This document shows positions 1 to 64,000 of a DNA stretch of 64,000 nucleotides, one piece after another. This stretch comes from an uncultured Alphaproteobacteria bacterium (GTDB lineage: Bacteria > Pseudomonadota > Alphaproteobacteria > HIMB59). A program made the translations under genes and the position numbers. How positions within the stretch are numbered: position 1 is the first letter of the stretch; every line of letters starts with the position of its first letter. Under the pieces are notes generated by a model. It had not been told where the DNA came from. It saw only the letters and a list, made by a program, of their open reading frames with translations, and made no database searches. Where the stretch lies: contig CACMUL010000002.1 of the NCBI GenBank assembly GCA_902616855.1, positions 124,001 to 188,000 of the forward strand, read 5' to 3'.

Positions 1-2
1 TT

Positions 3-479
3 ATTTCTTTATTTAAAGTTGAAAAAATTTATAGCTTAAATTTTGATGAAGCTAAAGTTCACCAGTACATACTTTCTCCTTTCTCTTTAGAGATAATTGT
101 ATTCGTTAAAAATATGATGATCTATTTGAATATGATTATTTTTTTCTTTATTTTTTCACCACTAATTTTGATAATTTTAAATATCGATTTATCTTATTTG
201 TTAAAGATAAATATTCTTTTAGCTCTCTCTCTTTTAAGTATTATTTTTATATCTTCAATGACGGCATCAATTACAATCTCTAAAAATAATAGACTCTCAC
301 TTACAAGTATTTTAACATTGCCTCTTTTTGTCCCTATTCTTATATTTTCTATGGCAATAACTGATTTAATTGATTTTAATACAGGTAGGATGTATTTATT
401 TTTTGTAGCTTATTTTTTATTAAATTTGGCCTTTTCACCTTTGCTAACTAGCTTTGCTCTGAAAAAGTTATCAGTCTAA
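3..479 (+). CDS. ccmB: Heme exporter protein CcmB (5'-partial, runs off left edge)
   Basis: Frame is open from base 3 (ISLFKVEKIYSLNFDEAKVHQYILSPFSLEIIVFVKN...); SPFSLEIIVFVKN and LTLPLFVPILIF are CcmB-like; followed by ccmC-H. Confidence 0.9.
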   Translation: MSLFKVEKIYSLNFDEAKVHQYILSPFSLEIIVFVKNMMIYLNMIIFFFIFSPLILIILNIDLSYLLKINILLALSLLSIIFISSMTASITISKNNRLSLTSILTLPLFVPILIFSMAITDLIDFNTGRMYLFFVAYFLLNLAFSPLLTSFALKKLSV

Positions 480-1186
480 TGTTCGCTATAACTCCAAATA
501 TACTTTCTAATTTTATGATCTCACTATCTAGATATGTTATTTTATTATCACTTGTATTGATAAGTGTTTCTATTTTTCTGATTATTTTTTTAGAAAATGA
601 TTATTATCAAGGTATATCATTCAAAATAATGTTTATCCATGTGCCCACTGCTTGGTTATCATTGGCAATTTTTCTAGTCATGGGAATTAGTAGTATCGTT
701 GGCTTAATATTTAAATCTCCAACAGCATTTACAGTTTCAAGGTCTTTGTCTCCAATAGGGTTGATAATGAGCATTATTGTTTTAGTAACTGGCTCAATAT
801 GGGGAAATTTGACTTGGGGAGCTTATTGGGTATGGGATGCGAGGTTAACTTCAATGTTAATTTTAGCTTTTATTTACTTAGGTCATATTCTTCTTTTGTA
901 CTCATTTGAGCACTTTCAAAAAGCAGATTTTGCAGCCTCAATTTTGGCAATAATAGGGCTAGTGAATCTTCCTATTGTTAAATTTTCTGTTGATTGGTGG
1001 ACTACTCTTCATCAGGAAAGTAGTGTTTTAAGAATAGGCGGGCCTAGTATGACTAATGATTATCTAATTACATTACTTGTAAGTTTTTTTGGCATATTTA
1101 CGCTTGCAATATTTTGGTTTTCAAACATTTTTTATATAATTGTTGAAAAAAGGAAGATAGAGAGGTCTAAACTTCTAAATGACTAG
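479..1186 (+). CDS. ccmC: Heme ABC transporter permease CcmC
   Basis: WGAYWVWDARLTSMLILAFIYLG WWD-type motif, 6 TM, ccm context. Confidence 0.95.
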   Translation: MFAITPNILSNFMISLSRYVILLSLVLISVSIFLIIFLENDYYQGISFKIMFIHVPTAWLSLAIFLVMGISSIVGLIFKSPTAFTVSRSLSPIGLIMSIIVLVTGSIWGNLTWGAYWVWDARLTSMLILAFIYLGHILLLYSFEHFQKADFAASILAIIGLVNLPIVKFSVDWWTTLHQESSVLRIGGPSMTNDYLITLLVSFFGIFTLAIFWFSNIFYIIVEKRKIERSKLLND

Positions 1187-1310
1187 TTTAGAATTTGTAT
1201 TAATTTGCTATGGATTTTTTGGTGTCGTTTGTGCTGTGACAACGATTATAATTATGCATCAGAAGAAAAAAGTCTTTAATATGATTAGTGCGCATAATCA
1301 AATTAAATAA
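1179..1310 (+). CDS. ccmD: CcmD-like small heme exporter protein (43 aa, absent from ORF track)
   Basis: MTSLEFVLICYGFFGVVCAVTTIIIMHQKKKVFNMISAHNQIK: single TM plus basic tail, located between ccmC and ccmE and overlapping both. Confidence 0.75.
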   Translation: MTSLEFVLICYGFFGVVCAVTTIIIMHQKKKVFNMISAHNQIK

Positions 1311-1737
1311 TCAGATAAAAAAGCGATTTATTTTTTTATTAATTATATTCGTTTGCTTTTCCGCATCTATATTTTTAATAAGCTATTCCTTAAAAGATCA
1401 AATTGCTTATTTTGTTGAACCGACAGATTTAAAAAGTATGGATGGGATAGAAAATAAGTATTTAAGAGTTGGGGGGCTTGTAAAAAAAGATAGTTTAAAA
1501 TTTTTAGATGGCAATTGGATTTTTGAAGTAATTGATCAAAATCAAAATTCTGTAAATGTTGTATTTTCTAAAACTCTTCCAAACTTAGTAGAGGAAAATA
1601 AAGGTATAATCGTTGAGGGAAAATTTATTGATAACATTTTTATTGCAGAAATAGTTTTGGCCAAACACGATGAAAACTATATGCCCCAAAGCGCTATAGA
1701 AAGGCTTAAAGAAGAAGGAAAATGGAGAGGAAATTAA
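1288..1737 (+). CDS. ccmE: Cytochrome c maturation protein CcmE (GTG start)
   Basis: N-terminal TM, RVGGLVKKDSL, position between ccmD and ccmF. Confidence 0.9.
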   Translation: MRIIKLNNQIKKRFIFLLIIFVCFSASIFLISYSLKDQIAYFVEPTDLKSMDGIENKYLRVGGLVKKDSLKFLDGNWIFEVIDQNQNSVNVVFSKTLPNLVEENKGIIVEGKFIDNIFIAEIVLAKHDENYMPQSAIERLKEEGKWRGN

Positions 1738-3570
1738 TTGATATCTTATTTAGGTAATAGCATTATTTATATTTCGTTATTACTAACAATCTTATTTTAT
1801 ATAAATTTATTAAGAAAAATAATACCCTCAACTACTTTATCGCTAAAATTAATTTATTATATAAACCTTATTCCTTTTGGGCTTTTGGTATACGCATTTT
1901 CAATTTCAGATTTTACTTTATTAAACGTAGTTGAAAATTCTTATGTTGATGATCCTATTTTTTATAAAATGACATCTTCTTGGGGTAGTCATGAGGGATC
2001 AATATTATTATGGGTTTTTTTAATTAACTTATTTGGAGTTTTCTTCCTTCACAAAAATCAAACTGTTGAGATTCATAAAAACATATTATTTATTTCAACT
2101 TTATTTATTCTTTATGTAATTATTAGCTCAAATCCATTTAATTATGTTGAAGCAAATGAAAATGTTTTAGGTTTGGGTTTGAATCCAATCTTGCAACATT
2201 TTTTATTTGTAATTCATCCACCAACATTGTTCATGGGATATATTGGTTTAATTATACCTTTTGTAATATCCGCACATATGCTAATTAATAAAAATTTTTC
2301 AGAGAAATTATTTAAAGAAATGTTGATTTGGTCAAAGATTTCATGGTTTTTTTTAACTGGAGGAATAGTTTTAGGATCATACTGGGCATATTCAGAACTA
2401 GGATGGGGAGGTTGGTGGTTTTGGGATCCAGTAGAAAACATCTCATTAATTCCATGGTTATTAAATACTGCCTTGATACATTCCCTTCAAGTTTCTATCA
2501 AAAGTAACCAACTAAAATTATGGAGCCTGAATTTAGGCCTATACTGTTTCATTGCATCAGTGTTTGGGACATTTTTAGTTCGTTCAAATTTAATTGTATC
2601 TGTTCATAGTTTTGCCACAGACCCACTGAGAGGATTATTTTTGATTATTATAATCGCATATTTGTTAGCTATGACAGTAAGGCTAAATATAAAAAGTATT
2701 TCTAATTTCAATGATGACTCTTTTAATTTACTAAGTAAAGAGAGTTTTCTTTTATTAAATAATATATTTTTTATTTGTTCTGCGCTCGTTGTCTTTATTG
2801 GAACAGTTTATCCATTGTTTAGCGAAATGATTCTTAAAACATCGGTTTCAGTGGGTGCACCATATTATAATTTCGCATTTAATTTGTTATTAGCACCATT
2901 AATTTTATTTATGGCATTCGCACCACAGATAAATTGGGGAAAACATGAAAAAAAGGATAAACAAATACCATTTATAATATTTTTTTCATTATTGATATGC
3001 TTGGTATCTTATTATTTTTTTCATAATTTTTATTTTGCACTAAGTGTTTTTATTACAGGCCCGTTATTTTTAAAGAGTATTTTAGTTTTAAAAACTAATT
3101 TTAATAAAAATATGAGTTTTTATTCTCAATGGCTGGCCCATTTAAGTATAGGTTTTTTTATTATCGCAGCTGTATATACAGAACAATTTGACTATGAAGA
3201 AAATCTACTATTTGAGAAAGAGTCCACTAATGAAATAAAACTACAAAATAATAAAACTGCAATAATTAAAAATATTAAAGATGAAAAATTCCAAAATTAT
3301 CAAAGAATATCAGTGGACTTATTAATATCTGATGGACAAAAAGAAAAAGAGCTCTCGCCTTCAAAAAATATATATCAACCCTCAGGGCAAGTCACAAATG
3401 AGGTTGGTACTACTAATAAACTCTTTAGTCAATATTATGCAACAATATCAACAATTGAGAGCAATAAGGTTGGGATCAATTTAGTTTATAAACCATTTAT
3501 AAATTTATTATGGTTAAGTGCAATTATGCTTGTTTTTTCGATATTTTTATCTGTTGTTAAAAAACGATGA
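1738..3570 (+). CDS. ccmF: Heme lyase CcmF/NrfE family (TTG start)
   Basis: WGSHEGSILLWV and WAYSELGWGGWWFWDPVEN motifs. Confidence 0.95.
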   Translation: MISYLGNSIIYISLLLTILFYINLLRKIIPSTTLSLKLIYYINLIPFGLLVYAFSISDFTLLNVVENSYVDDPIFYKMTSSWGSHEGSILLWVFLINLFGVFFLHKNQTVEIHKNILFISTLFILYVIISSNPFNYVEANENVLGLGLNPILQHFLFVIHPPTLFMGYIGLIIPFVISAHMLINKNFSEKLFKEMLIWSKISWFFLTGGIVLGSYWAYSELGWGGWWFWDPVENISLIPWLLNTALIHSLQVSIKSNQLKLWSLNLGLYCFIASVFGTFLVRSNLIVSVHSFATDPLRGLFLIIIIAYLLAMTVRLNIKSISNFNDDSFNLLSKESFLLLNNIFFICSALVVFIGTVYPLFSEMILKTSVSVGAPYYNFAFNLLLAPLILFMAFAPQINWGKHEKKDKQIPFIIFFSLLICLVSYYFFHNFYFALSVFITGPLFLKSILVLKTNFNKNMSFYSQWLAHLSIGFFIIAAVYTEQFDYEENLLFEKESTNEIKLQNNKTAIIKNIKDEKFQNYQRISVDLLISDGQKEKELSPSKNIYQPSGQVTNEVGTTNKLFSQYYATISTIESNKVGINLVYKPFINLLWLSAIMLVFSIFLSVVKKR

Positions 3571-4049
3571 AGAGACATATATTATTACCTGTAGTTGGAT
3601 TAGTAGTGTTAGTTGTAAGTGTAATATTTTACTTTAATCAATCAACTAACAAAAATAATTCAAGAGATGAGGTATCGAATTTAATATTTGAAACACCAGA
3701 CTTTTACAAAAATGAGTTAATTAATGAAAATACATTAGGTGAATTTTACATTGTTAATTTTTTTGCCTCTTGGTGTAAGCCATGCTTAGCAGAGCACCCT
3801 TTGTTAATGGAAATGAAAAAAAAAGGTATAACAATTATTGGTATTAATTTTCGAGACGATGAAGATAATTTTAAAGAGTGGATTAATGAACATGGAAATC
3901 CTTTTGAATACATTTTAAGAGATGATGGTACCATAGCTTATGAGATGGGTTTAATTGGTGTTCCAGAGACATTTTTTATATTTAATAAAATGACTCAAAA
4001 AAAGATACAAGGACCTTTATTTTATGAGGATGTCGAAAAGTATTTATAA
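3567..4049 (+). CDS. ccmG: Thiol:disulfide interchange protein CcmG/DsbE
   Basis: N-terminal TM, FFASWCKPCLAEHPLL thioredoxin motif, GVPETF. Confidence 0.92.
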   Translation: MKRHILLPVVGLVVLVVSVIFYFNQSTNKNNSRDEVSNLIFETPDFYKNELINENTLGEFYIVNFFASWCKPCLAEHPLLMEMKKKGITIIGINFRDDEDNFKEWINEHGNPFEYILRDDGTIAYEMGLIGVPETFFIFNKMTQKKIQGPLFYEDVEKYL

Positions 4050-4395
4050 ACTTATAATACCATTTTTAATAATTCATATATCTGTAATTAGCTTTGCAGG
4101 TGTAAATGAACTAAGTGATTATTACAAAACAATCAGATGTCTGGTTTGCGATGGTCAGAGCATTCAAGAGTCTGATACAGAGTTTGCAATAAATTTAAAA
4201 GAGCAAATCCAAAAAAAATATAGCTCTGGAATATCTATTGAGAAAATTAATCAAGAATTAATTAAAATTTATGGTGAAGAAATATCTTTTAATCCACCTA
4301 AAAATCATATTCTACTTTGGGGGGCGCCTTTGATTGTACTTATAATTATTTTTATATTTATTAGAAATAAAATTAGATTTTTTAATAAAATATAA
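4024..4395 (+). CDS. ccmH: Cytochrome c maturation protein CcmH
   Basis: RCLVCDGQSIQESDTEFA CxxC motif, C-terminal TM. Confidence 0.9.
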   Translation: MRMSKSIYKLIIPFLIIHISVISFAGVNELSDYYKTIRCLVCDGQSIQESDTEFAINLKEQIQKKYSSGISIEKINQELIKIYGEEISFNPPKNHILLWGAPLIVLIIIFIFIRNKIRFFNKI

Positions 4396-4401
4396 AATAA
4401 G

Positions 4402-5247
4402 TTATCTAATCAAATTGTACTTATTAAACCTTAATCTTTTTCTTTCGTTAGTTGGTAAATGTTTATTCAATCTTGTATTAATTAAGCCAAATAAACCAAT
4501 TATCAATAATGTTAACAAAATAAAGTAAAAGCCAACAATTGGATAAGGAACAAAAGGATTAAAGGTTTTATCAGCGAAATAACTGGCATAATAAATTGCA
4601 TCCCCTTTTTGTTGCCAAGCTGGAAAACCAGTAAAAAACACCAATGTTGTTGCATGAAACATAAAAATTGCTTCATTTGTGTAAGAGGGCCATGCCAAGC
4701 GGAGCATAGTTGGCCATATAATGCGTCTGAATTTTTTAATCCCTGTAAAACCAAACGCATCTGCTGACTCTAAATCTTGACTTGGGACAGCACGCAATGC
4801 TCCATAAAAAATCTCTCCTGCGTATGCAGATGTGTTAAAAAATAAAACAATTAAAGCTCCCAACCAAGCTTTGGTAAGCCAACGCGTTTCAACTGTAACA
4901 ACAAGGAATCCAAGATCAATATCAAATCCTAATCTAGGTAAAAGAACAAATAAATCATATGCAAAGAAAAATTGAATGAATAAAGGAGAGCCTCTAAAAA
5001 TAAAAATAAATAATCTACAAGGAGCACTAAATAGAGATAGATTTGAATTTTTTCCTAAAGCCAGAATTGTTGCAAAGAAAAATCCAAGGAGTAATGCCAA
5101 AAGGGCAAAATATATATTCCAAATCATTCCCGAACCAATTAATACAAATTGTTCACAAAGTGTTATGTCAGCTTTTGGTAAAAGTCTCTCTCCATAACCT
5201 ATAGATCTAAGGCCATAATCAGATAGTGTTTGAAAACAACTCGACAT
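4402..5247 (-). CDS. Polar amino-acid ABC transporter permease (HisM/OccM-like)
   Basis: HisM-type EAA loop (YAGEIFYGALRAVPSQDLESADAFGFTGIKKFRRIIWPTMLRLAWPSYTNE). Confidence 0.88.
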   Translation of the reverse strand: MSSCFQTLSDYGLRSIGYGERLLPKADITLCEQFVLIGSGMIWNIYFALLALLLGFFFATILALGKNSNLSLFSAPCRLFIFIFRGSPLFIQFFFAYDLFVLLPRLGFDIDLGFLVVTVETRWLTKAWLGALIVLFFNTSAYAGEIFYGALRAVPSQDLESADAFGFTGIKKFRRIIWPTMLRLAWPSYTNEAIFMFHATTLVFFTGFPAWQQKGDAIYYASYFADKTFNPFVPYPIVGFYFILLTLLIIGLFGLINTRLNKHLPTNERKRLRFNKYNLIR

Positions 5248-6113
5248 CAGCCAGCCTTACCTGCCATGGTAGCTTGTCCTTGAGAAAGACGAGTTGATAT
5301 TTTGTCTAATACAGATTGTGACAAGTAAGTTAATGATAAATAAAAAATCATAAGTACTCCAAAATACCAAGCTCGCCAATCAGGGTGCGGGTACTCATAT
5401 ACACCAGTTTTAATGCCGCCTAGTTCTTTAGCCCAATAGACTATATCTTCAATACCAAGAAGAAATAGAAGTGGGGTTGCTTTAATTAAAATCATCCATA
5501 AATTTGATAGACCCGGTAATGCATAAATCCACATTTGTGGTATGAGAATTCTTCTAAAAATTTGACTTTGAGAAAAGCCGTAAGCCTCTCCTGTTTCTAT
5601 TTGAGATTTTGGAACTGCGGCCATAGCTCCAGACAAAACATTTCCGGCAAAAGCTCCAAAAACAAAACCAAAAGCAAATAAAGCTAGAGAAAATCCATAA
5701 ATATCGTGCACCCACTCGCTAGCAGTGTTTAAAGGAAGTTTCGCAGCTGCACAAACGACAAAATCATTACCTTGCCTTATTGGCTCAGTAACATCATAAC
5801 ATAAAACTTTATGACGCAAATATTCAAATGCTTGATCGAGTGCTATTGGAATAAATAAAAAGAAAACAATATCTGGAATACCTCTTATCATCGCAAGATA
5901 CCCTTTTCCTAAAGAGCGAATAATTCTAAAAGAGGATCTTGAAGCAGTAGCACCTGCAAAACCAAATGCCATTGCCAATGGAGCCGCTAAAGAAAGCAAA
6001 CCCATAACAACTAAAAAAGAAAAATAAAATGACATATGTTTTGCTGTAGTGACATAACATGATAACCACATTAATCCTTCTAAGGTTTTAGGGTCCACAC
6101 AATAACTAAACAT
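5247..6113 (-). CDS. Polar amino-acid ABC transporter permease (HisQ/OccQ-like)
   Basis: AGNVLSGAMAAVPKSQIETGEAYGFSQSQIFRRILIPQMWIYALPGLSNLWMILIKATPLL. Confidence 0.88.
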   Translation of the reverse strand: MFSYCVDPKTLEGLMWLSCYVTTAKHMSFYFSFLVVMGLLSLAAPLAMAFGFAGATASRSSFRIIRSLGKGYLAMIRGIPDIVFFLFIPIALDQAFEYLRHKVLCYDVTEPIRQGNDFVVCAAAKLPLNTASEWVHDIYGFSLALFAFGFVFGAFAGNVLSGAMAAVPKSQIETGEAYGFSQSQIFRRILIPQMWIYALPGLSNLWMILIKATPLLFLLGIEDIVYWAKELGGIKTGVYEYPHPDWRAWYFGVLMIFYLSLTYLSQSVLDKISTRLSQGQATMAGKAG

Positions 6114-7200
6114 TTGGAAATTCCTCTTGTGTATCTGTTTTTTGAGGTGAAAAATCTCTGATTAAATTATTTCTTTTTCCTGATAAAACCTCATCTATAC
6201 CAAACTTACCAGCCAAAGGTGCATTAGTTATACCTGAATGCATTACTGCTAAATATATACCATTTAATTTTTCACCTTTTTGATTTATAAGGCGTCCAAT
6301 TTTGGGCCTTCCATCAATTGGCAAAGGTCGTTTACCAAGTGTAAAATGATCCAAAATCATATTTCCATTATAGTTGAGCCTAGTTGCCATGTCTTGGATA
6401 AGTTTTTTTGCTGTACCCTTAATGTTTTCCTCTTGGCTTGAGTCATAGTCAAATTTTCCACCTATTACTAATCTTCCTTTGTCATCCTGTCTTACATGGA
6501 AATCAAAACCTGTGATTGGGTATTTTAATAATTGGGGCAATGGTTTTGTATAAACTAATAAACCTAAACTTGAGTGCATTTCAAAAGGGATATTAATTGT
6601 TGATAATAATTTTGGAGCGCCAAGTCCAGCAGTTAAAATTACCTCATTATCATTAATAATATCATCATCAGTTTTGACACCAATAACATTGTTGCTATCA
6701 CATATTATCTCTTTTACGTTAGTTTTTAATATTTTCGATCCACTAGCTTTGAAAAGTTCTTTAGTTGCTCTAACACCATCAATGGCCAAGTCATCAACAC
6801 CAAAGCCGGCCACATTTGGAATGTTTTTTAAATTAGGTAAATATTTTTTTAGTTCAGATTTAGTTGATATTTTTACAGACTGTCCCCAACTTTGATGTTG
6901 TTTTATAGTTTTTTGAAGCTCTTTCTCTTCTTGATCCCAAATAAATGCTCCTTTTGATGTATAATATAAGTTTGAAATATAATTTATTAATTTTGGCCAG
7001 TAATTCAAATTAGCCAAACGAAAATTAGCATAACTTTTATCATTACTGGCATAACCATTTACCCAACCCCAAGTGTTTGATGTGGCTTGGTTTCTATCAC
7101 CTGGTAAATGTGATGATAAGACAGTTATCTTATCTACACCATTTTTGTAGGCATGGTAGGCAAAGGATGCACCTACAATTCCTGCCCCAATTATAATCAT
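6106..7200 (-). CDS. FAD-dependent oxidoreductase, DAO/DadA-like
   Basis: N-terminal MIIIGAGIVGASFAYHAYKNG Rossmann motif and C-terminal DAO-like segment. Confidence 0.85.
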   Translation of the reverse strand: MIIIGAGIVGASFAYHAYKNGVDKITVLSSHLPGDRNQATSNTWGWVNGYASNDKSYANFRLANLNYWPKLINYISNLYYTSKGAFIWDQEEKELQKTIKQHQSWGQSVKISTKSELKKYLPNLKNIPNVAGFGVDDLAIDGVRATKELFKASGSKILKTNVKEIICDSNNVIGVKTDDDIINDNEVILTAGLGAPKLLSTINIPFEMHSSLGLLVYTKPLPQLLKYPITGFDFHVRQDDKGRLVIGGKFDYDSSQEENIKGTAKKLIQDMATRLNYNGNMILDHFTLGKRPLPIDGRPKIGRLINQKGEKLNGIYLAVMHSGITNAPLAGKFGIDEVLSGKRNNLIRDFSPQKTDTQEEFPNV

Positions 7201-7260
7201 TGTAAGACAGATTTTATATTATGTTTCAATGTTTCTTGAGCAAATATTATAAAGAAAAAA

Positions 7261-7283
7261 AGAGGACGGATATTCCGTCCTCT
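7261..7283 (-). terminator. Rho-independent terminator of the substrate-binding protein gene
   Basis: Perfect 10-bp inverted repeat AGAGGACGGA-TAT-TCCGTCCTCT followed on the minus strand by a T-rich run. Confidence 0.8.
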
Positions 7284-7309
7284 TGTTATGTAATTTAAAT
7301 TAGATAATC

Positions 7310-8032
7310 TTAAAAAGTTGCGGCTTCAAAACCAAACCACTTTTTAATAAGTGCATTTAGTGATCCGTCATCTTTCATTGAGCTAATAGCTGCATTCATT
7401 TTGGCTTTTAACTCAGTATCAGATTCACGGATACCCATTCCAACACCGCCGCCGATAGATACTTCTCCTATATTTGCAAATTCGCCGTTTGATTCTGCAA
7501 TAATAGATGCAAGGTAATCGCCATCTGCTAAGACAGCGTCAGCTTCACCGTTTTGCACTGCAGATATAGTTTCTTCTGCTGTTGCAAATTCAACTAAAGT
7601 TGCTCCACTTTCAGCAACATAGCCTGCCTGAATAGTTGCAGTTTGTGCAGCAATAACAGCGCTATCTACATCAATGTCTGCACCGCTCATTCCCATGTAT
7701 ACTGATGGAGATGGTGGAAAATAATCTTGTGTAAAGTCAATCACCTCATCACGCTCTGCGGTTATTGACATACCAGCAATAATTGTATCGTAGTTACCAG
7801 ATACTAAATTAGGAATGATAGAGTCCCACTCGTTTATAACCCAAACGCAATCTAGATTTGCACGAATACAAAGCATGTCTCCAACATCTTTTTCGAATCC
7901 ATCAACTTCGCCATTATCGTTAATAAAATTATATGGAGGATAAGCACCTTCTGTGCCCATTCTTACTGTTTCAGCAAAAGCAGAACCAACTAAAAAAAGC
8001 GCAGCAAATGCTGATAGTATTATTTTTTTCAT
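7310..8032 (-). CDS. Polar amino-acid ABC transporter substrate-binding protein
   Basis: Signal peptide; VRMGTEGAYPPYNFINDNGEVDGFEKDVGDMLC; ITAERDEVIDFTQDYF SBP_bac_3 motifs. Confidence 0.92.
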   Translation of the reverse strand: MKKIILSAFAALFLVGSAFAETVRMGTEGAYPPYNFINDNGEVDGFEKDVGDMLCIRANLDCVWVINEWDSIIPNLVSGNYDTIIAGMSITAERDEVIDFTQDYFPPSPSVYMGMSGADIDVDSAVIAAQTATIQAGYVAESGATLVEFATAEETISAVQNGEADAVLADGDYLASIIAESNGEFANIGEVSIGGGVGMGIRESDTELKAKMNAAISSMKDDGSLNALIKKWFGFEAATF

Positions 8033-8144
8033 AATTTTCTCCTTGTTCTTCCTCTATTACTTCGAATAAATACTTACTGAAATATAAACTAAAATAGAGT
8101 AAATAGATAAACTTTTTATAAAAACGCTAAGAATATCTAATTGA

Positions 8145-8525
8145 TTATGATGAATAGAACAAATCTGCGTTGATTATACTACCATTTTGAATATCAATAT
8201 TTTGATAGCGAATATTTCCCTTAATTTTTGCTGTTGACTTAATATAGATATCTTTAGCCTGAATATCTCCATCAACTTCACCCTCAATTGTAATAGTATC
8301 TGCGGTAACAGTTCCCTTAACATAAGAACCTGGTTTTAAATTAATAGTTTGTGACTTTATAGTGCCCGTTAAATGTCCAGAAAAATCTATATAGTCTGTG
8401 GACTCGAGAGAGCCATTTATTTTTATGTCTTTTGCTAAAGTTGATTGATTGATAGTGCTATCAGTATCAAACATAAAATCTGTTTTCACTTCAGGTTTTT
8501 TTTCACTGGATCCAAATAACGCCAT
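8145..8525 (-). CDS. Bactofilin family (polymer-forming cytoskeletal) protein
   Basis: Hydrophobic-periodic beta-helix repeat (IKGSLESTDYIDFSGHLTGTIKSQTINLKPGSYVKGTVTADTITIEGEVDGDI). Confidence 0.85.
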   Translation of the reverse strand: MALFGSSEKKPEVKTDFMFDTDSTINQSTLAKDIKINGSLESTDYIDFSGHLTGTIKSQTINLKPGSYVKGTVTADTITIEGEVDGDIQAKDIYIKSTAKIKGNIRYQNIDIQNGSIINADLFYSS

Positions 8526-8998
8526 TATTGATCACTCTCTTGGTTTTCGCTGATCTCATCTTCTTTAATTTCATCATCAGAAATTGGTGTATAAGATTGG
8601 ACGCTACCTCTATGTCTTAAGGTGCCCTGAATTCTTGCACCATAACTTACTTGTAATGACGCATATTCAATTACTCCTTTGATATTTGCAGAGTTATTGA
8701 CGATCAAATAACTCTCTGAATTTATCTCACCATCAACATTCCCAGAGATAGTTATCTCTTGACCTGACATGTCTCCACTAAAAGCACCTTTACTATTAAT
8801 GTTAATATTAGAAGATTTCAGAGTTCCTGTAAGAGTCCCAGAAACGTCAGAAGTTTCTGCTCCCTCTATTCGTCCGTCAACTCTGACGCCGGAACCTATG
8901 TTAACAGCTTTAGAATCATTATCTATTGGAGTAGATTGAATTTCATCACTTGCTAACTCAGAATTATTTTCATCCATCTCAGTATTATTTTCATCCAT
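8525..8998 (-). CDS. Bactofilin family (polymer-forming cytoskeletal) protein
   Basis: VRVDGRIEGAETSDVSGTLTGTLKSSNININSKGAFSGDMSGQEITISGNVDGEI; tandem with 8145..8525. Confidence 0.85.
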   Translation of the reverse strand: MDENNTEMDENNSELASDEIQSTPIDNDSKAVNIGSGVRVDGRIEGAETSDVSGTLTGTLKSSNININSKGAFSGDMSGQEITISGNVDGEINSESYLIVNNSANIKGVIEYASLQVSYGARIQGTLRHRGSVQSYTPISDDEIKEDEISENQESDQ

Positions 8999-9185
8999 TG
9001 ACCCATCCTAACACAATCTAAATATTCATAAAATCTAAATTATTTTCTAAAAACATTGAATTGATAGGGTTTTTAGAACGAATAAATCTGATTTTTATAA
9101 ATTTAATATAATTTAACAATGTAACTTTAAGATTTAATCTTTTTTGCAATATCTTTGAAATCGAAAAAATGAAATATTAATAAAA

Positions 9186-9950
9186 ATGAAAATACTTGAG
9201 TTAAATCAGTTAGAGAAAAAATTTGGTGACAATAAAGTTTTAAAAGGCATTAATCTTATTGCCAATAAAGGAGATGTCGTAAGTATTATTGGAAGTTCTG
9301 GATCAGGAAAGAGCACTATGCTTCGTTGTGTAAATTTTCTTGAAACTCCTGATAGCGGAACTGTAAACGTTTGTGGTGAAATCATCAACTGCAACAATGA
9401 GAATTTAAAAAAACCTAGTAAAAATTTACAATCAAAAATTATTTTAATAAGGAAAAAATTGGGTATGGTTTTTCAAAGTTTCAACCTATGGTCACACATG
9501 AATATCTTAGATAACATTACAGAAGCACCTGTGAATGTTTTGGGGATCGATAAAGGAGTTGCTGAAGAACAGGCAATGATTATATTAAAAAAAGTAGGGA
9601 TTGAAGATAAGGCAAAAGAATATCCTTCTCATCTATCGGGAGGGCAACAACAAAGAGCAGCAATTGCTAGAGCTCTCGCTATTTCTCCAGAAATATTATT
9701 ATTTGATGAGCCAACATCATCGCTTGATCCAGAATTAGTAGATGAAGTGTTATCTGTTATTCGTAATTTAGCTGAACAGGGGAAAACAATGTTAGTTGTA
9801 ACTCATGAAATGGAGTTTGCCAGAAAAGTTTCAAATAAAGTTATTTTTCTTCACGATGGTCTTGTGGAAGAAGAAGGACATCCTGACACAGTTTTCACAA
9901 ATCCCCAGTCAGAGCGTTGTAGGAATTTCTTATTTAATAGACGCGAATAA
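9186..9950 (+). CDS. Polar amino-acid ABC transporter ATP-binding protein (HisP/GlnQ-like)
   Basis: Walker A GSSGSGKST, signature LSGGQQQR, Walker B ILLFDEPTSSLD. Confidence 0.93.
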   Translation: MKILELNQLEKKFGDNKVLKGINLIANKGDVVSIIGSSGSGKSTMLRCVNFLETPDSGTVNVCGEIINCNNENLKKPSKNLQSKIILIRKKLGMVFQSFNLWSHMNILDNITEAPVNVLGIDKGVAEEQAMIILKKVGIEDKAKEYPSHLSGGQQQRAAIARALAISPEILLFDEPTSSLDPELVDEVLSVIRNLAEQGKTMLVVTHEMEFARKVSNKVIFLHDGLVEEEGHPDTVFTNPQSERCRNFLFNRRE

Positions 9951-9972
9951 TAATTTTTTATAATTTATCACA

Positions 9973-10257
9973 GTGAATTCGTTACTACTGTTCTTGGTAA
10001 GGCTATTAGACTTTTACACACTTATTGTGTTTTTTTATGTAGTCGTATCTTGGTTGTTTCACTTTAATATTTTAAATAGTCAAAATATTTTTTTGTGGCG
10101 AGTTTATGAAGGTTTTAAAAAACTGACTGACCCACCCTTAAATTATATAAGAAGATATTTACCAAACTTAGGCGGCTTAGATATTTCACCAGTGCTTTTA
10201 ATACTAATAATATATTTGTTTAAAGATTTACTGATTGAGTATTGGCCAAGAGGATAA
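9973..10257 (+). CDS. YggT family membrane protein
   Basis: Two hydrophobic segments and DPPLNYIRRYLPNLGGLDISPVLLILIIYL. Confidence 0.8.
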   Translation: MNSLLLFLVRLLDFYTLIVFFYVVVSWLFHFNILNSQNIFLWRVYEGFKKLTDPPLNYIRRYLPNLGGLDISPVLLILIIYLFKDLLIEYWPRG

Positions 10258-10276
10258 TGATAAGGAGAATAAAAAA

Positions 10277-11185
10277 ATGGCACATATAATTGATGGAAAA
10301 GCTTTTGCAGCAAAAATCAGAGCTGAGGTGAAAGAAGACTCAGACAAATTAATAAGTCAAAAACAAGTAGATCCCTGTTTAGCAGTGGTGCTAGTGGGTG
10401 AAAATCCAGCAAGCAAAGTTTATGTAGGGCAAAAAACAAAAATGGCTACAGAATGTAAAATAAAAACTAAAGATTACAAATTAGATGCAAGTACAGATCA
10501 AGAGACATTATTAGAATTGATAGATGACCTGAATAATGATGGATCTGTTCATGGTATTTTAGTGCAGTTACCTTTACCCAAGCAGATTGATGAGAGAAAA
10601 GTAATAGATGCCATCGTAGTGGAGAAAGATGTTGATGGTTTTCATGCGATTAACGCTGGCAGACTTTCAATAGGTGGGGATATGTTAAAGAGAGCTTTTA
10701 TCCCTTGCACACCATTAGGATCTTTACTCCTATTAAAAGACCAAATAGATGATTTAAAAGGTAAAAGTGCTGTTGTGATAGGTAGATCAAACATTGTCGG
10801 TAAACCAATGTCTCAACTTTTAATTGAAGAGTCATGTACTGTTACAGTAGTACACTCCAAAACCAAAGAAATTGAAAAAGTTTGCTCACAAGCAGATATT
10901 ATTGTTGCAGCTATAGGAAGGGCTGAGATGATTAACTCAAAATGGTTAAAGGATGGTGCGGTTGTTATTGATGTTGGCATAAACAGAATAACTATTACGA
11001 AAGAAGACGGAAGTGAAGGAAGTAAGATAGTGGGTGATGTAGACTTTGAAAGTGCCTCCGCGAAAGCCTCAAAGATTACTCCTGTACCTGGTGGTGTTGG
11101 ACCGATGACTATAGCATGTCTACTAAGAAATACTGTAACATCAGCTTATCGTCATGCTGGTCTTGAGGACCCAAGATCAAATTAA
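10277..11185 (+). CDS. folD: Methylenetetrahydrofolate dehydrogenase/cyclohydrolase FolD
   Basis: GENPASKVYVGQK, VQLPLP, VVIGRSNIVGKPMSQLL, TPVPGGVGPMT; start set at the ATG preceded by AAGGAG (ORF track start 10235 is upstream). Confidence 0.95.
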   Translation: MAHIIDGKAFAAKIRAEVKEDSDKLISQKQVDPCLAVVLVGENPASKVYVGQKTKMATECKIKTKDYKLDASTDQETLLELIDDLNNDGSVHGILVQLPLPKQIDERKVIDAIVVEKDVDGFHAINAGRLSIGGDMLKRAFIPCTPLGSLLLLKDQIDDLKGKSAVVIGRSNIVGKPMSQLLIEESCTVTVVHSKTKEIEKVCSQADIIVAAIGRAEMINSKWLKDGAVVIDVGINRITITKEDGSEGSKIVGDVDFESASAKASKITPVPGGVGPMTIACLLRNTVTSAYRHAGLEDPRSN

Positions 11186-11187
11186 AA

Positions 11188-11532
11188 TTAAGTTTTAATT
11201 TTTCCTGAAATACTAGACCCGGGTGTTACAACATTTCCTTGCTCATCAACAATTACTGGGCCAGAGACTGGATCAGTTACTCCCAATTCTGAACTAAGCT
11301 CCTCTAAAATATCTCTAATAGTGTCAAGATATGCGATCATTTGTTGGCGAGCATTGGCAAGGCTATTTTCATCAACCCACTCAACAACGCTACAATAGGA
11401 TCGCTCACCTGTTTTTATAACTTTGCGGGTAATTACTCCATCGGGATTTGAAAACTTCTTCATTGAGTCAATAAAAGATTGTTCATTACCAGGTTTAACT
11501 TTAAAACGCACGATACTCAAAAATTTAGCCAT
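11188..11532 (-). CDS. Small protein, possible ABM/Dabb-like ferredoxin-fold domain
   Basis: MAKFLSIVRFKVKPGNEQSFIDSMKKF...; 48 bp downstream of the M50-HlyD gene on the same strand. Confidence 0.45.
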   Translation of the reverse strand: MAKFLSIVRFKVKPGNEQSFIDSMKKFSNPDGVITRKVIKTGERSYCSVVEWVDENSLANARQQMIAYLDTIRDILEELSSELGVTDPVSGPVIVDEQGNVVTPGSSISGKIKT

Positions 11533-11580
11533 AATTCATCCTATTAAAATTATCAAATGAAAACATCATAATTCTTGGGC

Positions 11581-13683
11581 TTAAAAACTTATTTCTCTTA
11601 TTAGGGTCGCAGATATTAGATTTAATATTTTATCAAAATAGCTCTGTGGCTGAGTATTTACATTTGCAACACCTAAAACTTTCTTGTCGGAAAAGATTAT
11701 TTTTTCCGACAATTTAAGGATTACTTTATAATAAGACCTCTCAGATTGTATTCCTCCACCAGGTTTTTCTCTTGCGGCTATAGGGCCGTTAAAAATAGAG
11801 GTGACCGAGGGATAGAGACTAAAATCGTCTACTGGTGATTTGCTTATGGACACTACTTCTAAGTCAACCTTTGGCATTTCAATTGAATTAGGAACAAAAA
11901 AACTATTTTTAAACTCTTTAACCTTTGAGATATCATTTTCAGATAAAAAGGCTATGACTTGGAATGACTCTTTATTTACAATTGACATAATTGGATCATC
12001 TTTATTTAGCCATTGATTTTTTTTTAATTCAATTAAACTTACAATCTCTCCTTTAAATGGTGCGGTGATATTTAACGATGATTTAATTTTTTCTAAATTA
12101 TTAATATTGGTTATAATTTTATTTTCTTCACTTTTCATTATCATTAAATCTGATTTATTTTGATCGCCCTCTAAAGCATTGTTTATTTGAATTGAAATTA
12201 ATTTTTTTTCTTCAATAAGTTTTTGTATATCTGAATTAAGTGATGGCGAATTTAGTTTTATTAAATCTGCTCCTAATTGAACAGATTGATTTTCTTTAAT
12301 AAATATATCTGAAACTTGTGAGTTTATTGTTGGGTAAATTGTAATGTATTCTTCTGATTGATAAATTGCTGGAATGGACTGTGTATTTTTCCAAGGATAA
12401 AATAAAATAAATGACAGGGCTCCTAAAATTAAAATTGTTCTAATTATACGAATATTTAGAAAGAAACGAGAGCGTAGTTTCCACCATTCTCTTAACTCTT
12501 TTAAAATAGGCAGTGCTATAAACCAAATAATTTCTACTACAAAAAGAAATATTCCTAAAATTTTGAATGCAAAAAAATAGACCAATAAAGCTATTCCTAT
12601 GAATAAGAAGAACCTGTATATCCAAGTCGACCAGGCATAGATAGTTATTAAATTTTGGCGTTGTTGGCTCATATGCTCAGGAGGGCTAAGGCTCAATCCA
12701 AACAACCAATTTCGCAATTTCCATTTTGCAATAGCAAATGCTCTGGGCTGAAGATTGTCTATTTTTATAAAATCAGCAAATACGTAATATCCATCAAACC
12801 TCATAAATGGGCTAATATTAATAAGAAGTGATGAAATCCATCCTGTCGTAGCAACAAAAAAAGAGGCACTTTTCAAGATTCCTGGATCAGATACTCCCCA
12901 TACAAAAGTAGCCAACAAGGCTAAATGTAGCTCTGTTGAGATTCCAGCAAAATTTATTGTCAGTCTTTTCTTATGATCTCTAAGTCTCCAAGCATTAGTA
13001 TTATCAGTGTATAAAAAAGGAAAAAAAACTAAAAACGCAATTCCCATTGAAGTGACATTACATCCAAAATTCTTTGCTGTGTAAGCATGGCCTAATTCAT
13101 GAATTGCTTTTACACCTACTAATGCAATTGCGTAAAAGATTAAACCGTTAAAATTGAAGAAATACAAAAAAGTAGATAAAAATTCATCCCAACTTTGAAT
13201 AACAAAATAAATTCCAATAATTCCAAAAAAGTAAATTATTGATCTAAAAAGTTTTTTTCCAAAAAACTTAGCTATATTTATTGTTCTGTCCAAGAAAGGA
13301 TCTGGCTTAATCAAAGGTATTTTAAAAAAAAGATAATTATGTATTAAATTTAAAAACCAATGTTTTTTTTTAGCCTGATGTTGAGCTATTAATAGTTTAA
13401 CATCTTCTGAACTTGAGTGAATTATTAAACTATTAACTTTTAAAAAATTAATAAAATCATCTAGCTCCTCTTCCTCAATAGTAACCCCCTTGGCTTCTAC
13501 CTTTTTAATAAACTGTTTTGAGTCTACTCCTGCAATCCAATGTCTCAGTATTCGAAAAGCATTTAAACCTAATGTAAAATATTTATTTCTTAAATTATCA
13601 TAAATTAGCCATGAAGGAGAACCGTCCTCCATAGGAGTTCCTGGTAAAAGTTGAAGATCTTGTCTTATTGACGGAGTAATCAT
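11581..13683 (-). CDS. PqqD-like + site-2 protease (M50) + HlyD-like membrane fusion protein
   Basis: PqqD-like N-terminus (SWLIYDNLRNKYFTLGLNAFRIL...), KAIHELGHAYTAKNFG (HExxH), NISPFMRFDGYY (S2P-type second motif), multiple TM, C-terminal lipoyl/HlyD-like region. Confidence 0.85.
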   Translation of the reverse strand: MITPSIRQDLQLLPGTPMEDGSPSWLIYDNLRNKYFTLGLNAFRILRHWIAGVDSKQFIKKVEAKGVTIEEEELDDFINFLKVNSLIIHSSSEDVKLLIAQHQAKKKHWFLNLIHNYLFFKIPLIKPDPFLDRTINIAKFFGKKLFRSIIYFFGIIGIYFVIQSWDEFLSTFLYFFNFNGLIFYAIALVGVKAIHELGHAYTAKNFGCNVTSMGIAFLVFFPFLYTDNTNAWRLRDHKKRLTINFAGISTELHLALLATFVWGVSDPGILKSASFFVATTGWISSLLINISPFMRFDGYYVFADFIKIDNLQPRAFAIAKWKLRNWLFGLSLSPPEHMSQQRQNLITIYAWSTWIYRFFLFIGIALLVYFFAFKILGIFLFVVEIIWFIALPILKELREWWKLRSRFFLNIRIIRTILILGALSFILFYPWKNTQSIPAIYQSEEYITIYPTINSQVSDIFIKENQSVQLGADLIKLNSPSLNSDIQKLIEEKKLISIQINNALEGDQNKSDLMIMKSEENKIITNINNLEKIKSSLNITAPFKGEIVSLIELKKNQWLNKDDPIMSIVNKESFQVIAFLSENDISKVKEFKNSFFVPNSIEMPKVDLEVVSISKSPVDDFSLYPSVTSIFNGPIAAREKPGGGIQSERSYYKVILKLSEKIIFSDKKVLGVANVNTQPQSYFDKILNLISATLIREISF

Positions 13684-15018
13684 TTAGATACCAAGTGTTT
13701 GTCGAACAAAAATAATTGGTTTTCTAAATAAGTAAAAAAATAGTTTCACCTCTTCACCGAAAATTTTTGCAGTTCCTCTGAGTCCAATTCTTGGAGAGTT
13801 TTTGGCCGGAAGAATTTCCGCTGTTACCCGGTAAGCTAGAGTGTTCTCACTGGTAAGTTCAGGCTCATAAGAAAATTTTGAGACTTTTGCGGGAATAACA
13901 TTTAGTGGATCAGAGTCTAAAAAAACATTTATTTCTGCGTCTTTTTTGACTGTTATTGCATCTTTTACTGGCATCATTATTTCGACAACAACATTCGATG
14001 GGTCAGCAATAACCATTATTGTCTCTCCGACCTTAAAAGGCTTACCTATGAGAAGTGATTTATCCTTGATAACTGCAATTCCATCAGCAGGAGAATTGAT
14101 CGTAGATTTGTCTAATAGATATTTCTGATAACTTAATGTTTGTTCTACAAGTTTAATTTTACTCTGAAGTTGACTGACCATCGCTTTGTCCTCTTTACTT
14201 TGAAAAGATGATTGTTTTGCCTGAAGTAATTCCGTTTCAATTACTTTTAATTCTTGGAAAGCTAAATCATAATCGTTTTGTAAATCTGTTTTTTCAAAAG
14301 AAATTAAAGTTGTTCCAATATTAACATCATCGTTATTTTGAATAAAAACTTCTTGTATGACGCCTTCAATAGGAGCATTTATAACATAGGGGTCTTTTGG
14401 GACAATTTCTGATTTACCAACCGTTGAAAGAGAAATTGGAATGAACATACTAGCAACAATTCCCGCTATAATTAAAAATTGAAACCATATATTTCTAAAA
14501 ACTTTTATGGAACTTTCAAAAAAATTATTTTCTTTGAGCGATCCCATCGCGTGTCCAATAGATGAACTCAAGTGTCTAATGTACTCGATATCTTGCTCTT
14601 CCCAATTTTCATCTCTTGCAAGTACCAATGCAGCTTGAGGGCCTTTTTGATTTGAAAAACAAGGAACCCATAAAAGTTTATCAGGAATTGGATTTTCACC
14701 TTTAGCAGGAATTAATGAATCTTTTTCGATTGTAAATGGATGGGTATCAGGAGATCCTTCTTTTAATTTTTCTCTTATTATTTTCTGAGCTAATATAGTC
14801 GTCGAGGAAGTTTGTTCTACAACTGCTATGTCAGAAATAGCATCAATCTTAAATTTATTTGGGTTCGCCCATTCTCCAAAAAAAGCAAAGACAAAAGGGG
14901 TTATGTTTCTTAATTCGTTTGTAACTGTATATCTGATTTCTACTAAAGATTTTGCTTCACGTAATTTTTTTTCAAAAGTGAAAATCCTTGCTAAACGATT
15001 TAATTGGTCTTGGCTCAA
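13684..15018 (-). CDS. HlyD-family adaptor with N-terminal GAF-like domain (TTG start)
   Basis: ~170-aa N-terminal GAF-like segment, single TM (NIWFQFLIIAGIVASMFIPISL), then HlyD region (VINAPIEGVIQEVFIQNNDDVNIGTTLISFEK...). Confidence 0.8.
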   Translation of the reverse strand: MSQDQLNRLARIFTFEKKLREAKSLVEIRYTVTNELRNITPFVFAFFGEWANPNKFKIDAISDIAVVEQTSSTTILAQKIIREKLKEGSPDTHPFTIEKDSLIPAKGENPIPDKLLWVPCFSNQKGPQAALVLARDENWEEQDIEYIRHLSSSIGHAMGSLKENNFFESSIKVFRNIWFQFLIIAGIVASMFIPISLSTVGKSEIVPKDPYVINAPIEGVIQEVFIQNNDDVNIGTTLISFEKTDLQNDYDLAFQELKVIETELLQAKQSSFQSKEDKAMVSQLQSKIKLVEQTLSYQKYLLDKSTINSPADGIAVIKDKSLLIGKPFKVGETIMVIADPSNVVVEIMMPVKDAITVKKDAEINVFLDSDPLNVIPAKVSKFSYEPELTSENTLAYRVTAEILPAKNSPRIGLRGTAKIFGEEVKLFFYLFRKPIIFVRQTLGI

Positions 15019-15761
15019 AATACAACTCGCCCACTCATTCCAGGCAGAAGGGCAGAGCTAGCGTTTGTAATAGTACCTTTTAGTTGAATTGTTTGGCTAA
15101 CGGCGTCAACATTTGCACCAATTCCACTTATAGAGGCATTGAATTCTTCCTGTATTTCATCAATATAAACAGTGATTGGATGGCCTATTGTTAGCCAAGA
15201 AACCCATTCACTAGATACTACCATTTCTAATTCAAGAACATCAGTCTTTATAATCTTCATTAATTCAACTTGAGGCTGTATCGACTCGAATGCGTTTACC
15301 ACAACTTCCTCAACCGCACCATCAAAAGGCGCTCTAATTTCACATCTCTCTACGTTTAGTTCAGCAATACGTAATTCCGATTTTGCCTTCTCATACTCTG
15401 ATATAGAGAGTTCAAGTTCATATTTTCCAATAGATCTCATCTGTAACATCTGTTCATCACTTTTTAGTTTGATCAATGCGCTATTTTCATTGGCTCTAAC
15501 TACATCTTTTTGTGCTTCATATAAACTACAATCGAATTGAATAAGTAAATCTCCTTTTTTAAATCTTTCCATTTCTTTAACAAAAACACTAGTTATACGA
15601 GCAGCCAATTCACTGGAAAGAACAGCTTCTTGAGATGCAACCACTAAAGCTCTTGATTCCCTAACTTCTGCTTTAGAGGAAACAGTAAATAGGATAGATA
15701 AAATTATTATTTTAACCAGAAACTTTAACAAGTTTATCTCCATAATTTTCATGACCCTCAT
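15015..15761 (-). CDS. Periplasmic adaptor (HlyD/RND-MFP-like); start probably an internal Met (about 15743-15752)
   Basis: Signal peptide; AELAARITSVFVKEMERFKKGDLLIQFDCSLYEAQ; CEIRAPFDGAVEEVVVNAFESIQPQVELMKI. Confidence 0.82.
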   Translation of the reverse strand: MRVMKIMEINLLKFLVKIIILSILFTVSSKAEVRESRALVVASQEAVLSSELAARITSVFVKEMERFKKGDLLIQFDCSLYEAQKDVVRANENSALIKLKSDEQMLQMRSIGKYELELSISEYEKAKSELRIAELNVERCEIRAPFDGAVEEVVVNAFESIQPQVELMKIIKTDVLELEMVVSSEWVSWLTIGHPITVYIDEIQEEFNASISGIGANVDAVSQTIQLKGTITNASSALLPGMSGRVVF

Positions 15762-18700
15762 ACTGCAAGTCTAATTGCTCTTGAAGAGTTGCAAATTTAA
15801 TAAGTTTTTCATCTGTTTCAAAATTTTGTGAATTTAAAACAATAGCTTCTTGAGAAATAACATCTTCAATTTCTCCTGGAATAGTTGGTATATCAATAAG
15901 ATTTGACTGATCGTCTGTGTTAGGTGTTTGATTGTCATTATTGTTTGAGTCATTTGGGTTAAGAGTGTCATTTAATATCGACCCATCTTCTAAATCATTT
16001 TGTGTATCAAGTAACATTTGTCCTTTTTCATCAACAGTAACTTCGGTTTTTAAAGCTGCACTTCGGTCTATGAAAGGCTCGAGGTCGCGTTTTAGGGCTT
16101 TGTCCTGGCTTACAGAGTTCCTATCCAGAGTAACATTAATTTCTCTTGTGCTATTATCATTATCGATTGCTATCACCTTGACATCGATTGAGTAAATATT
16201 TTGAGGAAACTGAACGATCGTCTGACCTGTTGATGGATCAACACGTATCCAGCTTGGAAGAGAGGAGCCATCCTCTAAAGTTCCTGTGTATTGTTTCACA
16301 TTAAGCCTATAATCATCTCCAATAGCAAATCCCAATAAAGTATTTTCATTTATTCCAGGCCTTCCACTTTGATCAATGTTTAAATCTTCAACAGCAACAT
16401 CGATTACCTTCATACCACCATTGAATGTGTATTCCTTGACTAGGGAGCCTAAATTTCCTCTCACCGCAAGATCTGCTATTTGGTCATTAACTTTAGGTGT
16501 TTCAAATGTTACTGTTTTATCAGCAATCGCCGCTTCTAAAGTTTTTTGCTTCACAATCAGTGGTGGGGTAGGTGCTTCACCAGGCTTTCCGGGCTTTCCA
16601 ATGATTATTGTGAATGTTTGTTGTGTAGATAGATTACCTCCGTCTGTTGCAGTTACTGTAAAAGTATAAGTGCCTTCAGGTAGACGACCTCTGATTCTTC
16701 CTGCATCGTTAACTGTCAGTCCTGATGGTAAACCGCCGTAACTATATGTTAGTTGCCCGTAAGTGCTGGTGCTTGGATCTGGGTCATCGAAGAAAAGTTT
16801 TGATTGAATGACAATTCTATTATTTTCAGCACCTCTAAACGTAGGAGCTGTTGAAGAAGTAGGGGCATCATTGATACCAGTAACTGTCACAGCTAATTGT
16901 GCTGTATCAGTACTTGTTCCATTTGAGATAGTATAAGTAAAATAATCTATAGCGGTAGTATCAGGAGTGAGAATGTCTGCTCCATCCTGGTCTGCAACAT
17001 ATGAATAAGTACCGTCTGAGTTGAGTGTTAGTGTTCCATAAGTACCTTTTAAAGAAGATCCCACGGTACCACTGGTACCAGTGCCAGCCTCCGTTCCAGT
17101 TCTTACAGAAGAAACTACAGCATCTGCGGTCTCGTCTGCATCAGTACCTTCATTTGTATCATTTGATAATAAACCTGAGGCTTTATTTCCAACACTCAGA
17201 GTATTACCATCTATAACACTACCCTCATCATTGTTTCCTACAACTTCATTATCTTGACCAGTAACTGTAATTGTAATTGTTGCAGTATCAGATGCTGTTC
17301 CATCGGATAAAGTATAAGTAAAGACATCTGTCTCAGTAGAACCATCGGCTATATTATCAGCTGCATCTTGATCAGCTGTGTAAGTGTAAGATCCATCTGC
17401 ACCAACAGTTAATGTTCCATAGGTACCAACTATTTGGGTGCCATTACTTTGATAAGTTGAGCTTGAGGCAACAGTACCTGAATTGCCATTTGAGTGAGAT
17501 ATGTTAGTTACTGTCAGTGAAGAGGAATCGTCAGCGTCAGTATCATCATTTAATAAATCATCCTGAACTGCAGTTTTTGTAATAGTTTTGTCCTCGAGCA
17601 CAGAGTCTGTATCATTTACCCCGACTGGATCATCGTTCACACCGGTTACTGTAATTGTCAATGTTGCTGTATCAGTAGCTGTTCCATCAGAAACTGTATA
17701 GGTGAAGACGTCAGTTTCTGTATCACCAGCATCTAAGGCATCAGTTGCTGTTTGATCTGCTGTGTATTTATATGCTCCATTAGATCCAATCACCAACGTA
17801 CCATAAGTGCCAGTCACAGATGTGCCGTTAAGATGTGTGGTACTAGATGAAACATTTGACTCTGATCCAGAGCCAGGTTGAATTTTTGTGACAGTTAAAT
17901 TTGCGGAGTCGTCATCGTCAGCGTCTGTATCATCATTTAAAACATCATCTTGAATAGCTAACTTAGTGACGCTCGAGTCCTCATCAACACTATCGGTGTC
18001 ATCAACAGCTACAGGGGTGTCATTGACACCTGTTACAGTGATTGTCAATGTTGCTGTATCAGTTGCTGTTCCATCAGAAACTGTATAGGTGAAGACGTCG
18101 TTTGCCGTATCACCTGCGTCTAAATCATCAGCTGCACTTTGATCAGCGACATAAGTATAAGATCCATTAGAATTAAGAGTTAGTGTTCCATAAGTACCTG
18201 TTAAAGCCGATCCAACAGTGCCGCTATTTCCTGTTCCGTCTTCAGCTCCAGTTCTAATTGCTGAGACTGTAAGAGATGCTGAGTCATCTGCATCTGTATC
18301 ATCATTTAAAACATCATCTTGCACTGCAGTTTTAGAGACAGTTGCATCTTCATTAACACTATCGGTATCATTAACAGCTACTGGAGCGTCATTCACACCA
18401 GTAATAGTGATTGTCAGCGTTGCTGTTGCAGTTGCTGAATTTTCATCGGTAAGAGTATAAGTAAAAACATCAGTTGCAGGATCATTAGCATCTAAATCAT
18501 CAGCTGCAGTTTGATCAGCTGTATAAGTATAAGATCCATTGGCTCCGATTGTTAAGGTACCATATGTACCAACTATTTGTGTACCACTACTATTATAAGT
18601 CGAACCCGAAGAAACAGATCCAGAGTTACCATTTGTATGCGATATATTAGTAACTGTTAGCGAAGCATCTGTATCAGCATCTGTATCGTCATTTAATACG

Positions 18701-21700
18701 TCGTCCTCGGATCCTGTTTTAGTAACAGTAGCATCTTCATTTACACTATCGGTATCGTCTACACCTGCAGGTGTATCGTTCTTTCCTGAAACTGTAATTG
18801 TTAATGTTGCCGTGTCAGTCGCTGTGCCATCCGTCAATGTGTAAGTAAATACATCATCATCACTATCTCCAACGTCTAAGGCATCAGCTGCTGTTTGATC
18901 AGCTGTGTATGTATAAGAACCATCTGCACCAATTGTTAAAGTACCATAAGTACCAACTATTTGTGTACCACTACTATTGTAAGTTGAACTTGAAGAGACT
19001 GATCCAGAATTACCATTTGTATGTGATATATTTGATACTGAAAGAGAAGCGCCTGTATCAGTGTCTGTATCGTCATTTAAAACATCATTTTGAGAACCTG
19101 TTTTAGTAACAGTTTCATTTTCGTTTACACTATCGGTGTCATCAACAGCTACAGGGGCGTCATTCACGCCTGTAACTGTAATTGTTAGTGTTGCGGTTGC
19201 GGTTGCAGAGCCATCAGTAATTCTATAGGTAAAAACATCATCCTCTTGAACCCCTGCAGCAAGTGCTTCAGCAGCTGTTTGATTTGCTGAGTATACATAT
19301 GAGCCGTCTGAACCAATAGTTAGTTGACCATAAGTTCCAGTAACAGTTGTGCCCGTGGTGGTTCCACTTGCACCATAAGTTGTGTTATTACTCACTGATG
19401 TGCCTGAGGCTGCACTACTATGTTGAATTTGATCAACTCTAATTGTATCTCCATCTGGATCACTATCATCATTTAAGACATCATTTTGAGCACCGGTTTT
19501 AGTTACAGATGCATTTTCATTCACGCTATCTGTATCGTTAACAGCTACTGGGCTTTGATTGCTTGCAGTGCCTCCAATAACAGTGAGTACGAGATCTGCC
19601 GTGGTTGTTGCAGTTCCATCGGATAAAGTGTATGTAAAAGTATCAGACACTGTAGCACCATCGCTTAATCCTGAAATATCAGAACTTGCTACATATGTGT
19701 AAGAACCATCTGCGCCAATTGTCAAAGTACCATAAGAGCCCGTTACAGATGTACCACTACTGTTATAGGAGCTCCCTGAAGAAACACTAGAATTATCACC
19801 ACCACTTTTTTTAATTTGAGTGATTCTAAGAGTGTCGTTTGTATCAAGATCACTATCTTTGTGTGAACTTGAAGTTGTATGGATGACATCACCTGAGTGT
19901 TCACCGTTTGCATCAAAACTGCCGTCAACATTTGCATTTGCACTATTTTGAACAGTTAGTGTAGATCCTTCATTGACGACGCCGACATCATTTTGTGCTG
20001 ATGGGTTATCGTTTGCCCCTAATACTTTAATAGTAATATTTGCTGTGTTATCTTGCGTGCCATCCGTAATGGTGTAAACAAAGACATCATTCTGACTCTC
20101 TCCAGCTGCAATGGCATCTGCAGCTGCCTGATCAGCAGCATAACTATACGATCCGTCTGCACCAATTGTTAAAGTACCATAAGTTCCAGTTACGGAGGTA
20201 CCGCTACTGTTATAAGAACTTCCTGGTTGAACAGAAGAATCTGTGCCAAGATTTTTTCTAATGAGCTTTACGCTTAAAGAAGCTGATGTATCTAAATCAG
20301 TATCTTTATGAGAGCTTGAGGAGGTGTCTAAAACATCACCTGAATTTTCTCCTGTTGTGTCAAGAGAACCAGAAATGTTGGAATTTGATCCGTTAGTAAC
20401 AGTCAAAGTTAGATCTTCGGTTATTGCACCTTCGTCATCTTGTGCGGTAGGAGTATCGTTTATACCAATAACTGTGATAGTGATTGTTGCAGTATCCGTT
20501 GCAGTCCCGTCAGTCAATGTGTAAGTAAATACGTCTGTGACTATATCGCCTGCATCAAGAGCGTCCGCATCAGAATCGTTAGCAACGTATTTATATGAGC
20601 CGTCTGAACCAATGGTTAGTTGACCATAAGTTCCGCTAACAGTTGTGCCTGCGGTAGTTCCAGAAGCACCGTAAGTAGTATTATTGCTTACAGCTGTGGA
20701 AGAGCCTGCCGAGCTATGTTGAATTGCTGAAACTCTCAAAGAAGCACTAGCGTCAGCATCAGAGTCCTTGTTTGAACTTGAGGTTGTATCTATTACATCG
20801 CCGGTATATTCGCCGGTGATGTCTACAAAACTATATGGACTTGAAAGTGAAAAAGATTGGATTCCGTTACTTGATGCTCGAGCTAAAAATGCTTTGGATC
20901 CATCATTATTAAATATAATATCAGTTGGGTTATCTGCATAGCTACTCACATCAAATGCACCATTAAATGTTGCTGTAGATAAGTTAAAACCGGTACTAAG
21001 ATCGTATTCTAAAATATCTTCATTTTGCTGACCTGTGATAAACAATTTTGTGCCTGTTGCGTTAAATGAAATTCCCCTTGGTGTAGCTTCTTTTGCACTA
21101 AAATCTAAACTTCTACTTGTGTATGAAATTGTTGAGGAATCAAAAGCAGTTGATAGAGAATATTCATAAACAGTATCATTAATATCTCCCAGTAAAAACA
21201 TTTTAGTTCCATCAGTATTAAAAGTAAAACCTCTAGGGTTGCCGTCTTGACCGCTAATTACAGTTGAAGTAGGTGTTGGTAATGAGGAAATATCATAGGC
21301 TGTAGATAAAGCAAATTCATGAATCTTTTTATTACTTCCTGAGCCATTGCTTATATACAGCTTCGTACCATCATTATTAAATCTTATACCACGTGGATTA
21401 CCTGCGTGAGAAGAAATGTCTGTTGTACTACTTTGAGAAGCAGTATTTATATCAAAAGCAGTTGTTAAAGTATGTACAGAGATATCTGGTGAATTGCTAT
21501 GATGAAGAACAAACATTTTGGTCCCATCATGATTAAATGCTACAGAACGAGTTGTATCTGTAGTTGCATATGGAGAACCAGTATCAAGAGATGCGGGTGT
21601 TACAGTATTATCATTACTGCTATTGATAACAGTCAAAGTTCCATCTTCATTAATGGTTCCTGTATCATTTTGTGCAACAGGAGTATCGTTCACTCCCGTT

Positions 21701-24700
21701 ACAGTTATTGTTAAAGTTGCGGTAGCTGTAAGTGAGCCATCAGTGGCTTCATATGTAAATTCATCGGTTTCTATATCACCTGCGTCTAAAGCATCAGCTG
21801 CTGTTTGATCAGCTGTGTATATATAAGATCCGTCAGCACCAATTTTTAAAGTACCGTAAGTTCCGGTAACTGTTGTAAAATTACTTAAATGTGTACTGCT
21901 TGATGTAACAGAAGTGTATCCGCTATCAGTGCTATGTTTGATTTTCGACACACTTAAAGTTGCTGAGTCATCCGCATCTGTATCGTCATTTAATACATCA
22001 TCTTGTGCTCCAGTTTTTGTCACTGAAGCGTCCTCGTTAACGGCATCAGTGTCATCGGTAGCAACAACCGGGTCGTTTATACCTGTGACAGTAATTGTTA
22101 TATTTGCAGTATCTGATCCGGTATTACCATCAGAAACTTCATAGACAAAAACATCTGTAACTACATCACCTGCATCCAAGTCGTCGGCCAAACTTTGGTC
22201 TGCTGTATATATATAAGATCCGTCAGCACCAATTTTTAAAGTACCGTAAGTTCCGGTAACTGTTGTAAAATTACTTAAATGTGTACTGCTTGATGTAACG
22301 TTAGAGAAATCTCCTCCGTTCTTTTTTATTTTTGAAACACTAAGAGTATCTCCTTCAGGATCAGTATCATTTATAAGAACATCTCCTGTGACGCCAGTCG
22401 TTCCATCAGTAACAGTCACTGAGTCATCTTCATCTACTGCATTGGTGTTATCGGTTGCACTTGGGTTCTCATTGTCTTTACCAATAAGTGTAATCGTCAG
22501 AGTTGCGGTATCTGTTGCGTCGTGTTCATCTGATAAAGTATAAGTAAAGGTGTCAGTTAGGTTAGAGCTACTGGCACTAAATCCTGATATGCTGTCCCTA
22601 GCAACATATTTATATGAACCGTCTGATCCAATGGTAAGAGTACCATAAGTTCCTGTTACTGAAGTGCCATTGCTGTCATAGGAGGTATTATTAGTAACAG
22701 ATGAAGATGAACCACCACTAGGTTGAATTGCTGAAATTCTTAATGTAGGAGATGCGTCAGGGTCACTGTCAACATGAGAGCTTGAACTGGTATTAATTAT
22801 GTCACCTGAATGTTCTCCTGTTGCATTAAATGTGCTACCAGAGTCATTGGTTTCGTTGGCATTTGCCCCATTTGTAACTGTCAATGTTTCACCCTCATCA
22901 ATCACACCCACATCATTCTGGGCACTCGGTGTATCGTTCACACCGGTTACTGTAATTGTTAATGTTGCAGTGTCAGTGTCTGTACCATCCGACAATGTGT
23001 AAGTAAAGACATCATCTATGCTGTCTCCAACGTCTAAAGCATCAGCTGCTGTTTGATCAGCTATGTATTTATAAGAGCCATCTGCACCAATTGTCAAAGT
23101 ACCGTAGGTACCAACTATTTGTGTACCGCTACTTTCATAAGTCGAGCTTGAAGAAACAGATCCAGAGTTACCATTTGTATGCGCTATATTTGATACACTT
23201 AGGCTCGCGCTATCATCTGGATCAGAGTCATCGTTCATTACATCGTCTTGCGAAGCTGTTTTTATAACAGTAGCATCTTCCGCAACTGTATCTGTATCAT
23301 TAACAGCAACAGGGGCATCATTAATACCTGTAACTGTAATAGTTAAGTTGGCAGTGTCTGTGAGTGCACCATCTGAAATAGTATAAACGAAAACATCTGT
23401 TACTTGATCACCCGCGTCCAGGTCATCTGCTGCATCTTGATCAGCGACGTAAGTATAAGAACCGTCAGCTCCAATAGTTAAAGTTCCGTATGTTCCAGTG
23501 ACTGATGTGCCACTACTATTATATGTACTTCCTGCGGAAACATTTGAGTCAGTGCCACTGTTATGGTTAATTTTTGTTACAGTAATTGTATCTCCATCAG
23601 GGTCACTGTCATCGTTAAGCACATCATTCTGAGATCCTGTTTTGGTAACCGTAGCGTCCTCATTAACGCTGTCAGTATCATTTACTGCATCAGGTGCTTG
23701 ATTTCCTGTTCTAGTAAATACTCTTATGATGTCACCATGCTGTGCACCATTATTAAATCCCACATAAAGTGTATTTGAGTCAGTATCGACACCAAACCAG
23801 TCACTTTTATGGCCTGAAGGTTTACTAGAATCTGTAACACTTGTGCTCCAAGTCCACTTTAATTTCTCTGTACTCCAAGCATTTTGGCCGCCATTACCGT
23901 GTTGGCTTATTGTGTGATAAGTCGCTCCACTTTTATCAACTCCCGAATATGCAATGATATTATTCATGTTGAACCAAACACCTAGTATTTCATTTTCAAA
24001 AGTAACTGACCTCACAGTATTTCTTCCTGAGTTTTCTGTAGCATAAACATAATATGAATTCATATTGATTGATGAGGCATCAACAGTAGTGGTGCCTGAT
24101 GTTATGTCAGGGCCTGACGTTTGGACACCACTATTATTTTCCTCAAATCCATTAGATGTACTTGTGGTCTTGTAAAAAGTAAATGAGCCTGAGTTTATAT
24201 TTTCTCTCTCTAGGGCAATAACAAAGGGTTTGTTGCCATCAGTGTGATTAGAAGCAGATGCTGCGTGTCCACCATCATTCGTACCCGCTCTTAAATTAGT
24301 TCCCGTATTTTCTACAAAACCATCTAATGATGAAATTCCATTTTGAAGAAGAGAGTGTTTGTAATCAACAACACTAATTCCATTAGTTTCAACGATACCG
24401 TATTTTTTTTCTAAGTTCCAATCACCACCCTTACCTGTAATATCATCAGAGGCCGCGATATCTGCTTGAGTGATATTTCCAATTTGTTGAATAAGTAACT
24501 TTCCCTGATCACCTTGAGCCAAGTTACAACCATAGAATAATAAGTCACCGTCTTGAGTTAACGAGTTACCAATTGATTGAAGTGTAGTGCTAAAAGAATT
24601 AATCGTTTCCGAATTTAATATTGAATTTCCAAGTACTACCTGACCAGTACTTGCGTGTCCTATTATATGTACTGCACCTATGTCACTTTGATCTTGCAAA

Positions 24701-25023
24701 ATACTCTGCATTTTTGCAAAACCGTTTTCGTTGGAGTCAATTAAATAGATAGATTTTGTGTCATCGATAGAGTTAATGATTGTTTGATAATCATCAACGC
24801 CCTTGTCTATGAAAACAATTTCTTTTCTCGAGTCATTATTATTGTGTGTAATCGCTTTTAAATTTGTTGAAAGGTCAGTTTCATTGAGAGAGTTGTTTTG
24901 AATTTGGTCTTCGACAGCTTCAATGGCTTCACTAGCAGCATAAACAGCAGCACCATCGAACATGATTCTCGGTTCCAGCATTTGAATGCTAAAATGTGGA
25001 TAAGTTTTCTGTTTATCAGCCAC
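15712..25023 (-). CDS. Giant (3103 aa) surface protein: LEPR-type N-terminal motif, DUF4347-like domain, 15 VCBS repeats with one beta-propeller-like insertion, Ig/cadherin-like C-terminal modules (GTG start)
   Basis: MLEPRIMFDGAA; VHIIGHASTGQ...LLFYGCNLAQG; repeated VNDTDSVNEDATVTKT..VLNDDTDAD...GTYGTLTIGADGSYTYTADQ...DVFTYTLSDGTATDTATLTITVTGVNDAP; RBS GAGGAGAG upstream. Confidence 0.93.
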   Translation of the reverse strand: MADKQKTYPHFSIQMLEPRIMFDGAAVYAASEAIEAVEDQIQNNSLNETDLSTNLKAITHNNNDSRKEIVFIDKGVDDYQTIINSIDDTKSIYLIDSNENGFAKMQSILQDQSDIGAVHIIGHASTGQVVLGNSILNSETINSFSTTLQSIGNSLTQDGDLLFYGCNLAQGDQGKLLIQQIGNITQADIAASDDITGKGGDWNLEKKYGIVETNGISVVDYKHSLLQNGISSLDGFVENTGTNLRAGTNDGGHAASASNHTDGNKPFVIALERENINSGSFTFYKTTSTSNGFEENNSGVQTSGPDITSGTTTVDASSINMNSYYVYATENSGRNTVRSVTFENEILGVWFNMNNIIAYSGVDKSGATYHTISQHGNGGQNAWSTEKLKWTWSTSVTDSSKPSGHKSDWFGVDTDSNTLYVGFNNGAQHGDIIRVFTRTGNQAPDAVNDTDSVNEDATVTKTGSQNDVLNDDSDPDGDTITVTKINHNSGTDSNVSAGSTYNSSGTSVTGTYGTLTIGADGSYTYVADQDAADDLDAGDQVTDVFVYTISDGALTDTANLTITVTGINDAPVAVNDTDTVAEDATVIKTASQDDVMNDDSDPDDSASLSVSNIAHTNGNSGSVSSSSTYESSGTQIVGTYGTLTIGADGSYKYIADQTAADALDVGDSIDDVFTYTLSDGTDTDTATLTITVTGVNDTPSAQNDVGVIDEGETLTVTNGANANETNDSGSTFNATGEHSGDIINTSSSSHVDSDPDASPTLRISAIQPSGGSSSSVTNNTSYDSNGTSVTGTYGTLTIGSDGSYKYVARDSISGFSASSSNLTDTFTYTLSDEHDATDTATLTITLIGKDNENPSATDNTNAVDEDDSVTVTDGTTGVTGDVLINDTDPEGDTLSVSKIKKNGGDFSNVTSSSTHLSNFTTVTGTYGTLKIGADGSYIYTADQSLADDLDAGDVVTDVFVYEVSDGNTGSDTANITITVTGINDPVVATDDTDAVNEDASVTKTGAQDDVLNDDTDADDSATLSVSKIKHSTDSGYTSVTSSSTHLSNFTTVTGTYGTLKIGADGSYIYTADQTAADALDAGDIETDEFTYEATDGSLTATATLTITVTGVNDTPVAQNDTGTINEDGTLTVINSSNDNTVTPASLDTGSPYATTDTTRSVAFNHDGTKMFVLHHSNSPDISVHTLTTAFDINTASQSSTTDISSHAGNPRGIRFNNDGTKLYISNGSGSNKKIHEFALSTAYDISSLPTPTSTVISGQDGNPRGFTFNTDGTKMFLLGDINDTVYEYSLSTAFDSSTISYTSRSLDFSAKEATPRGISFNATGTKLFITGQQNEDILEYDLSTGFNLSTATFNGAFDVSSYADNPTDIIFNNDGSKAFLARASSNGIQSFSLSSPYSFVDITGEYTGDVIDTTSSSNKDSDADASASLRVSAIQHSSAGSSTAVSNNTTYGASGTTAGTTVSGTYGQLTIGSDGSYKYVANDSDADALDAGDIVTDVFTYTLTDGTATDTATITITVIGINDTPTAQDDEGAITEDLTLTVTNGSNSNISGSLDTTGENSGDVLDTSSSSHKDTDLDTSASLSVKLIRKNLGTDSSVQPGSSYNSSGTSVTGTYGTLTIGADGSYSYAADQAAADAIAAGESQNDVFVYTITDGTQDNTANITIKVLGANDNPSAQNDVGVVNEGSTLTVQNSANANVDGSFDANGEHSGDVIHTTSSSHKDSDLDTNDTLRITQIKKSGGDNSSVSSGSSYNSSGTSVTGSYGTLTIGADGSYTYVASSDISGLSDGATVSDTFTYTLSDGTATTTADLVLTVIGGTASNQSPVAVNDTDSVNENASVTKTGAQNDVLNDDSDPDGDTIRVDQIQHSSAASGTSVSNNTTYGASGTTTGTTVTGTYGQLTIGSDGSYVYSANQTAAEALAAGVQEDDVFTYRITDGSATATATLTITVTGVNDAPVAVDDTDSVNENETVTKTGSQNDVLNDDTDTDTGASLSVSNISHTNGNSGSVSSSSTYNSSGTQIVGTYGTLTIGADGSYTYTADQTAADALDVGDSDDDVFTYTLTDGTATDTATLTITVSGKNDTPAGVDDTDSVNEDATVTKTGSEDDVLNDDTDADTDASLTVTNISHTNGNSGSVSSGSTYNSSGTQIVGTYGTLTIGANGSYTYTADQTAADDLDANDPATDVFTYTLTDENSATATATLTITITGVNDAPVAVNDTDSVNEDATVSKTAVQDDVLNDDTDADDSASLTVSAIRTGAEDGTGNSGTVGSALTGTYGTLTLNSNGSYTYVADQSAADDLDAGDTANDVFTYTVSDGTATDTATLTITVTGVNDTPVAVDDTDSVDEDSSVTKLAIQDDVLNDDTDADDDDSANLTVTKIQPGSGSESNVSSSTTHLNGTSVTGTYGTLVIGSNGAYKYTADQTATDALDAGDTETDVFTYTVSDGTATDTATLTITVTGVNDDPVGVNDTDSVLEDKTITKTAVQDDLLNDDTDADDSSSLTVTNISHSNGNSGTVASSSTYQSNGTQIVGTYGTLTVGADGSYTYTADQDAADNIADGSTETDVFTYTLSDGTASDTATITITVTGQDNEVVGNNDEGSVIDGNTLSVGNKASGLLSNDTNEGTDADETADAVVSSVRTGTEAGTGTSGTVGSSLKGTYGTLTLNSDGTYSYVADQDGADILTPDTTAIDYFTYTISNGTSTDTAQLAVTVTGINDAPTSSTAPTFRGAENNRIVIQSKLFFDDPDPSTSTYGQLTYSYGGLPSGLTVNDAGRIRGRLPEGTYTFTVTATDGGNLSTQQTFTIIIGKPGKPGEAPTPPLIVKQKTLEAAIADKTVTFETPKVNDQIADLAVRGNLGSLVKEYTFNGGMKVIDVAVEDLNIDQSGRPGINENTLLGFAIGDDYRLNVKQYTGTLEDGSSLPSWIRVDPSTGQTIVQFPQNIYSIDVKVIAIDNDNSTREINVTLDRNSVSQDKALKRDLEPFIDRSAALKTEVTVDEKGQMLLDTQNDLEDGSILNDTLNPNDSNNNDNQTPNTDDQSNLIDIPTIPGEIEDVISQEAIVLNSQNFETDEKLIKFATLQEQLDLQYEGHENYGDKLVKVSG
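16870..23705 (-). repeat. 15 tandem VCBS-type coding repeats (about 120-150 aa each, one expanded)
   Basis: Manual parsing of the translated ORF into repeats ending ITVTGVNDxP/equivalent. Confidence 0.85.
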
Positions 25024-25172
25024 TTATTTACTCTCCTCTTATCTCTCCAGCCCAGAAATATACAATAAATTCAATGGATTTTCATTTAATTTGTAAAAAT
25101 ATATAAGAATTTCATAGTTGTTTTTTATCCACAATTATGAGATTTTATGCTGTTATTTTTGACGGGGAAAGA

Positions 25173-27584
25173 ATGGCTAATTATAAGGTTTTTGTTGTAT
25201 TTATTGCTACAATTTTCATTTGGGGGTGTTCAAAGACACCCATGCCAATTGTAAAAGAAGAAGTCCAGCTTTCATCCCAAAAAGATTTAGAGTATCTCAA
25301 ACAAACATCTGAAGGTGCTCCTTTAGAGATTGATCTTTACCAGGCTATTGCGATCGCAATCAAAAATAACCGCGATTTACGATTGAATCTAATGGACTCC
25401 GCATTAAGTCAAGGCCAAATAGATGTGGTCAAGTTTGATATGTTGCCGAAACTATCAATCAACGCAGGTTATAAAGTTTTAGAAAAACATCCCGCTTCAA
25501 CGAGTGTTAATATGACTGCTGAAAAAGACAGCGATGGAAACGATATTACTGGTACAGAAAATACAGCTGCAGAGGCTATTGCCGATAGCCCTACATACAC
25601 TCTCTCACAACAAACACCCTCAAATTCATATGACATAGGTTTCACTTGGAATGCACTAGACTTTGGTTTGTCTTATGTCAGAGCAGGTCAGCAAGCTAAC
25701 AAATATTTAATTTCAAAAGAGTTAGAACGTAAGGCTATTCATAATTTAACAAAAGAAGTTATTTATGCCTATTGGAAGACACTTTCTGCAGACGAACTAT
25801 TAAGTCAAATAAATCCTTTAATGGATAGGGTTAATGCAGCTTTAGATGATTATGAATACATTGAAGAGCTTTTAATTAGTTCGCCTATGGATGCTTTATT
25901 GTACCAAAAAGAATTACTGGATGTTTTACAAATTTTAAATACACAGCGTCGAGCTTTAATGGACTCTCGCGCACAGTTATCTAAATTAATGGGACTATTA
26001 CCAAATCAAGAATATACTTTAATCAAAACAGAACAGCCTCTAACGGAGTTAAATATGTCTCTAGAAGAGCAAGAAGAGGCAGCATTATTTTCAAGACCAG
26101 AACTTTTAGAGGTTAGATACCAAGAAAAAGTTACAGCTCAAGAGGCAAAAGCTTCCATGCTCTCATTGTTTCCATCACTTCAATTTAATGCCACATGGAC
26201 TTATGACTCTAATAAGTATTTGTTAAACAAAGATAATGTGGAGTACGGTGCTGTTTTTGGCGCTAATTTATTGAATATTTTTCAAGCAAGTAACATCAAT
26301 GACATTAATCAAATTAATGAAAAACTCATCGAAGAGCAAAGATTAGCTGTTTCAATGGCTGTTTTATCTCAAGTCCATATTGCTAATATCAACTATGCAC
26401 AAAGTTTAAGAGAATACAGTAACGCTAAACACTACCTTAATGTTGCTAAGAGAATTAATGATTTAATTTCAAATGCTCAAAAAATATCTCGTTTTGGAGA
26501 ATTAGAAATGATAAGAGAAGAAGCAAGCCTGCTTGTTTCGCAATTGAGAAATGACATTGCATATGCTGAATTACAATATAGCCTGGGAACGTTGTATTCA
26601 TCTGTGGGAATGAACTTTACCCCAGAAAATTTATCTCAAATCAGCGATAATGAATTAGCATTTGCTCTTAAAGAAAATTTAAATCGTTGGACAAAAAAAT
26701 ATAATTCGTTTGTAACTATACCATTGAATGAGCAAAACCCTGTCCTTGTTCAATCAGCAAAAATAGTCGAAGAGAATGTGAATTTATCAAATTATGATTT
26801 CGTGGATTTTATATTTCAATTTGATGAGAAAACATTTTACTTAGAGGGTAGTGGCAAAACTAGATACAGCGTAAAGATGGCTAATGGGGATGCCTTACCA
26901 TCATGGCTCGTATTCCTTCCTTCACAATATACTTTTGTTGCTAATCCGCCATTTGCTATGGGATCATTAGATTTAATAGTTGAAGCAAGTAACGATATCA
27001 CAAATATTTCTGATACATTTACACTTAGTTGGAATACAAATAATTTGCGCCCTAAAAACACTCCTGAGGAAAAAATTAATGAAGACCTATTAGATGAACT
27101 AAACGAGATACTTGAAGCAAAACTTAAAAGTATCATTATCTTTGATGAGGAAGTAAATGAGGAACAGCTTGACTCTTTAATAGCAGCACTCAATTTTAAA
27201 GAGCAACAAAATGTAGAGGAAACATCTGACATAATCTTCGACTCAAGTTTCAAAATAAAATCTAAGCCCAAGCCCAGTAAAAATGTTTTAATTGCCGCTC
27301 TTAATGACAGTCTCGGGAGTCAAATAGAGTCAATGACTTCTTATGATCCCAATCAATCAGCGTTTATTCAAATTGGTGCTTTTAAGAAAGAAAAAGTCTC
27401 AAAAATTGTTGCTGATGATGTAGCAAAAAAAATAGGCACGCGTGTAGAGGTTAGACCAACATTAGTTTCAGATCCAGTAATGTACAGAATTTTAGTAGGA
27501 CCAGAACATAAAGATCAAATTGTAAATGTAATTGCCGATATCATGGAACTGGGAATATCGGATTATTTTTTAACCCAAGGATAA
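25173..27584 (+). CDS. TolC-like outer-membrane efflux lipoprotein with cadherin-like module and C-terminal SPOR domain (ORF track start 25137; Met at 25173 gives a lipoprotein signal)
   Basis: MANYKVFVVFIATIFIWGC lipobox; coiled-coil OEP region; GDALPSWLVFLPSQYTF...LDLIVEASND module; C-terminal SAFIQIGAFKKEKVSKIVADDVAKKIGTRVEVRPTLVSDPVMYRILVGP SPOR motif. Confidence 0.87.
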   Translation: MANYKVFVVFIATIFIWGCSKTPMPIVKEEVQLSSQKDLEYLKQTSEGAPLEIDLYQAIAIAIKNNRDLRLNLMDSALSQGQIDVVKFDMLPKLSINAGYKVLEKHPASTSVNMTAEKDSDGNDITGTENTAAEAIADSPTYTLSQQTPSNSYDIGFTWNALDFGLSYVRAGQQANKYLISKELERKAIHNLTKEVIYAYWKTLSADELLSQINPLMDRVNAALDDYEYIEELLISSPMDALLYQKELLDVLQILNTQRRALMDSRAQLSKLMGLLPNQEYTLIKTEQPLTELNMSLEEQEEAALFSRPELLEVRYQEKVTAQEAKASMLSLFPSLQFNATWTYDSNKYLLNKDNVEYGAVFGANLLNIFQASNINDINQINEKLIEEQRLAVSMAVLSQVHIANINYAQSLREYSNAKHYLNVAKRINDLISNAQKISRFGELEMIREEASLLVSQLRNDIAYAELQYSLGTLYSSVGMNFTPENLSQISDNELAFALKENLNRWTKKYNSFVTIPLNEQNPVLVQSAKIVEENVNLSNYDFVDFIFQFDEKTFYLEGSGKTRYSVKMANGDALPSWLVFLPSQYTFVANPPFAMGSLDLIVEASNDITNISDTFTLSWNTNNLRPKNTPEEKINEDLLDELNEILEAKLKSIIIFDEEVNEEQLDSLIAALNFKEQQNVEETSDIIFDSSFKIKSKPKPSKNVLIAALNDSLGSQIESMTSYDPNQSAFIQIGAFKKEKVSKIVADDVAKKIGTRVEVRPTLVSDPVMYRILVGPEHKDQIVNVIADIMELGISDYFLTQG

Positions 27585-27626
27585 ATTAGCAAAATGAATG
27601 AGTCTAAAGCGAAGTAAATTTTGGAC

Positions 27627-28820
27627 CTAGAATTTAAGTTTATTTTTTTTTAGCCTTAATGCATTGAGTTTTATAAAACCCTCTGCGTCACGTTGATCAT
27701 AATTTGAAGTCTCAAAAGTTGCTAGGTCTTCATCATATAAGCTATTAGGTGACTGTCTTCCAATAACAATCACATTGCCTTTATATAGAGCCAACCTTAC
27801 TTCACCGTTTACTCTTTTCTGCGTGGCATCAATTGCTTTTTGCATCATTACTCTTTCTGGTGCGAACCAATATCCATTATAAACCAATCTCGCATACTTA
27901 GGCATAAGTTCATCTTTTGTGAAAACCTCTTCTCTGTCCAAAGTAATGCTTTCCATAGCACGGTGGGCTTTAAGAAGAATTGTCCCGCCTGGTGTTTCAT
28001 ATACTCCTCGAGATTTAATTCCCACGTATCTATTTTCTACAATATCTATTCTTCCAATTCCGTTTACTGCTCCTAGTTTATTTAACTTTTCTAATAGATT
28101 GAATGGTGAGAGTTTTTTTCCGTTAATAGCAATAGGATCACCATTTTTAAATTGAATAGTTATCAATGTCTCTTTGTTCGGTGCTGACAGAGGACTTTTT
28201 GAAATACCAAAAACATTTTCAGGTGGTCTTTTCCAAGGGTCTTCAAGAATTTTTCCTTCAGCAGATCGATGAAGAACATTTGCATCTACACTGTACGGAG
28301 ACTCTTTCTTATTATGTTTCATGATAGGAATTTTGTTATTAGCTGCAAATTCCAACAGTTTTGTTCTAGATGATAAATCCCACTCTCTCCAGGGTGCAAT
28401 TACTTTTATTTTAGGATCTAAGGCATAGTAAGAAAATTCAAATCTTACCTGATCATTTCCTTTACCTGTTGCTCCATGAGACACTGCGTTAGCTTTTTCT
28501 TTTTTTGCAATTTCAATTTGTCTCTTAGCAATTAATGGTCGAGCAATTGATGTGCCTAGAAGATACTCACCCTCATAAATTGTATTACAACGAAACATTG
28601 GAAAAACATAGTCTCTAACAAATTCTTCTTTTAAATTTTCAATGTATATTTTCTTAGCGCCAAGTTTTTTTGCTTTGATTTTCGCTTCAGTTAACTCTGC
28701 GCCTTGACCAAGATCAGCTGCATAGGCGATGACATCTGCGTTATATTCAGTTTGCAGCCATTTCAGTATGACGCTTGTGTCTAATCCGCCTGAGTAGGCT
28801 AAAACAATTTTATTTTTCAT
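27627..28820 (-). CDS. argG: Argininosuccinate synthase
   Basis: [37 protein letters not shown]. Confidence 0.97.
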
Positions 28821-28824
28821 TTTC

Positions 28825-29301
28825 TTAGCAGTCTTGTTGAAGAGAATTATATGCGTTAGTAAAACCTATTAACGTATAAGCATCTGTTGTTTCTGTACCT
28901 CTTTTTGAATATCCAACAACTGTCATTTTTTTACCAGCTTTTAAAGCTTTAATGATGACAGTATCATCTGCCATCGACCAAGCAGAGTCATCTTCTCCAA
29001 AAAATTGATAATTTTTTGAGTCAATAGTAACTTTAACATATTTTTGTGAGTCATATGGATAGCCAGCGTCTATTCTTACGTATTCAGCTGCTCCTTCTTT
29101 GAATACATAAAAAATTACTGCTCCTCTGTTTGTGTAATCACCTTTTTCTGAAGTCGGTACTTGAAAAATTGAACATGTTTTGTTGTTTATTTTTTTAAAG
29201 GACCACTTGCCGTGCTCGAAATCAATAGAGTGACTAGCAAACAAATTACTCATTAGAAAACATAAGAACAAAACTAGATATGATAATTTTTGTTTAAACA
29301 T
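28825..29301 (-). CDS. Invasion-associated locus B (IalB)-like secreted protein
   Basis: Signal peptide, W-x-C..F, conserved spacing and C-terminal Cys ([15 protein letters not shown]). Confidence 0.7.
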
Positions 29302-29335
29302 GCTGATTTGATGTCAGAGAATATACCAATTAAGA

Positions 29336-29977
29336 TTGATTTTTAAAATAATAAATGGAATGATGTATATGGAGAGATTAATGGTTAAAGTTAAAAATCC
29401 CTTTGTGGAGGCATTACAGAATATTGCTGAAAGGCAGGATATTGGGAGTTTTAAAAAAATTTTTGATTATTTTGGTCCAAGGCTGAAGTCTTTTTTAATG
29501 AAGTCAGGTGCAGATGATGCTGTCGCAGAGGAAATAATTCAAGAAACCATGACAATTATCTGGACCAAAGCTGATTATTATGACCCATCTGTGGCTTCAC
29601 CAAGTACCTGGATTTATACTATTGCTCGGAATAAGAAAATTGACATTTTAAGAAAAACTAGAAAAGCGGTTTTGGAGGACATTGAGACTGCAATTTTGCC
29701 TCCCGTTGAATCCAAAGCAGATGAGAATATCGAACATGATCAAAAATTTGAAATGGTAGCACAATATTTAGATGATCTTCCAAAAGATCAACTAGATCTG
29801 CTAAAAATGAATTTCTTCGAGGAAAAATCACATGGTGAAATCGCTGAGATTACCAAAATCCCATTAGGCACTGTAAAATCAAGAATTCGTCTAGCATTAG
29901 AGAAGATCCGCGGCAAATTGGAACAAGACGGAAGTATGGTTAATCTAAATAATGATGGCGGTAGTATGGTTAATTAA
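29336..29977 (+). CDS. ECF RNA polymerase sigma factor (start may be at an internal Met)
   Basis: Sigma2 (EEIIQETMTIIWTKADYYDPSVASPSTWIYTIARNKKIDILRK) and sigma4 (HGEIAEITKIPLGTVKSRIRLALEKIR). Confidence 0.92.
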   Translation: MIFKIINGMMYMERLMVKVKNPFVEALQNIAERQDIGSFKKIFDYFGPRLKSFLMKSGADDAVAEEIIQETMTIIWTKADYYDPSVASPSTWIYTIARNKKIDILRKTRKAVLEDIETAILPPVESKADENIEHDQKFEMVAQYLDDLPKDQLDLLKMNFFEEKSHGEIAEITKIPLGTVKSRIRLALEKIRGKLEQDGSMVNLNNDGGSMVN

Positions 29978-29979
29978 AA

Positions 29980-30594
29980 ATGACATTCGAAATTCTAACT
30001 ACACCCGTAAACTCACCTGCAAGTCTTATTTTCCAGCAGTGCTTGGCTGAAGTTGACCCTGATAATAGGTCTCTAAACTCTGCAATGAATGAGGTGGGTG
30101 GTTATTTTTTAGATAAGTCTGAGACCTCTCCACTCTCTAATGAGTTATGGAATAAAGTTTTAGATCAAACAAAAAATGAAACATTATTGCCTCAAATTGA
30201 TGAGGAGCACGATCCTTTATTAAGTCAATTACCAATTACTTTAAGATCCCATTTAAAAAATAAAAATATTAAGTGGAAATCTTTTAAGGATGTTAAGGTT
30301 GCTTCTATACTCCCCAAGGACAACAATGAAAAACTAGAACTTATCCACGTAATGCCTGGTGCAAAAATTCCTCAACACACACATGAAGGTAATGAAAGTT
30401 TTTTAGTTTTGCACGGTTCTTATAGTGATGAGTATGGCAACTATAAGCAAGGATCTGTTCAAGTAAGAAGTGATGATCATAATCATACACCTGTTGGTGA
30501 TGCAAAAACTGGTTGTATTGGACTCGCTTATACTCATGGTAAAATTAAATTCTCCGGTAAATTTGGTAAGCTACTAAATTTAATCGCTAACTAA
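29980..30594 (+). CDS. ChrR-family cupin anti-sigma factor
   Basis: Cupin HTHEGNESFLVLHGSYSDEYGNYKQGSVQVRSDDHNHTPVGDAKTGCIGLAYTHG; directly downstream of ECF sigma. Confidence 0.85.
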   Translation: MTFEILTTPVNSPASLIFQQCLAEVDPDNRSLNSAMNEVGGYFLDKSETSPLSNELWNKVLDQTKNETLLPQIDEEHDPLLSQLPITLRSHLKNKNIKWKSFKDVKVASILPKDNNEKLELIHVMPGAKIPQHTHEGNESFLVLHGSYSDEYGNYKQGSVQVRSDDHNHTPVGDAKTGCIGLAYTHGKIKFSGKFGKLLNLIAN

Positions 30595-30600
30595 TTTTAA

Positions 30601-30999
30601 TTAAAAAATATATAGAATATGCGCTGGAGCAATACCGGCCGTTAGTATTAACCTTAAAATGAAATAATCAGTTTTAATTATTTTTTCTTTGAAATAAAAG
30701 AAGAAATCAAAGCATAAAACTATAAAATAACCTGCTATAAAAAGCCCTATAGTTTCACCAAATTTTAAGTCAAATGCTAAAACCAAAAATGCATAAACAG
30801 CTGGGCAAACACTAAACAAAATTGCAATATTATTTTTTGATTGAAGATAAACACCCCAATACACTGCACCCAAAAATGACATTATGACTGCAGAGTAATA
30901 AACGAACATGTCTTTATCAAAATCGAGAAATATTAAATCGATGTTGTAAAAACAAAGATAAAAAGGAATTAAACCAGGAATACCTATAAGGTAAATCAT
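30601..30999 (-). CDS. DUF3429-like integral membrane protein
   Basis: IPGLIPFY..., FLGAVYWGVYL motif, multiple TM. Confidence 0.65.
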   Translation of the reverse strand: MIYLIGIPGLIPFYLCFYNIDLIFLDFDKDMFVYYSAVIMSFLGAVYWGVYLQSKNNIAILFSVCPAVYAFLVLAFDLKFGETIGLFIAGYFIVLCFDFFFYFKEKIIKTDYFILRLILTAGIAPAHILYIF

Positions 31000-31238
31000 T
31001 CTTGATAAAGTTTATCGATTTGCTCTGCTAAATCTAGGTCTCTTTGGGTAACTTTCTGAACGTCGTGAGAAATAAGAGAAATGGTAACAGTACCGTAATC
31101 TAAAATAATTTGAGGATGATGATTTTTTTTCTCAGATAACATTGCTACTTGACTGGTAAAGGCGAAGCTTTTTCTGTAGTTTTTAAATTCAAAAGTTTTT
31201 GTTAGTCTTCCCTCATTATCTTTTGGCCAATCAGTCAT
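30996..31238 (-). CDS. 4a-hydroxytetrahydrobiopterin dehydratase (PCD/PhhB-like)
   Basis: FTSQVAMLSEKKNHHPQIILDYGTVTISLISHDVQKVTQRDLDLAEQID. Confidence 0.9.
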   Translation of the reverse strand: MTDWPKDNEGRLTKTFEFKNYRKSFAFTSQVAMLSEKKNHHPQIILDYGTVTISLISHDVQKVTQRDLDLAEQIDKLYQE

Positions 31239-31241
31239 AGC

Positions 31242-32279
31242 TTAAGGTGCGGGTGATGGATTGTTTTCATGTACATCATTAATTTCATCAATAATTTCTT
31301 TTGATAATTCTATATCTACTGAATTTATATTTTCTTTCAACTGATCCATTTTTGTTGCACCAATAATATTACTTGTGACAAACTCTTGTTGGTTAACAAA
31401 TGCAAGTGACAATTCAGTAGGGGTAAGCCCGTTATCCTCTGCAATTTTACAATATTGCTCTGTAGCAACAATTGATCTATCATTGGTGTACCTAGTCCAA
31501 TCCTCCCAAATTGTTAAACGTGCACCATCGGGTTTTTTTGAATTTCTATATTTTCCAGTTAACACACCGCAAGCTAAAGGTGAGTAAGCTAACAAACCTA
31601 CCTGATCTCTAATGGATATTTCAGACATACCAACTTCATAAGTTCTGTTTAGTAAACTATATGGATTTTGGACAGACATAACTCTTGGTAAATTTTTATA
31701 TTTAGACAAATTAATGTAATTAGACAAGCCATAAGGAGTTTCATTAGATAAGCCAAGATATCTAATCTTACCTTGATCGATAAATTTTTTTGCTGTCTCT
31801 AAGATTTCTTCAAATGGGGTCCATTCTTTTTCTTCTTTATAATTTTTATATCCCAACCTTCCAAAAAAATTTGTTTTTCTCTCTGGCCAATGTAGTTGAT
31901 AAAGATCAATGTAATCTGTTTGTAATCTTTGAAGACTACCTTCTAGTGCTTCGGTGAAATGTTTCTCATTAAATTGTAGACCACCTCCTCTAATCCATCT
32001 TACATCAGGGCCTGCGACTTTTGATGCTAATATTACTTTCTCTCTGTTATTTTTTTGTTTAAACCAATTTCCAATTATTTTTTCAGTGGCACCATATGTT
32101 TTTTCTTTCCCCTTAACTGAATAATATTCCGCGGTATCAAAGAAATTGACCCCTTTTTCCATAGAATAATCCATTTGCTCAAACGCCTCATTTTCTGTAT
32201 TTTGCTCGCCCCAAGTCATCGTACCAAGACAAATAAGGCTTACTTGTAGATCAGTATTTCCTAAGGGTTTAAATTTCAT
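31242..32279 (-). CDS. Aldo/keto reductase (Tas-like)
   Basis: MKFKPLGNTDLQVSLICLGTMTWGEQNTENEAFEQMDYSMEKGVNFFDTAEYY; GLLAYSPLACGVLTGKY. Confidence 0.92.
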   Translation of the reverse strand: MKFKPLGNTDLQVSLICLGTMTWGEQNTENEAFEQMDYSMEKGVNFFDTAEYYSVKGKEKTYGATEKIIGNWFKQKNNREKVILASKVAGPDVRWIRGGGLQFNEKHFTEALEGSLQRLQTDYIDLYQLHWPERKTNFFGRLGYKNYKEEKEWTPFEEILETAKKFIDQGKIRYLGLSNETPYGLSNYINLSKYKNLPRVMSVQNPYSLLNRTYEVGMSEISIRDQVGLLAYSPLACGVLTGKYRNSKKPDGARLTIWEDWTRYTNDRSIVATEQYCKIAEDNGLTPTELSLAFVNQQEFVTSNIIGATKMDQLKENINSVDIELSKEIIDEINDVHENNPSPAP

Positions 32280-32350
32280 AAAAGATTCATACGGTTTTAC
32301 TTGAAAAATATCAAGATAATAGCCATATTAAAAATAATTAAGGAGAAATA

Positions 32351-33058
32351 ATGGTCGAATTAAAACAAAATACATATTCGCAGTCACAATCTACTGTTAT
32401 AGATCAGGGCTTAAGAGATTATATGATGAAAGTCTATAACTACATGACATCTGGTTTAGCAATAAGTGGTCTTGTGGCATGGGGATTTTCTCAGTCTCCT
32501 ACTTTAATGGGGGCTATTTATGGCACAGCACTTCAATGGGTTGTAATGCTCGCTCCACTTGGGTTTATTTTCTTTTTAGGTGCAAGATTACAAAAAATGT
32601 CCACCTCTGCAGCTCAAATGACATTTTGGGCTTTCGCTGCTGTGATGGGAATTTCACTGTCTTATATATTCATAGTTTTCACTGGCGTAAGCATTGTTAG
32701 AGTATTTTTAATCACAAGCTGTACATTCGCTGCGATGAGCATCTATGGATATGCAACTAAAAGGGATTTAACCAAGTTTGGTTCATTTCTTATGATGGGG
32801 CTCATTGGAATTATTATTGCTAGTGTTGTAAATATATTTTTACAAAGTTCAGCGATGCAATTTATAATTTCTTGTGTGGGTGTTTTAGTATTTGTGGGTT
32901 TAACTGCTTACGATACTCAAAGAATTAAATCAACTTATTATCAAGTTGCTGGAACTGCTTTTGCAGGAAAAGCTGCCATCATGGGTGCACTGACATTATA
33001 CTTAGACTTTATAAACCTATTCATAATGTTGATGCAATTATTTGGTCAAAGAAGATAA
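32351..33058 (+). CDS. Bax inhibitor-1/YccA family membrane protein
   Basis: LRDYMMKVYNYMTSGLAISG; GLTAYDTQRIKSTYY; ALTLYLDFINLFIMLMQLFG. Confidence 0.93.
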   Translation: MVELKQNTYSQSQSTVIDQGLRDYMMKVYNYMTSGLAISGLVAWGFSQSPTLMGAIYGTALQWVVMLAPLGFIFFLGARLQKMSTSAAQMTFWAFAAVMGISLSYIFIVFTGVSIVRVFLITSCTFAAMSIYGYATKRDLTKFGSFLMMGLIGIIIASVVNIFLQSSAMQFIISCVGVLVFVGLTAYDTQRIKSTYYQVAGTAFAGKAAIMGALTLYLDFINLFIMLMQLFGQRR

Positions 33059-33080
33059 ATAAATTTCAAATTTAATTATT

Positions 33081-33109
33081 AAGGGGTCATTATTGGCCCC
33101 TTTTTTTTT
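33081..33109 (+). terminator. Rho-independent terminator
   Basis: AAGGGG...CCCCTT stem followed by TTTTTTTTT, just after the BI-1 family gene. Confidence 0.8.
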
Positions 33110-33155
33110 ACTAAATTAACGTATCAATTTTTTAATTAGTCATTAATATCCTCGC

Positions 33156-34040
33156 GTGATTGGATACATCTTAGCAATAGGTGCTGCAGCTACGTGGTCT
33201 ATGGTTGCTTTATCAGCAACTAGAATTGTCAGATATTTTGGAAGTTATAATTATAACCTTTTAAGATTAATAGGAATAGTAGTCCTCTTCTTACCCTACA
33301 TTATAGTAAATTGGGATCCAATTTATTTCAATAAATCAATATTCATAGCAATATTTTTATCTTCGGTAATAGGCATTATAATAGGAGATACATTTTTATT
33401 TGTGTGCCTCAAAAGGCTTGGGCCTAGAAGGCAAGCTTTATTATTTTCCTTGCAAATACCCTTTACTATCATTTTAGCAAAAATATTTTTACAAACACTT
33501 CCATCTATGGTTGAGCTATTTGGCTGCTTTTTAATTTTTTTTGGAATCATAGTTGCAATACAGTTTAATCGAACAATTCCCGATGATGACTTAGAAAATA
33601 TTCAAGGAAACAAATATATAGGACTGATTGCTGGTGTTGGTCTAGCACTGTGCCAGGCTATTGGAATCATTCTTATGAAACCTGCACTTGAGGTAACAGA
33701 CCCAATCATTGTGTCTTATGTAAGAGTTTTAATAGCAGCGATATTGATGTTTTTTAGCTTAGGATTTCTGAAAAATAATAATCTTTTAGAAAGAATGAAA
33801 GATGTTAAAAAAACTTTTTATAGTATTTTTCTTGGCTTTATGGGAATGGGTGTTGGAATGACTATGTTAATAATTGCTCTTAAAAATGGAGATCCTGGAA
33901 TTATTTCAACTTTATCAAGCACAATGCCAATTATGATAATACCGATATTATGGTTTGTTACTAAAAATTATGCAGGGCATCTAGCTGTAATAGGCGCTAC
34001 GCTTACTTGTTTTGGAGCAGGGATAATTTTTTTAAATTAA
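33156..34040 (+). CDS. EamA/DMT family transporter (GTG start)
   Basis: About 10 TM in two EamA-like halves (GDTFLFVCLKRLGPRRQALLFSLQIPFT; GDPGIISTLSSTMPIMIIPILW). Confidence 0.85.
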   Translation: MIGYILAIGAAATWSMVALSATRIVRYFGSYNYNLLRLIGIVVLFLPYIIVNWDPIYFNKSIFIAIFLSSVIGIIIGDTFLFVCLKRLGPRRQALLFSLQIPFTIILAKIFLQTLPSMVELFGCFLIFFGIIVAIQFNRTIPDDDLENIQGNKYIGLIAGVGLALCQAIGIILMKPALEVTDPIIVSYVRVLIAAILMFFSLGFLKNNNLLERMKDVKKTFYSIFLGFMGMGVGMTMLIIALKNGDPGIISTLSSTMPIMIIPILWFVTKNYAGHLAVIGATLTCFGAGIIFLN

Positions 34041-34468
34041 TCCGAGCCTTTCTCAACGTTGACTATTTTTAGATCCTTTGTTTTTTTAATTTGTGTTTGT
34101 AATATTTTGTTTAAGGGATCCTTACCTAAGTATTTTTTAAATTTTTTCTGACTTTGTGTAGCTTTATCTGTATTACCCTCAGTTATTGCAACTAATGTCT
34201 CTCTTAGATGTTCAAGACCTTTTTGCTCATTTGAGGATTTGTAGCGCATATATGCAGCTCGTGGATAAATAAAAAGCTTCGTAAATGCATAAGAAAACAA
34301 AATTAAAAGAATAAGAAATGTTATTAAGACAAAAAGGAATTGGACAATGGGAATACTCAGTTGCCAAATTCCTAAAACTAGTGAGAGATTGCCAGCATTG
34401 TTAAACAGATAAAAAAGAACACCGTAACCACTTATAAAAATTATTAAAATTATTAGAAGTCTTATCAT
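34037..34468 (-). CDS. HemY N-terminal-domain-like protein (short, 143 aa)
   Basis: Two TM then AAYMRYKSSNEQKGLEHLRETLVAITEGNTDKATQSQKKFKKYLG, HemY_N-like; next to a mitofilin-like gene. Confidence 0.6.
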   Translation of the reverse strand: MIRLLIILIIFISGYGVLFYLFNNAGNLSLVLGIWQLSIPIVQFLFVLITFLILLILFSYAFTKLFIYPRAAYMRYKSSNEQKGLEHLRETLVAITEGNTDKATQSQKKFKKYLGKDPLNKILQTQIKKTKDLKIVNVEKGSD

Positions 34469-35259
34469 TAAATCATATTCTCAAGAAAAATTTGATTATC
34501 GCTGTAGATTTGGGCTAGTTCATAAGAAGATTTAAAAAATATTTTTTGATTAGGGTTTAATTTCTCATATTCAATTATCGCCTTTGTATATTGTCGATTA
34601 TACATTGCATTAATAAATGATGGTAAGGGTTCTAATGAATTTTTTGTTATCTGAATTTCAAATATATTTTCAATAATTCTTTTAAGCCATTGAAAATTAT
34701 TTTGTTTCATAAACTCATTTTGTATATATGTATTTTCATTAATTTGTAATTGCTGTAATGAATATGTATAGTCTGGAATAGTTAGTAATTCTTTAAATTT
34801 TTCTTCATTAAAAAATAAATATTGATTTTGAAGTTTTTGAATATTTTTATTTCGAATTTGCTGTTGATCAATATTAACTATAATCTGATTTATTGACAAA
34901 ATTAATTCATATGCTTCATCATTGGATAATGTAATTTGTTGTGGCTCTGGCTCAACAACAGTAGTTTGGGGTATTTCTTGAACATTTTTTGCTAACTCTA
35001 GTATAAGAGACTCAAGACGATCTACTTTATCTTCGAGTTCTTTGTTATTTAAGTCATTAACAGACGTTGTCTTTTTTTGAACATTTGGTGATTGAGTTTC
35101 TTGATTTAATTTGCTGATTTGAGACTCATCAAATATTAAAAGGTTATTTTGATACAAGTAGCCTCCTGCTACAGTTATAATGATTAAAAATATAACTATC
35201 AGGAAAAGATTTCGTTGTAGAAAACTTTTTTTACTGTCATTTTTTTGATTTTCAGACAT
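34468..35259 (-). CDS. Mitofilin/Mic60-like single-TM coiled-coil protein
   Basis: N-terminal TM, coiled coil, C-terminal region; position next to the HemY_N gene as in alphaproteobacterial heme operons. Confidence 0.5.
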   Translation of the reverse strand: MSENQKNDSKKSFLQRNLFLIVIFLIIITVAGGYLYQNNLLIFDESQISKLNQETQSPNVQKKTTSVNDLNNKELEDKVDRLESLILELAKNVQEIPQTTVVEPEPQQITLSNDEAYELILSINQIIVNIDQQQIRNKNIQKLQNQYLFFNEEKFKELLTIPDYTYSLQQLQINENTYIQNEFMKQNNFQWLKRIIENIFEIQITKNSLEPLPSFINAMYNRQYTKAIIEYEKLNPNQKIFFKSSYELAQIYSDNQIFLENMI

Positions 35260-35288
35260 TCAATAAGAATCTATATTTTTTTATAATA

Positions 35289-36305
35289 ATGAAAGTTTTA
35301 GCAATAGAAAGTTCTTGTGATGATACATCTATAGCAATTGTAAATGATGATAAAACTGTTGAGTTTCTTGAAACAATTAATCATAAGAAATTTCATAAAG
35401 ATCTTGGGGGCGTCATACCCGAAATGGCAGCACGACAGCATTTAGAAATTCTAGATATATTAGGTAAATCAATTAAAAAAATTAATTTTTCCAAAATTTC
35501 AGCAATAGCTGCAACATTTGGACCTGGGCTTATTGGTGGATTAATTGTGGGGTCATCTTTTGCAAAAGGTTTGTCAATATCTAAAAACGTCAAACTTGTT
35601 GCCATTAATCATTTGCAAGCACATTTATTATCGCCTCGACTTGTATCTGAAATTAAGTTTCCGTATTTATGTCTACTCGTCTCTGGAGGAAATACTGCAT
35701 TAGTATTGGTTAAAAATTCAAAAAGTTTTATCACTCTTGGATCAACAATTGATGACTCAGCAGGTGAGTGTTTTGATAAAGTGGCTAAAGGGCTGGGGTT
35801 GGGGTACCCTGGTGGGCCAGAAATAGAACACTTAGCATTAGGTGGCAATATTGAGAAGTTTAAACTCCCAATGCCTTTAACAAAGAAAAATAATTGTAAT
35901 TTTTCTTTTTCAGGTTTAAAAACAGCAGCACTAAATACCATCAAAAATAATAAAAAAACAAAATTATTTCTTAGAGACTTTTCGGCTTCGTTCCAACATA
36001 CTGTATCTAAAGTGTTAGAAATAAAAATATTAAATAGCATTAAACTCTTACAAAAAGAAAATATTAAAATTAATGATTTTTCTATTTGTGGTGGAGTAGC
36101 GGCAAATAAATATTTAAATACTGAACTTAAAAAACTTATTTCAACAAAGAAACTTAATTTTCATCAAGTACCTTTATCTTTATGTACCGACAACGCTGCA
36201 ATGATTGGTTGGAACGCTATTGAATATATGAAAACTAGAAAAACCAAATTAAATAATTATAATGTTAGACCATCACCCAATATATTAATACATGAACACT
36301 TCTAA
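35289..36305 (+). CDS. tsaD: tRNA N6-threonylcarbamoyladenosine synthase TsaD
   Basis: MKVLAIESSCDDTSIAIV, GPGLIGGLIVG, INHLQAHLLSP, GGVAANKYL. Confidence 0.96.
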   Translation: MKVLAIESSCDDTSIAIVNDDKTVEFLETINHKKFHKDLGGVIPEMAARQHLEILDILGKSIKKINFSKISAIAATFGPGLIGGLIVGSSFAKGLSISKNVKLVAINHLQAHLLSPRLVSEIKFPYLCLLVSGGNTALVLVKNSKSFITLGSTIDDSAGECFDKVAKGLGLGYPGGPEIEHLALGGNIEKFKLPMPLTKKNNCNFSFSGLKTAALNTIKNNKKTKLFLRDFSASFQHTVSKVLEIKILNSIKLLQKENIKINDFSICGGVAANKYLNTELKKLISTKKLNFHQVPLSLCTDNAAMIGWNAIEYMKTRKTKLNNYNVRPSPNILIHEHF

Positions 36306-36720
36306 AAATTATTGGCTTCTAAAATCAGAGCCTAGTTCTTGGTCATGGGATCAACAAAAAAAGAAAAAAACTGAACATTGGGATGGTGTTAGAAATTACC
36401 AGGCAGCAAATAATATGAAAAACATGAGAAAAGGTGATGAGTGTCTGTTTTATCACTCAGTAACAGAGAAGGCCATAAAGGGAATAGTTAGGGTTACTAA
36501 GGAATATTATCCAGATCACACAGATAAAAAGGGAATATTTGGAATGATTGATGTAACTTATGTCAAAGATCTAAATGAAGTTTACTTATCAGAAATTAAA
36601 GCAGACCCATTTTTCCAAGATTTTCCGCTCGTAAAACAAGCCAGATTAAGTGTGATGCCTGTAACATTGAAGCAATGGAAGAAATTAATTAGTATGAGTG
36701 AAAAAAATGAGAGAATTTAA
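36292..36720 (+). CDS. EVE domain protein
   Basis: [17 protein letters not shown]...[28 protein letters not shown]. Confidence 0.93.
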
Positions 36721-38623
36721 ATTATCTAATCCACTCTTATCAAAAGAACAATATGAAAAGATGTATACAGAGTCTTTTAATGATAAAGAGCAATTCTGGT
36801 CTAAAGTGGCAAAATCTCAACTAACGTGGTCTAAAGATTTCACTAAAGTTAAAAACACCGACTATGACGGTGACGTATCTATTAAATGGTTTGAGGATGG
36901 TGAATTGAACGTTTGTTATAACTGTGTCGATAGACATGTGGAAACACAACCAAATGAAATAGCAGTTATTTGGGAGGGAGATGATACTAGTAAAAATAAA
37001 ACTTACACCTATAAAGAACTAAAGTCAGAAGTAAGTAAATTTGCAAATGTTCTTAAAAAACTTGGTGTACGAAAAGGCGATGTAGTAACAATTTACTTGA
37101 CTATGATTCCTGAAGTTGCATTTGCTATGTTGGCTTGTGCAAGAATAGGTGCAGTTCATTCAGTAATATTTGGGGGCTTCGCCCCAGAGTCAATAGCAGG
37201 ACGAATTAAAGATTGCAAATCACAATTTGTAATTACAGCTGACGAGGGTGTTCGAGGTGGAAAGATAATTCCACTTAAAAAATATATTAATACAGCTTTA
37301 GAGAGTTGTGATAGTTCCATAAAGACTCTTGTAATTCGGTATACAAATACTCAAGAGGAATTACATAAAGATAACAATTTTTATTATGATGAATTAATTA
37401 AAGAAGTAGACGATCAATGTGTATGTGTATCAATGAATGCAGAAGCTCCTCTTTTCATTTTATATACATCTGGTTCTACAGGTAAGCCAAAAGGTGTTCT
37501 TCATACTACAGGGGGATATTTAGTTTATGCCTCATTTACGCATAAATACTCTTTTGACTATCATCCAGGTGATGTTTACTGGTGCACCGCCGATGCTGGA
37601 TGGATTACAGGACATTCTTATTCTGTTTATGGTCCGCTCGCAAACGGTGGTAAAACATTATTGTTCGAAGGCGTTCCTAACTATCCAGACTTTTCTCGCT
37701 TTTGGGAGGTTTGCGATAAATACAAAGTTAATATTTTTTACACAGCACCTACTGTTTTAAGGTCTTTGATGAAAGAGGGTAATTCATATATTGAAAAATG
37801 TGATTTAAGTTCTTTAAGAATTTTGGGGACGGTTGGCGAGCCAATTAATCCTGAGGCTTGGAGTTGGTACTCAACGGTAGTAGGTAAAGATAAATGTCCT
37901 ATTATAGATACCTGGTGGCAAACTGAAACAGGAGGACATTTAATATCCCCAATACCTGGGGTTTCGAAACTTAAACCTGGTAGTGCAACCAAACCATATT
38001 TTGGAATTGAAGCTGCAATTGTAGACGATAGTGGAAATATTTTAGAGGGTGAGTGTGAAGGTAAGCTATGTATATTAGATAGTTGGCCAGGTCAAATGAG
38101 AACTGTATACGGTGATCACAAGCGTTTTACTGATACATATTTTAGCCAGTACAAAGGAAAGTATTTTACAGGCGACGGATGTCGAAGAGATAAAGATGGA
38201 TTTTATTGGATTACTGGCAGGGTTGATGATTGCATAAATGTGTCAGGTCATTTGCTTGGGACAGCAGAAATTGAAAGTGCTTTTGTTGAACATGAACTTG
38301 TTTCTGAAGCTGCTGTAGTAGGATACCCACACGATATTAAAGGTCAGGGTATTTATGCTTATGTTACTACAAAAACAGGTGTGGAAGTTAGTGAAGACTT
38401 GAAAAAAGAACTCATTCAATGGATAAGAAAAAAAATAGGGCCCATAGCAACTCCCGATAAATTACAATTTTCTCCTGGGCTTCCAAAAACTAGGTCGGGT
38501 AAAATAATGAGAAGAATTTTAAGAAAAATTGCCTCTCAAGAAGAGGACCAACTTGGTGACACGTCTACATTAGCTGACCCAAATGTTGTACAATCTTTAA
38601 TAGACGGGTCTAAAAATATCTAA
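36698..38623 (+). CDS. acs: Acetyl-CoA synthetase (start probably Met at codon 1 or 4)
   Basis: [50 protein letters not shown]. Confidence 0.95.
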
Positions 38624-39788
38624 TTTATCAGATATCTCAAATTTATTTTACTCAATCAAAAGAATTGATCAAGGAAGTAGCATCGATAATGCTTTAAATA
38701 CTTATCCTAAACTAAAGAGAAATTTTCTTTTTTTTATAATTCAAGAGTATTACAGAAATTACGAAAATTTAAATCAAGTACTTTTAAAATATACAAATAA
38801 TAAAACACCAAAAAAGGTTTTAACAATTTTAAAAATTAGTTTAGTGCTTATGTTTTTTTCAAATAAGCCGCATTATGCTATTGTGAATGATACAGTTGAA
38901 GCTAGTAAAGAATTTAAAAAAGATGGATTAGTGAATGCTGTATTGAGAAGTGTATTAAGAGACAAAAATAATATACAACTTGGAAAATTTATTTATCCTA
39001 AATTTAAAAAAATAGTTGATAAAGTTTTTTCTAGTAAATCTATAAGAAAATATATTTATCAGACTCTTTTTGAAAAACCTATAAACTATCAAGTAAGTCT
39101 TAAAGATCAAAAAGATGCTATATACGAAAAAAGAGTTTTTTTATTGGAAAAAAAAATTAAGTCAAACTGTTATGTTCAAGATATAGGAAATTTTGAAATT
39201 ATCAGATCAACGATATCTTTTTATAATGACAAAAATATATTAGATATCTGTGCTGCTCCTGGTGGGAAAAGTATATTGTTGCAATCTTTTGGTTTTACAG
39301 TATGTGCAATTGATAAATCACAAAATCAAATAAATAAATTTTATGAGAATTTAAGACGATTGAAGTTAAACTTAAATATTAAGAAAATTGATTTTTTAAA
39401 GGAAAAATATTTAGTTAAATATAACTCAATACTTTTAGATGCCCCCTGTAGTGCACTCGGAACTTTCAAAAGGAACCCTGACGTAACAAAAAAAGTCGAT
39501 CAAGCTCAAATTAAGAAACATCAAAAAACTCAAATAGAAATACTTGAAAAATCGTTGAAAATATTAAAAAAAAACGGTTTTTTAGTATATATTGTATGCT
39601 CATTTCATCCTTTTGAGACAATCGATGTCATTGATAAAATTTCACAAAAACATAACAATATTAAAATACACAATATTAACTCAGAAAAAATGATAAAAAG
39701 AAAAAATGGATATTTTATTAATCCATTGAAGTTTAAGAATTTTGGAGGCTCTGATATTTTTTTCGTATCAGTTTTAGAAAAAAAATAA
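38616..39788 (+). CDS. rsmB: 16S rRNA (cytosine-C5) methyltransferase, RsmB-like; ORF track start 38844 truncates the NusB-like N-terminus, which is open in frame from 38604 without ATG/GTG/TTG
   Basis: [33 protein letters not shown] (motif with PC and C nucleophile positions); upstream in-frame translation [60 protein letters not shown]. Confidence 0.8.
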
Positions 39789-40444
39789 TGTCGATAATTA
39801 TTTCCCCATCAATTTTAGGTGGCTCTTTCTCTAATATGGAAAAAACTATATTAGAAATCAACAAGTCTAGAGCGGAATACATTCACTTCGATGTTATGGA
39901 TGGAGATTTTGTACCTAATTTAACATTTGGTCCCCAGTTTATATCTAATTTGAGATCATACTCTAACAAGGTATTTGATGTACATCTCATGATAAATAGA
40001 GTTGAAAAATTTATTGATGATTATATCGAAGCTGGATCAAATATTATTTCTTTTCATATAGAAATTGATGATGATATAAAAAGTCTTATATCTAAAATAA
40101 AAAATAATAATATAAAATGTGGGATTGCAATTAAACCCAAAACCCCATGGGATAACATTGAACCTTACCTAGATGATATTGATCAAGTTATCGTAATGAC
40201 AGTAGAACCCGGATTTGGCGGGCAAGTCTTTATGAACGATCAAATTAATAAAATTAAAAAAATATCTGAATACATTAAATCTAAAAATTTGGATGTTAAA
40301 ATAGAAATTGATGGTGGAATAAATTATGAGACTGGAAAAACCTGCATTGAAGTTGGAGCAGATATCTTAGTGGCTGGTTCATTTCTATTCAAACAAGAGG
40401 ATCTTATTAAAGCCACTAACTCTCTATTTGATACATTGAATTAA
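39788..40444 (+). CDS. rpe: Ribulose-phosphate 3-epimerase
   Basis: ISPSILGGSFSNM, HFDVMDGDFVPNLTFG, VMTVEPGFGGQ, EIDGGIN. Confidence 0.96.
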   Translation: MSIIISPSILGGSFSNMEKTILEINKSRAEYIHFDVMDGDFVPNLTFGPQFISNLRSYSNKVFDVHLMINRVEKFIDDYIEAGSNIISFHIEIDDDIKSLISKIKNNNIKCGIAIKPKTPWDNIEPYLDDIDQVIVMTVEPGFGGQVFMNDQINKIKKISEYIKSKNLDVKIEIDGGINYETGKTCIEVGADILVAGSFLFKQEDLIKATNSLFDTLN

Positions 40445-41907
40445 TGGGCAAGAATGTAATTATTTCTGTTTTTGATAAATCTAATTTAGATGTCATAGCA
40501 AAATTTCTAATTAATAAAAAATTTACAATCTATTCAACAGGAGGCACTTCAAAATTTCTAAGAAAAATAAATATCCCACATAAAGAAATAACTAAATATA
40601 CAAAGCAAAAAGAAATACTTGGCGGACGTGTCAAAACCCTTCATCCAAAAATCTTTGGAGGTCTCTTAGGGACGAATGCTAAAGATCATAAAAATGATTT
40701 GAAAAAAGAGAAGATTGTCGAATTTGATCTATTAGTGGCGAATTTGTATCCGTTCGAAGAAACAGTTAAAAATACAAAAACTAAGTCAAAAATCATAGAA
40801 ATGATTGATATTGGTGGCCATAGTTTAATAAGAGCAGCTGTTAAAAACTATGAGAAAACTATACCCCTTATTAACCCAAGAGATTATGATTATTTTATAA
40901 AAAATTTTCCCTTAAAGCCCATATTAAAAAAGAAGTTTGCAATAAAAGCAATTGATCATATTACGGAATACGATTATGAAATTTCAAATTGGTTCAAAGG
41001 TAAGTCATTAACTAAATATCCGTTGAGATATGGAGAGAATCCTCAACAAAAAGCATCAGCTATAATTGATAACAATAAATTTTCTCAAATTAGTGGTGAT
41101 AAAAAACTTAGCTACAATAATCTTTTAGATATAGATGCAGGGGTGCAGCTAACATATGGGTTTAAAACAAAAAGTAATATTTGCACGATAATAAAACATG
41201 GCACTCCCTGCGGTGCATCATTAAAAAAAAATCAAGCCGAAAGTTACCTTAAAGCGCTTGCAGGTGATCCTCTAAGTTCTTTTGGTGGGGTTATTGCTTT
41301 CAATCAAGTATTAAAAAAACAAACTGCTAAACTATTGATAAAAAATTTCTACGAAGTAGTAACTGCACCTGAATTTGAAAAAGAAGCTCTTAAATTGCTT
41401 AGAGAGAGGAAGAATTTAAGAGTTATTAAGGTAAAAAAAGGTTTAAAGAATATCGAGAAAAAATCTTTTTTTGGAGGAACGTTGATACAGGATGTAAATA
41501 CTAAAAACTCCTCTGTGGATACAATAAATGGAAAAAATAAATTAGATAAAGAAAAATTTGGGTTTTTTGTAAATGTCTTAAAAAATATAAAATCTAATGC
41601 TATTGCTTTGTTTGATCAAGATAGCCTAGTATCCCAGTCAGGGGGTCAAACTTCCAGAGTTGACGCATTAGAGATCTGTCTCAGAAAGTTTAAATATCAA
41701 AGTGACGTAAACAAAAATAAAAACCTATTTTTATTTTCAGATGCATTTTTTCCATTCACAGACTCACTATCAATAATTAAAAGGCAAAAAATTAAAATTG
41801 ATATTTATGCACCAATGGGATCCAAGAACGACTCAAAAATTTGTAATTATGTGAAGAAGCATAAATTAAAATTTTTTAAGTTGAGTGATCGCCATTTTAA
41901 ACATTGA
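40444..41907 (+). CDS. purH: Bifunctional AICAR formyltransferase/IMP cyclohydrolase
   Basis: GGRVKTLHPKIFGGLL, IDIGGHSLIRAAVKNY, IKHGTPCGAS, FSDAFFPF. Confidence 0.95.
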   Translation: MGKNVIISVFDKSNLDVIAKFLINKKFTIYSTGGTSKFLRKINIPHKEITKYTKQKEILGGRVKTLHPKIFGGLLGTNAKDHKNDLKKEKIVEFDLLVANLYPFEETVKNTKTKSKIIEMIDIGGHSLIRAAVKNYEKTIPLINPRDYDYFIKNFPLKPILKKKFAIKAIDHITEYDYEISNWFKGKSLTKYPLRYGENPQQKASAIIDNNKFSQISGDKKLSYNNLLDIDAGVQLTYGFKTKSNICTIIKHGTPCGASLKKNQAESYLKALAGDPLSSFGGVIAFNQVLKKQTAKLLIKNFYEVVTAPEFEKEALKLLRERKNLRVIKVKKGLKNIEKKSFFGGTLIQDVNTKNSSVDTINGKNKLDKEKFGFFVNVLKNIKSNAIALFDQDSLVSQSGGQTSRVDALEICLRKFKYQSDVNKNKNLFLFSDAFFPFTDSLSIIKRQKIKIDIYAPMGSKNDSKICNYVKKHKLKFFKLSDRHFKH

Positions 41908-42212
41908 TAGATATATTTAAAAATAAACCTCCTAAAAGAGAGTATAAACAACTTAAAAGATATCAAAATAAGACGTTTATAAAGAAATATAGTTTAAATA
42001 TTGTTTATGATTTTTTTAAAGAATATCCTGAAGAAAAAAGAGGAAGAAAGAATTTTAAAAATAAAGAGGTTCAAAATGTAAAGGCCTTGATATATGAGGA
42101 TATTTTTCAAAAAGCTATCGCTATAAAAGCAGACTGCATTGGTTCAATAAAAGAAGATGTATCAAAAGAAAAAATTATGATTACAGTGTCCTTTTTCAGA
42201 AAAAATGAATGA
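41904..42212 (+). CDS. Hypothetical basic protein (TTG start)
   Basis: ORF overlapping purH stop and following HAD gene start; no family recognised. Confidence 0.6.
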   Translation: MIDIFKNKPPKREYKQLKRYQNKTFIKKYSLNIVYDFFKEYPEEKRGRKNFKNKEVQNVKALIYEDIFQKAIAIKADCIGSIKEDVSKEKIMITVSFFRKNE

Positions 42213-42759
42213 TAATAGAATTTTATTTGTTGATCTAGATGGAACTTTAATCAAAGAGGACTTATCAAATTTAGCATTTGTTGATTTTTTAAAGAAAAAA
42301 CCTTTTTTGCTTTTCTTTTATTTGTTCATTTTTTTGTTCAAAGGGAAATCTTTTCTTAAAGAAAAAATATCAACAGGTTTTAAGGTGCCAATAAAGAAAT
42401 TGAAGTTTAACCAGGCATGTCTTGAATACATAAAACAAGTTAAGAATCATCATAGGGTGGTATATCTAATATCAGGAAGTCATCAGTTACTAGTAGATCA
42501 AATAGATCAACATTTAAAAATTTTCTTCGAGTCATTTGGTACAAAAAAAAACTTTAATATGGTTGGTATAAATAAAGTTAAGTTTATAAATGATGAATTA
42601 AAAATTTTCAGCTTTGACTATTTAGGAAATAGCAATCAAGATTTACCAATTTGGGAACATACCAAGAGAATTATTTATACAAATGTATCAAATGATTTAA
42701 AAAAAATTATAGATATGTCAGAATTAGATAAATTCGAAGTAAAAGAAAAATTTAATTGA
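42205..42759 (+). CDS. HAD-superfamily hydrolase (IB/PSPase-like)
   Basis: ILFVDLDGTLIKEDLSN motif I; VVYLISGSHQLLVDQI motif II. Confidence 0.8.
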   Translation: MNDNRILFVDLDGTLIKEDLSNLAFVDFLKKKPFLLFFYLFIFLFKGKSFLKEKISTGFKVPIKKLKFNQACLEYIKQVKNHHRVVYLISGSHQLLVDQIDQHLKIFFESFGTKKNFNMVGINKVKFINDELKIFSFDYLGNSNQDLPIWEHTKRIIYTNVSNDLKKIIDMSELDKFEVKEKFN

Positions 42760-43376
42760 TAATGACAATTTTATTATTTTCTCAAATTTTTATAGTTTGT
42801 TTATTAGGGGCAATGTCCCCGGGCCCAAGCATGGTTGTGGTTGTAAATAATGCAATTTTTAAAAGTAAGTTCAGTGGCGTATTAACTGCAATTGGCCATG
42901 GTATTGGAATTAGTATCTATGCTCTATGTGCAGTTATTGGAATTGGCTTAATTATACAAACAAATATATTTGTTTTTAATTTACTGAAATTATTATCAAT
43001 ATTCTTCTTACTTTATTTAGGAATTCAAACAATCAGAAGTAGAAATAAAATCGAGTTTGGTGGAAATCAGAATTTCAGTGTCACGAAATCGTTTTCCCAA
43101 GGTTTTTTAATATCAATATTAAATCCAAAGATTTTTATTTGGTTTTTAGCAATTTACTCACAATTTATGTCTTATGATAATGATATGTTCTTGAATGTAG
43201 CGTTAGTATTGATTGCAGGAACTGTTGACGCCCTATGGTACATACTTTTAGTGAACTTAGTTACCTCAAAGGTTATTCTAGACCAAATTAAAAAAAAATC
43301 AGGGATCATACAAATAATTGTTGGATATTTGTTAATTTTAATATCCGCGTTACTACTGTTGGAAATTTTGATTTAA
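42756..43376 (+). CDS. LysE/RhtB family translocator
   Basis: GAMSPGPSMVVVVNNAIFKSKFSGVLTAIGHGIGI; SILNPKIFIWFLAIYSQF. Confidence 0.92.
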   Translation: MIMTILLFSQIFIVCLLGAMSPGPSMVVVVNNAIFKSKFSGVLTAIGHGIGISIYALCAVIGIGLIIQTNIFVFNLLKLLSIFFLLYLGIQTIRSRNKIEFGGNQNFSVTKSFSQGFLISILNPKIFIWFLAIYSQFMSYDNDMFLNVALVLIAGTVDALWYILLVNLVTSKVILDQIKKKSGIIQIIVGYLLILISALLLLEILI

Positions 43377-43380
43377 TATA

Positions 43381-45039
43381 ATGAGTGAGCAAGAAATATT
43401 AAATTTATTGAAAAATAATAAATTTATTGAAGCAAAACAATTAGTAGAAAATCTTTTAAAAACAGAAACAGAAAATTTAACTTATAAATTTTATTATGGG
43501 CTTATTTTAGCCAACGATAGAAAATATAAAGAGGCAATACCTTTTTTTGAGGAGGTTTTATTAGCTGACCGAAACCATTATGACTCAAATTTTAATATAG
43601 CTGGATGTTATCAGGGTCTTTTAATTTTTGATAAAGCTATAGAGTCTTATAAGAATTGCTCAAAGATTGACGTAAATAAATTTGAACCCTATCATCAGAT
43701 AGGAGTCTGCTATAGACAATTGAGAGAATACGAGGACTCGATAATATTTTTAAATAAGGCTTTAGAAATTTCTCTCAATGCAAAATCTCTTTATGTTTTA
43801 GGTAATGTATATAGAGAAAATGGTCAATTGGAAGAAGCTAGAAAATTTTTTACAAAATCTATAAGCGTAAATAAAGAGTTTACCCAATCGAAACTATCTA
43901 TTGCAAATTTGGAAATAGATAATGGCAACTATGATCAAGCATCAAAATTGTTAGATGAAATAATCCAATCTGATAATAGTGATCGAAACATGATATCTGC
44001 ACAAATTATGATTGGATATATTTTAAAATCAAAAGGAGAATTTGAGGAAGCGATAAGAATAAATAAAGATATTTTGGAAAAAGACCCTAAAAATATCGAT
44101 GCATCTTATAATATTTCACAATGTTATTTATTTACTAAAGATTATGAGAAAGCCTGGTTCTTTCATGAATCAAGATATAATTTACAAAACTTAGTTTTAT
44201 TGAAACAGATATATGAGAGTTTTAATAAACCCAAATGGGATTTGAGTAGACCAAAAAAAAATGTTCTTTTCTATGGTGAACAAGGTATTGGTGAGCAGAT
44301 AATATACTCTCAATTTTTTGAGACTGTAAAAGATCAATTTGATAACTCAACTATTGCTGTGAATGAAAAATTAATACCTTTTTTTAAAAAAATTTACCCA
44401 AATACAAAAATAATAAATTATAAAAAAATTTTTGAATATAGTGATTATGATTATCATTTACCTATGGGATCAATGGGATTATACTTTCAAAAAAATATCA
44501 ATCAAATTAACTTACAAAGAAAAATCTCATATTCTTCTGACTCAAAAATCCCTGATAAAATTAAAAAACTTCGATGTGGCATATCATGGAAAAGTACAAA
44601 TAAAATTTTTGGAAACAAAAAATCTATTGAGCTAAATAGCTTTAAAAATATTTTATCAAATGAAAATATAGAGTTTATAAATCTACAATATTCTGATGAA
44701 ACAAAAGAAATTAACCAAGTAGAAAAAGATCTTGATAAAAAAATTTTTGTGGAGCATGAAATAGATTGTTTTAATGATATCGACGGAGTTGCAGGCTTAA
44801 TAAAGTCTTGTGATTTCTTAATTACAGTTAGCAATTCAAACGCTCATATTTCAGGAAAATTAGGTGTGAAAACATTATTACTGCTTCCATATAACGATGG
44901 CAAACTTTGGTATTGGGGATTAAATAATGATAGAGATATTGTTTGGTACCCATCTATTTTGCCAATAAGGCAAGAAAGTGTAAATAACTGGGAAAGTTGT
45001 CTTTCAAAGTTATACAAAGAGTTTGAAAATTACTTGTAA
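43381..45039 (+). CDS. TPR protein with C-terminal glycosyltransferase (GT9/GT41-like) domain
   Basis: Multiple TPRs then LRCGISWKSTN...LIKSCDFLITVSNSNAHISGKLGVKTLLLLP. Confidence 0.8.
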   Translation: MSEQEILNLLKNNKFIEAKQLVENLLKTETENLTYKFYYGLILANDRKYKEAIPFFEEVLLADRNHYDSNFNIAGCYQGLLIFDKAIESYKNCSKIDVNKFEPYHQIGVCYRQLREYEDSIIFLNKALEISLNAKSLYVLGNVYRENGQLEEARKFFTKSISVNKEFTQSKLSIANLEIDNGNYDQASKLLDEIIQSDNSDRNMISAQIMIGYILKSKGEFEEAIRINKDILEKDPKNIDASYNISQCYLFTKDYEKAWFFHESRYNLQNLVLLKQIYESFNKPKWDLSRPKKNVLFYGEQGIGEQIIYSQFFETVKDQFDNSTIAVNEKLIPFFKKIYPNTKIINYKKIFEYSDYDYHLPMGSMGLYFQKNINQINLQRKISYSSDSKIPDKIKKLRCGISWKSTNKIFGNKKSIELNSFKNILSNENIEFINLQYSDETKEINQVEKDLDKKIFVEHEIDCFNDIDGVAGLIKSCDFLITVSNSNAHISGKLGVKTLLLLPYNDGKLWYWGLNNDRDIVWYPSILPIRQESVNNWESCLSKLYKEFENYL

Positions 45040-45067
45040 ATAGACTTAACATCACTAGGTTTGATTC

Positions 45068-45760
45068 ATGAATATTTATATTGGTTATGACAGTAGAGAG
45101 GATCTAGCCTATCAAGTCTGCAACCATAGTATTAAATCAAGATCTAAAGCTGCAAATATTTTTCCTTTAAAACTAAATGAATTGAAAGATAAAGGTTATT
45201 ACACGCGTGGAGAGGACAAACTAGGCTCAACTGAATTTACATTTTCAAGATTTTTAGTTCCAATACTTAATGAGTATAAAGGATGGGCACTATTTTGTGA
45301 TTGTGATTTATTATTTTTAAATCCAATTGAGGAACTATTTTCTATAGTTGATAATAAATTTGCTGTTATGTGCGTTCAGCATGATTACAATCCAAAAGGC
45401 AAAACAAAAATGGATGGAAGATTACAGTCAATTTATCCGAGAAAAAATTGGAGTTCTGTTGTTTTATGGAATTGTGAACATCCATCTAATAAAAAGATAA
45501 CTACAAAATTAATTAATGACCCTGATACTACTGGTAAATACCTACATCGTTTTAGTTGGTTAAAAGATAGTGAAATTGGTGAAATAAGTCATGAATGGAA
45601 TTGGCTAGTAGGATGGTATGAGGAACCTAAAGATGGAAAACCTAAAGCAATACATTACACAGAAGGAGGACCTTGGTTCCCACAGTATAGATTTTGTGAC
45701 TATCATAAAGTTTGGAAAGATAAATTAATTGAAATGATGAACACAGAAATAAAGATTTAA
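45068..45760 (+). CDS. Glycosyltransferase-like protein (GT-A, DxD)
   Basis: MNIYIGYDSREDLAYQVCNHSI; WALFCDCDLLFLNPIEEL DxD-type motif. Confidence 0.7.
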   Translation: MNIYIGYDSREDLAYQVCNHSIKSRSKAANIFPLKLNELKDKGYYTRGEDKLGSTEFTFSRFLVPILNEYKGWALFCDCDLLFLNPIEELFSIVDNKFAVMCVQHDYNPKGKTKMDGRLQSIYPRKNWSSVVLWNCEHPSNKKITTKLINDPDTTGKYLHRFSWLKDSEIGEISHEWNWLVGWYEEPKDGKPKAIHYTEGGPWFPQYRFCDYHKVWKDKLIEMMNTEIKI

Positions 45761-45801
45761 TTTCAAATATCTTGATTAAAAATTTTAATAAACTCTAAGT
45801 C

Positions 45802-46539
45802 TTGATTACAATTGCTTTTTTTTGGGTAGGTGAAAATATTGATATACCTATGTCGCTTGTCAAGTCAGTAAGGTTAGTTATGGGCCAGGCTATTAATTTG
45901 GTCCAATTAACAAATCGCGAAACAAAGGAAATAGAAGGAGTCACTTCTGTCCATAGGTTTCAGTTATCTCCAAAGATAATGGTAGCTAGGTTGGAGGCTT
46001 ATTCATATTATAAACCGGAGACTGATGAGGTTTTTTTTTGTGACGCTGATTGTTTATTTATAAATAAACTTTCATTACCATGTAAAAACGCAAATGGTAT
46101 TTATTTATCTAAAAGGCAAGAAGATTTTAAATTAAATCATAATTATCCGGAATATTATGAGGAGTTTGTTAATAAAACAGCAAATCAAGTAATGCCCTTT
46201 TTATTTGGTGCATTGGCAACTAAAGGAAATCAACAAAAGTTTTTTCAAGATTTACTAAACACTTGTCTTGAATTACCAGAGAAATTCCACCGTTGGTACG
46301 GTGACCAGTATTCTTTGTATCTTAATACCAAAGATAAAAAAGATAGTTATTTAATGCTTGATCCAAATGTATATCAATATGTAATTAAAAAACCTTTGTT
46401 AATAAATAAATTGAAAAAACTTCATAAAAATAATGTTCAAATGTTACACTTTAAGGGGCCTAATACAAAAATTTTATTAGAACAAGCTTTTATACTAATA
46501 AGTTTTTTTTATGAAGAATTGAAATCTAAAATAAATTAA
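45802..46539 (+). CDS. Glycosyltransferase-like protein (GT-A, DxD); likely non-ATG start
   Basis: DEVFFCDADCLFINKLSLP motif resembling the preceding gene. Confidence 0.6.
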   Translation: MITIAFFWVGENIDIPMSLVKSVRLVMGQAINLVQLTNRETKEIEGVTSVHRFQLSPKIMVARLEAYSYYKPETDEVFFCDADCLFINKLSLPCKNANGIYLSKRQEDFKLNHNYPEYYEEFVNKTANQVMPFLFGALATKGNQQKFFQDLLNTCLELPEKFHRWYGDQYSLYLNTKDKKDSYLMLDPNVYQYVIKKPLLINKLKKLHKNNVQMLHFKGPNTKILLEQAFILISFFYEELKSKIN

Positions 46540-46603
46540 ATTTTGTTTTGTAACAACAATGAAGCTAACATCTTAATATATTAAATTAGTTCTAAAGGAA
46601 TAA

Positions 46604-47254
46604 TTACCAACTTAAAATGAAATCACTATGTACCTGCTCTATGATGATAGCACCATATTTTTTTAGAATATTTAAAGCTTTGTATTTACTATCACCATAT
46701 CTTTTAGAGTGATCTTTTTGTTCAATGATAATTATGGGTTTATGTTTTTTAAAAGTATTTTCTGCACCTATAACTACATTACTTTCGTAGCCTTCTACAT
46801 CAATTTTAACAAAATCTAGATTTTCAAATTCAAATTCATCTAACATTTTCATTTTTACTAGATTTTTTTCATTAATGTCTTTGGAAATATGAGTCGCTCC
46901 AGTATTTTTTAAATCAATATCTAAAGAAACTAATTTATTAGCTTCTCCGATTGCAAATGGAAACAACTTGACATTATTAGTGCTTATATTTCTACCGAAG
47001 CATTCTCTAAATATACTTATTGGTTCAAATGCATAAGTTTTTTTAAAATTTATACTTAAATAAAAACTCCAAAAACCACAGTGAGCCCCTATATCTATGG
47101 CGGTATTTTTTTTCTTAATATGGTGAAAACATCTGGATAAATGTTTTGGCTGATAAAGTTTTTTACTATTGATCTCAATCGATTTTGAAAAATACTCATC
47201 AAAATGAACATCATCAAAAGGCAACCACCATCCATGAACAAATTTAAGTGACAT
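46604..47254 (-). CDS. FkbM-family methyltransferase
   Basis: TAIDIGAHCGFWSFYLS; FEPISIFRECFGRNIS; FVKIDVEGYESNVVIGAENTF. Confidence 0.9.
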   Translation of the reverse strand: MSLKFVHGWWLPFDDVHFDEYFSKSIEINSKKLYQPKHLSRCFHHIKKKNTAIDIGAHCGFWSFYLSINFKKTYAFEPISIFRECFGRNISTNNVKLFPFAIGEANKLVSLDIDLKNTGATHISKDINEKNLVKMKMLDEFEFENLDFVKIDVEGYESNVVIGAENTFKKHKPIIIIEQKDHSKRYGDSKYKALNILKKYGAIIIEQVHSDFILSW

Positions 47255-47412
47255 AATTTATATATTAACTCAAAAATTTTTTATTATTTAATTTTTTTGT
47301 ATTAATTTTGTTATAATTTTCAAATAATTGATGTTGAACATATAGTTTAACGTGTAAATTGTTAGTAATTGGTATTAATTATTAATGGCTTTTACATTTA
47401 TGGATTAGTGGA

Positions 47413-48288
47413 ATGATTAAATTATCATTAATTAAAATTCTTAAAGCAATATTTTTTATATTAATATTCAAAACTAATTCTATAGCTGATAATTTCCATT
47501 TTGATCAAAATAATAAATTATTTATAGAAACAACAAATAGTGGTTTTAATTTTCATAAAAATTATATGGGCCAAAATAAACATAATTTTAGTTATATAAA
47601 GGAAAGTTCAAAATCACGAAGTGGAAATTATTATCAAAAATTTGAGCTTAGAAATGGTGATTGTTTTGGCGATGAAAATTGGAGTGACTGCAATAATGAT
47701 AGACAAAGGATTGAACTTTCTTCTGAGCCAAATCAACCAATATCTGGAAAACAATGTTATGGTTACAGTATAAAACTATCTAGTAATTTTACTGATATTA
47801 GAAAAGTTAGCACAACATTAGGTCAGATACACCAAAAGGGTGGTCCATCTGGAAAAGCAAATAGTTTACCTTCCTTCCCACCATTGATTCAAATTGATGC
47901 TAGAAAAGGAAATTTGTACTTAAATTGGCATAAACTAAGTGGTTCTAGAGATAATGTTAAAGATGAGTCTAAATATTATAAATTAAAAACATTAAACAGT
48001 ATGAAAGGTGTGTGGACAGATATCTCTTTGTGCTTAGATTTTGAAAATAAGAGAATAGATGCTTGGATTGATGGTAATAACATTGTTAAAATTTTAGAAC
48101 CACCAATATTTTTTGAGCCAGAATCAATTTACTTTAAACACGGTATATATCAGTCATTCATAAGTAACTACACATCATTTAAAGGGGCAACACCTACGCA
48201 AATTGTATTTTATGATGAAGTGAGAAGGGGAAATTCAATTGAGGATGTAGATATCAACGTTAACCCTAATTTAACATTTGTTGATTAA
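47413..48288 (+). CDS. Secreted polysaccharide lyase, heparin-lyase-I-like fold
   Basis: Signal peptide; DRQRIELSS; LGQIHQKGG; YFKHGIYQSF; QIVFYDEVRRG. Confidence 0.75.
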   Translation: MIKLSLIKILKAIFFILIFKTNSIADNFHFDQNNKLFIETTNSGFNFHKNYMGQNKHNFSYIKESSKSRSGNYYQKFELRNGDCFGDENWSDCNNDRQRIELSSEPNQPISGKQCYGYSIKLSSNFTDIRKVSTTLGQIHQKGGPSGKANSLPSFPPLIQIDARKGNLYLNWHKLSGSRDNVKDESKYYKLKTLNSMKGVWTDISLCLDFENKRIDAWIDGNNIVKILEPPIFFEPESIYFKHGIYQSFISNYTSFKGATPTQIVFYDEVRRGNSIEDVDINVNPNLTFVD

Positions 48289-48303
48289 AATATTTATGTG
48301 ATT

Positions 48304-48378
48304 TGGAGCGGGCGAAGGGATTCGAACCCTCGACTTCAACCTTGGCAAGGTTGCGCTCTACCCCTGAGCTACGCCCGC
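48304..48378 (-). tRNA. tRNA-Gly (GCC), CCA encoded
   Basis: Reverse complement GCGGGCGTAGCTCAGGGGTAGAGCGCAACCTTGCCAAGGTTGAAGTCGAGGGTTCGAATCCCTTCGCCCGCTCCA folds as a cloverleaf with anticodon GCC. Confidence 0.97.
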
Positions 48379-48766
48379 TTAATTTTGATTCTTTTGACTT
48401 TTAAGTACCGAATTACATAGATAAAGTAACTTGGTTTACCTATAGAACCACAAAATGCGATCTGCATTATATATTTTTGCATATTCAAGGCAATACACAT
48501 ATTCAGGTAAAATGAATTTCTAGACATCATTAAGATATAATTATTATTATTCTTTAAAATGGTTTTATATTTGTTTTTTTTTCAATCTTAATAGTAGATT
48601 ATAATAACTTTTCTTATTTAATATTAATGAAGATTTAAAAATTATATAATTTAATCATAAGCTTCATTTAGATAAATTATTAATATAAATTTAAATTAAG
48701 TTGTATAATTTTCGTCTGTTAAAATTATTATGATAATTGTTACTAAAAAAGGTATTTCTGTGAACA

Positions 48767-48958
48767 ATGTATAGAGTATGTTGGATTTTTTTGCTTGCTT
48801 TGTTATTCCCAAAAACATCATGGGCATATTTAGATCCTAGCACTATACAAATTTTTTTAGCAAGTGTGGTAGGGTTTATATCGGCTATGCTAATATACGC
48901 AAAATCAATTATTCAAAAAATAAAAAAATTTTTTACTAACTTAAGAAAAAAGAAATAA
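48767..48958 (+). CDS. Small membrane protein with AYLDPS motif (63 aa)
   Basis: Signal/TM, AYLDPSTIQIFLASVVGFISAMLIYAKSIIQKIKKFF; resembles small AYLDPGTGS proteins found next to surface-polymer genes. Confidence 0.75.
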   Translation: MYRVCWIFLLALLFPKTSWAYLDPSTIQIFLASVVGFISAMLIYAKSIIQKIKKFFTNLRKKK

Positions 48959-48960
48959 TT

Positions 48961-50025
48961 TTGAAATTATTATTTAATTTTCTAAAATATTTAAGAGACT
49001 ATATTCAAATTCTATCTAAAAAAGAATTTGATATTATTTTTTTTTCTGAGGGTAAAGATCATTTAGTTTTTTTAGAACCAATTTTAAAATATTTAGATCA
49101 AAATTTTAAATTTAGTATCCTTTATATAACTTTAGACCCTAAAGATGTCACATTACGAAAAGAGCCTAATATTGATTATTATTATTTCCCCTCTATCTCA
49201 TATGCATATTCTTTGCTTGGAAATATTAAAAGTAAATTTCTCATAACCACAATTAATGATATAGGAAATGCTGGATATCTAAAAAAAACTGAAAATATAA
49301 AATATTACATTTATACTTATCATTCATTAATAAGCACACTTAGCGGCTACAGTTATAATTCACTAAAAAATTTTGACATAATTTTCTGTGCAGCAAAATA
49401 TCAAGTGACTGAAATTAGATTTTTAGAAAAAAAATATAGTCAAAATAGAAAGAAACTTTTCCCATTAGGTTATAGTAAAATTAACAATTTAAGAAAATAT
49501 GAGAATCAATCTGATAATAATATGATACTACTCGCATTCACTTGGGGTAGTAATTCATTTTTTTCAAATCATAAATTAGATAAATTAATAGAAATTCTTT
49601 TGAATGATGGATATCAGGTTTGTATTCGGCCTCATCCAGAAACTTTTAAACAAGACTCAAAACGAATAAGAAATTTAATGAGTCTTTTTAAGCATGATAA
49701 GTTAATATTGGATAACCAAGGCGATGACTATTATTTAAGAAAAGCAAAAATATTGATTACTGATTGGTCAGGTATCTTTTTTGATTTTTATTTTGGTTTA
49801 GGCAAAAAAACAATATTTATTAAATCTAATAGGAAAAACAACAATTTAGAATTTGAAAGCTACAATATTAAAACGCATGAAGAATTAATCAGAAACAAAA
49901 TATCTGATGAAGTACAAGTTGAAGATGTTTTGAAAGCTTTGAATAAGGATTTAAAATATATAGATGATGACTTTTTATATAAGAACTTCGAAAGAAACTT
50001 ATACAAATTTTTTAGCAAAATTTAA
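48961..50025 (+). CDS. CDP-glycerol glycerophosphotransferase-like (TagB/TagF-like) protein (TTG start)
   Basis: VCIRPHPETF, ILITDWSGIFFDFYFGLGKKTIFI. Confidence 0.7.
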   Translation: MKLLFNFLKYLRDYIQILSKKEFDIIFFSEGKDHLVFLEPILKYLDQNFKFSILYITLDPKDVTLRKEPNIDYYYFPSISYAYSLLGNIKSKFLITTINDIGNAGYLKKTENIKYYIYTYHSLISTLSGYSYNSLKNFDIIFCAAKYQVTEIRFLEKKYSQNRKKLFPLGYSKINNLRKYENQSDNNMILLAFTWGSNSFFSNHKLDKLIEILLNDGYQVCIRPHPETFKQDSKRIRNLMSLFKHDKLILDNQGDDYYLRKAKILITDWSGIFFDFYFGLGKKTIFIKSNRKNNNLEFESYNIKTHEELIRNKISDEVQVEDVLKALNKDLKYIDDDFLYKNFERNLYKFFSKI

Positions 50026-50027
50026 AA

Positions 50028-51664
50028 ATGAATAAAAATTTATTGTTATTTAACTTTTTAATTTTATATATTTTTATATTACTACCCTCATTTTATTTTA
50101 TTAATAACTATGAATTTTTTTCTTTTTTTCTTTTATTCTAACAAACATTTTCTTTTATTTTAAATATTTTCGACAATCTAATAAAATTCTTTTAGTTTTA
50201 ATATTTACAATTTGTTTTATAACAATTGGTAACTTCTTTATTGATTATACTGATAATATAATTGAGCTATCTATTACGAAATCTGAAGCTAATTTAGTAA
50301 ATGTTATACTAGGTTTAATCTTATCTTTTATTTTTGCAATCGTATTAATGAAATATAAACCATTAATAAATTTTTTTCTTTTAGCTATTTTTTTAACATT
50401 CATTTATCAAAACCTTTTTTTTATTTTTTTTAAAGATATTAATAATGATGTAACTAGACAATTAGATAAACAATCAATTTTTGCAGCATCAGAACAAGAT
50501 AATCTTTTTATTATTAGCTTTGACGGTGTATCAGGAAGATTAATGAATGAGTTAATTAAACATGACGCAAAATTTTTTGAAAACTTTACTTTTTTTCCTA
50601 ATGTTATTTCACAAGGTTCGCATACTCAAAGTAGCATGATTGGCGAAATATACGGTTCTAGAAATTATAAAGAATACGGCGAAACAATTGATGATATGAT
50701 TATGAATTTAGACAAAAATCCGACTCTCAAAAATAATTTAATTCATAACTCATATCAAAATCATTTAATTGGTAATTATTATTCTGATATTCTTAAAGAT
50801 AAATTTGATACTGTTAACTTTTTTGAACAATATAAAATTGAGTCATCGATCAAATATTATTTAGACTTATTATCAATAATTCAATGTAAAATTTCATTTT
50901 GTATTGATAGAAGAATGATTATTAGCAATCTTTACCATTATATTGCTTTAAAAACCAATTTAGTTAATTATGCTGTCATCAGTAATGCGGATCTTTGGCA
51001 AAGAATTTATGATGATTTTATCAAAAATTTAAAGTCTGATAAAAATATTAAAAATAAAATATTCACAATTCACTTTAATCAAACTCATAGCCCTCCAAGT
51101 TTAAATGAAAAATGTATGACAGTTGGCTATAAAGAGTTTTTAAAAAATTATGATGGCAAAGGTGCTCAACTCAATGCTAAATGTACTTACAACAATATTA
51201 AAAAATTCATTTTGAAATTAAAGGAAATAAATATTTTTGATAATTCTAACATTTTAATTAAATCTGATCATGGATATTCTGCCGAACATTTTAATAAATA
51301 TCCCTATAATTTAGGAATTAATGGAAATATAAATATCGGCATAGATAGGTTTAATCCTTTCATACTTGTTAAGAAAAAAAATAATGTAAATAAAAAGTTT
51401 GAAATAATATCTGAACAAGTTCTTATAAATGATATTGCAAAATCACTATGTCTATTAAAAAATAAAGAAAAAAACTGCGAAGTTTATGGTGGAACTAATC
51501 TTTTTGATTTTGATAAGAATTTTGATGAGTCATTTTTTGTTTATCTTCCAAAGAATAAAAATAGTAATCATGATTTAAAAAATTCAGTAGAAATTGAATT
51601 CAACTCTCGAAATATAAATTTTAAAAATTGGTTAATTATTAATAATTTTATTAAAGTTGATTAG
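50028..51664 (+). other. Membrane-anchored sulfatase/alkaline-phosphatase-superfamily protein whose N-terminal TM region is in a different frame (ATG 50028 frame stops at 50139-50141 region; catalytic ORF 50348..51664, open in frame from 50114)
   Basis: Frame 50028: MNKNLLLFNFLILYIFILLPSFYFINNYEFFSFFLLF*; frame of 50348 opens at 50114: IFFFFSFILTNIFFYFKYFRQSNKILLVLIFTICFITIGNFF...; catalytic motifs FDGVSGRLMNELI, SHTQSSMIGEIYG, IKSDHGYSAEHF. Confidence 0.65.
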
Positions 51665-52360
51665 ATCTTTATAATTATCAATCTCATACCATTCTCCAGA
51701 GTATTTTAAAGGTTTAAGTAAGAAATCTTTTTTATTTAAAAAATTTAGAAAAGATGTCATATCGATATTTTTTTGACAATTTTTATATTTATCTTTCAAT
51801 TTAGTTATAAAATTTTTTGGTATATAAACTAAACCCATGTATTGGTATTTGACATTGTTTAATTCTTTAATTTTCGTTCCAATTTCAACAATTTTATGGC
51901 CTTGTATAATAAGATTTTCAGCATCTTCTTGAATATTCTGTCCTCTTTGTTCCCATACTTTCAACCAATTGTAAAGGACAGGTAAAGTAATATTTTTAGC
52001 TTTTAGTTTTTTTATTCTACTAATAAGTATTTTGTTGAAAACAATATCAGAATATATCACCAATGTATTTTGCTCTTTCATATTACATAACCCATTAATC
52101 ATTGAGTGAACAATTCCAGTACTATTAAATTCTTTATTATGAATAAAATTAATATTTTTTTTATCTTTTAAGTGATTAATTATTTTATCTTTATTAAAAC
52201 CAACAGAAATATATATTTTTTTTAGATTATAATACTCCAAATCTAAAATTAATTTCTTAATAATTGTTAAATCTTTTTTTATTTCAATAAGACATTTATT
52301 GAAACCAATTTTGCTATAAATTCTTGAACTTTTTCCTGCAGCCAATATTAGTATTTGCAT
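51632..52360 (-). CDS. LicC-like nucleotidyltransferase (candidate CTP:phosphoglutamine cytidylyltransferase, Cj1416-like)
   Basis: MQILILAAGKSSRI; FNKCLIEI; IHNKEFNSTGIVHSM; VIYSDIVF. Confidence 0.75.
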   Translation of the reverse strand: MQILILAAGKSSRIYSKIGFNKCLIEIKKDLTIIKKLILDLEYYNLKKIYISVGFNKDKIINHLKDKKNINFIHNKEFNSTGIVHSMINGLCNMKEQNTLVIYSDIVFNKILISRIKKLKAKNITLPVLYNWLKVWEQRGQNIQEDAENLIIQGHKIVEIGTKIKELNNVKYQYMGLVYIPKNFITKLKDKYKNCQKNIDMTSFLNFLNKKDFLLKPLKYSGEWYEIDNYKDLINFNKIINN

Positions 52361-52954
52361 TTAAATTTTAAAAATATTTCTAAAGTACTGATTCACAAAT
52401 ACTTGATCTTTATTTTTTCTTTCTGGATGAAACATCATACAATAAATCGGAAAATTAGTAATTTTAGAAATTTCAATTGTATCATCGTTTGAAACGAAAA
52501 ATTTTTCAAAATTCTTTTTTAAATTTTTTTTATAAAGTCCATAGTGATGATAACTATTTATGCTATACACTTTTTTACGTAAATCATAAATCTTATGACT
52601 TTTTTTTATATGTCCAGTAATTTTTTCTATTTTTAAACCATAATAATCATAAATAAATTGAGCACCTTTACACACTCCCAAAATTGGTTTATTTAATTTT
52701 AGAAATTTTTTGAATAAAAATTTTTCTATGTGCTCTCTATCATTATCTATTTTTAATCGTGAAAATTTTGTTAAATTATTTCCGCCTGGTATAATTAATC
52801 CGTCAAATCTATTAAAATTTTTGATACTTGAATTGTATAAATAAATACTAAAACCAATTTCTTTGGAGTATTTTATCCAGTTATGCTCAATTGAATGACA
52901 AATATTATCGTTTGTATCTTTAATTAACTTAGGAGATATTAGTAACTGTATCAT
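52361..52954 (-). CDS. Class-I glutamine amidotransferase-like hydrolase (candidate gamma-glutamyl-CDP-amidate hydrolase, Cj1417-like)
   Basis: LIIPGGNNL; ILGVCKGAQFI nucleophile elbow; MMFHPERK catalytic His. Confidence 0.78.
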   Translation of the reverse strand: MIQLLISPKLIKDTNDNICHSIEHNWIKYSKEIGFSIYLYNSSIKNFNRFDGLIIPGGNNLTKFSRLKIDNDREHIEKFLFKKFLKLNKPILGVCKGAQFIYDYYGLKIEKITGHIKKSHKIYDLRKKVYSINSYHHYGLYKKNLKKNFEKFFVSNDDTIEISKITNFPIYCMMFHPERKNKDQVFVNQYFRNIFKI

Positions 52955-55248
52955 AAAAATCTGTATAAATTATCATTTGGATTTATCATTAATTTATTTT
53001 GACCGGCGATATTATTAAAAGCCTCTTCTCCTATTCCAATTATAGAAGTAATATTTAATTCTGAACATCTTATTGCCATGTGAGAATTTGGACCACCGTT
53101 TTTAGTTACTAAACCTAAGATATTACTTGTAAAAATAAAATCATAACCAGGATCTGCATTTTCAATTAATATTATTTTATTAGTAAAATTCTGTTTTTTG
53201 GAAGAATCATAAAGCATTAAAGTTCCTATAATATTCCTATTTCCAAAAAATTCTCCATCTCTGCTAGACCTATAGAAAAAATTAATTTCTTTTTCATTTT
53301 TTATAAAGTCTGGCAGAATAATTTTTTTTGCCTCAGTATTTTCACTTATATGTTTGTTTATCTCATTTTTAAAAGTTTCCCTTAACCTAGTTGTCTCAAG
53401 AGATGAGTAAGCCAACAGAACTGTATTATAATCTATGTGTTGAATATCTTTTTTATTCATTTTCATTTCCTTAAATAATTTTTTTAGTTCTATAAAAATT
53501 AAATTTATTCCCTTAGTAAATTCAAATTTAGCTTTTTCTCTCATTTCCGTTGACTTTATACAAAAGTTAATAAAATCTTCTGATTTAATTTTTAAATCAT
53601 AGTTTTTGAAAAATTTATTAATTTTCTTAATTTGTAAATTTGTAAATTTATATTTCTTTTTTTTTATTAGAGATATTTTATTTGATTTGAAGTAATTTTT
53701 GAATCCTTCTTCATATGATAAAAAGCTTATGTCATATGTTGAGGGTCTAAGATGTCCATACTCAGCTATAAATTTTTCTTTAGTGATTTTTCCTAGTTTA
53801 TAATAGACATAGTCATTATGTATATTTGTAGTAATATTTTTAAAACTTGAGTAAAAGCTTTTTATAGATTTTTGACTAATAATATTTTTATCTACTAATA
53901 AATCGCAAACATATTTTGCTACAAAAGCGCATCTTGCCAGTCCTGCAAAAGGAAGGGTGCCGAATTGTTTTATATAATAATTTAAATAGAATATTTTTGT
54001 AATAGGTTTATAATTTGAATTTTTTACATAATCGATCTTCTTTATTAAAATTTTAATTTTATTTATTTCTAAATTACAAATTTCTTTTAAAATTAAATTT
54101 TCGAATATAGAATTAGTATTTATTTTGTATTGAAGAAATTCTTTTTTGGTTAGGATTTTTTTTAAATCACCATCATAATCAGCAATGAATGATGGTAGAA
54201 GATCAAATTCTATCTTATCATGCTTATCAGGATTTTTGTATAATTTGTCTAAATTATAATTAATTAATTTTTGACTTATTTTTGAATTTAATTTTTTAGG
54301 TAAAAAGGAATTCAAATCAGTCCTTATATCTATATAAGGGATTCCATAAACATCAAATAATAATGAATTAGGTCTGACATCTTTGTAACCATAATTTTTT
54401 CTTTGTTTAGCCCAAATTTCATTTGTAATTAATTCTTTGTACATTGTTATTGCAAGTTTTGATGGCCTCTCTCCCAGAATTTCAACTGGATTCCAATCTG
54501 CCATATTGCTCAAAAAAGTTTTTTTTCCTATGTTAGAGTAATTTGAATTTAAAATAGCTTTTATCTTTTTTTGAATGTTTACTATTGTCGATTTTTTTGG
54601 ATAGCCAACTTCTTTTTTCATTTTTGGGAGTCGACGTATTTGTAACAAATATAATTTATTTTTTTTTATACAGTATTCAATATCAAGATGTTTACATTTA
54701 AATTTGGTTTCGAGGTTTTTTGTTACTTTTATAATTTTATTAAATTCTCTTGGAATTTTCGAACTATTTCTCGCAACATATAAAGCTTTAACTGTTGGAT
54801 TATATTTTCCAGAAGTAACAAGATCTGTATGATGTGACTTATCATAATTAATCACATAATATTCTCTATTAAGTTTCAGTTCTTTAGAAAAAATTACACC
54901 ACTTTGTTGAACATTTGTAATTAATTTTTGAATAATAAAAATATCTTTGTCTTTTTTAAAGTGAGAAATGACTTTTTTTATACCTATCATTAGATTTTCA
55001 TTAGTAATATTCTTAATGATTAATGATAAATATTTACCTGCATTTACTCGGGTGCCATCTTCATCATAAGTTGACGATCTGATAATAATAGAATTATTAA
55101 AATTACTATTAATTTTGCTAATAACAGAATTAGGGTCTAAAAAAAAATTTTTTTTTGTAAAAAAAATAAATTTTGGAACTTCAAAATCTTCATCCTTTAC
55201 TTTTTTTAAATTTAATAAGTTTAGGGATTTAATGTTATCTAAATTCAT
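52951..55248 (-). CDS. PEP-synthase-like ATP-grasp/phosphohistidine phosphotransferase (candidate L-glutamine kinase, Cj1418-like)
   Basis: IIIRSSTYDEDGTRVNAGKYLS; LDIEYCIKKNKLYLLQIRRLP; C-terminal VTKNGGPNSHMAIRCSELNITSIIGIG phosphohistidine domain. Confidence 0.78.
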   Translation of the reverse strand: MNLDNIKSLNLLNLKKVKDEDFEVPKFIFFTKKNFFLDPNSVISKINSNFNNSIIIRSSTYDEDGTRVNAGKYLSLIIKNITNENLMIGIKKVISHFKKDKDIFIIQKLITNVQQSGVIFSKELKLNREYYVINYDKSHHTDLVTSGKYNPTVKALYVARNSSKIPREFNKIIKVTKNLETKFKCKHLDIEYCIKKNKLYLLQIRRLPKMKKEVGYPKKSTIVNIQKKIKAILNSNYSNIGKKTFLSNMADWNPVEILGERPSKLAITMYKELITNEIWAKQRKNYGYKDVRPNSLLFDVYGIPYIDIRTDLNSFLPKKLNSKISQKLINYNLDKLYKNPDKHDKIEFDLLPSFIADYDGDLKKILTKKEFLQYKINTNSIFENLILKEICNLEINKIKILIKKIDYVKNSNYKPITKIFYLNYYIKQFGTLPFAGLARCAFVAKYVCDLLVDKNIISQKSIKSFYSSFKNITTNIHNDYVYYKLGKITKEKFIAEYGHLRPSTYDISFLSYEEGFKNYFKSNKISLIKKKKYKFTNLQIKKINKFFKNYDLKIKSEDFINFCIKSTEMREKAKFEFTKGINLIFIELKKLFKEMKMNKKDIQHIDYNTVLLAYSSLETTRLRETFKNEINKHISENTEAKKIILPDFIKNEKEINFFYRSSRDGEFFGNRNIIGTLMLYDSSKKQNFTNKIILIENADPGYDFIFTSNILGLVTKNGGPNSHMAIRCSELNITSIIGIGEEAFNNIAGQNKLMINPNDNLYRFL

Positions 55249-55445
55249 TAATAAAATTTATTAGATGATATATTTAGAAATATTTTAATCAATTATGAAA
55301 AAATATTTGAAAACTAAATCTCTCTTAATGGGTATTAAATTAAAATATATTAATTGAGTTAGATTTATAAATTGTTCAAAATAAAAGATTAAATCTAATA
55401 ATCATTTGTTGAAATTATGCTTTTAGTTACTATTTATATTGTATA

Positions 55446-56315
55446 ATGGAAAATATAATTGATATTAATCAAGATCAATTTATTGATTCTGTAATAGAAA
55501 AATCAAAAATTACTCCCGTAATAGTTGATTTTTGGGCTCCGTGGTGCGGACCCTGTAAACAACTGACCCCAGTTTTAGAGAATATTGTTAACAAAAAAAA
55601 TGGAAAAGTAATTCTTGCAAAGATTAACGTTGATGAAAACCAAGGTATTGCATCACAACTAAATGTACAATCTATACCCACAGTTTACGGTTTTGTTGAT
55701 GGTAAACCAATAGATGCTTTTCAAGGTGCGCAACCGGAAACTAAAATTGAAGAGATGGTGGACAAAATGATAGATGCAACACCAGGAAATGAGATACCAA
55801 AACTAATTAGTGAAGCAGATCAATTATTTGGTGATCAAAAGTTTGAGGAGTCCTTGAGGCTTTTTGAAAGTCTTGTGGGAATGGACCCTGGAAACCCGAA
55901 AGTTATAGCTGGAATGTTGAGATGTATGATTCAACTTAAACGTTTTGATGATGCAAATGAAATGTTGGACTCTCTTGATGAAGAAATTATAAAAGATCAA
56001 GAGATTTTAAAAATAAAAAAACTATTGGATACCACTAACAAAGATAATGGTGAAGCATTTGATGAAAAATTAATTGATGAAGTCAATTCAAATCCTCAAA
56101 ATATGGAATTGCGTTTTAGACTTGCAAATAATTACCTTTCATCCAACGAAACAGAAAAAGGTTTTAATGAGCTTTTGAAACTGTTTGAGCAAAATCCTGC
56201 TTGGAAAGAAGAAGCTGCCAAGAAAAAACTATTAGAATTTTTTGATCTTCTAGGTTTTAATGATCCAAATGTTATAGTGGCTCGAAAAAAATTATCGAGT
56301 ATAATGTTTAAATAA
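55446..56315 (+). CDS. Thioredoxin-TPR protein (YbbN/CnoX-like)
   Basis: VDFWAPWCGPCKQLTPVLE; TPR-like C-terminus. Confidence 0.9.
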   Translation: MENIIDINQDQFIDSVIEKSKITPVIVDFWAPWCGPCKQLTPVLENIVNKKNGKVILAKINVDENQGIASQLNVQSIPTVYGFVDGKPIDAFQGAQPETKIEEMVDKMIDATPGNEIPKLISEADQLFGDQKFEESLRLFESLVGMDPGNPKVIAGMLRCMIQLKRFDDANEMLDSLDEEIIKDQEILKIKKLLDTTNKDNGEAFDEKLIDEVNSNPQNMELRFRLANNYLSSNETEKGFNELLKLFEQNPAWKEEAAKKKLLEFFDLLGFNDPNVIVARKKLSSIMFK

Positions 56316-56974
56316 TGGATGATAATATAAAAAAACTTTTTGAAGTCGACTCAAAGAAACTACCAAGTTCAATACCATTATTCCCCCTTGATAATGTTTT
56401 GCTTTTGCCCTTCGGGAAATTGCCATTAAACATTTTTGAGGAGAGATATATAAAAATGACTTTAGACAGCCTAAAAAGCCATCGGATGATTGGGATAATT
56501 CAACCTAAAAATAATAATAACGAGTTGTTTCAAATGGGATGTATCGGAAAAATTACCTCTTATATTGAGACTCCAGACTATAGATTAGTTTTAAACCTGG
56601 AAGGTGTTTGTAGATTTGTTTTGAATGACAGAAATCTTACTCCCCAAGGATATTATCAGGCATCAATTGATTGCCAAGATTACCTATCTGATTTGAATAA
56701 CATGGAGCCCAATGTTGATAGAACTGAATTAATTCAAAAATACACGAACTTCTTTAAAATGAAAAAATTAGACATTGATAAAGATGTACTAGCTGAAACG
56801 TCTAATTTGCAGTTACTATCTACCCTAGCAATGCTTGCTCCTTTTAATAAGATAGATAAACAAGCGATACTTGAGTCACCAAATATTTCATCAAGAATTA
56901 ATACAATTAATTCTATTCTTGATTTAAATACATTCCAAGTAGTCAGTAATAAAAATCCTAATCAGTTAAATTAA
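56315..56974 (+). CDS. LON N-terminal substrate-binding domain protein
   Basis: IPLFPLDNVLLLPFGKLPLNIFEERYIKM; GCIGKITSY. Confidence 0.9.
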   Translation: MDDNIKKLFEVDSKKLPSSIPLFPLDNVLLLPFGKLPLNIFEERYIKMTLDSLKSHRMIGIIQPKNNNNELFQMGCIGKITSYIETPDYRLVLNLEGVCRFVLNDRNLTPQGYYQASIDCQDYLSDLNNMEPNVDRTELIQKYTNFFKMKKLDIDKDVLAETSNLQLLSTLAMLAPFNKIDKQAILESPNISSRINTINSILDLNTFQVVSNKNPNQLN

Positions 56975-58079
56975 TTCTTCCCATTGCTTGTTTTATAAAA
57001 ACATCCCTTAAAGATTTAAAATTTTTTAAAGCAGTATATCCAACTTTTATAAATTCATTATTTAGGGCAAAATTGCTTTCATATAAAAAATTTAATAAAG
57101 AGGTAAAGCTAAAATAGATTGTAGATTCAAACATTCTTCTAGAGTAATAAATCGAATTAAACTTTTTTGCGTCTATGGTATATTGATCTATTATTTTACA
57201 TAAGGTTTGAATATCTTTAACTCCGAGATTCCATCCTTGCCCGGCAACTGGATGAATCGACTTAAGGCTATCGCCAATATAAATAAATTTGTCATTTTTT
57301 TTTACAAGATGAGGGATGATTGGGAATTTTTGTATTGAGTGATCAAAAGTTAATTTTCCATGTGAGCTCGTAATTTTTGTTTTAATAAGTTTTTTGAGTT
57401 CGATTTTATTTATTTTATTTTTTGATGAATAAATGAATGTTGATTTTTTTTTGTTTACTGCTGGTGATGGTAATACTGCTAATGGGCCATGATTTGTAAA
57501 AAACTCATATGCTATATTATTGTGGACTTTACTATGTTTGAAAAAACCTACATAAGAGAAATGCTGTTGATCAAAAATGATACTTTTATGATATGTGTTA
57601 GAAATAATATTTTTACCTATGCTAATTACTATTTTTTTAAATACGTAATTTTTCTTATTTATTTTTAAAGCTTTATTTGGACTCAGATCATTAATTTCAA
57701 AATTATTATCAGTCTTTAAAATTTTTAAATACAAAAGTTTTTTTCTAACTAAGCCGTACATGTCTTTATTAAATATTACATTGCCCATGGACTCATGCTC
57801 ATTTTGAAAAATAAGGGGCTTTCTACTAATGTCATCTTTTATAAAAATTTTATCTATTGGTTGTGGTTTTGATTTTAAGTTGTTCCAAATACCTAATTGT
57901 TTTAGTAAGTCAACAGAGTTGGCATTAACAGCCAATGTACGATTATCTTTAAGTATAAAATTTTTTTTATCTATAACTAAAACTTTAAACTTTTTTTGAA
58001 CTAAAGCTAAAGCTGCAATTGCACCAATAAGACCCGCCCCCACTATTAAAAAATCATATTTATGTATTTTATTTTTCAT
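56958..58079 (-). CDS. UbiH/UbiF/COQ6-family FAD monooxygenase
   Basis: DFLIVGAGLIGAIAALAL; FIYIGDSLKSIHPVAGQGWNLGVKD. Confidence 0.88.
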   Translation of the reverse strand: MKNKIHKYDFLIVGAGLIGAIAALALVQKKFKVLVIDKKNFILKDNRTLAVNANSVDLLKQLGIWNNLKSKPQPIDKIFIKDDISRKPLIFQNEHESMGNVIFNKDMYGLVRKKLLYLKILKTDNNFEINDLSPNKALKINKKNYVFKKIVISIGKNIISNTYHKSIIFDQQHFSYVGFFKHSKVHNNIAYEFFTNHGPLAVLPSPAVNKKKSTFIYSSKNKINKIELKKLIKTKITSSHGKLTFDHSIQKFPIIPHLVKKNDKFIYIGDSLKSIHPVAGQGWNLGVKDIQTLCKIIDQYTIDAKKFNSIYYSRRMFESTIYFSFTSLLNFLYESNFALNNEFIKVGYTALKNFKSLRDVFIKQAMGRINLTD

Positions 58080-58105
58080 TAAGACGCATATATTTATTTA
58101 AAACA

Positions 58106-60163
58106 ATGAAGAATAACTATATTCCTGAAATCTTAAAAGAAAAAATCTCAAAAGCGATTTACTTCATATATGGTTTATTTCTTTTATCAGCCTCTATATT
58201 ATCAGCATTAGCTTTATTGACTTTTGATATCAATGATAATTCTTTCTTAACAAGCACGAACAATCCTACACAAAATTTACTTGGAGAACCGGGTTCTTAT
58301 TATGCGAGTTTTCTTTTTTACACATTTGGTATTTTTGCATATTTAATAATATTATTTTTTTTGGTCTATTCGATATTGGTTTTCACTAGCAAAAAACCTA
58401 GTTACTTATTTATAAAACTATTTCTATTTTTTATTAGCTTAATTTTGATACCTCAAGTTTTTATAGAGTTAAAATTTCAATTACTTTTTATAGAATCTAT
58501 AAAAACGTGGGGGGTTTATGCAAATCAATTGTTTGGTTTATATAAAATAAATTACATTAGTTATTTATTAACTTTTATAGGTATTATACTTTACTTTTTA
58601 TCGCATGATTTTTTAAAATTTTTTAAGATTAGTTTACCAAAAATTAATAATTTTTTTAAAAAAGACAATCGAAATACTGTCTCTTACAATCAAGTTAAAA
58701 AAGATCCTATTATAAATAATATTCAAAAAGATGATCACATAGGATATGTTGAAGAAGAAAATATAGATAAAAAAACAAAATATTTCTCTCCCTCTCTTGA
58801 AATTTTAGAAACAGATAGTACATCTGAAAAAAAAAGATTAGATAAAGAAAATATTAAAGCTAATTCAGATCTTCTTGAGAGAGTATTTCAAGATTTTAAT
58901 ATCGAAATACAGGTTATAAATGTAAAACATGGGCCTGTAGTTACATTATTTGAAATACTGCCTGCTGCAGGGATAAAAATTAGTACGATAATAAATTTAG
59001 CAGATGATATTTCAAGAAGCATGGGTGTGGGAGCTGTCCGAATATCGCAAATTTATGGCACTCAATACTTAGGAGTAGAGGTGCCTAATGATCAAAGAGA
59101 AACTGTAACGATAAAAGAACTTTTAAGTAATGATAATTTTAAAAATACCTCATCCAAGATACCTATATGTATTGGTAAAGATATTTCTGGAAACATAGAA
59201 GTTATAGATCTCAGTAAGACACCTCATTTACTAGTAGCAGGAACAACTGGTTCAGGTAAATCAGTATTTATAAACACTTTACTTGCAAGTATATTGTATA
59301 AATTTTCTCCTAATGACTTACGGTTAATTTTAATAGATCCTAAAATGCTAGAGCTAAGTGTTTATAATGATATTGCACATTTGCTAACGCCAGTAGTAAC
59401 AGAGCCAAAAAAAGCAATTTTAACACTTAAGTGGGTTTGTAAGGAAATGGAGCGTAGATATTCCTTGATGAATGAGGAAAATACACGAAGTCTTGAGGGT
59501 TACAATCAAAAATCAGTTGAGAAACTTCCATATATAGTAGTTTTCATCGATGAAATGGCAGATTTAATGATGACAGCAGGTAAAGAAGTTGAACATTATG
59601 TTCAGAGACTTGCTCAAATGGCAAGAGCATGCGGGATACACCTAGTTATGGCTACTCAAAGACCTAGTGTGGATATTATTACTGGAAGTATAAAAGCAAA
59701 TTTTCCATCAAGAATAAGTTTTCAAGTTGCCAGTAAATATGACAGTAGAACCGTACTAGGAGAGATTGGTGCAGAGCAGCTACTAGGAAACGGGGATATG
59801 CTTATGACAAAAAATGGTGGAAATATAATTAGATACCAATCTGCTTTTATCTCAGATAATGAAGTAAACAAGTTAATTAAAGAAATTAAAAGAAGTCAGA
59901 AAGTTCAATATCTTGATGAGCTCGATGAAATAATAAAAAACAATGATGAAAATTTTGATAAATTAAGCGATGAAGATGAAGAATTAATTAGCAAATCAAT
60001 CGATCTAATTAAATCAAGTAATAAAGCTTCTACAAGTTTTTTACAAAGAAATTTTCAAGTTGGATATAATAAAGCTGCGAGAGTCATGGAGGCACTTGAA
60101 CAAAGAGGCGTTGTATCGCCCCCAAACCATGCGGGTAAAAGAGATATATTAATTAATCAGTAA
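58106..60163 (+). CDS. ftsK: DNA translocase FtsK
   Basis: N-terminal TM; LLVAGTTGSGKSVFINTLLAS; VVFIDEMADLMM; C-terminal winged helix (STSFLQRNFQVGYNKAARVMEALEQRGVVSP). Confidence 0.96.
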   Translation: MKNNYIPEILKEKISKAIYFIYGLFLLSASILSALALLTFDINDNSFLTSTNNPTQNLLGEPGSYYASFLFYTFGIFAYLIILFFLVYSILVFTSKKPSYLFIKLFLFFISLILIPQVFIELKFQLLFIESIKTWGVYANQLFGLYKINYISYLLTFIGIILYFLSHDFLKFFKISLPKINNFFKKDNRNTVSYNQVKKDPIINNIQKDDHIGYVEEENIDKKTKYFSPSLEILETDSTSEKKRLDKENIKANSDLLERVFQDFNIEIQVINVKHGPVVTLFEILPAAGIKISTIINLADDISRSMGVGAVRISQIYGTQYLGVEVPNDQRETVTIKELLSNDNFKNTSSKIPICIGKDISGNIEVIDLSKTPHLLVAGTTGSGKSVFINTLLASILYKFSPNDLRLILIDPKMLELSVYNDIAHLLTPVVTEPKKAILTLKWVCKEMERRYSLMNEENTRSLEGYNQKSVEKLPYIVVFIDEMADLMMTAGKEVEHYVQRLAQMARACGIHLVMATQRPSVDIITGSIKANFPSRISFQVASKYDSRTVLGEIGAEQLLGNGDMLMTKNGGNIIRYQSAFISDNEVNKLIKEIKRSQKVQYLDELDEIIKNNDENFDKLSDEDEELISKSIDLIKSSNKASTSFLQRNFQVGYNKAARVMEALEQRGVVSPPNHAGKRDILINQ

Positions 60164-60673
60164 CCTAAGCGTCTTATCTTGAGATTGAAAATTAGCTTTT
60201 ATGCCCAAATCTTTTTTTAGTTGATTTTTTAAATTTGTAAGATGAGTGTCTAACTTATTTATAGATATGTCTTTATCTTTTTTCCAAATTAAGCCATAGA
60301 GTCTATCTTTGTTAATACCTGACTTCGAAATAATTAAATTTGAAAAAATAGTGTTTTGTATATCACTAAGTAATGATTTGTTAGATCTTCTTACCAAAAC
60401 TCTTTGAAAAGGAAAATAATCATATTCATCTTTAGAGATCTTGATATCAGATATAATTCTTAATATCTGGCTAAATAAAGTGTTAATTTCGATTGGGATT
60501 GAAAGAAATTCTTTTTTACCATTACAATCTAAATTAAGATTATTATCTTTTAAATCAATTTTTATATTAGCAAAATAGGTATCAATATCATTGTGGTTAA
60601 TCAAATTTTTTTGGATTAATAATTTGTTAATTATTGAATTGAAAAATTCATCTTTGCAAGTAATTTTTATCAA
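60149..60673 (-). CDS. Hypothetical protein with OmpR-type winged-helix-like C-terminus
   Basis: DRLYGLIWKKDKDISINKLDTHLTNLKNQLKKDLGIKANFQSQDKTLRLLI. Confidence 0.5.
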   Translation of the reverse strand: MIKITCKDEFFNSIINKLLIQKNLINHNDIDTYFANIKIDLKDNNLNLDCNGKKEFLSIPIEINTLFSQILRIISDIKISKDEYDYFPFQRVLVRRSNKSLLSDIQNTIFSNLIISKSGINKDRLYGLIWKKDKDISINKLDTHLTNLKNQLKKDLGIKANFQSQDKTLRLLIN

Positions 60674-60676
60674 TAT

Positions 60677-61153
60677 CTAACGTTTAACTTTCACAAAATT
60701 AAAATGATTAAAATAATTGTCATGAATTTTTTCAAAATTACAATCTATTAAATTGATGCTTAGATTAAGATTTTCAGCGTTTATTGAAATTCTTTTAATA
60801 AAACTATTACTACTTTTCTCAATAATAATAATTGCATCATTATATCTATACTTATTTTTTATATTCGGATACTCAGAAGCAATGTTCATAAACGCATCTA
60901 AAATTTCTGTATTTTTATTAATTTTTGAGACATTGTTGTTATGAGATTGATTAATTAAAAAAAAGTTCTTATTTTTTGAAATAATAGTAAATAAATTTTT
61001 ATCAAAGTACTCATACCTTAATTTTTGATTTTTTAAAAAAAATAAACCCTGTTGAACCTCTCCATTTCCATATACTTCTTCAAAGTTACATTTAACCTCA
61101 AGTGCATAAACAGAATTTATTTTAAGAAAAAAAAAAATTAGAAATTTTTTCAT
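60677..61153 (-). CDS. LolA-like outer-membrane lipoprotein carrier (divergent)
   Basis: Signal peptide; GEVQQGLFFLKNQKLRYEYFDKNLFTIISKNKNFFLIN; neighbour of ftsK as in many alphaproteobacteria. Confidence 0.6.
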   Translation of the reverse strand: MKKFLIFFFLKINSVYALEVKCNFEEVYGNGEVQQGLFFLKNQKLRYEYFDKNLFTIISKNKNFFLINQSHNNNVSKINKNTEILDAFMNIASEYPNIKNKYRYNDAIIIIEKSSNSFIKRISINAENLNLSINLIDCNFEKIHDNYFNHFNFVKVKR

Positions 61154-61782
61154 TTGAATATTCTTGAACCAACCCTTACCAAATTTGACTTTAAAGATAG
61201 TGCTATTTCATAGTCACTACTCATTCCCATACTTAGTTCTAAATCTTTATTTATACTATCTCTTAATTCAATCATTTTTTTGAAATAACTATTAGGTTTT
61301 TCATCAAATGGAGGAATGCACATTAAGCCAGATATTTTAAGGTTTTTTGATATTGCATATTCATATAAATCTCTTGTTTCATTTAAAGATACACCCGCTT
61401 TCTGTGGCTCATCTCCAATATTAACTTGTATGAAAAAATTTTTAGTTTTAAATTTATAATTAGATTTTGTGTATTTGGAAATTTCTGTTACTAATTTTGG
61501 TCTATCGATACTTTGGATAGTATCGAATAATGATAAGGCTAATTTAACTTTATTAGTCTGGAGAGGACCAATTAAGTGAAGTTTAAAATCATAATCTCCT
61601 AATTCAAAGAATTTTTTATTAGCTTCCTGAACTCTATTTTCACCAAATAAACGGTAACCTTTATCAATAAGTATTTTTATGAGTGTTTGAGGTCTATTTT
61701 TTGTAACTAAAAGTAGAGAAGCGTTAGGATATTTTTTAACATTAGCGCTTACCCTTTTAAGTTCATAATGATTGATTTCCAA
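61150..61782 (-). CDS. YggS-family PLP homeostasis protein
   Basis: LLLVTKNRP; FGENRVQEANKKF; LHLIGPLQTNKVK; LSMGMSSDYEIAL. Confidence 0.95.
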   Translation of the reverse strand: MEINHYELKRVSANVKKYPNASLLLVTKNRPQTLIKILIDKGYRLFGENRVQEANKKFFELGDYDFKLHLIGPLQTNKVKLALSLFDTIQSIDRPKLVTEISKYTKSNYKFKTKNFFIQVNIGDEPQKAGVSLNETRDLYEYAISKNLKISGLMCIPPFDEKPNSYFKKMIELRDSINKDLELSMGMSSDYEIALSLKSNLVRVGSRIFK

Positions 61783-61787
61783 TTGAT

Positions 61788-62747
61788 TTACGATCCGTAG
61801 AAATTAAATTTATTAGATATATCGTCTATATATTTCTCTAAAAATTTTTTTTCTTTTTGAGAAATTTCGATTTTAATAGAGTCAGGCTCAGGGGGATTTT
61901 TATCAATAAAACTTTTAATTAAATTATAGTCCATTTTAATTTTTGCACCTGACTGGATAAAATGGAGTATTATTGAACTTAATACTTCAAAGGTGTCTAA
62001 AATTAAATCTTTTTTGAGAATGATTTTTCCATTCAAAGAATTTGTAACGTTAGAGTTAATCCAACTTGATGTATGAGTGTGCCATCCTTGTTTGTTTATC
62101 TCAACACTTACGTCATCAATTTTTATAAATGAGCTATGGTTATCTAAATTTAAGAAAATATTCTTTGCAAGAGTTTTATCTCCTTTCAGTGAATTTTTAA
62201 TTTTTTGATAAACTGCATAAGGATTATCAATAATGTAAATGAATGAATTTGTTAGTGTATTTTTACTAAAATTAAAATTTTGTTTAGTAGAAAAAAATGG
62301 TAAATGATTTCTGAGAAACTTTAGTGGACATGTATTATCGTGCAATATTAAAAATTGGTAAACATACGACCTATCAACAAAATCAGAGAAATTTAGGTTT
62401 TTTATAGTTGAAATGTCATTAAGAATTTTGATTAATTTTTCTTCATATTTTAGTATGTCACCAACATTTACCTCGGTTTTCTCATTATAATAATTCAAAA
62501 AATTTGAAAGGTATGATGTATCCTCCGGCATAAAAGAATTTAACCATATAATTTTTGACTTAAAAATGTCGCTTGAATTATTCAATATAGCCGAATTACC
62601 CAAATTAAATAATAGCTTTAAGTAAAGTTTACGGTCCTTTTTTAAACTCCCTAAATGATTAAAGAACCCAGAATAATTATTTGTTGAAATAAAGTCTTCA
62701 AGTATTCTTAAATTGTATTGATATTTAATATTAGTTAAAACAGACAT
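61788..62747 (-). CDS. Hypothetical, possibly degenerate sulfotransferase-like (start moved downstream from 62795, exact Met uncertain)
   Basis: NPYAVYQKIKNSLKG and INKQGWHTHTSSWINSN resemble PAPS-sulfotransferase segments; divergent from a clear sulfotransferase gene. Confidence 0.45.
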   Translation of the reverse strand: MSVLTNIKYQYNLRILEDFISTNNYSGFFNHLGSLKKDRKLYLKLLFNLGNSAILNNSSDIFKSKIIWLNSFMPEDTSYLSNFLNYYNEKTEVNVGDILKYEEKLIKILNDISTIKNLNFSDFVDRSYVYQFLILHDNTCPLKFLRNHLPFFSTKQNFNFSKNTLTNSFIYIIDNPYAVYQKIKNSLKGDKTLAKNIFLNLDNHSSFIKIDDVSVEINKQGWHTHTSSWINSNVTNSLNGKIILKKDLILDTFEVLSSIILHFIQSGAKIKMDYNLIKSFIDKNPPEPDSIKIEISQKEKKFLEKYIDDISNKFNFYGS

Positions 62748-62776
62748 AATTACATTTAACATAATATATTGATCAA

Positions 62777-64000
62777 ATGAAAAAGGAAATTTCAAATGTA
62801 CTCAATTTAATTGAAAATGGGGATACGGTTAAAGCATTACAAAATGCGAAATTATTTTATAAAAAAAATAAAAATGATTTAGATGCAATCAAGTTATTGG
62901 CGTATACATATATTCAGTTGGGAAATTTTGAGAGAGTTATTGATGTTCTAGAGGATGGTTACAAAAAAAGAAAAGATCTAAAAGATTTTGATTATTTTAA
63001 CAACATGGGTTATGCATTATCTCAAATTGAAGAATACGATAAGTCTATTAGTTATTTAGAAAAAGCATCTGAGTTAAATAATAATCCGAATGTTAAAATA
63101 AGTTTAGCTGAAGTTTTTTTAAAAAAGCGAGATTTTCAAAATGCTAAATTGGCAATATCAAAAGCATTAGAAGATATAAAAAAAATCGGCGAAGATTCTT
63201 TCACAAATTATGTCAATGTATTTCTTTTAATATCGGAGATAAATGGGGCATTGGGGAAAGATAATGAAACAATAAATTTGTTTAATAATCTTTTAAAAAA
63301 TAGATTTAACGAAAATATTTTTTTTCTTCTATCAAATATTGATCCAAGATTAGTTGATGAAAAAATAGCGAAGATAGCAGAAAGTTCTTTGTTAACTAAT
63401 GAAAATAAATATGAAAATAAAATAGAAAGATTTAATTTCGTGACACCTCTTTATTTTGGTCTTGCAGCGTATTATCAATCGAGAGACAAAGAAAAGTCTG
63501 AGGAATATTTTGACAATGGAAATAAAGAAATTTTTATTTCTAGCAGGTATAATTCTCATCAGTATCAAGAAAGAATTTTAAAAACTATGGAGCTTTATTT
63601 AAAGAAATATAAATCATTTGAGGAAGGAGAAAGACACCATGGAAGAGAAAACTTTTTTATTGTAGGGTCGCCAAGATCTGGAACTACTTTACTTGAATCT
63701 GTTATAACTGCTAACAATAAAGTATTCTCGGGTGGAGAGTTAAAAAGTGGAAAAGACATTATAGAAAAAAATATTTTATCTAAAGATCAAAGTCTAAGTG
63801 ATTTAAATCATAGGTTTCTTTCGAAGTACATTAGAAGAACCTCTTACTTAAGGGGCGAATATGAATACATAGTTGATAAAATGCCAGAAAATTTTTTATA
63901 TATAGGTTTGATCCAGAAACTTTTGCCTAAATCAAAAATAATTCGTATTTTTAGAAACCCTTGGGATACTGCAATTTCTCTATATAAACAACGATATGTT
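62777..64000 (+). CDS. TPR-sulfotransferase (3'-partial, runs off right edge; absent from ORF track)
   Basis: ATG 62777, N-terminal TPRs; FIVGSPRSGTTLLESVI (5'-PSB) and IIRIFRNPWDTAISLYKQRY (3'-PB). Confidence 0.9.
   Translation, partial: MKKEISNVLNLIENGDTVKALQNAKLFYKKNKNDLDAIKLLAYTYIQLGNFERVIDVLEDGYKKRKDLKDFDYFNNMGYALSQIEEYDKSISYLEKASELNNNPNVKISLAEVFLKKRDFQNAKLAISKALEDIKKIGEDSFTNYVNVFLLISEINGALGKDNETINLFNNLLKNRFNENIFFLLSNIDPRLVDEKIAKIAESSLLTNENKYENKIERFNFVTPLYFGLAAYYQSRDKEKSEEYFDNGNKEIFISSRYNSHQYQERILKTMELYLKKYKSFEEGERHHGRENFFIVGSPRSGTTLLESVITANNKVFSGGELKSGKDIIEKNILSKDQSLSDLNHRFLSKYIRRTSYLRGEYEYIVDKMPENFLYIGLIQKLLPKSKIIRIFRNPWDTAISLYKQRYV

Follow-up and report, generated by a model that had tools for sequence, protein, structure and literature searches.

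A stretch of 64,000 nucleotides from an uncultured marine alphaproteobacterium (the window) carries three genes resembling those of the O-methyl phosphoramidate (MeOPN) pathway of Campylobacter jejuni, and raises the question of what these genes make and how their product would reach the cell surface. In C. jejuni, glutamine, ATP and CTP are converted by Cj1415-Cj1418 into CDP-phosphoramidate 3'-phosphate; this 3'-phospho form of CDP-phosphoramidate (compound 5) is described as no more than the likely donor, and the group is lost on deletion of Cj1421 and Cj1422 (PMC11800397). We propose that the three genes, together with two neighbours, constitute a cassette that probably makes CDP-amidate (cytidine 5'-diphosphoramidate) and decorates a surface glycan with phosphoramidate.

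The features are labelled in Table 1; A denotes the Cj1415-type kinase. An initial annotation of this DNA had described three minus-strand reading frames, one pair overlapping and the other abutting, and the coordinates and lengths that it gave are correct: K shares 4 bp (52951-52954) with G, which is followed without a gap by N (52361/52360). It had also recognized the C. jejuni transcription order, and this order proves to be widespread. In 100 loci centred on kinase relatives, G occupies position +1 of the kinase in 82 and N position +2 in 74, and the K-G-N order spans Alpha- and Gammaproteobacteria, Campylobacterota, Firmicutes, Desulfovibrio, Bacteroidota, Planctomycetes and archaea; it is not a chance arrangement. 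(The search for K loci gave 163 matches, of which 80 were retrievable.) A glycan island of variable content surrounds the cassette, which close relatives lack at that place. The neighbouring glycan genes likewise vary in their presence among same-genus genomes, and may provide the context for the acceptor glycan. Scans for promoters and terminators yielded no more matches than in shuffled sequences. A phage origin was considered and dropped, since no kinase relative was found in viral contigs.

Table 1. Positions in the window of the cassette genes and of the neighbouring glycan-island genes.
Feature	Product	Length (aa)	Position	Strand	Basis
K	L-glutamine kinase family protein (Cj1418-like)	765	52951..55248	-	NF004508, identity to the C. 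jejuni-type protein, H723
G	Class-I GATase-fold hydrolase (Cj1417-like)	197	52361..52954	-	NF045546 best curated match, triad, position after K
N	Nucleotidyltransferase (Cj1416-like, putative CTP:phosphoglutamine cytidylyltransferase)	242	51632..52360	-	PF12804, position, signature residues
F	Membrane-anchored sulfatase/alkaline-phosphatase-fold protein	438	50348..51664	+	PF00884, metal ligands
T	TagF-like GT-B fold phosphotransferase; candidate CDP-amidate:glycan phosphoramidate transferase	354	48961..50025	+	PF04464, fold, neighbourhood
Glycan-island neighbours	TPR/GT-like, GT8-like, GT-like, FkbM methyltransferase (-), polysaccharide lyase PF14099		43381..48288		Pfam; TPR reading frame by sequence reading

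The chemistry that we envisage draws on PMC11800397, PMC6429109 and general knowledge. K, a predicted L-glutamine kinase, would phosphorylate the amide of glutamine in an ATP-dependent reaction. N would then use CTP to link CMP to phosphoglutamine, and G would hydrolyse the resulting gamma-glutamyl-CDP-amidate to glutamate and CDP-amidate. In the fourth step T may move the phosphoramidyl group from CDP-amidate directly to a hydroxyl of the glycan or of a glycan precursor, with release of CMP; as transfer from CDP-amidate would be direct, neither a Cj1415-type 3'-kinase nor a Cj1421/1422-type transferase would be needed. Finally, and more speculatively, F might relocate or process the decorated group in the periplasm, beyond the cytoplasmic membrane. 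Unless a methyltransferase encoded at an unlinked site takes part, the resulting phosphoramidate ester would be unmethylated.

The initial annotation saw no dedicated transferase adjacent to the three genes. In this respect it needs amending, as T, a candidate, lies close by, 1.6 kb past N with only the reading frame of its partner F between them. T passes the gathering score of PF04464 (E 2.5e-6, 27.2 bits against 22.1) and is matched at E 5.8e-71 by an HMM of the family that adjoins K-G-N in 18 other loci. A search of the PDB sequences with the T profile gave no match and only the fold search was informative, the predicted structure (pLDDT 89.6) having as its best match TagF with CDP-glycerol (3l7l, E 2.8e-10). 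The invariant residues of T are H121, R223, H225, S270, K292, N295 and E307, of which H121 presumably stands at the place of the HGT-motif histidine of TagF. T adjoins K-G-N in about 20 loci. It is also found without K: in kinase-less genomes it lies beside a PEP mutase-cytidylyltransferase fusion, phosphonate-uptake genes or TagD-like genes. Because of these neighbours T looks like a general CMP-X transferase, here used with CDP-amidate, and we rejected the idea that it is specific for that donor. Its use of CDP-amidate in this cassette is nonetheless the reading that we favour, although the window's T is divergent, on a long branch with identities of no more than 31%, and the T proteins from amidate contexts are not one clade, so that its donor could differ.

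F ends convergently with N, the two overlapping by 33 bp. It scores 34.4 bits against PF00884 (E 2e-8; threshold 25) and has a candidate nucleophile of the T/S type, T93, with D59, D307 and H308 as metal ligands; D59, H247, D307 and H308 are invariant in its family. Its model is of low confidence (pLDDT 55.5), the nearest structures being YejM/PbgA, LtaS/LtaP and EptA. Relatives of F occur in 14 of 19 T-type loci compared with 1 of 54 A-type loci, with a sulfatase HMM that was partly built from T loci. T and F appear to be members of the K-G-N cassette, and we lean slightly towards F belonging to the same pathway.

T and F are on the opposite strand to N-G-K in the window, so the five genes do not form one transcript. 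This arrangement, the divergence of the window's T, the T-F pairs without K at three loci (L132-L134) and the company that T keeps in other genomes would all suit a separate decoration module of T and F, one with a phosphonate or phospho-alcohol as its donor, that has no more than the glycan island in common with K-G-N. We regard this as unlikely, as no phosphonate or TagD-like gene is seen near the window's T, and as about ten loci (L013, L015-L019, L022, L073, L074 and L089) have T immediately after N and transcribed the same way. Moreover, in a sister genome of the same genus (G019, 94% complete) T and F accompany K-G-N in a different gene order and at a different genomic site. Co-occurrence extends further: among 149 relatives, K is found in four genomes and T in five; within the genus just two genomes have K or T, and each of them has both. 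In a sample of 386 genomes of the class, K and T occur together in four genomes, three besides the window's (Fisher p 0.012 without the window), and lie within about 4 kb of each other in two of those three.

Comparison of the local gene content of 101 K loci bears on whether T stands in for the 3'-kinase: 54 have A only, 19 have T only, 3 have both and 25 have neither. T largely replaces A beside K-G-N. We rejected a strict law of exclusion, given the loci with both or neither and a phylogeny-aware pair test that is not significant; the exclusion reflects few independent switches. At the genome level, stand-alone Cj1415-like candidates were found in at most 2 of 17 T-type genomes, both partial or weak, compared with 5 of 5 A-type genomes. 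The initial annotation had found no Cj1415-like kinase or methyltransferase adjacent, and a search of the window's draft genome assembly (76% complete) found no such kinase beyond a bifunctional CysN/C; HMMs for the R and M families (Cj1421/1422-like and Cj1419/1420-like respectively) matched none of 20 window reading frames between 42 and 63 kb.

It could be argued that CDP-amidate made by K-G-N is used by a Campylobacter-type branch, consisting of a Cj1415-like kinase and a Cj1421-like transferase whose genes lie in the quarter of the genome missing from the assembly, and that T and F serve something else; the incompleteness of the assembly and the 54 K loci with a Cj1415-like gene and no T are consistent with this. 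However, G019, with the same five genes, has no stand-alone Cj1415-like gene and only CysN/C, and together with the rarity of stand-alone copies in T-type genomes this makes such a branch improbable. With no Cj1415-like kinase beyond CysN/C in either genome, the earlier suggestion of a variant pathway holds, and we return to direct transfer by T as the preferred explanation.

The assignment of K, G and N to the families of Cj1418, Cj1417 and Cj1416 was also borne out. K has PPDK_N and PEP-utilizers domains and matches NF004508 over its full length with 638.5 bits (cut-off 501). This model itself carries the name 'hypothetical protein', and it is the one matched, at full length and with 1173 bits, by the Cj1418-type protein of the C. 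jejuni-type locus (L109) that served as reference for comparison. K is 35% identical to that protein over 764 aa. H723, equivalent to H737 of the reference, is the predicted phosphohistidine and is invariant in a 99-sequence family alignment, in which the ATP-grasp residues R57, E63, D64, Q203 and R205 are all conserved. For G, the best curated match is NF045546, gamma-glutamyl-CDP-amidate hydrolase (E 2.4e-29), at 102.8 bits and thus below the equivalog cut-off of 250 bits; G homologues in operon context outside Campylobacter also fall below it (L041 189, L048 181 and L029 146). The catalytic triad C95, H176 and E178 is conserved. N, with an NTP_transf_3 domain (PF12804), is 28% identical to its L109 counterpart over 249 aa and keeps 19 of 19 family signature residues, all identical to those of L109; among the residues kept, W136, D146 and Q173 differ in a nucleotidyltransferase relative from a kinase-less locus (L150). 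Since K exceeds the NF004508 cut-off, H723 is kept and the K-G-N order is conserved, it is very likely that the three proteins as a unit make CDP-amidate.

The low identities to the Campylobacter-type enzymes (28-35%) and the score of G under its model's cut-off leave some room for K, G and N acting on another amide or phosphorus compound, with a product other than CDP-amidate. This seems quite improbable, as the residues conserved over 89-99 family members, the Campylobacter clade included, are all kept, and as a GATase-type gamma-glutamyl hydrolase fits glutamine as the amide donor. A chance pairing of a standard PEP synthase or rifamycin phosphotransferase (PEPS/RPH) as K with a standard sugar or choline nucleotidyltransferase as N has in its favour the PPDK_N, PEP-utilizers and NTP_transf folds in common, but is contradicted by the family searches and can be virtually discounted: PEPS/RPH models give weak domain matches on K, which fall well short of their cut-offs and cover chiefly the phosphohistidine domain. 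The central region of K that is specific to its family (SNMADWNP, YGHLRP) and the conserved gene order also speak against it. A kinase tree with a PEPS/RPH outgroup is only a weak test of this grouping, its outgroup branches being very long (3-9 changes per column) and one outgroup reading frame possibly being in the wrong frame; we have therefore not relied on it, and the family models give the better answer to the placement of K.

The cassette thus resembles the C. jejuni pathway in the order of K, G and N (L109 has an NCTC 11168-like layout), in its predicted product CDP-amidate and in its glycan context, but has a TagF-like T and a sulfatase-fold F instead of a nearby Cj1415-like 3'-kinase, Cj1419/1420-like methyltransferases and Cj1421/1422-like (DUF2972) transferase. 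T shares its fold with the TagF/TarF-type CDP-glycerol glycerophosphotransferases (PF04464), although it is a weak sequence match, a single domain with CDP-amidate as predicted donor, and its surroundings lack teichoic-acid genes. Phosphonate surface-tailoring clusters of the Ppm/PntC type (PMC6697681) and marine phosphonoglycan clusters (PMC8931226) likewise activate a head group by cytidylylation, and some have a T-family transferase and in part sulfatase-fold proteins (L149, L150 and L156); here, in contrast, no PEP mutase or other C-P gene is seen and K-G-N would supply a P-N head group. The membrane sulfatase-fold family of LtaS, EptA and YejM (PbgA) includes the nearest solved structures to F and has in common with it a Thr or Ser at the aligned nucleophile position, notwithstanding identities of 12-18% and the low-confidence model.

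K-G-N in a marine alphaproteobacterium beside a teichoic-acid-type transferase, which in marine bacteria is otherwise paired with C-P groups, points to a second way of placing phosphoramidate, a rare chemical group, on the cell surface. More tentatively, and with somewhat less than even confidence, we suggest an undescribed route of phosphoramidate decoration common in marine plankton, in which CDP-amidate from K-G-N is used directly by the TagF-like T of an interchangeable CMP-X module that carries phosphonates elsewhere and replaces the Cj1415/Cj1421 branch. P-N and P-C head groups, near-isosteric as CDP-amidate and CMP-alkylphosphonate, would then be exchangeable cartridges of a single surface-tailoring system. 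On C. jejuni phages see PMC3907429; phosphonylated surfaces have been proposed to lower mortality (Acker et al., PMC8931226). From the T-type loci one would predict CDP-amidate itself to be usable as a donor, which bears on which nucleotide donor is really used. If the proposal is true, there would be a second transfer route that does without 3'-phosphorylation of the nucleotide, and P-N chemistry at the surface, rather than being peculiar to Campylobacter, would be an accessory trait found in abundant marine bacteria, many Pelagibacterales included.

The initial annotation proposed a phosphoramidate operon of three genes, encoding an L-glutamine kinase family protein (K), a class-I GATase-fold hydrolase (G) and a nucleotidyltransferase (N), and ORF reading bears out their positions, lengths and minus-strand orientation, as well as the 4 bp overlap of K with G and the abutment of G and N. 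The window K scores 638.5 against the NCBIfam model NF004508 (cut-off 501); PEP synthase, PPDK and RPH models give single-domain matches only, far under their respective cut-offs. As references we used Campylobacterales loci with proteins scoring over the cut-off against NF045546, which models gamma-glutamyl-CDP-amidate hydrolase. Among these, L109 has the order heptose genes, DUF2972 transferase, two methyltransferases, K, G, N, APS-kinase-like gene, KpsC and KpsS, which we take to be the layout of C. jejuni NCTC 11168, and from this gene order we infer a locus of that type (K, 1173 bits against NF004508; G, 328 bits against NF045546). Identities to the L109 proteins are 35% over 764 aa for K, 32% over 130 aa for G and 28% over 249 aa for N. 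The window G, at 103 against a cut-off of 250, does not reach NF045546, and G proteins from other non-Campylobacter K-G-N loci likewise fall under it. In family alignments the three window proteins retain the family-wide conserved residues almost without exception, among them H723 of K (L109 H737), C95, H176 and E178 of G, and 19/19 signature sites of N. It is very probable that K, N and G produce CDP-amidate.

Features of the window
Feature	Coordinates	Strand	Remarks
K	52951-55248	-	765 aa ORF
G	52361-52954	-	197 aa ORF
N	51632-52360	-	242 aa ORF
F	50348-51664	+	convergent with N, 33-bp overlap
T	48961-50025	+	precedes F
Adhesin-like and exporter-like ORFs	11581-25023	-	3103-aa repeat-rich adhesin-like ORF first
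Membrane-fusion/exporter-like ORFs	15015-15761, 13684-15018, 11581-13683	-	downstream of adhesin-like ORF

Scanning one genome per species matched 163 loci with K relatives, of which 80 were kept; many lie in marine Pelagibacteraceae, and others in Campylobacterota, Firmicutes, Desulfovibrio, Pseudomonas, Aeromonas, Bacteroidota, Planctomycetes and archaea. G occupies position +1 in 82 of 100 usable K loci and N position +2 in 74. Within Campylobacter, cj1416-1418 orthologues occur in 13/30 strains (PMC3907429). A limited literature search, which does not disprove that one exists, found no report of phosphoramidate in SAR11 or marine bacteria. Some loci are irregular. The L157 kinase (G916 contig C32, 9050-11319), adjoining G, N and T, lies in two overlapping frames, through frameshift or assembly error. 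L020 carries N239, G207 and K180 by one end of a short contig and K776, G207 and N239 at the other, and the second of these copies, partial (K180) and inverted relative to the other, is possibly an artefact of single-cell genome assembly. K is fused N-terminally to a CTP_transf-like domain (PF01467) in L158 (11351-14233, minus strand), and the ~1000-aa K proteins of L008, L009, L045, L048, L073, L074 and L089 have a nucleotidyltransferase-looking N-terminal extension of ~220 aa.

By neighbour clustering, 56 loci hold the APS-kinase-like (Cj1415-like) family A and 34 hold methyltransferases; a CysQ-like family appears in 12, and the PF04464-like family T, usually immediately after N, in 18. Across 101 loci, a count that includes L124 (the same contig region as L010), 54 have A only, 19 T only, 3 both and 25 neither (Fisher p 5e-6, relatedness ignored). 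T changes 8 times on the K tree, at least 6 of these forced; an independent-pairs test of A and T on this tree, with too few informative pairs, is not significant. The initial annotation saw no Cj1415-like gene nearby, and genome-wide searches for a stand-alone copy found only CysN/C in the window genome and in G019, a T-type genome of the same genus. Partial or weak stand-alone candidates occur in 2/17 T-type genomes, against 5/5 A-type genomes with the gene (Fisher p 8e-4).

Two further neighbourhoods were observed. In L046, L056, L071, L081, L083, L119 and L122, and partly in L025 and L051, the Cj1415-like gene lies beside K-G-N and is followed by a ~200-aa protein with no Pfam match (V) and then a weakly formyltransferase-like protein (U; PF00551, E 5e-5), in the order A-V-U, a third tailoring context that possibly provides another modification of the P-N donor. 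A gene of ~282 aa, by sequence CysQ/inositol-monophosphatase-like, lies beside K-G-N in L028, L030, L057, L111, L113-L117, L121, L125 and L126, mostly where the Cj1415-like kinase is also present; its product could recycle 3'-phospho-CMP left over from a 3'-phospho-CDP-amidate donor.

The window T belongs to its family with E 5.8e-71, and its confidently predicted structure (pLDDT 89.6) best matches TagF with CDP-glycerol in the PDB, followed by Actinobacillus capsule multienzymes. Among 386 genomes sampled across the class, T occurs in 13, K in 18 and both in 4. T is paired with an F-like protein in K-less genomes of the window's order (L132, L133, L134), with a TagD-like cytidylyltransferase alongside in L133. 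Other K-less T genes neighbour a PEP mutase-cytidylyltransferase fusion, phosphonopyruvate decarboxylase and phosphonate-type Fe-ADH (L149), an N-like nucleotidyltransferase, Fe-ADH and F-like protein (L150), the phosphonate permease gene phnE (L151), or small CTP_transf-like proteins; in L156 T adjoins PhnE, and K is on a different contig of that genome. On the T tree, where the window T is a long branch, amidate-context proteins are interspersed among the others with at least 5 switches. We infer a role for T as the CMP-releasing transferase in a system with exchangeable head groups. The sole difference between CDP-amidate and CMP-methylphosphonate lies at the terminal phosphorus, which bears NH2 in the former and CH3 in the latter, so on chemical grounds donor switching would be easy. 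T would, with fair probability, transfer directly from CDP-amidate.

The sulfatase-fold protein F matches PF00884 and is modelled with an N-terminal membrane helix; it conserves D59, H247, D307 and H308, and T93 aligns with Thr/Ser of its relatives. The nearest structures to its low-confidence model (pLDDT 55.5) are YejM/PbgA, LtaP/LtaS and EptA. F-like proteins lie near K in 14/19 T-only loci versus 1/54 A-only loci, a contrast that is optimistic because the F HMM was built partly from T-type loci. On balance we lean slightly towards F belonging to the pathway.

Elsewhere in the window, the adhesin-like ORF and three membrane-fusion/exporter-like ORFs resemble a system for type I secretion of a surface protein. 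At 49-55 kb the G+C content falls to 21-23%, against 25-34% across 36-50 kb. In nine same-genus genomes a purH-HAD-LysE block and a trx-like/Lon-N block bound an island of differing content: G007, whose purH is 93% identical, retains the TPR/GT genes without T-F-N-G-K, G020 has ~1 kb between the blocks, and G019 carries N-G-K and F-T at another site in another order. That T, F, N, G and K sit together in two different places within one genus, in the window and in G019, argues that they function as one unit able to relocate. From the glycosyltransferase-like, FkbM and polysaccharide-lyase genes of the island, the acceptor is presumed to be a surface glycan.
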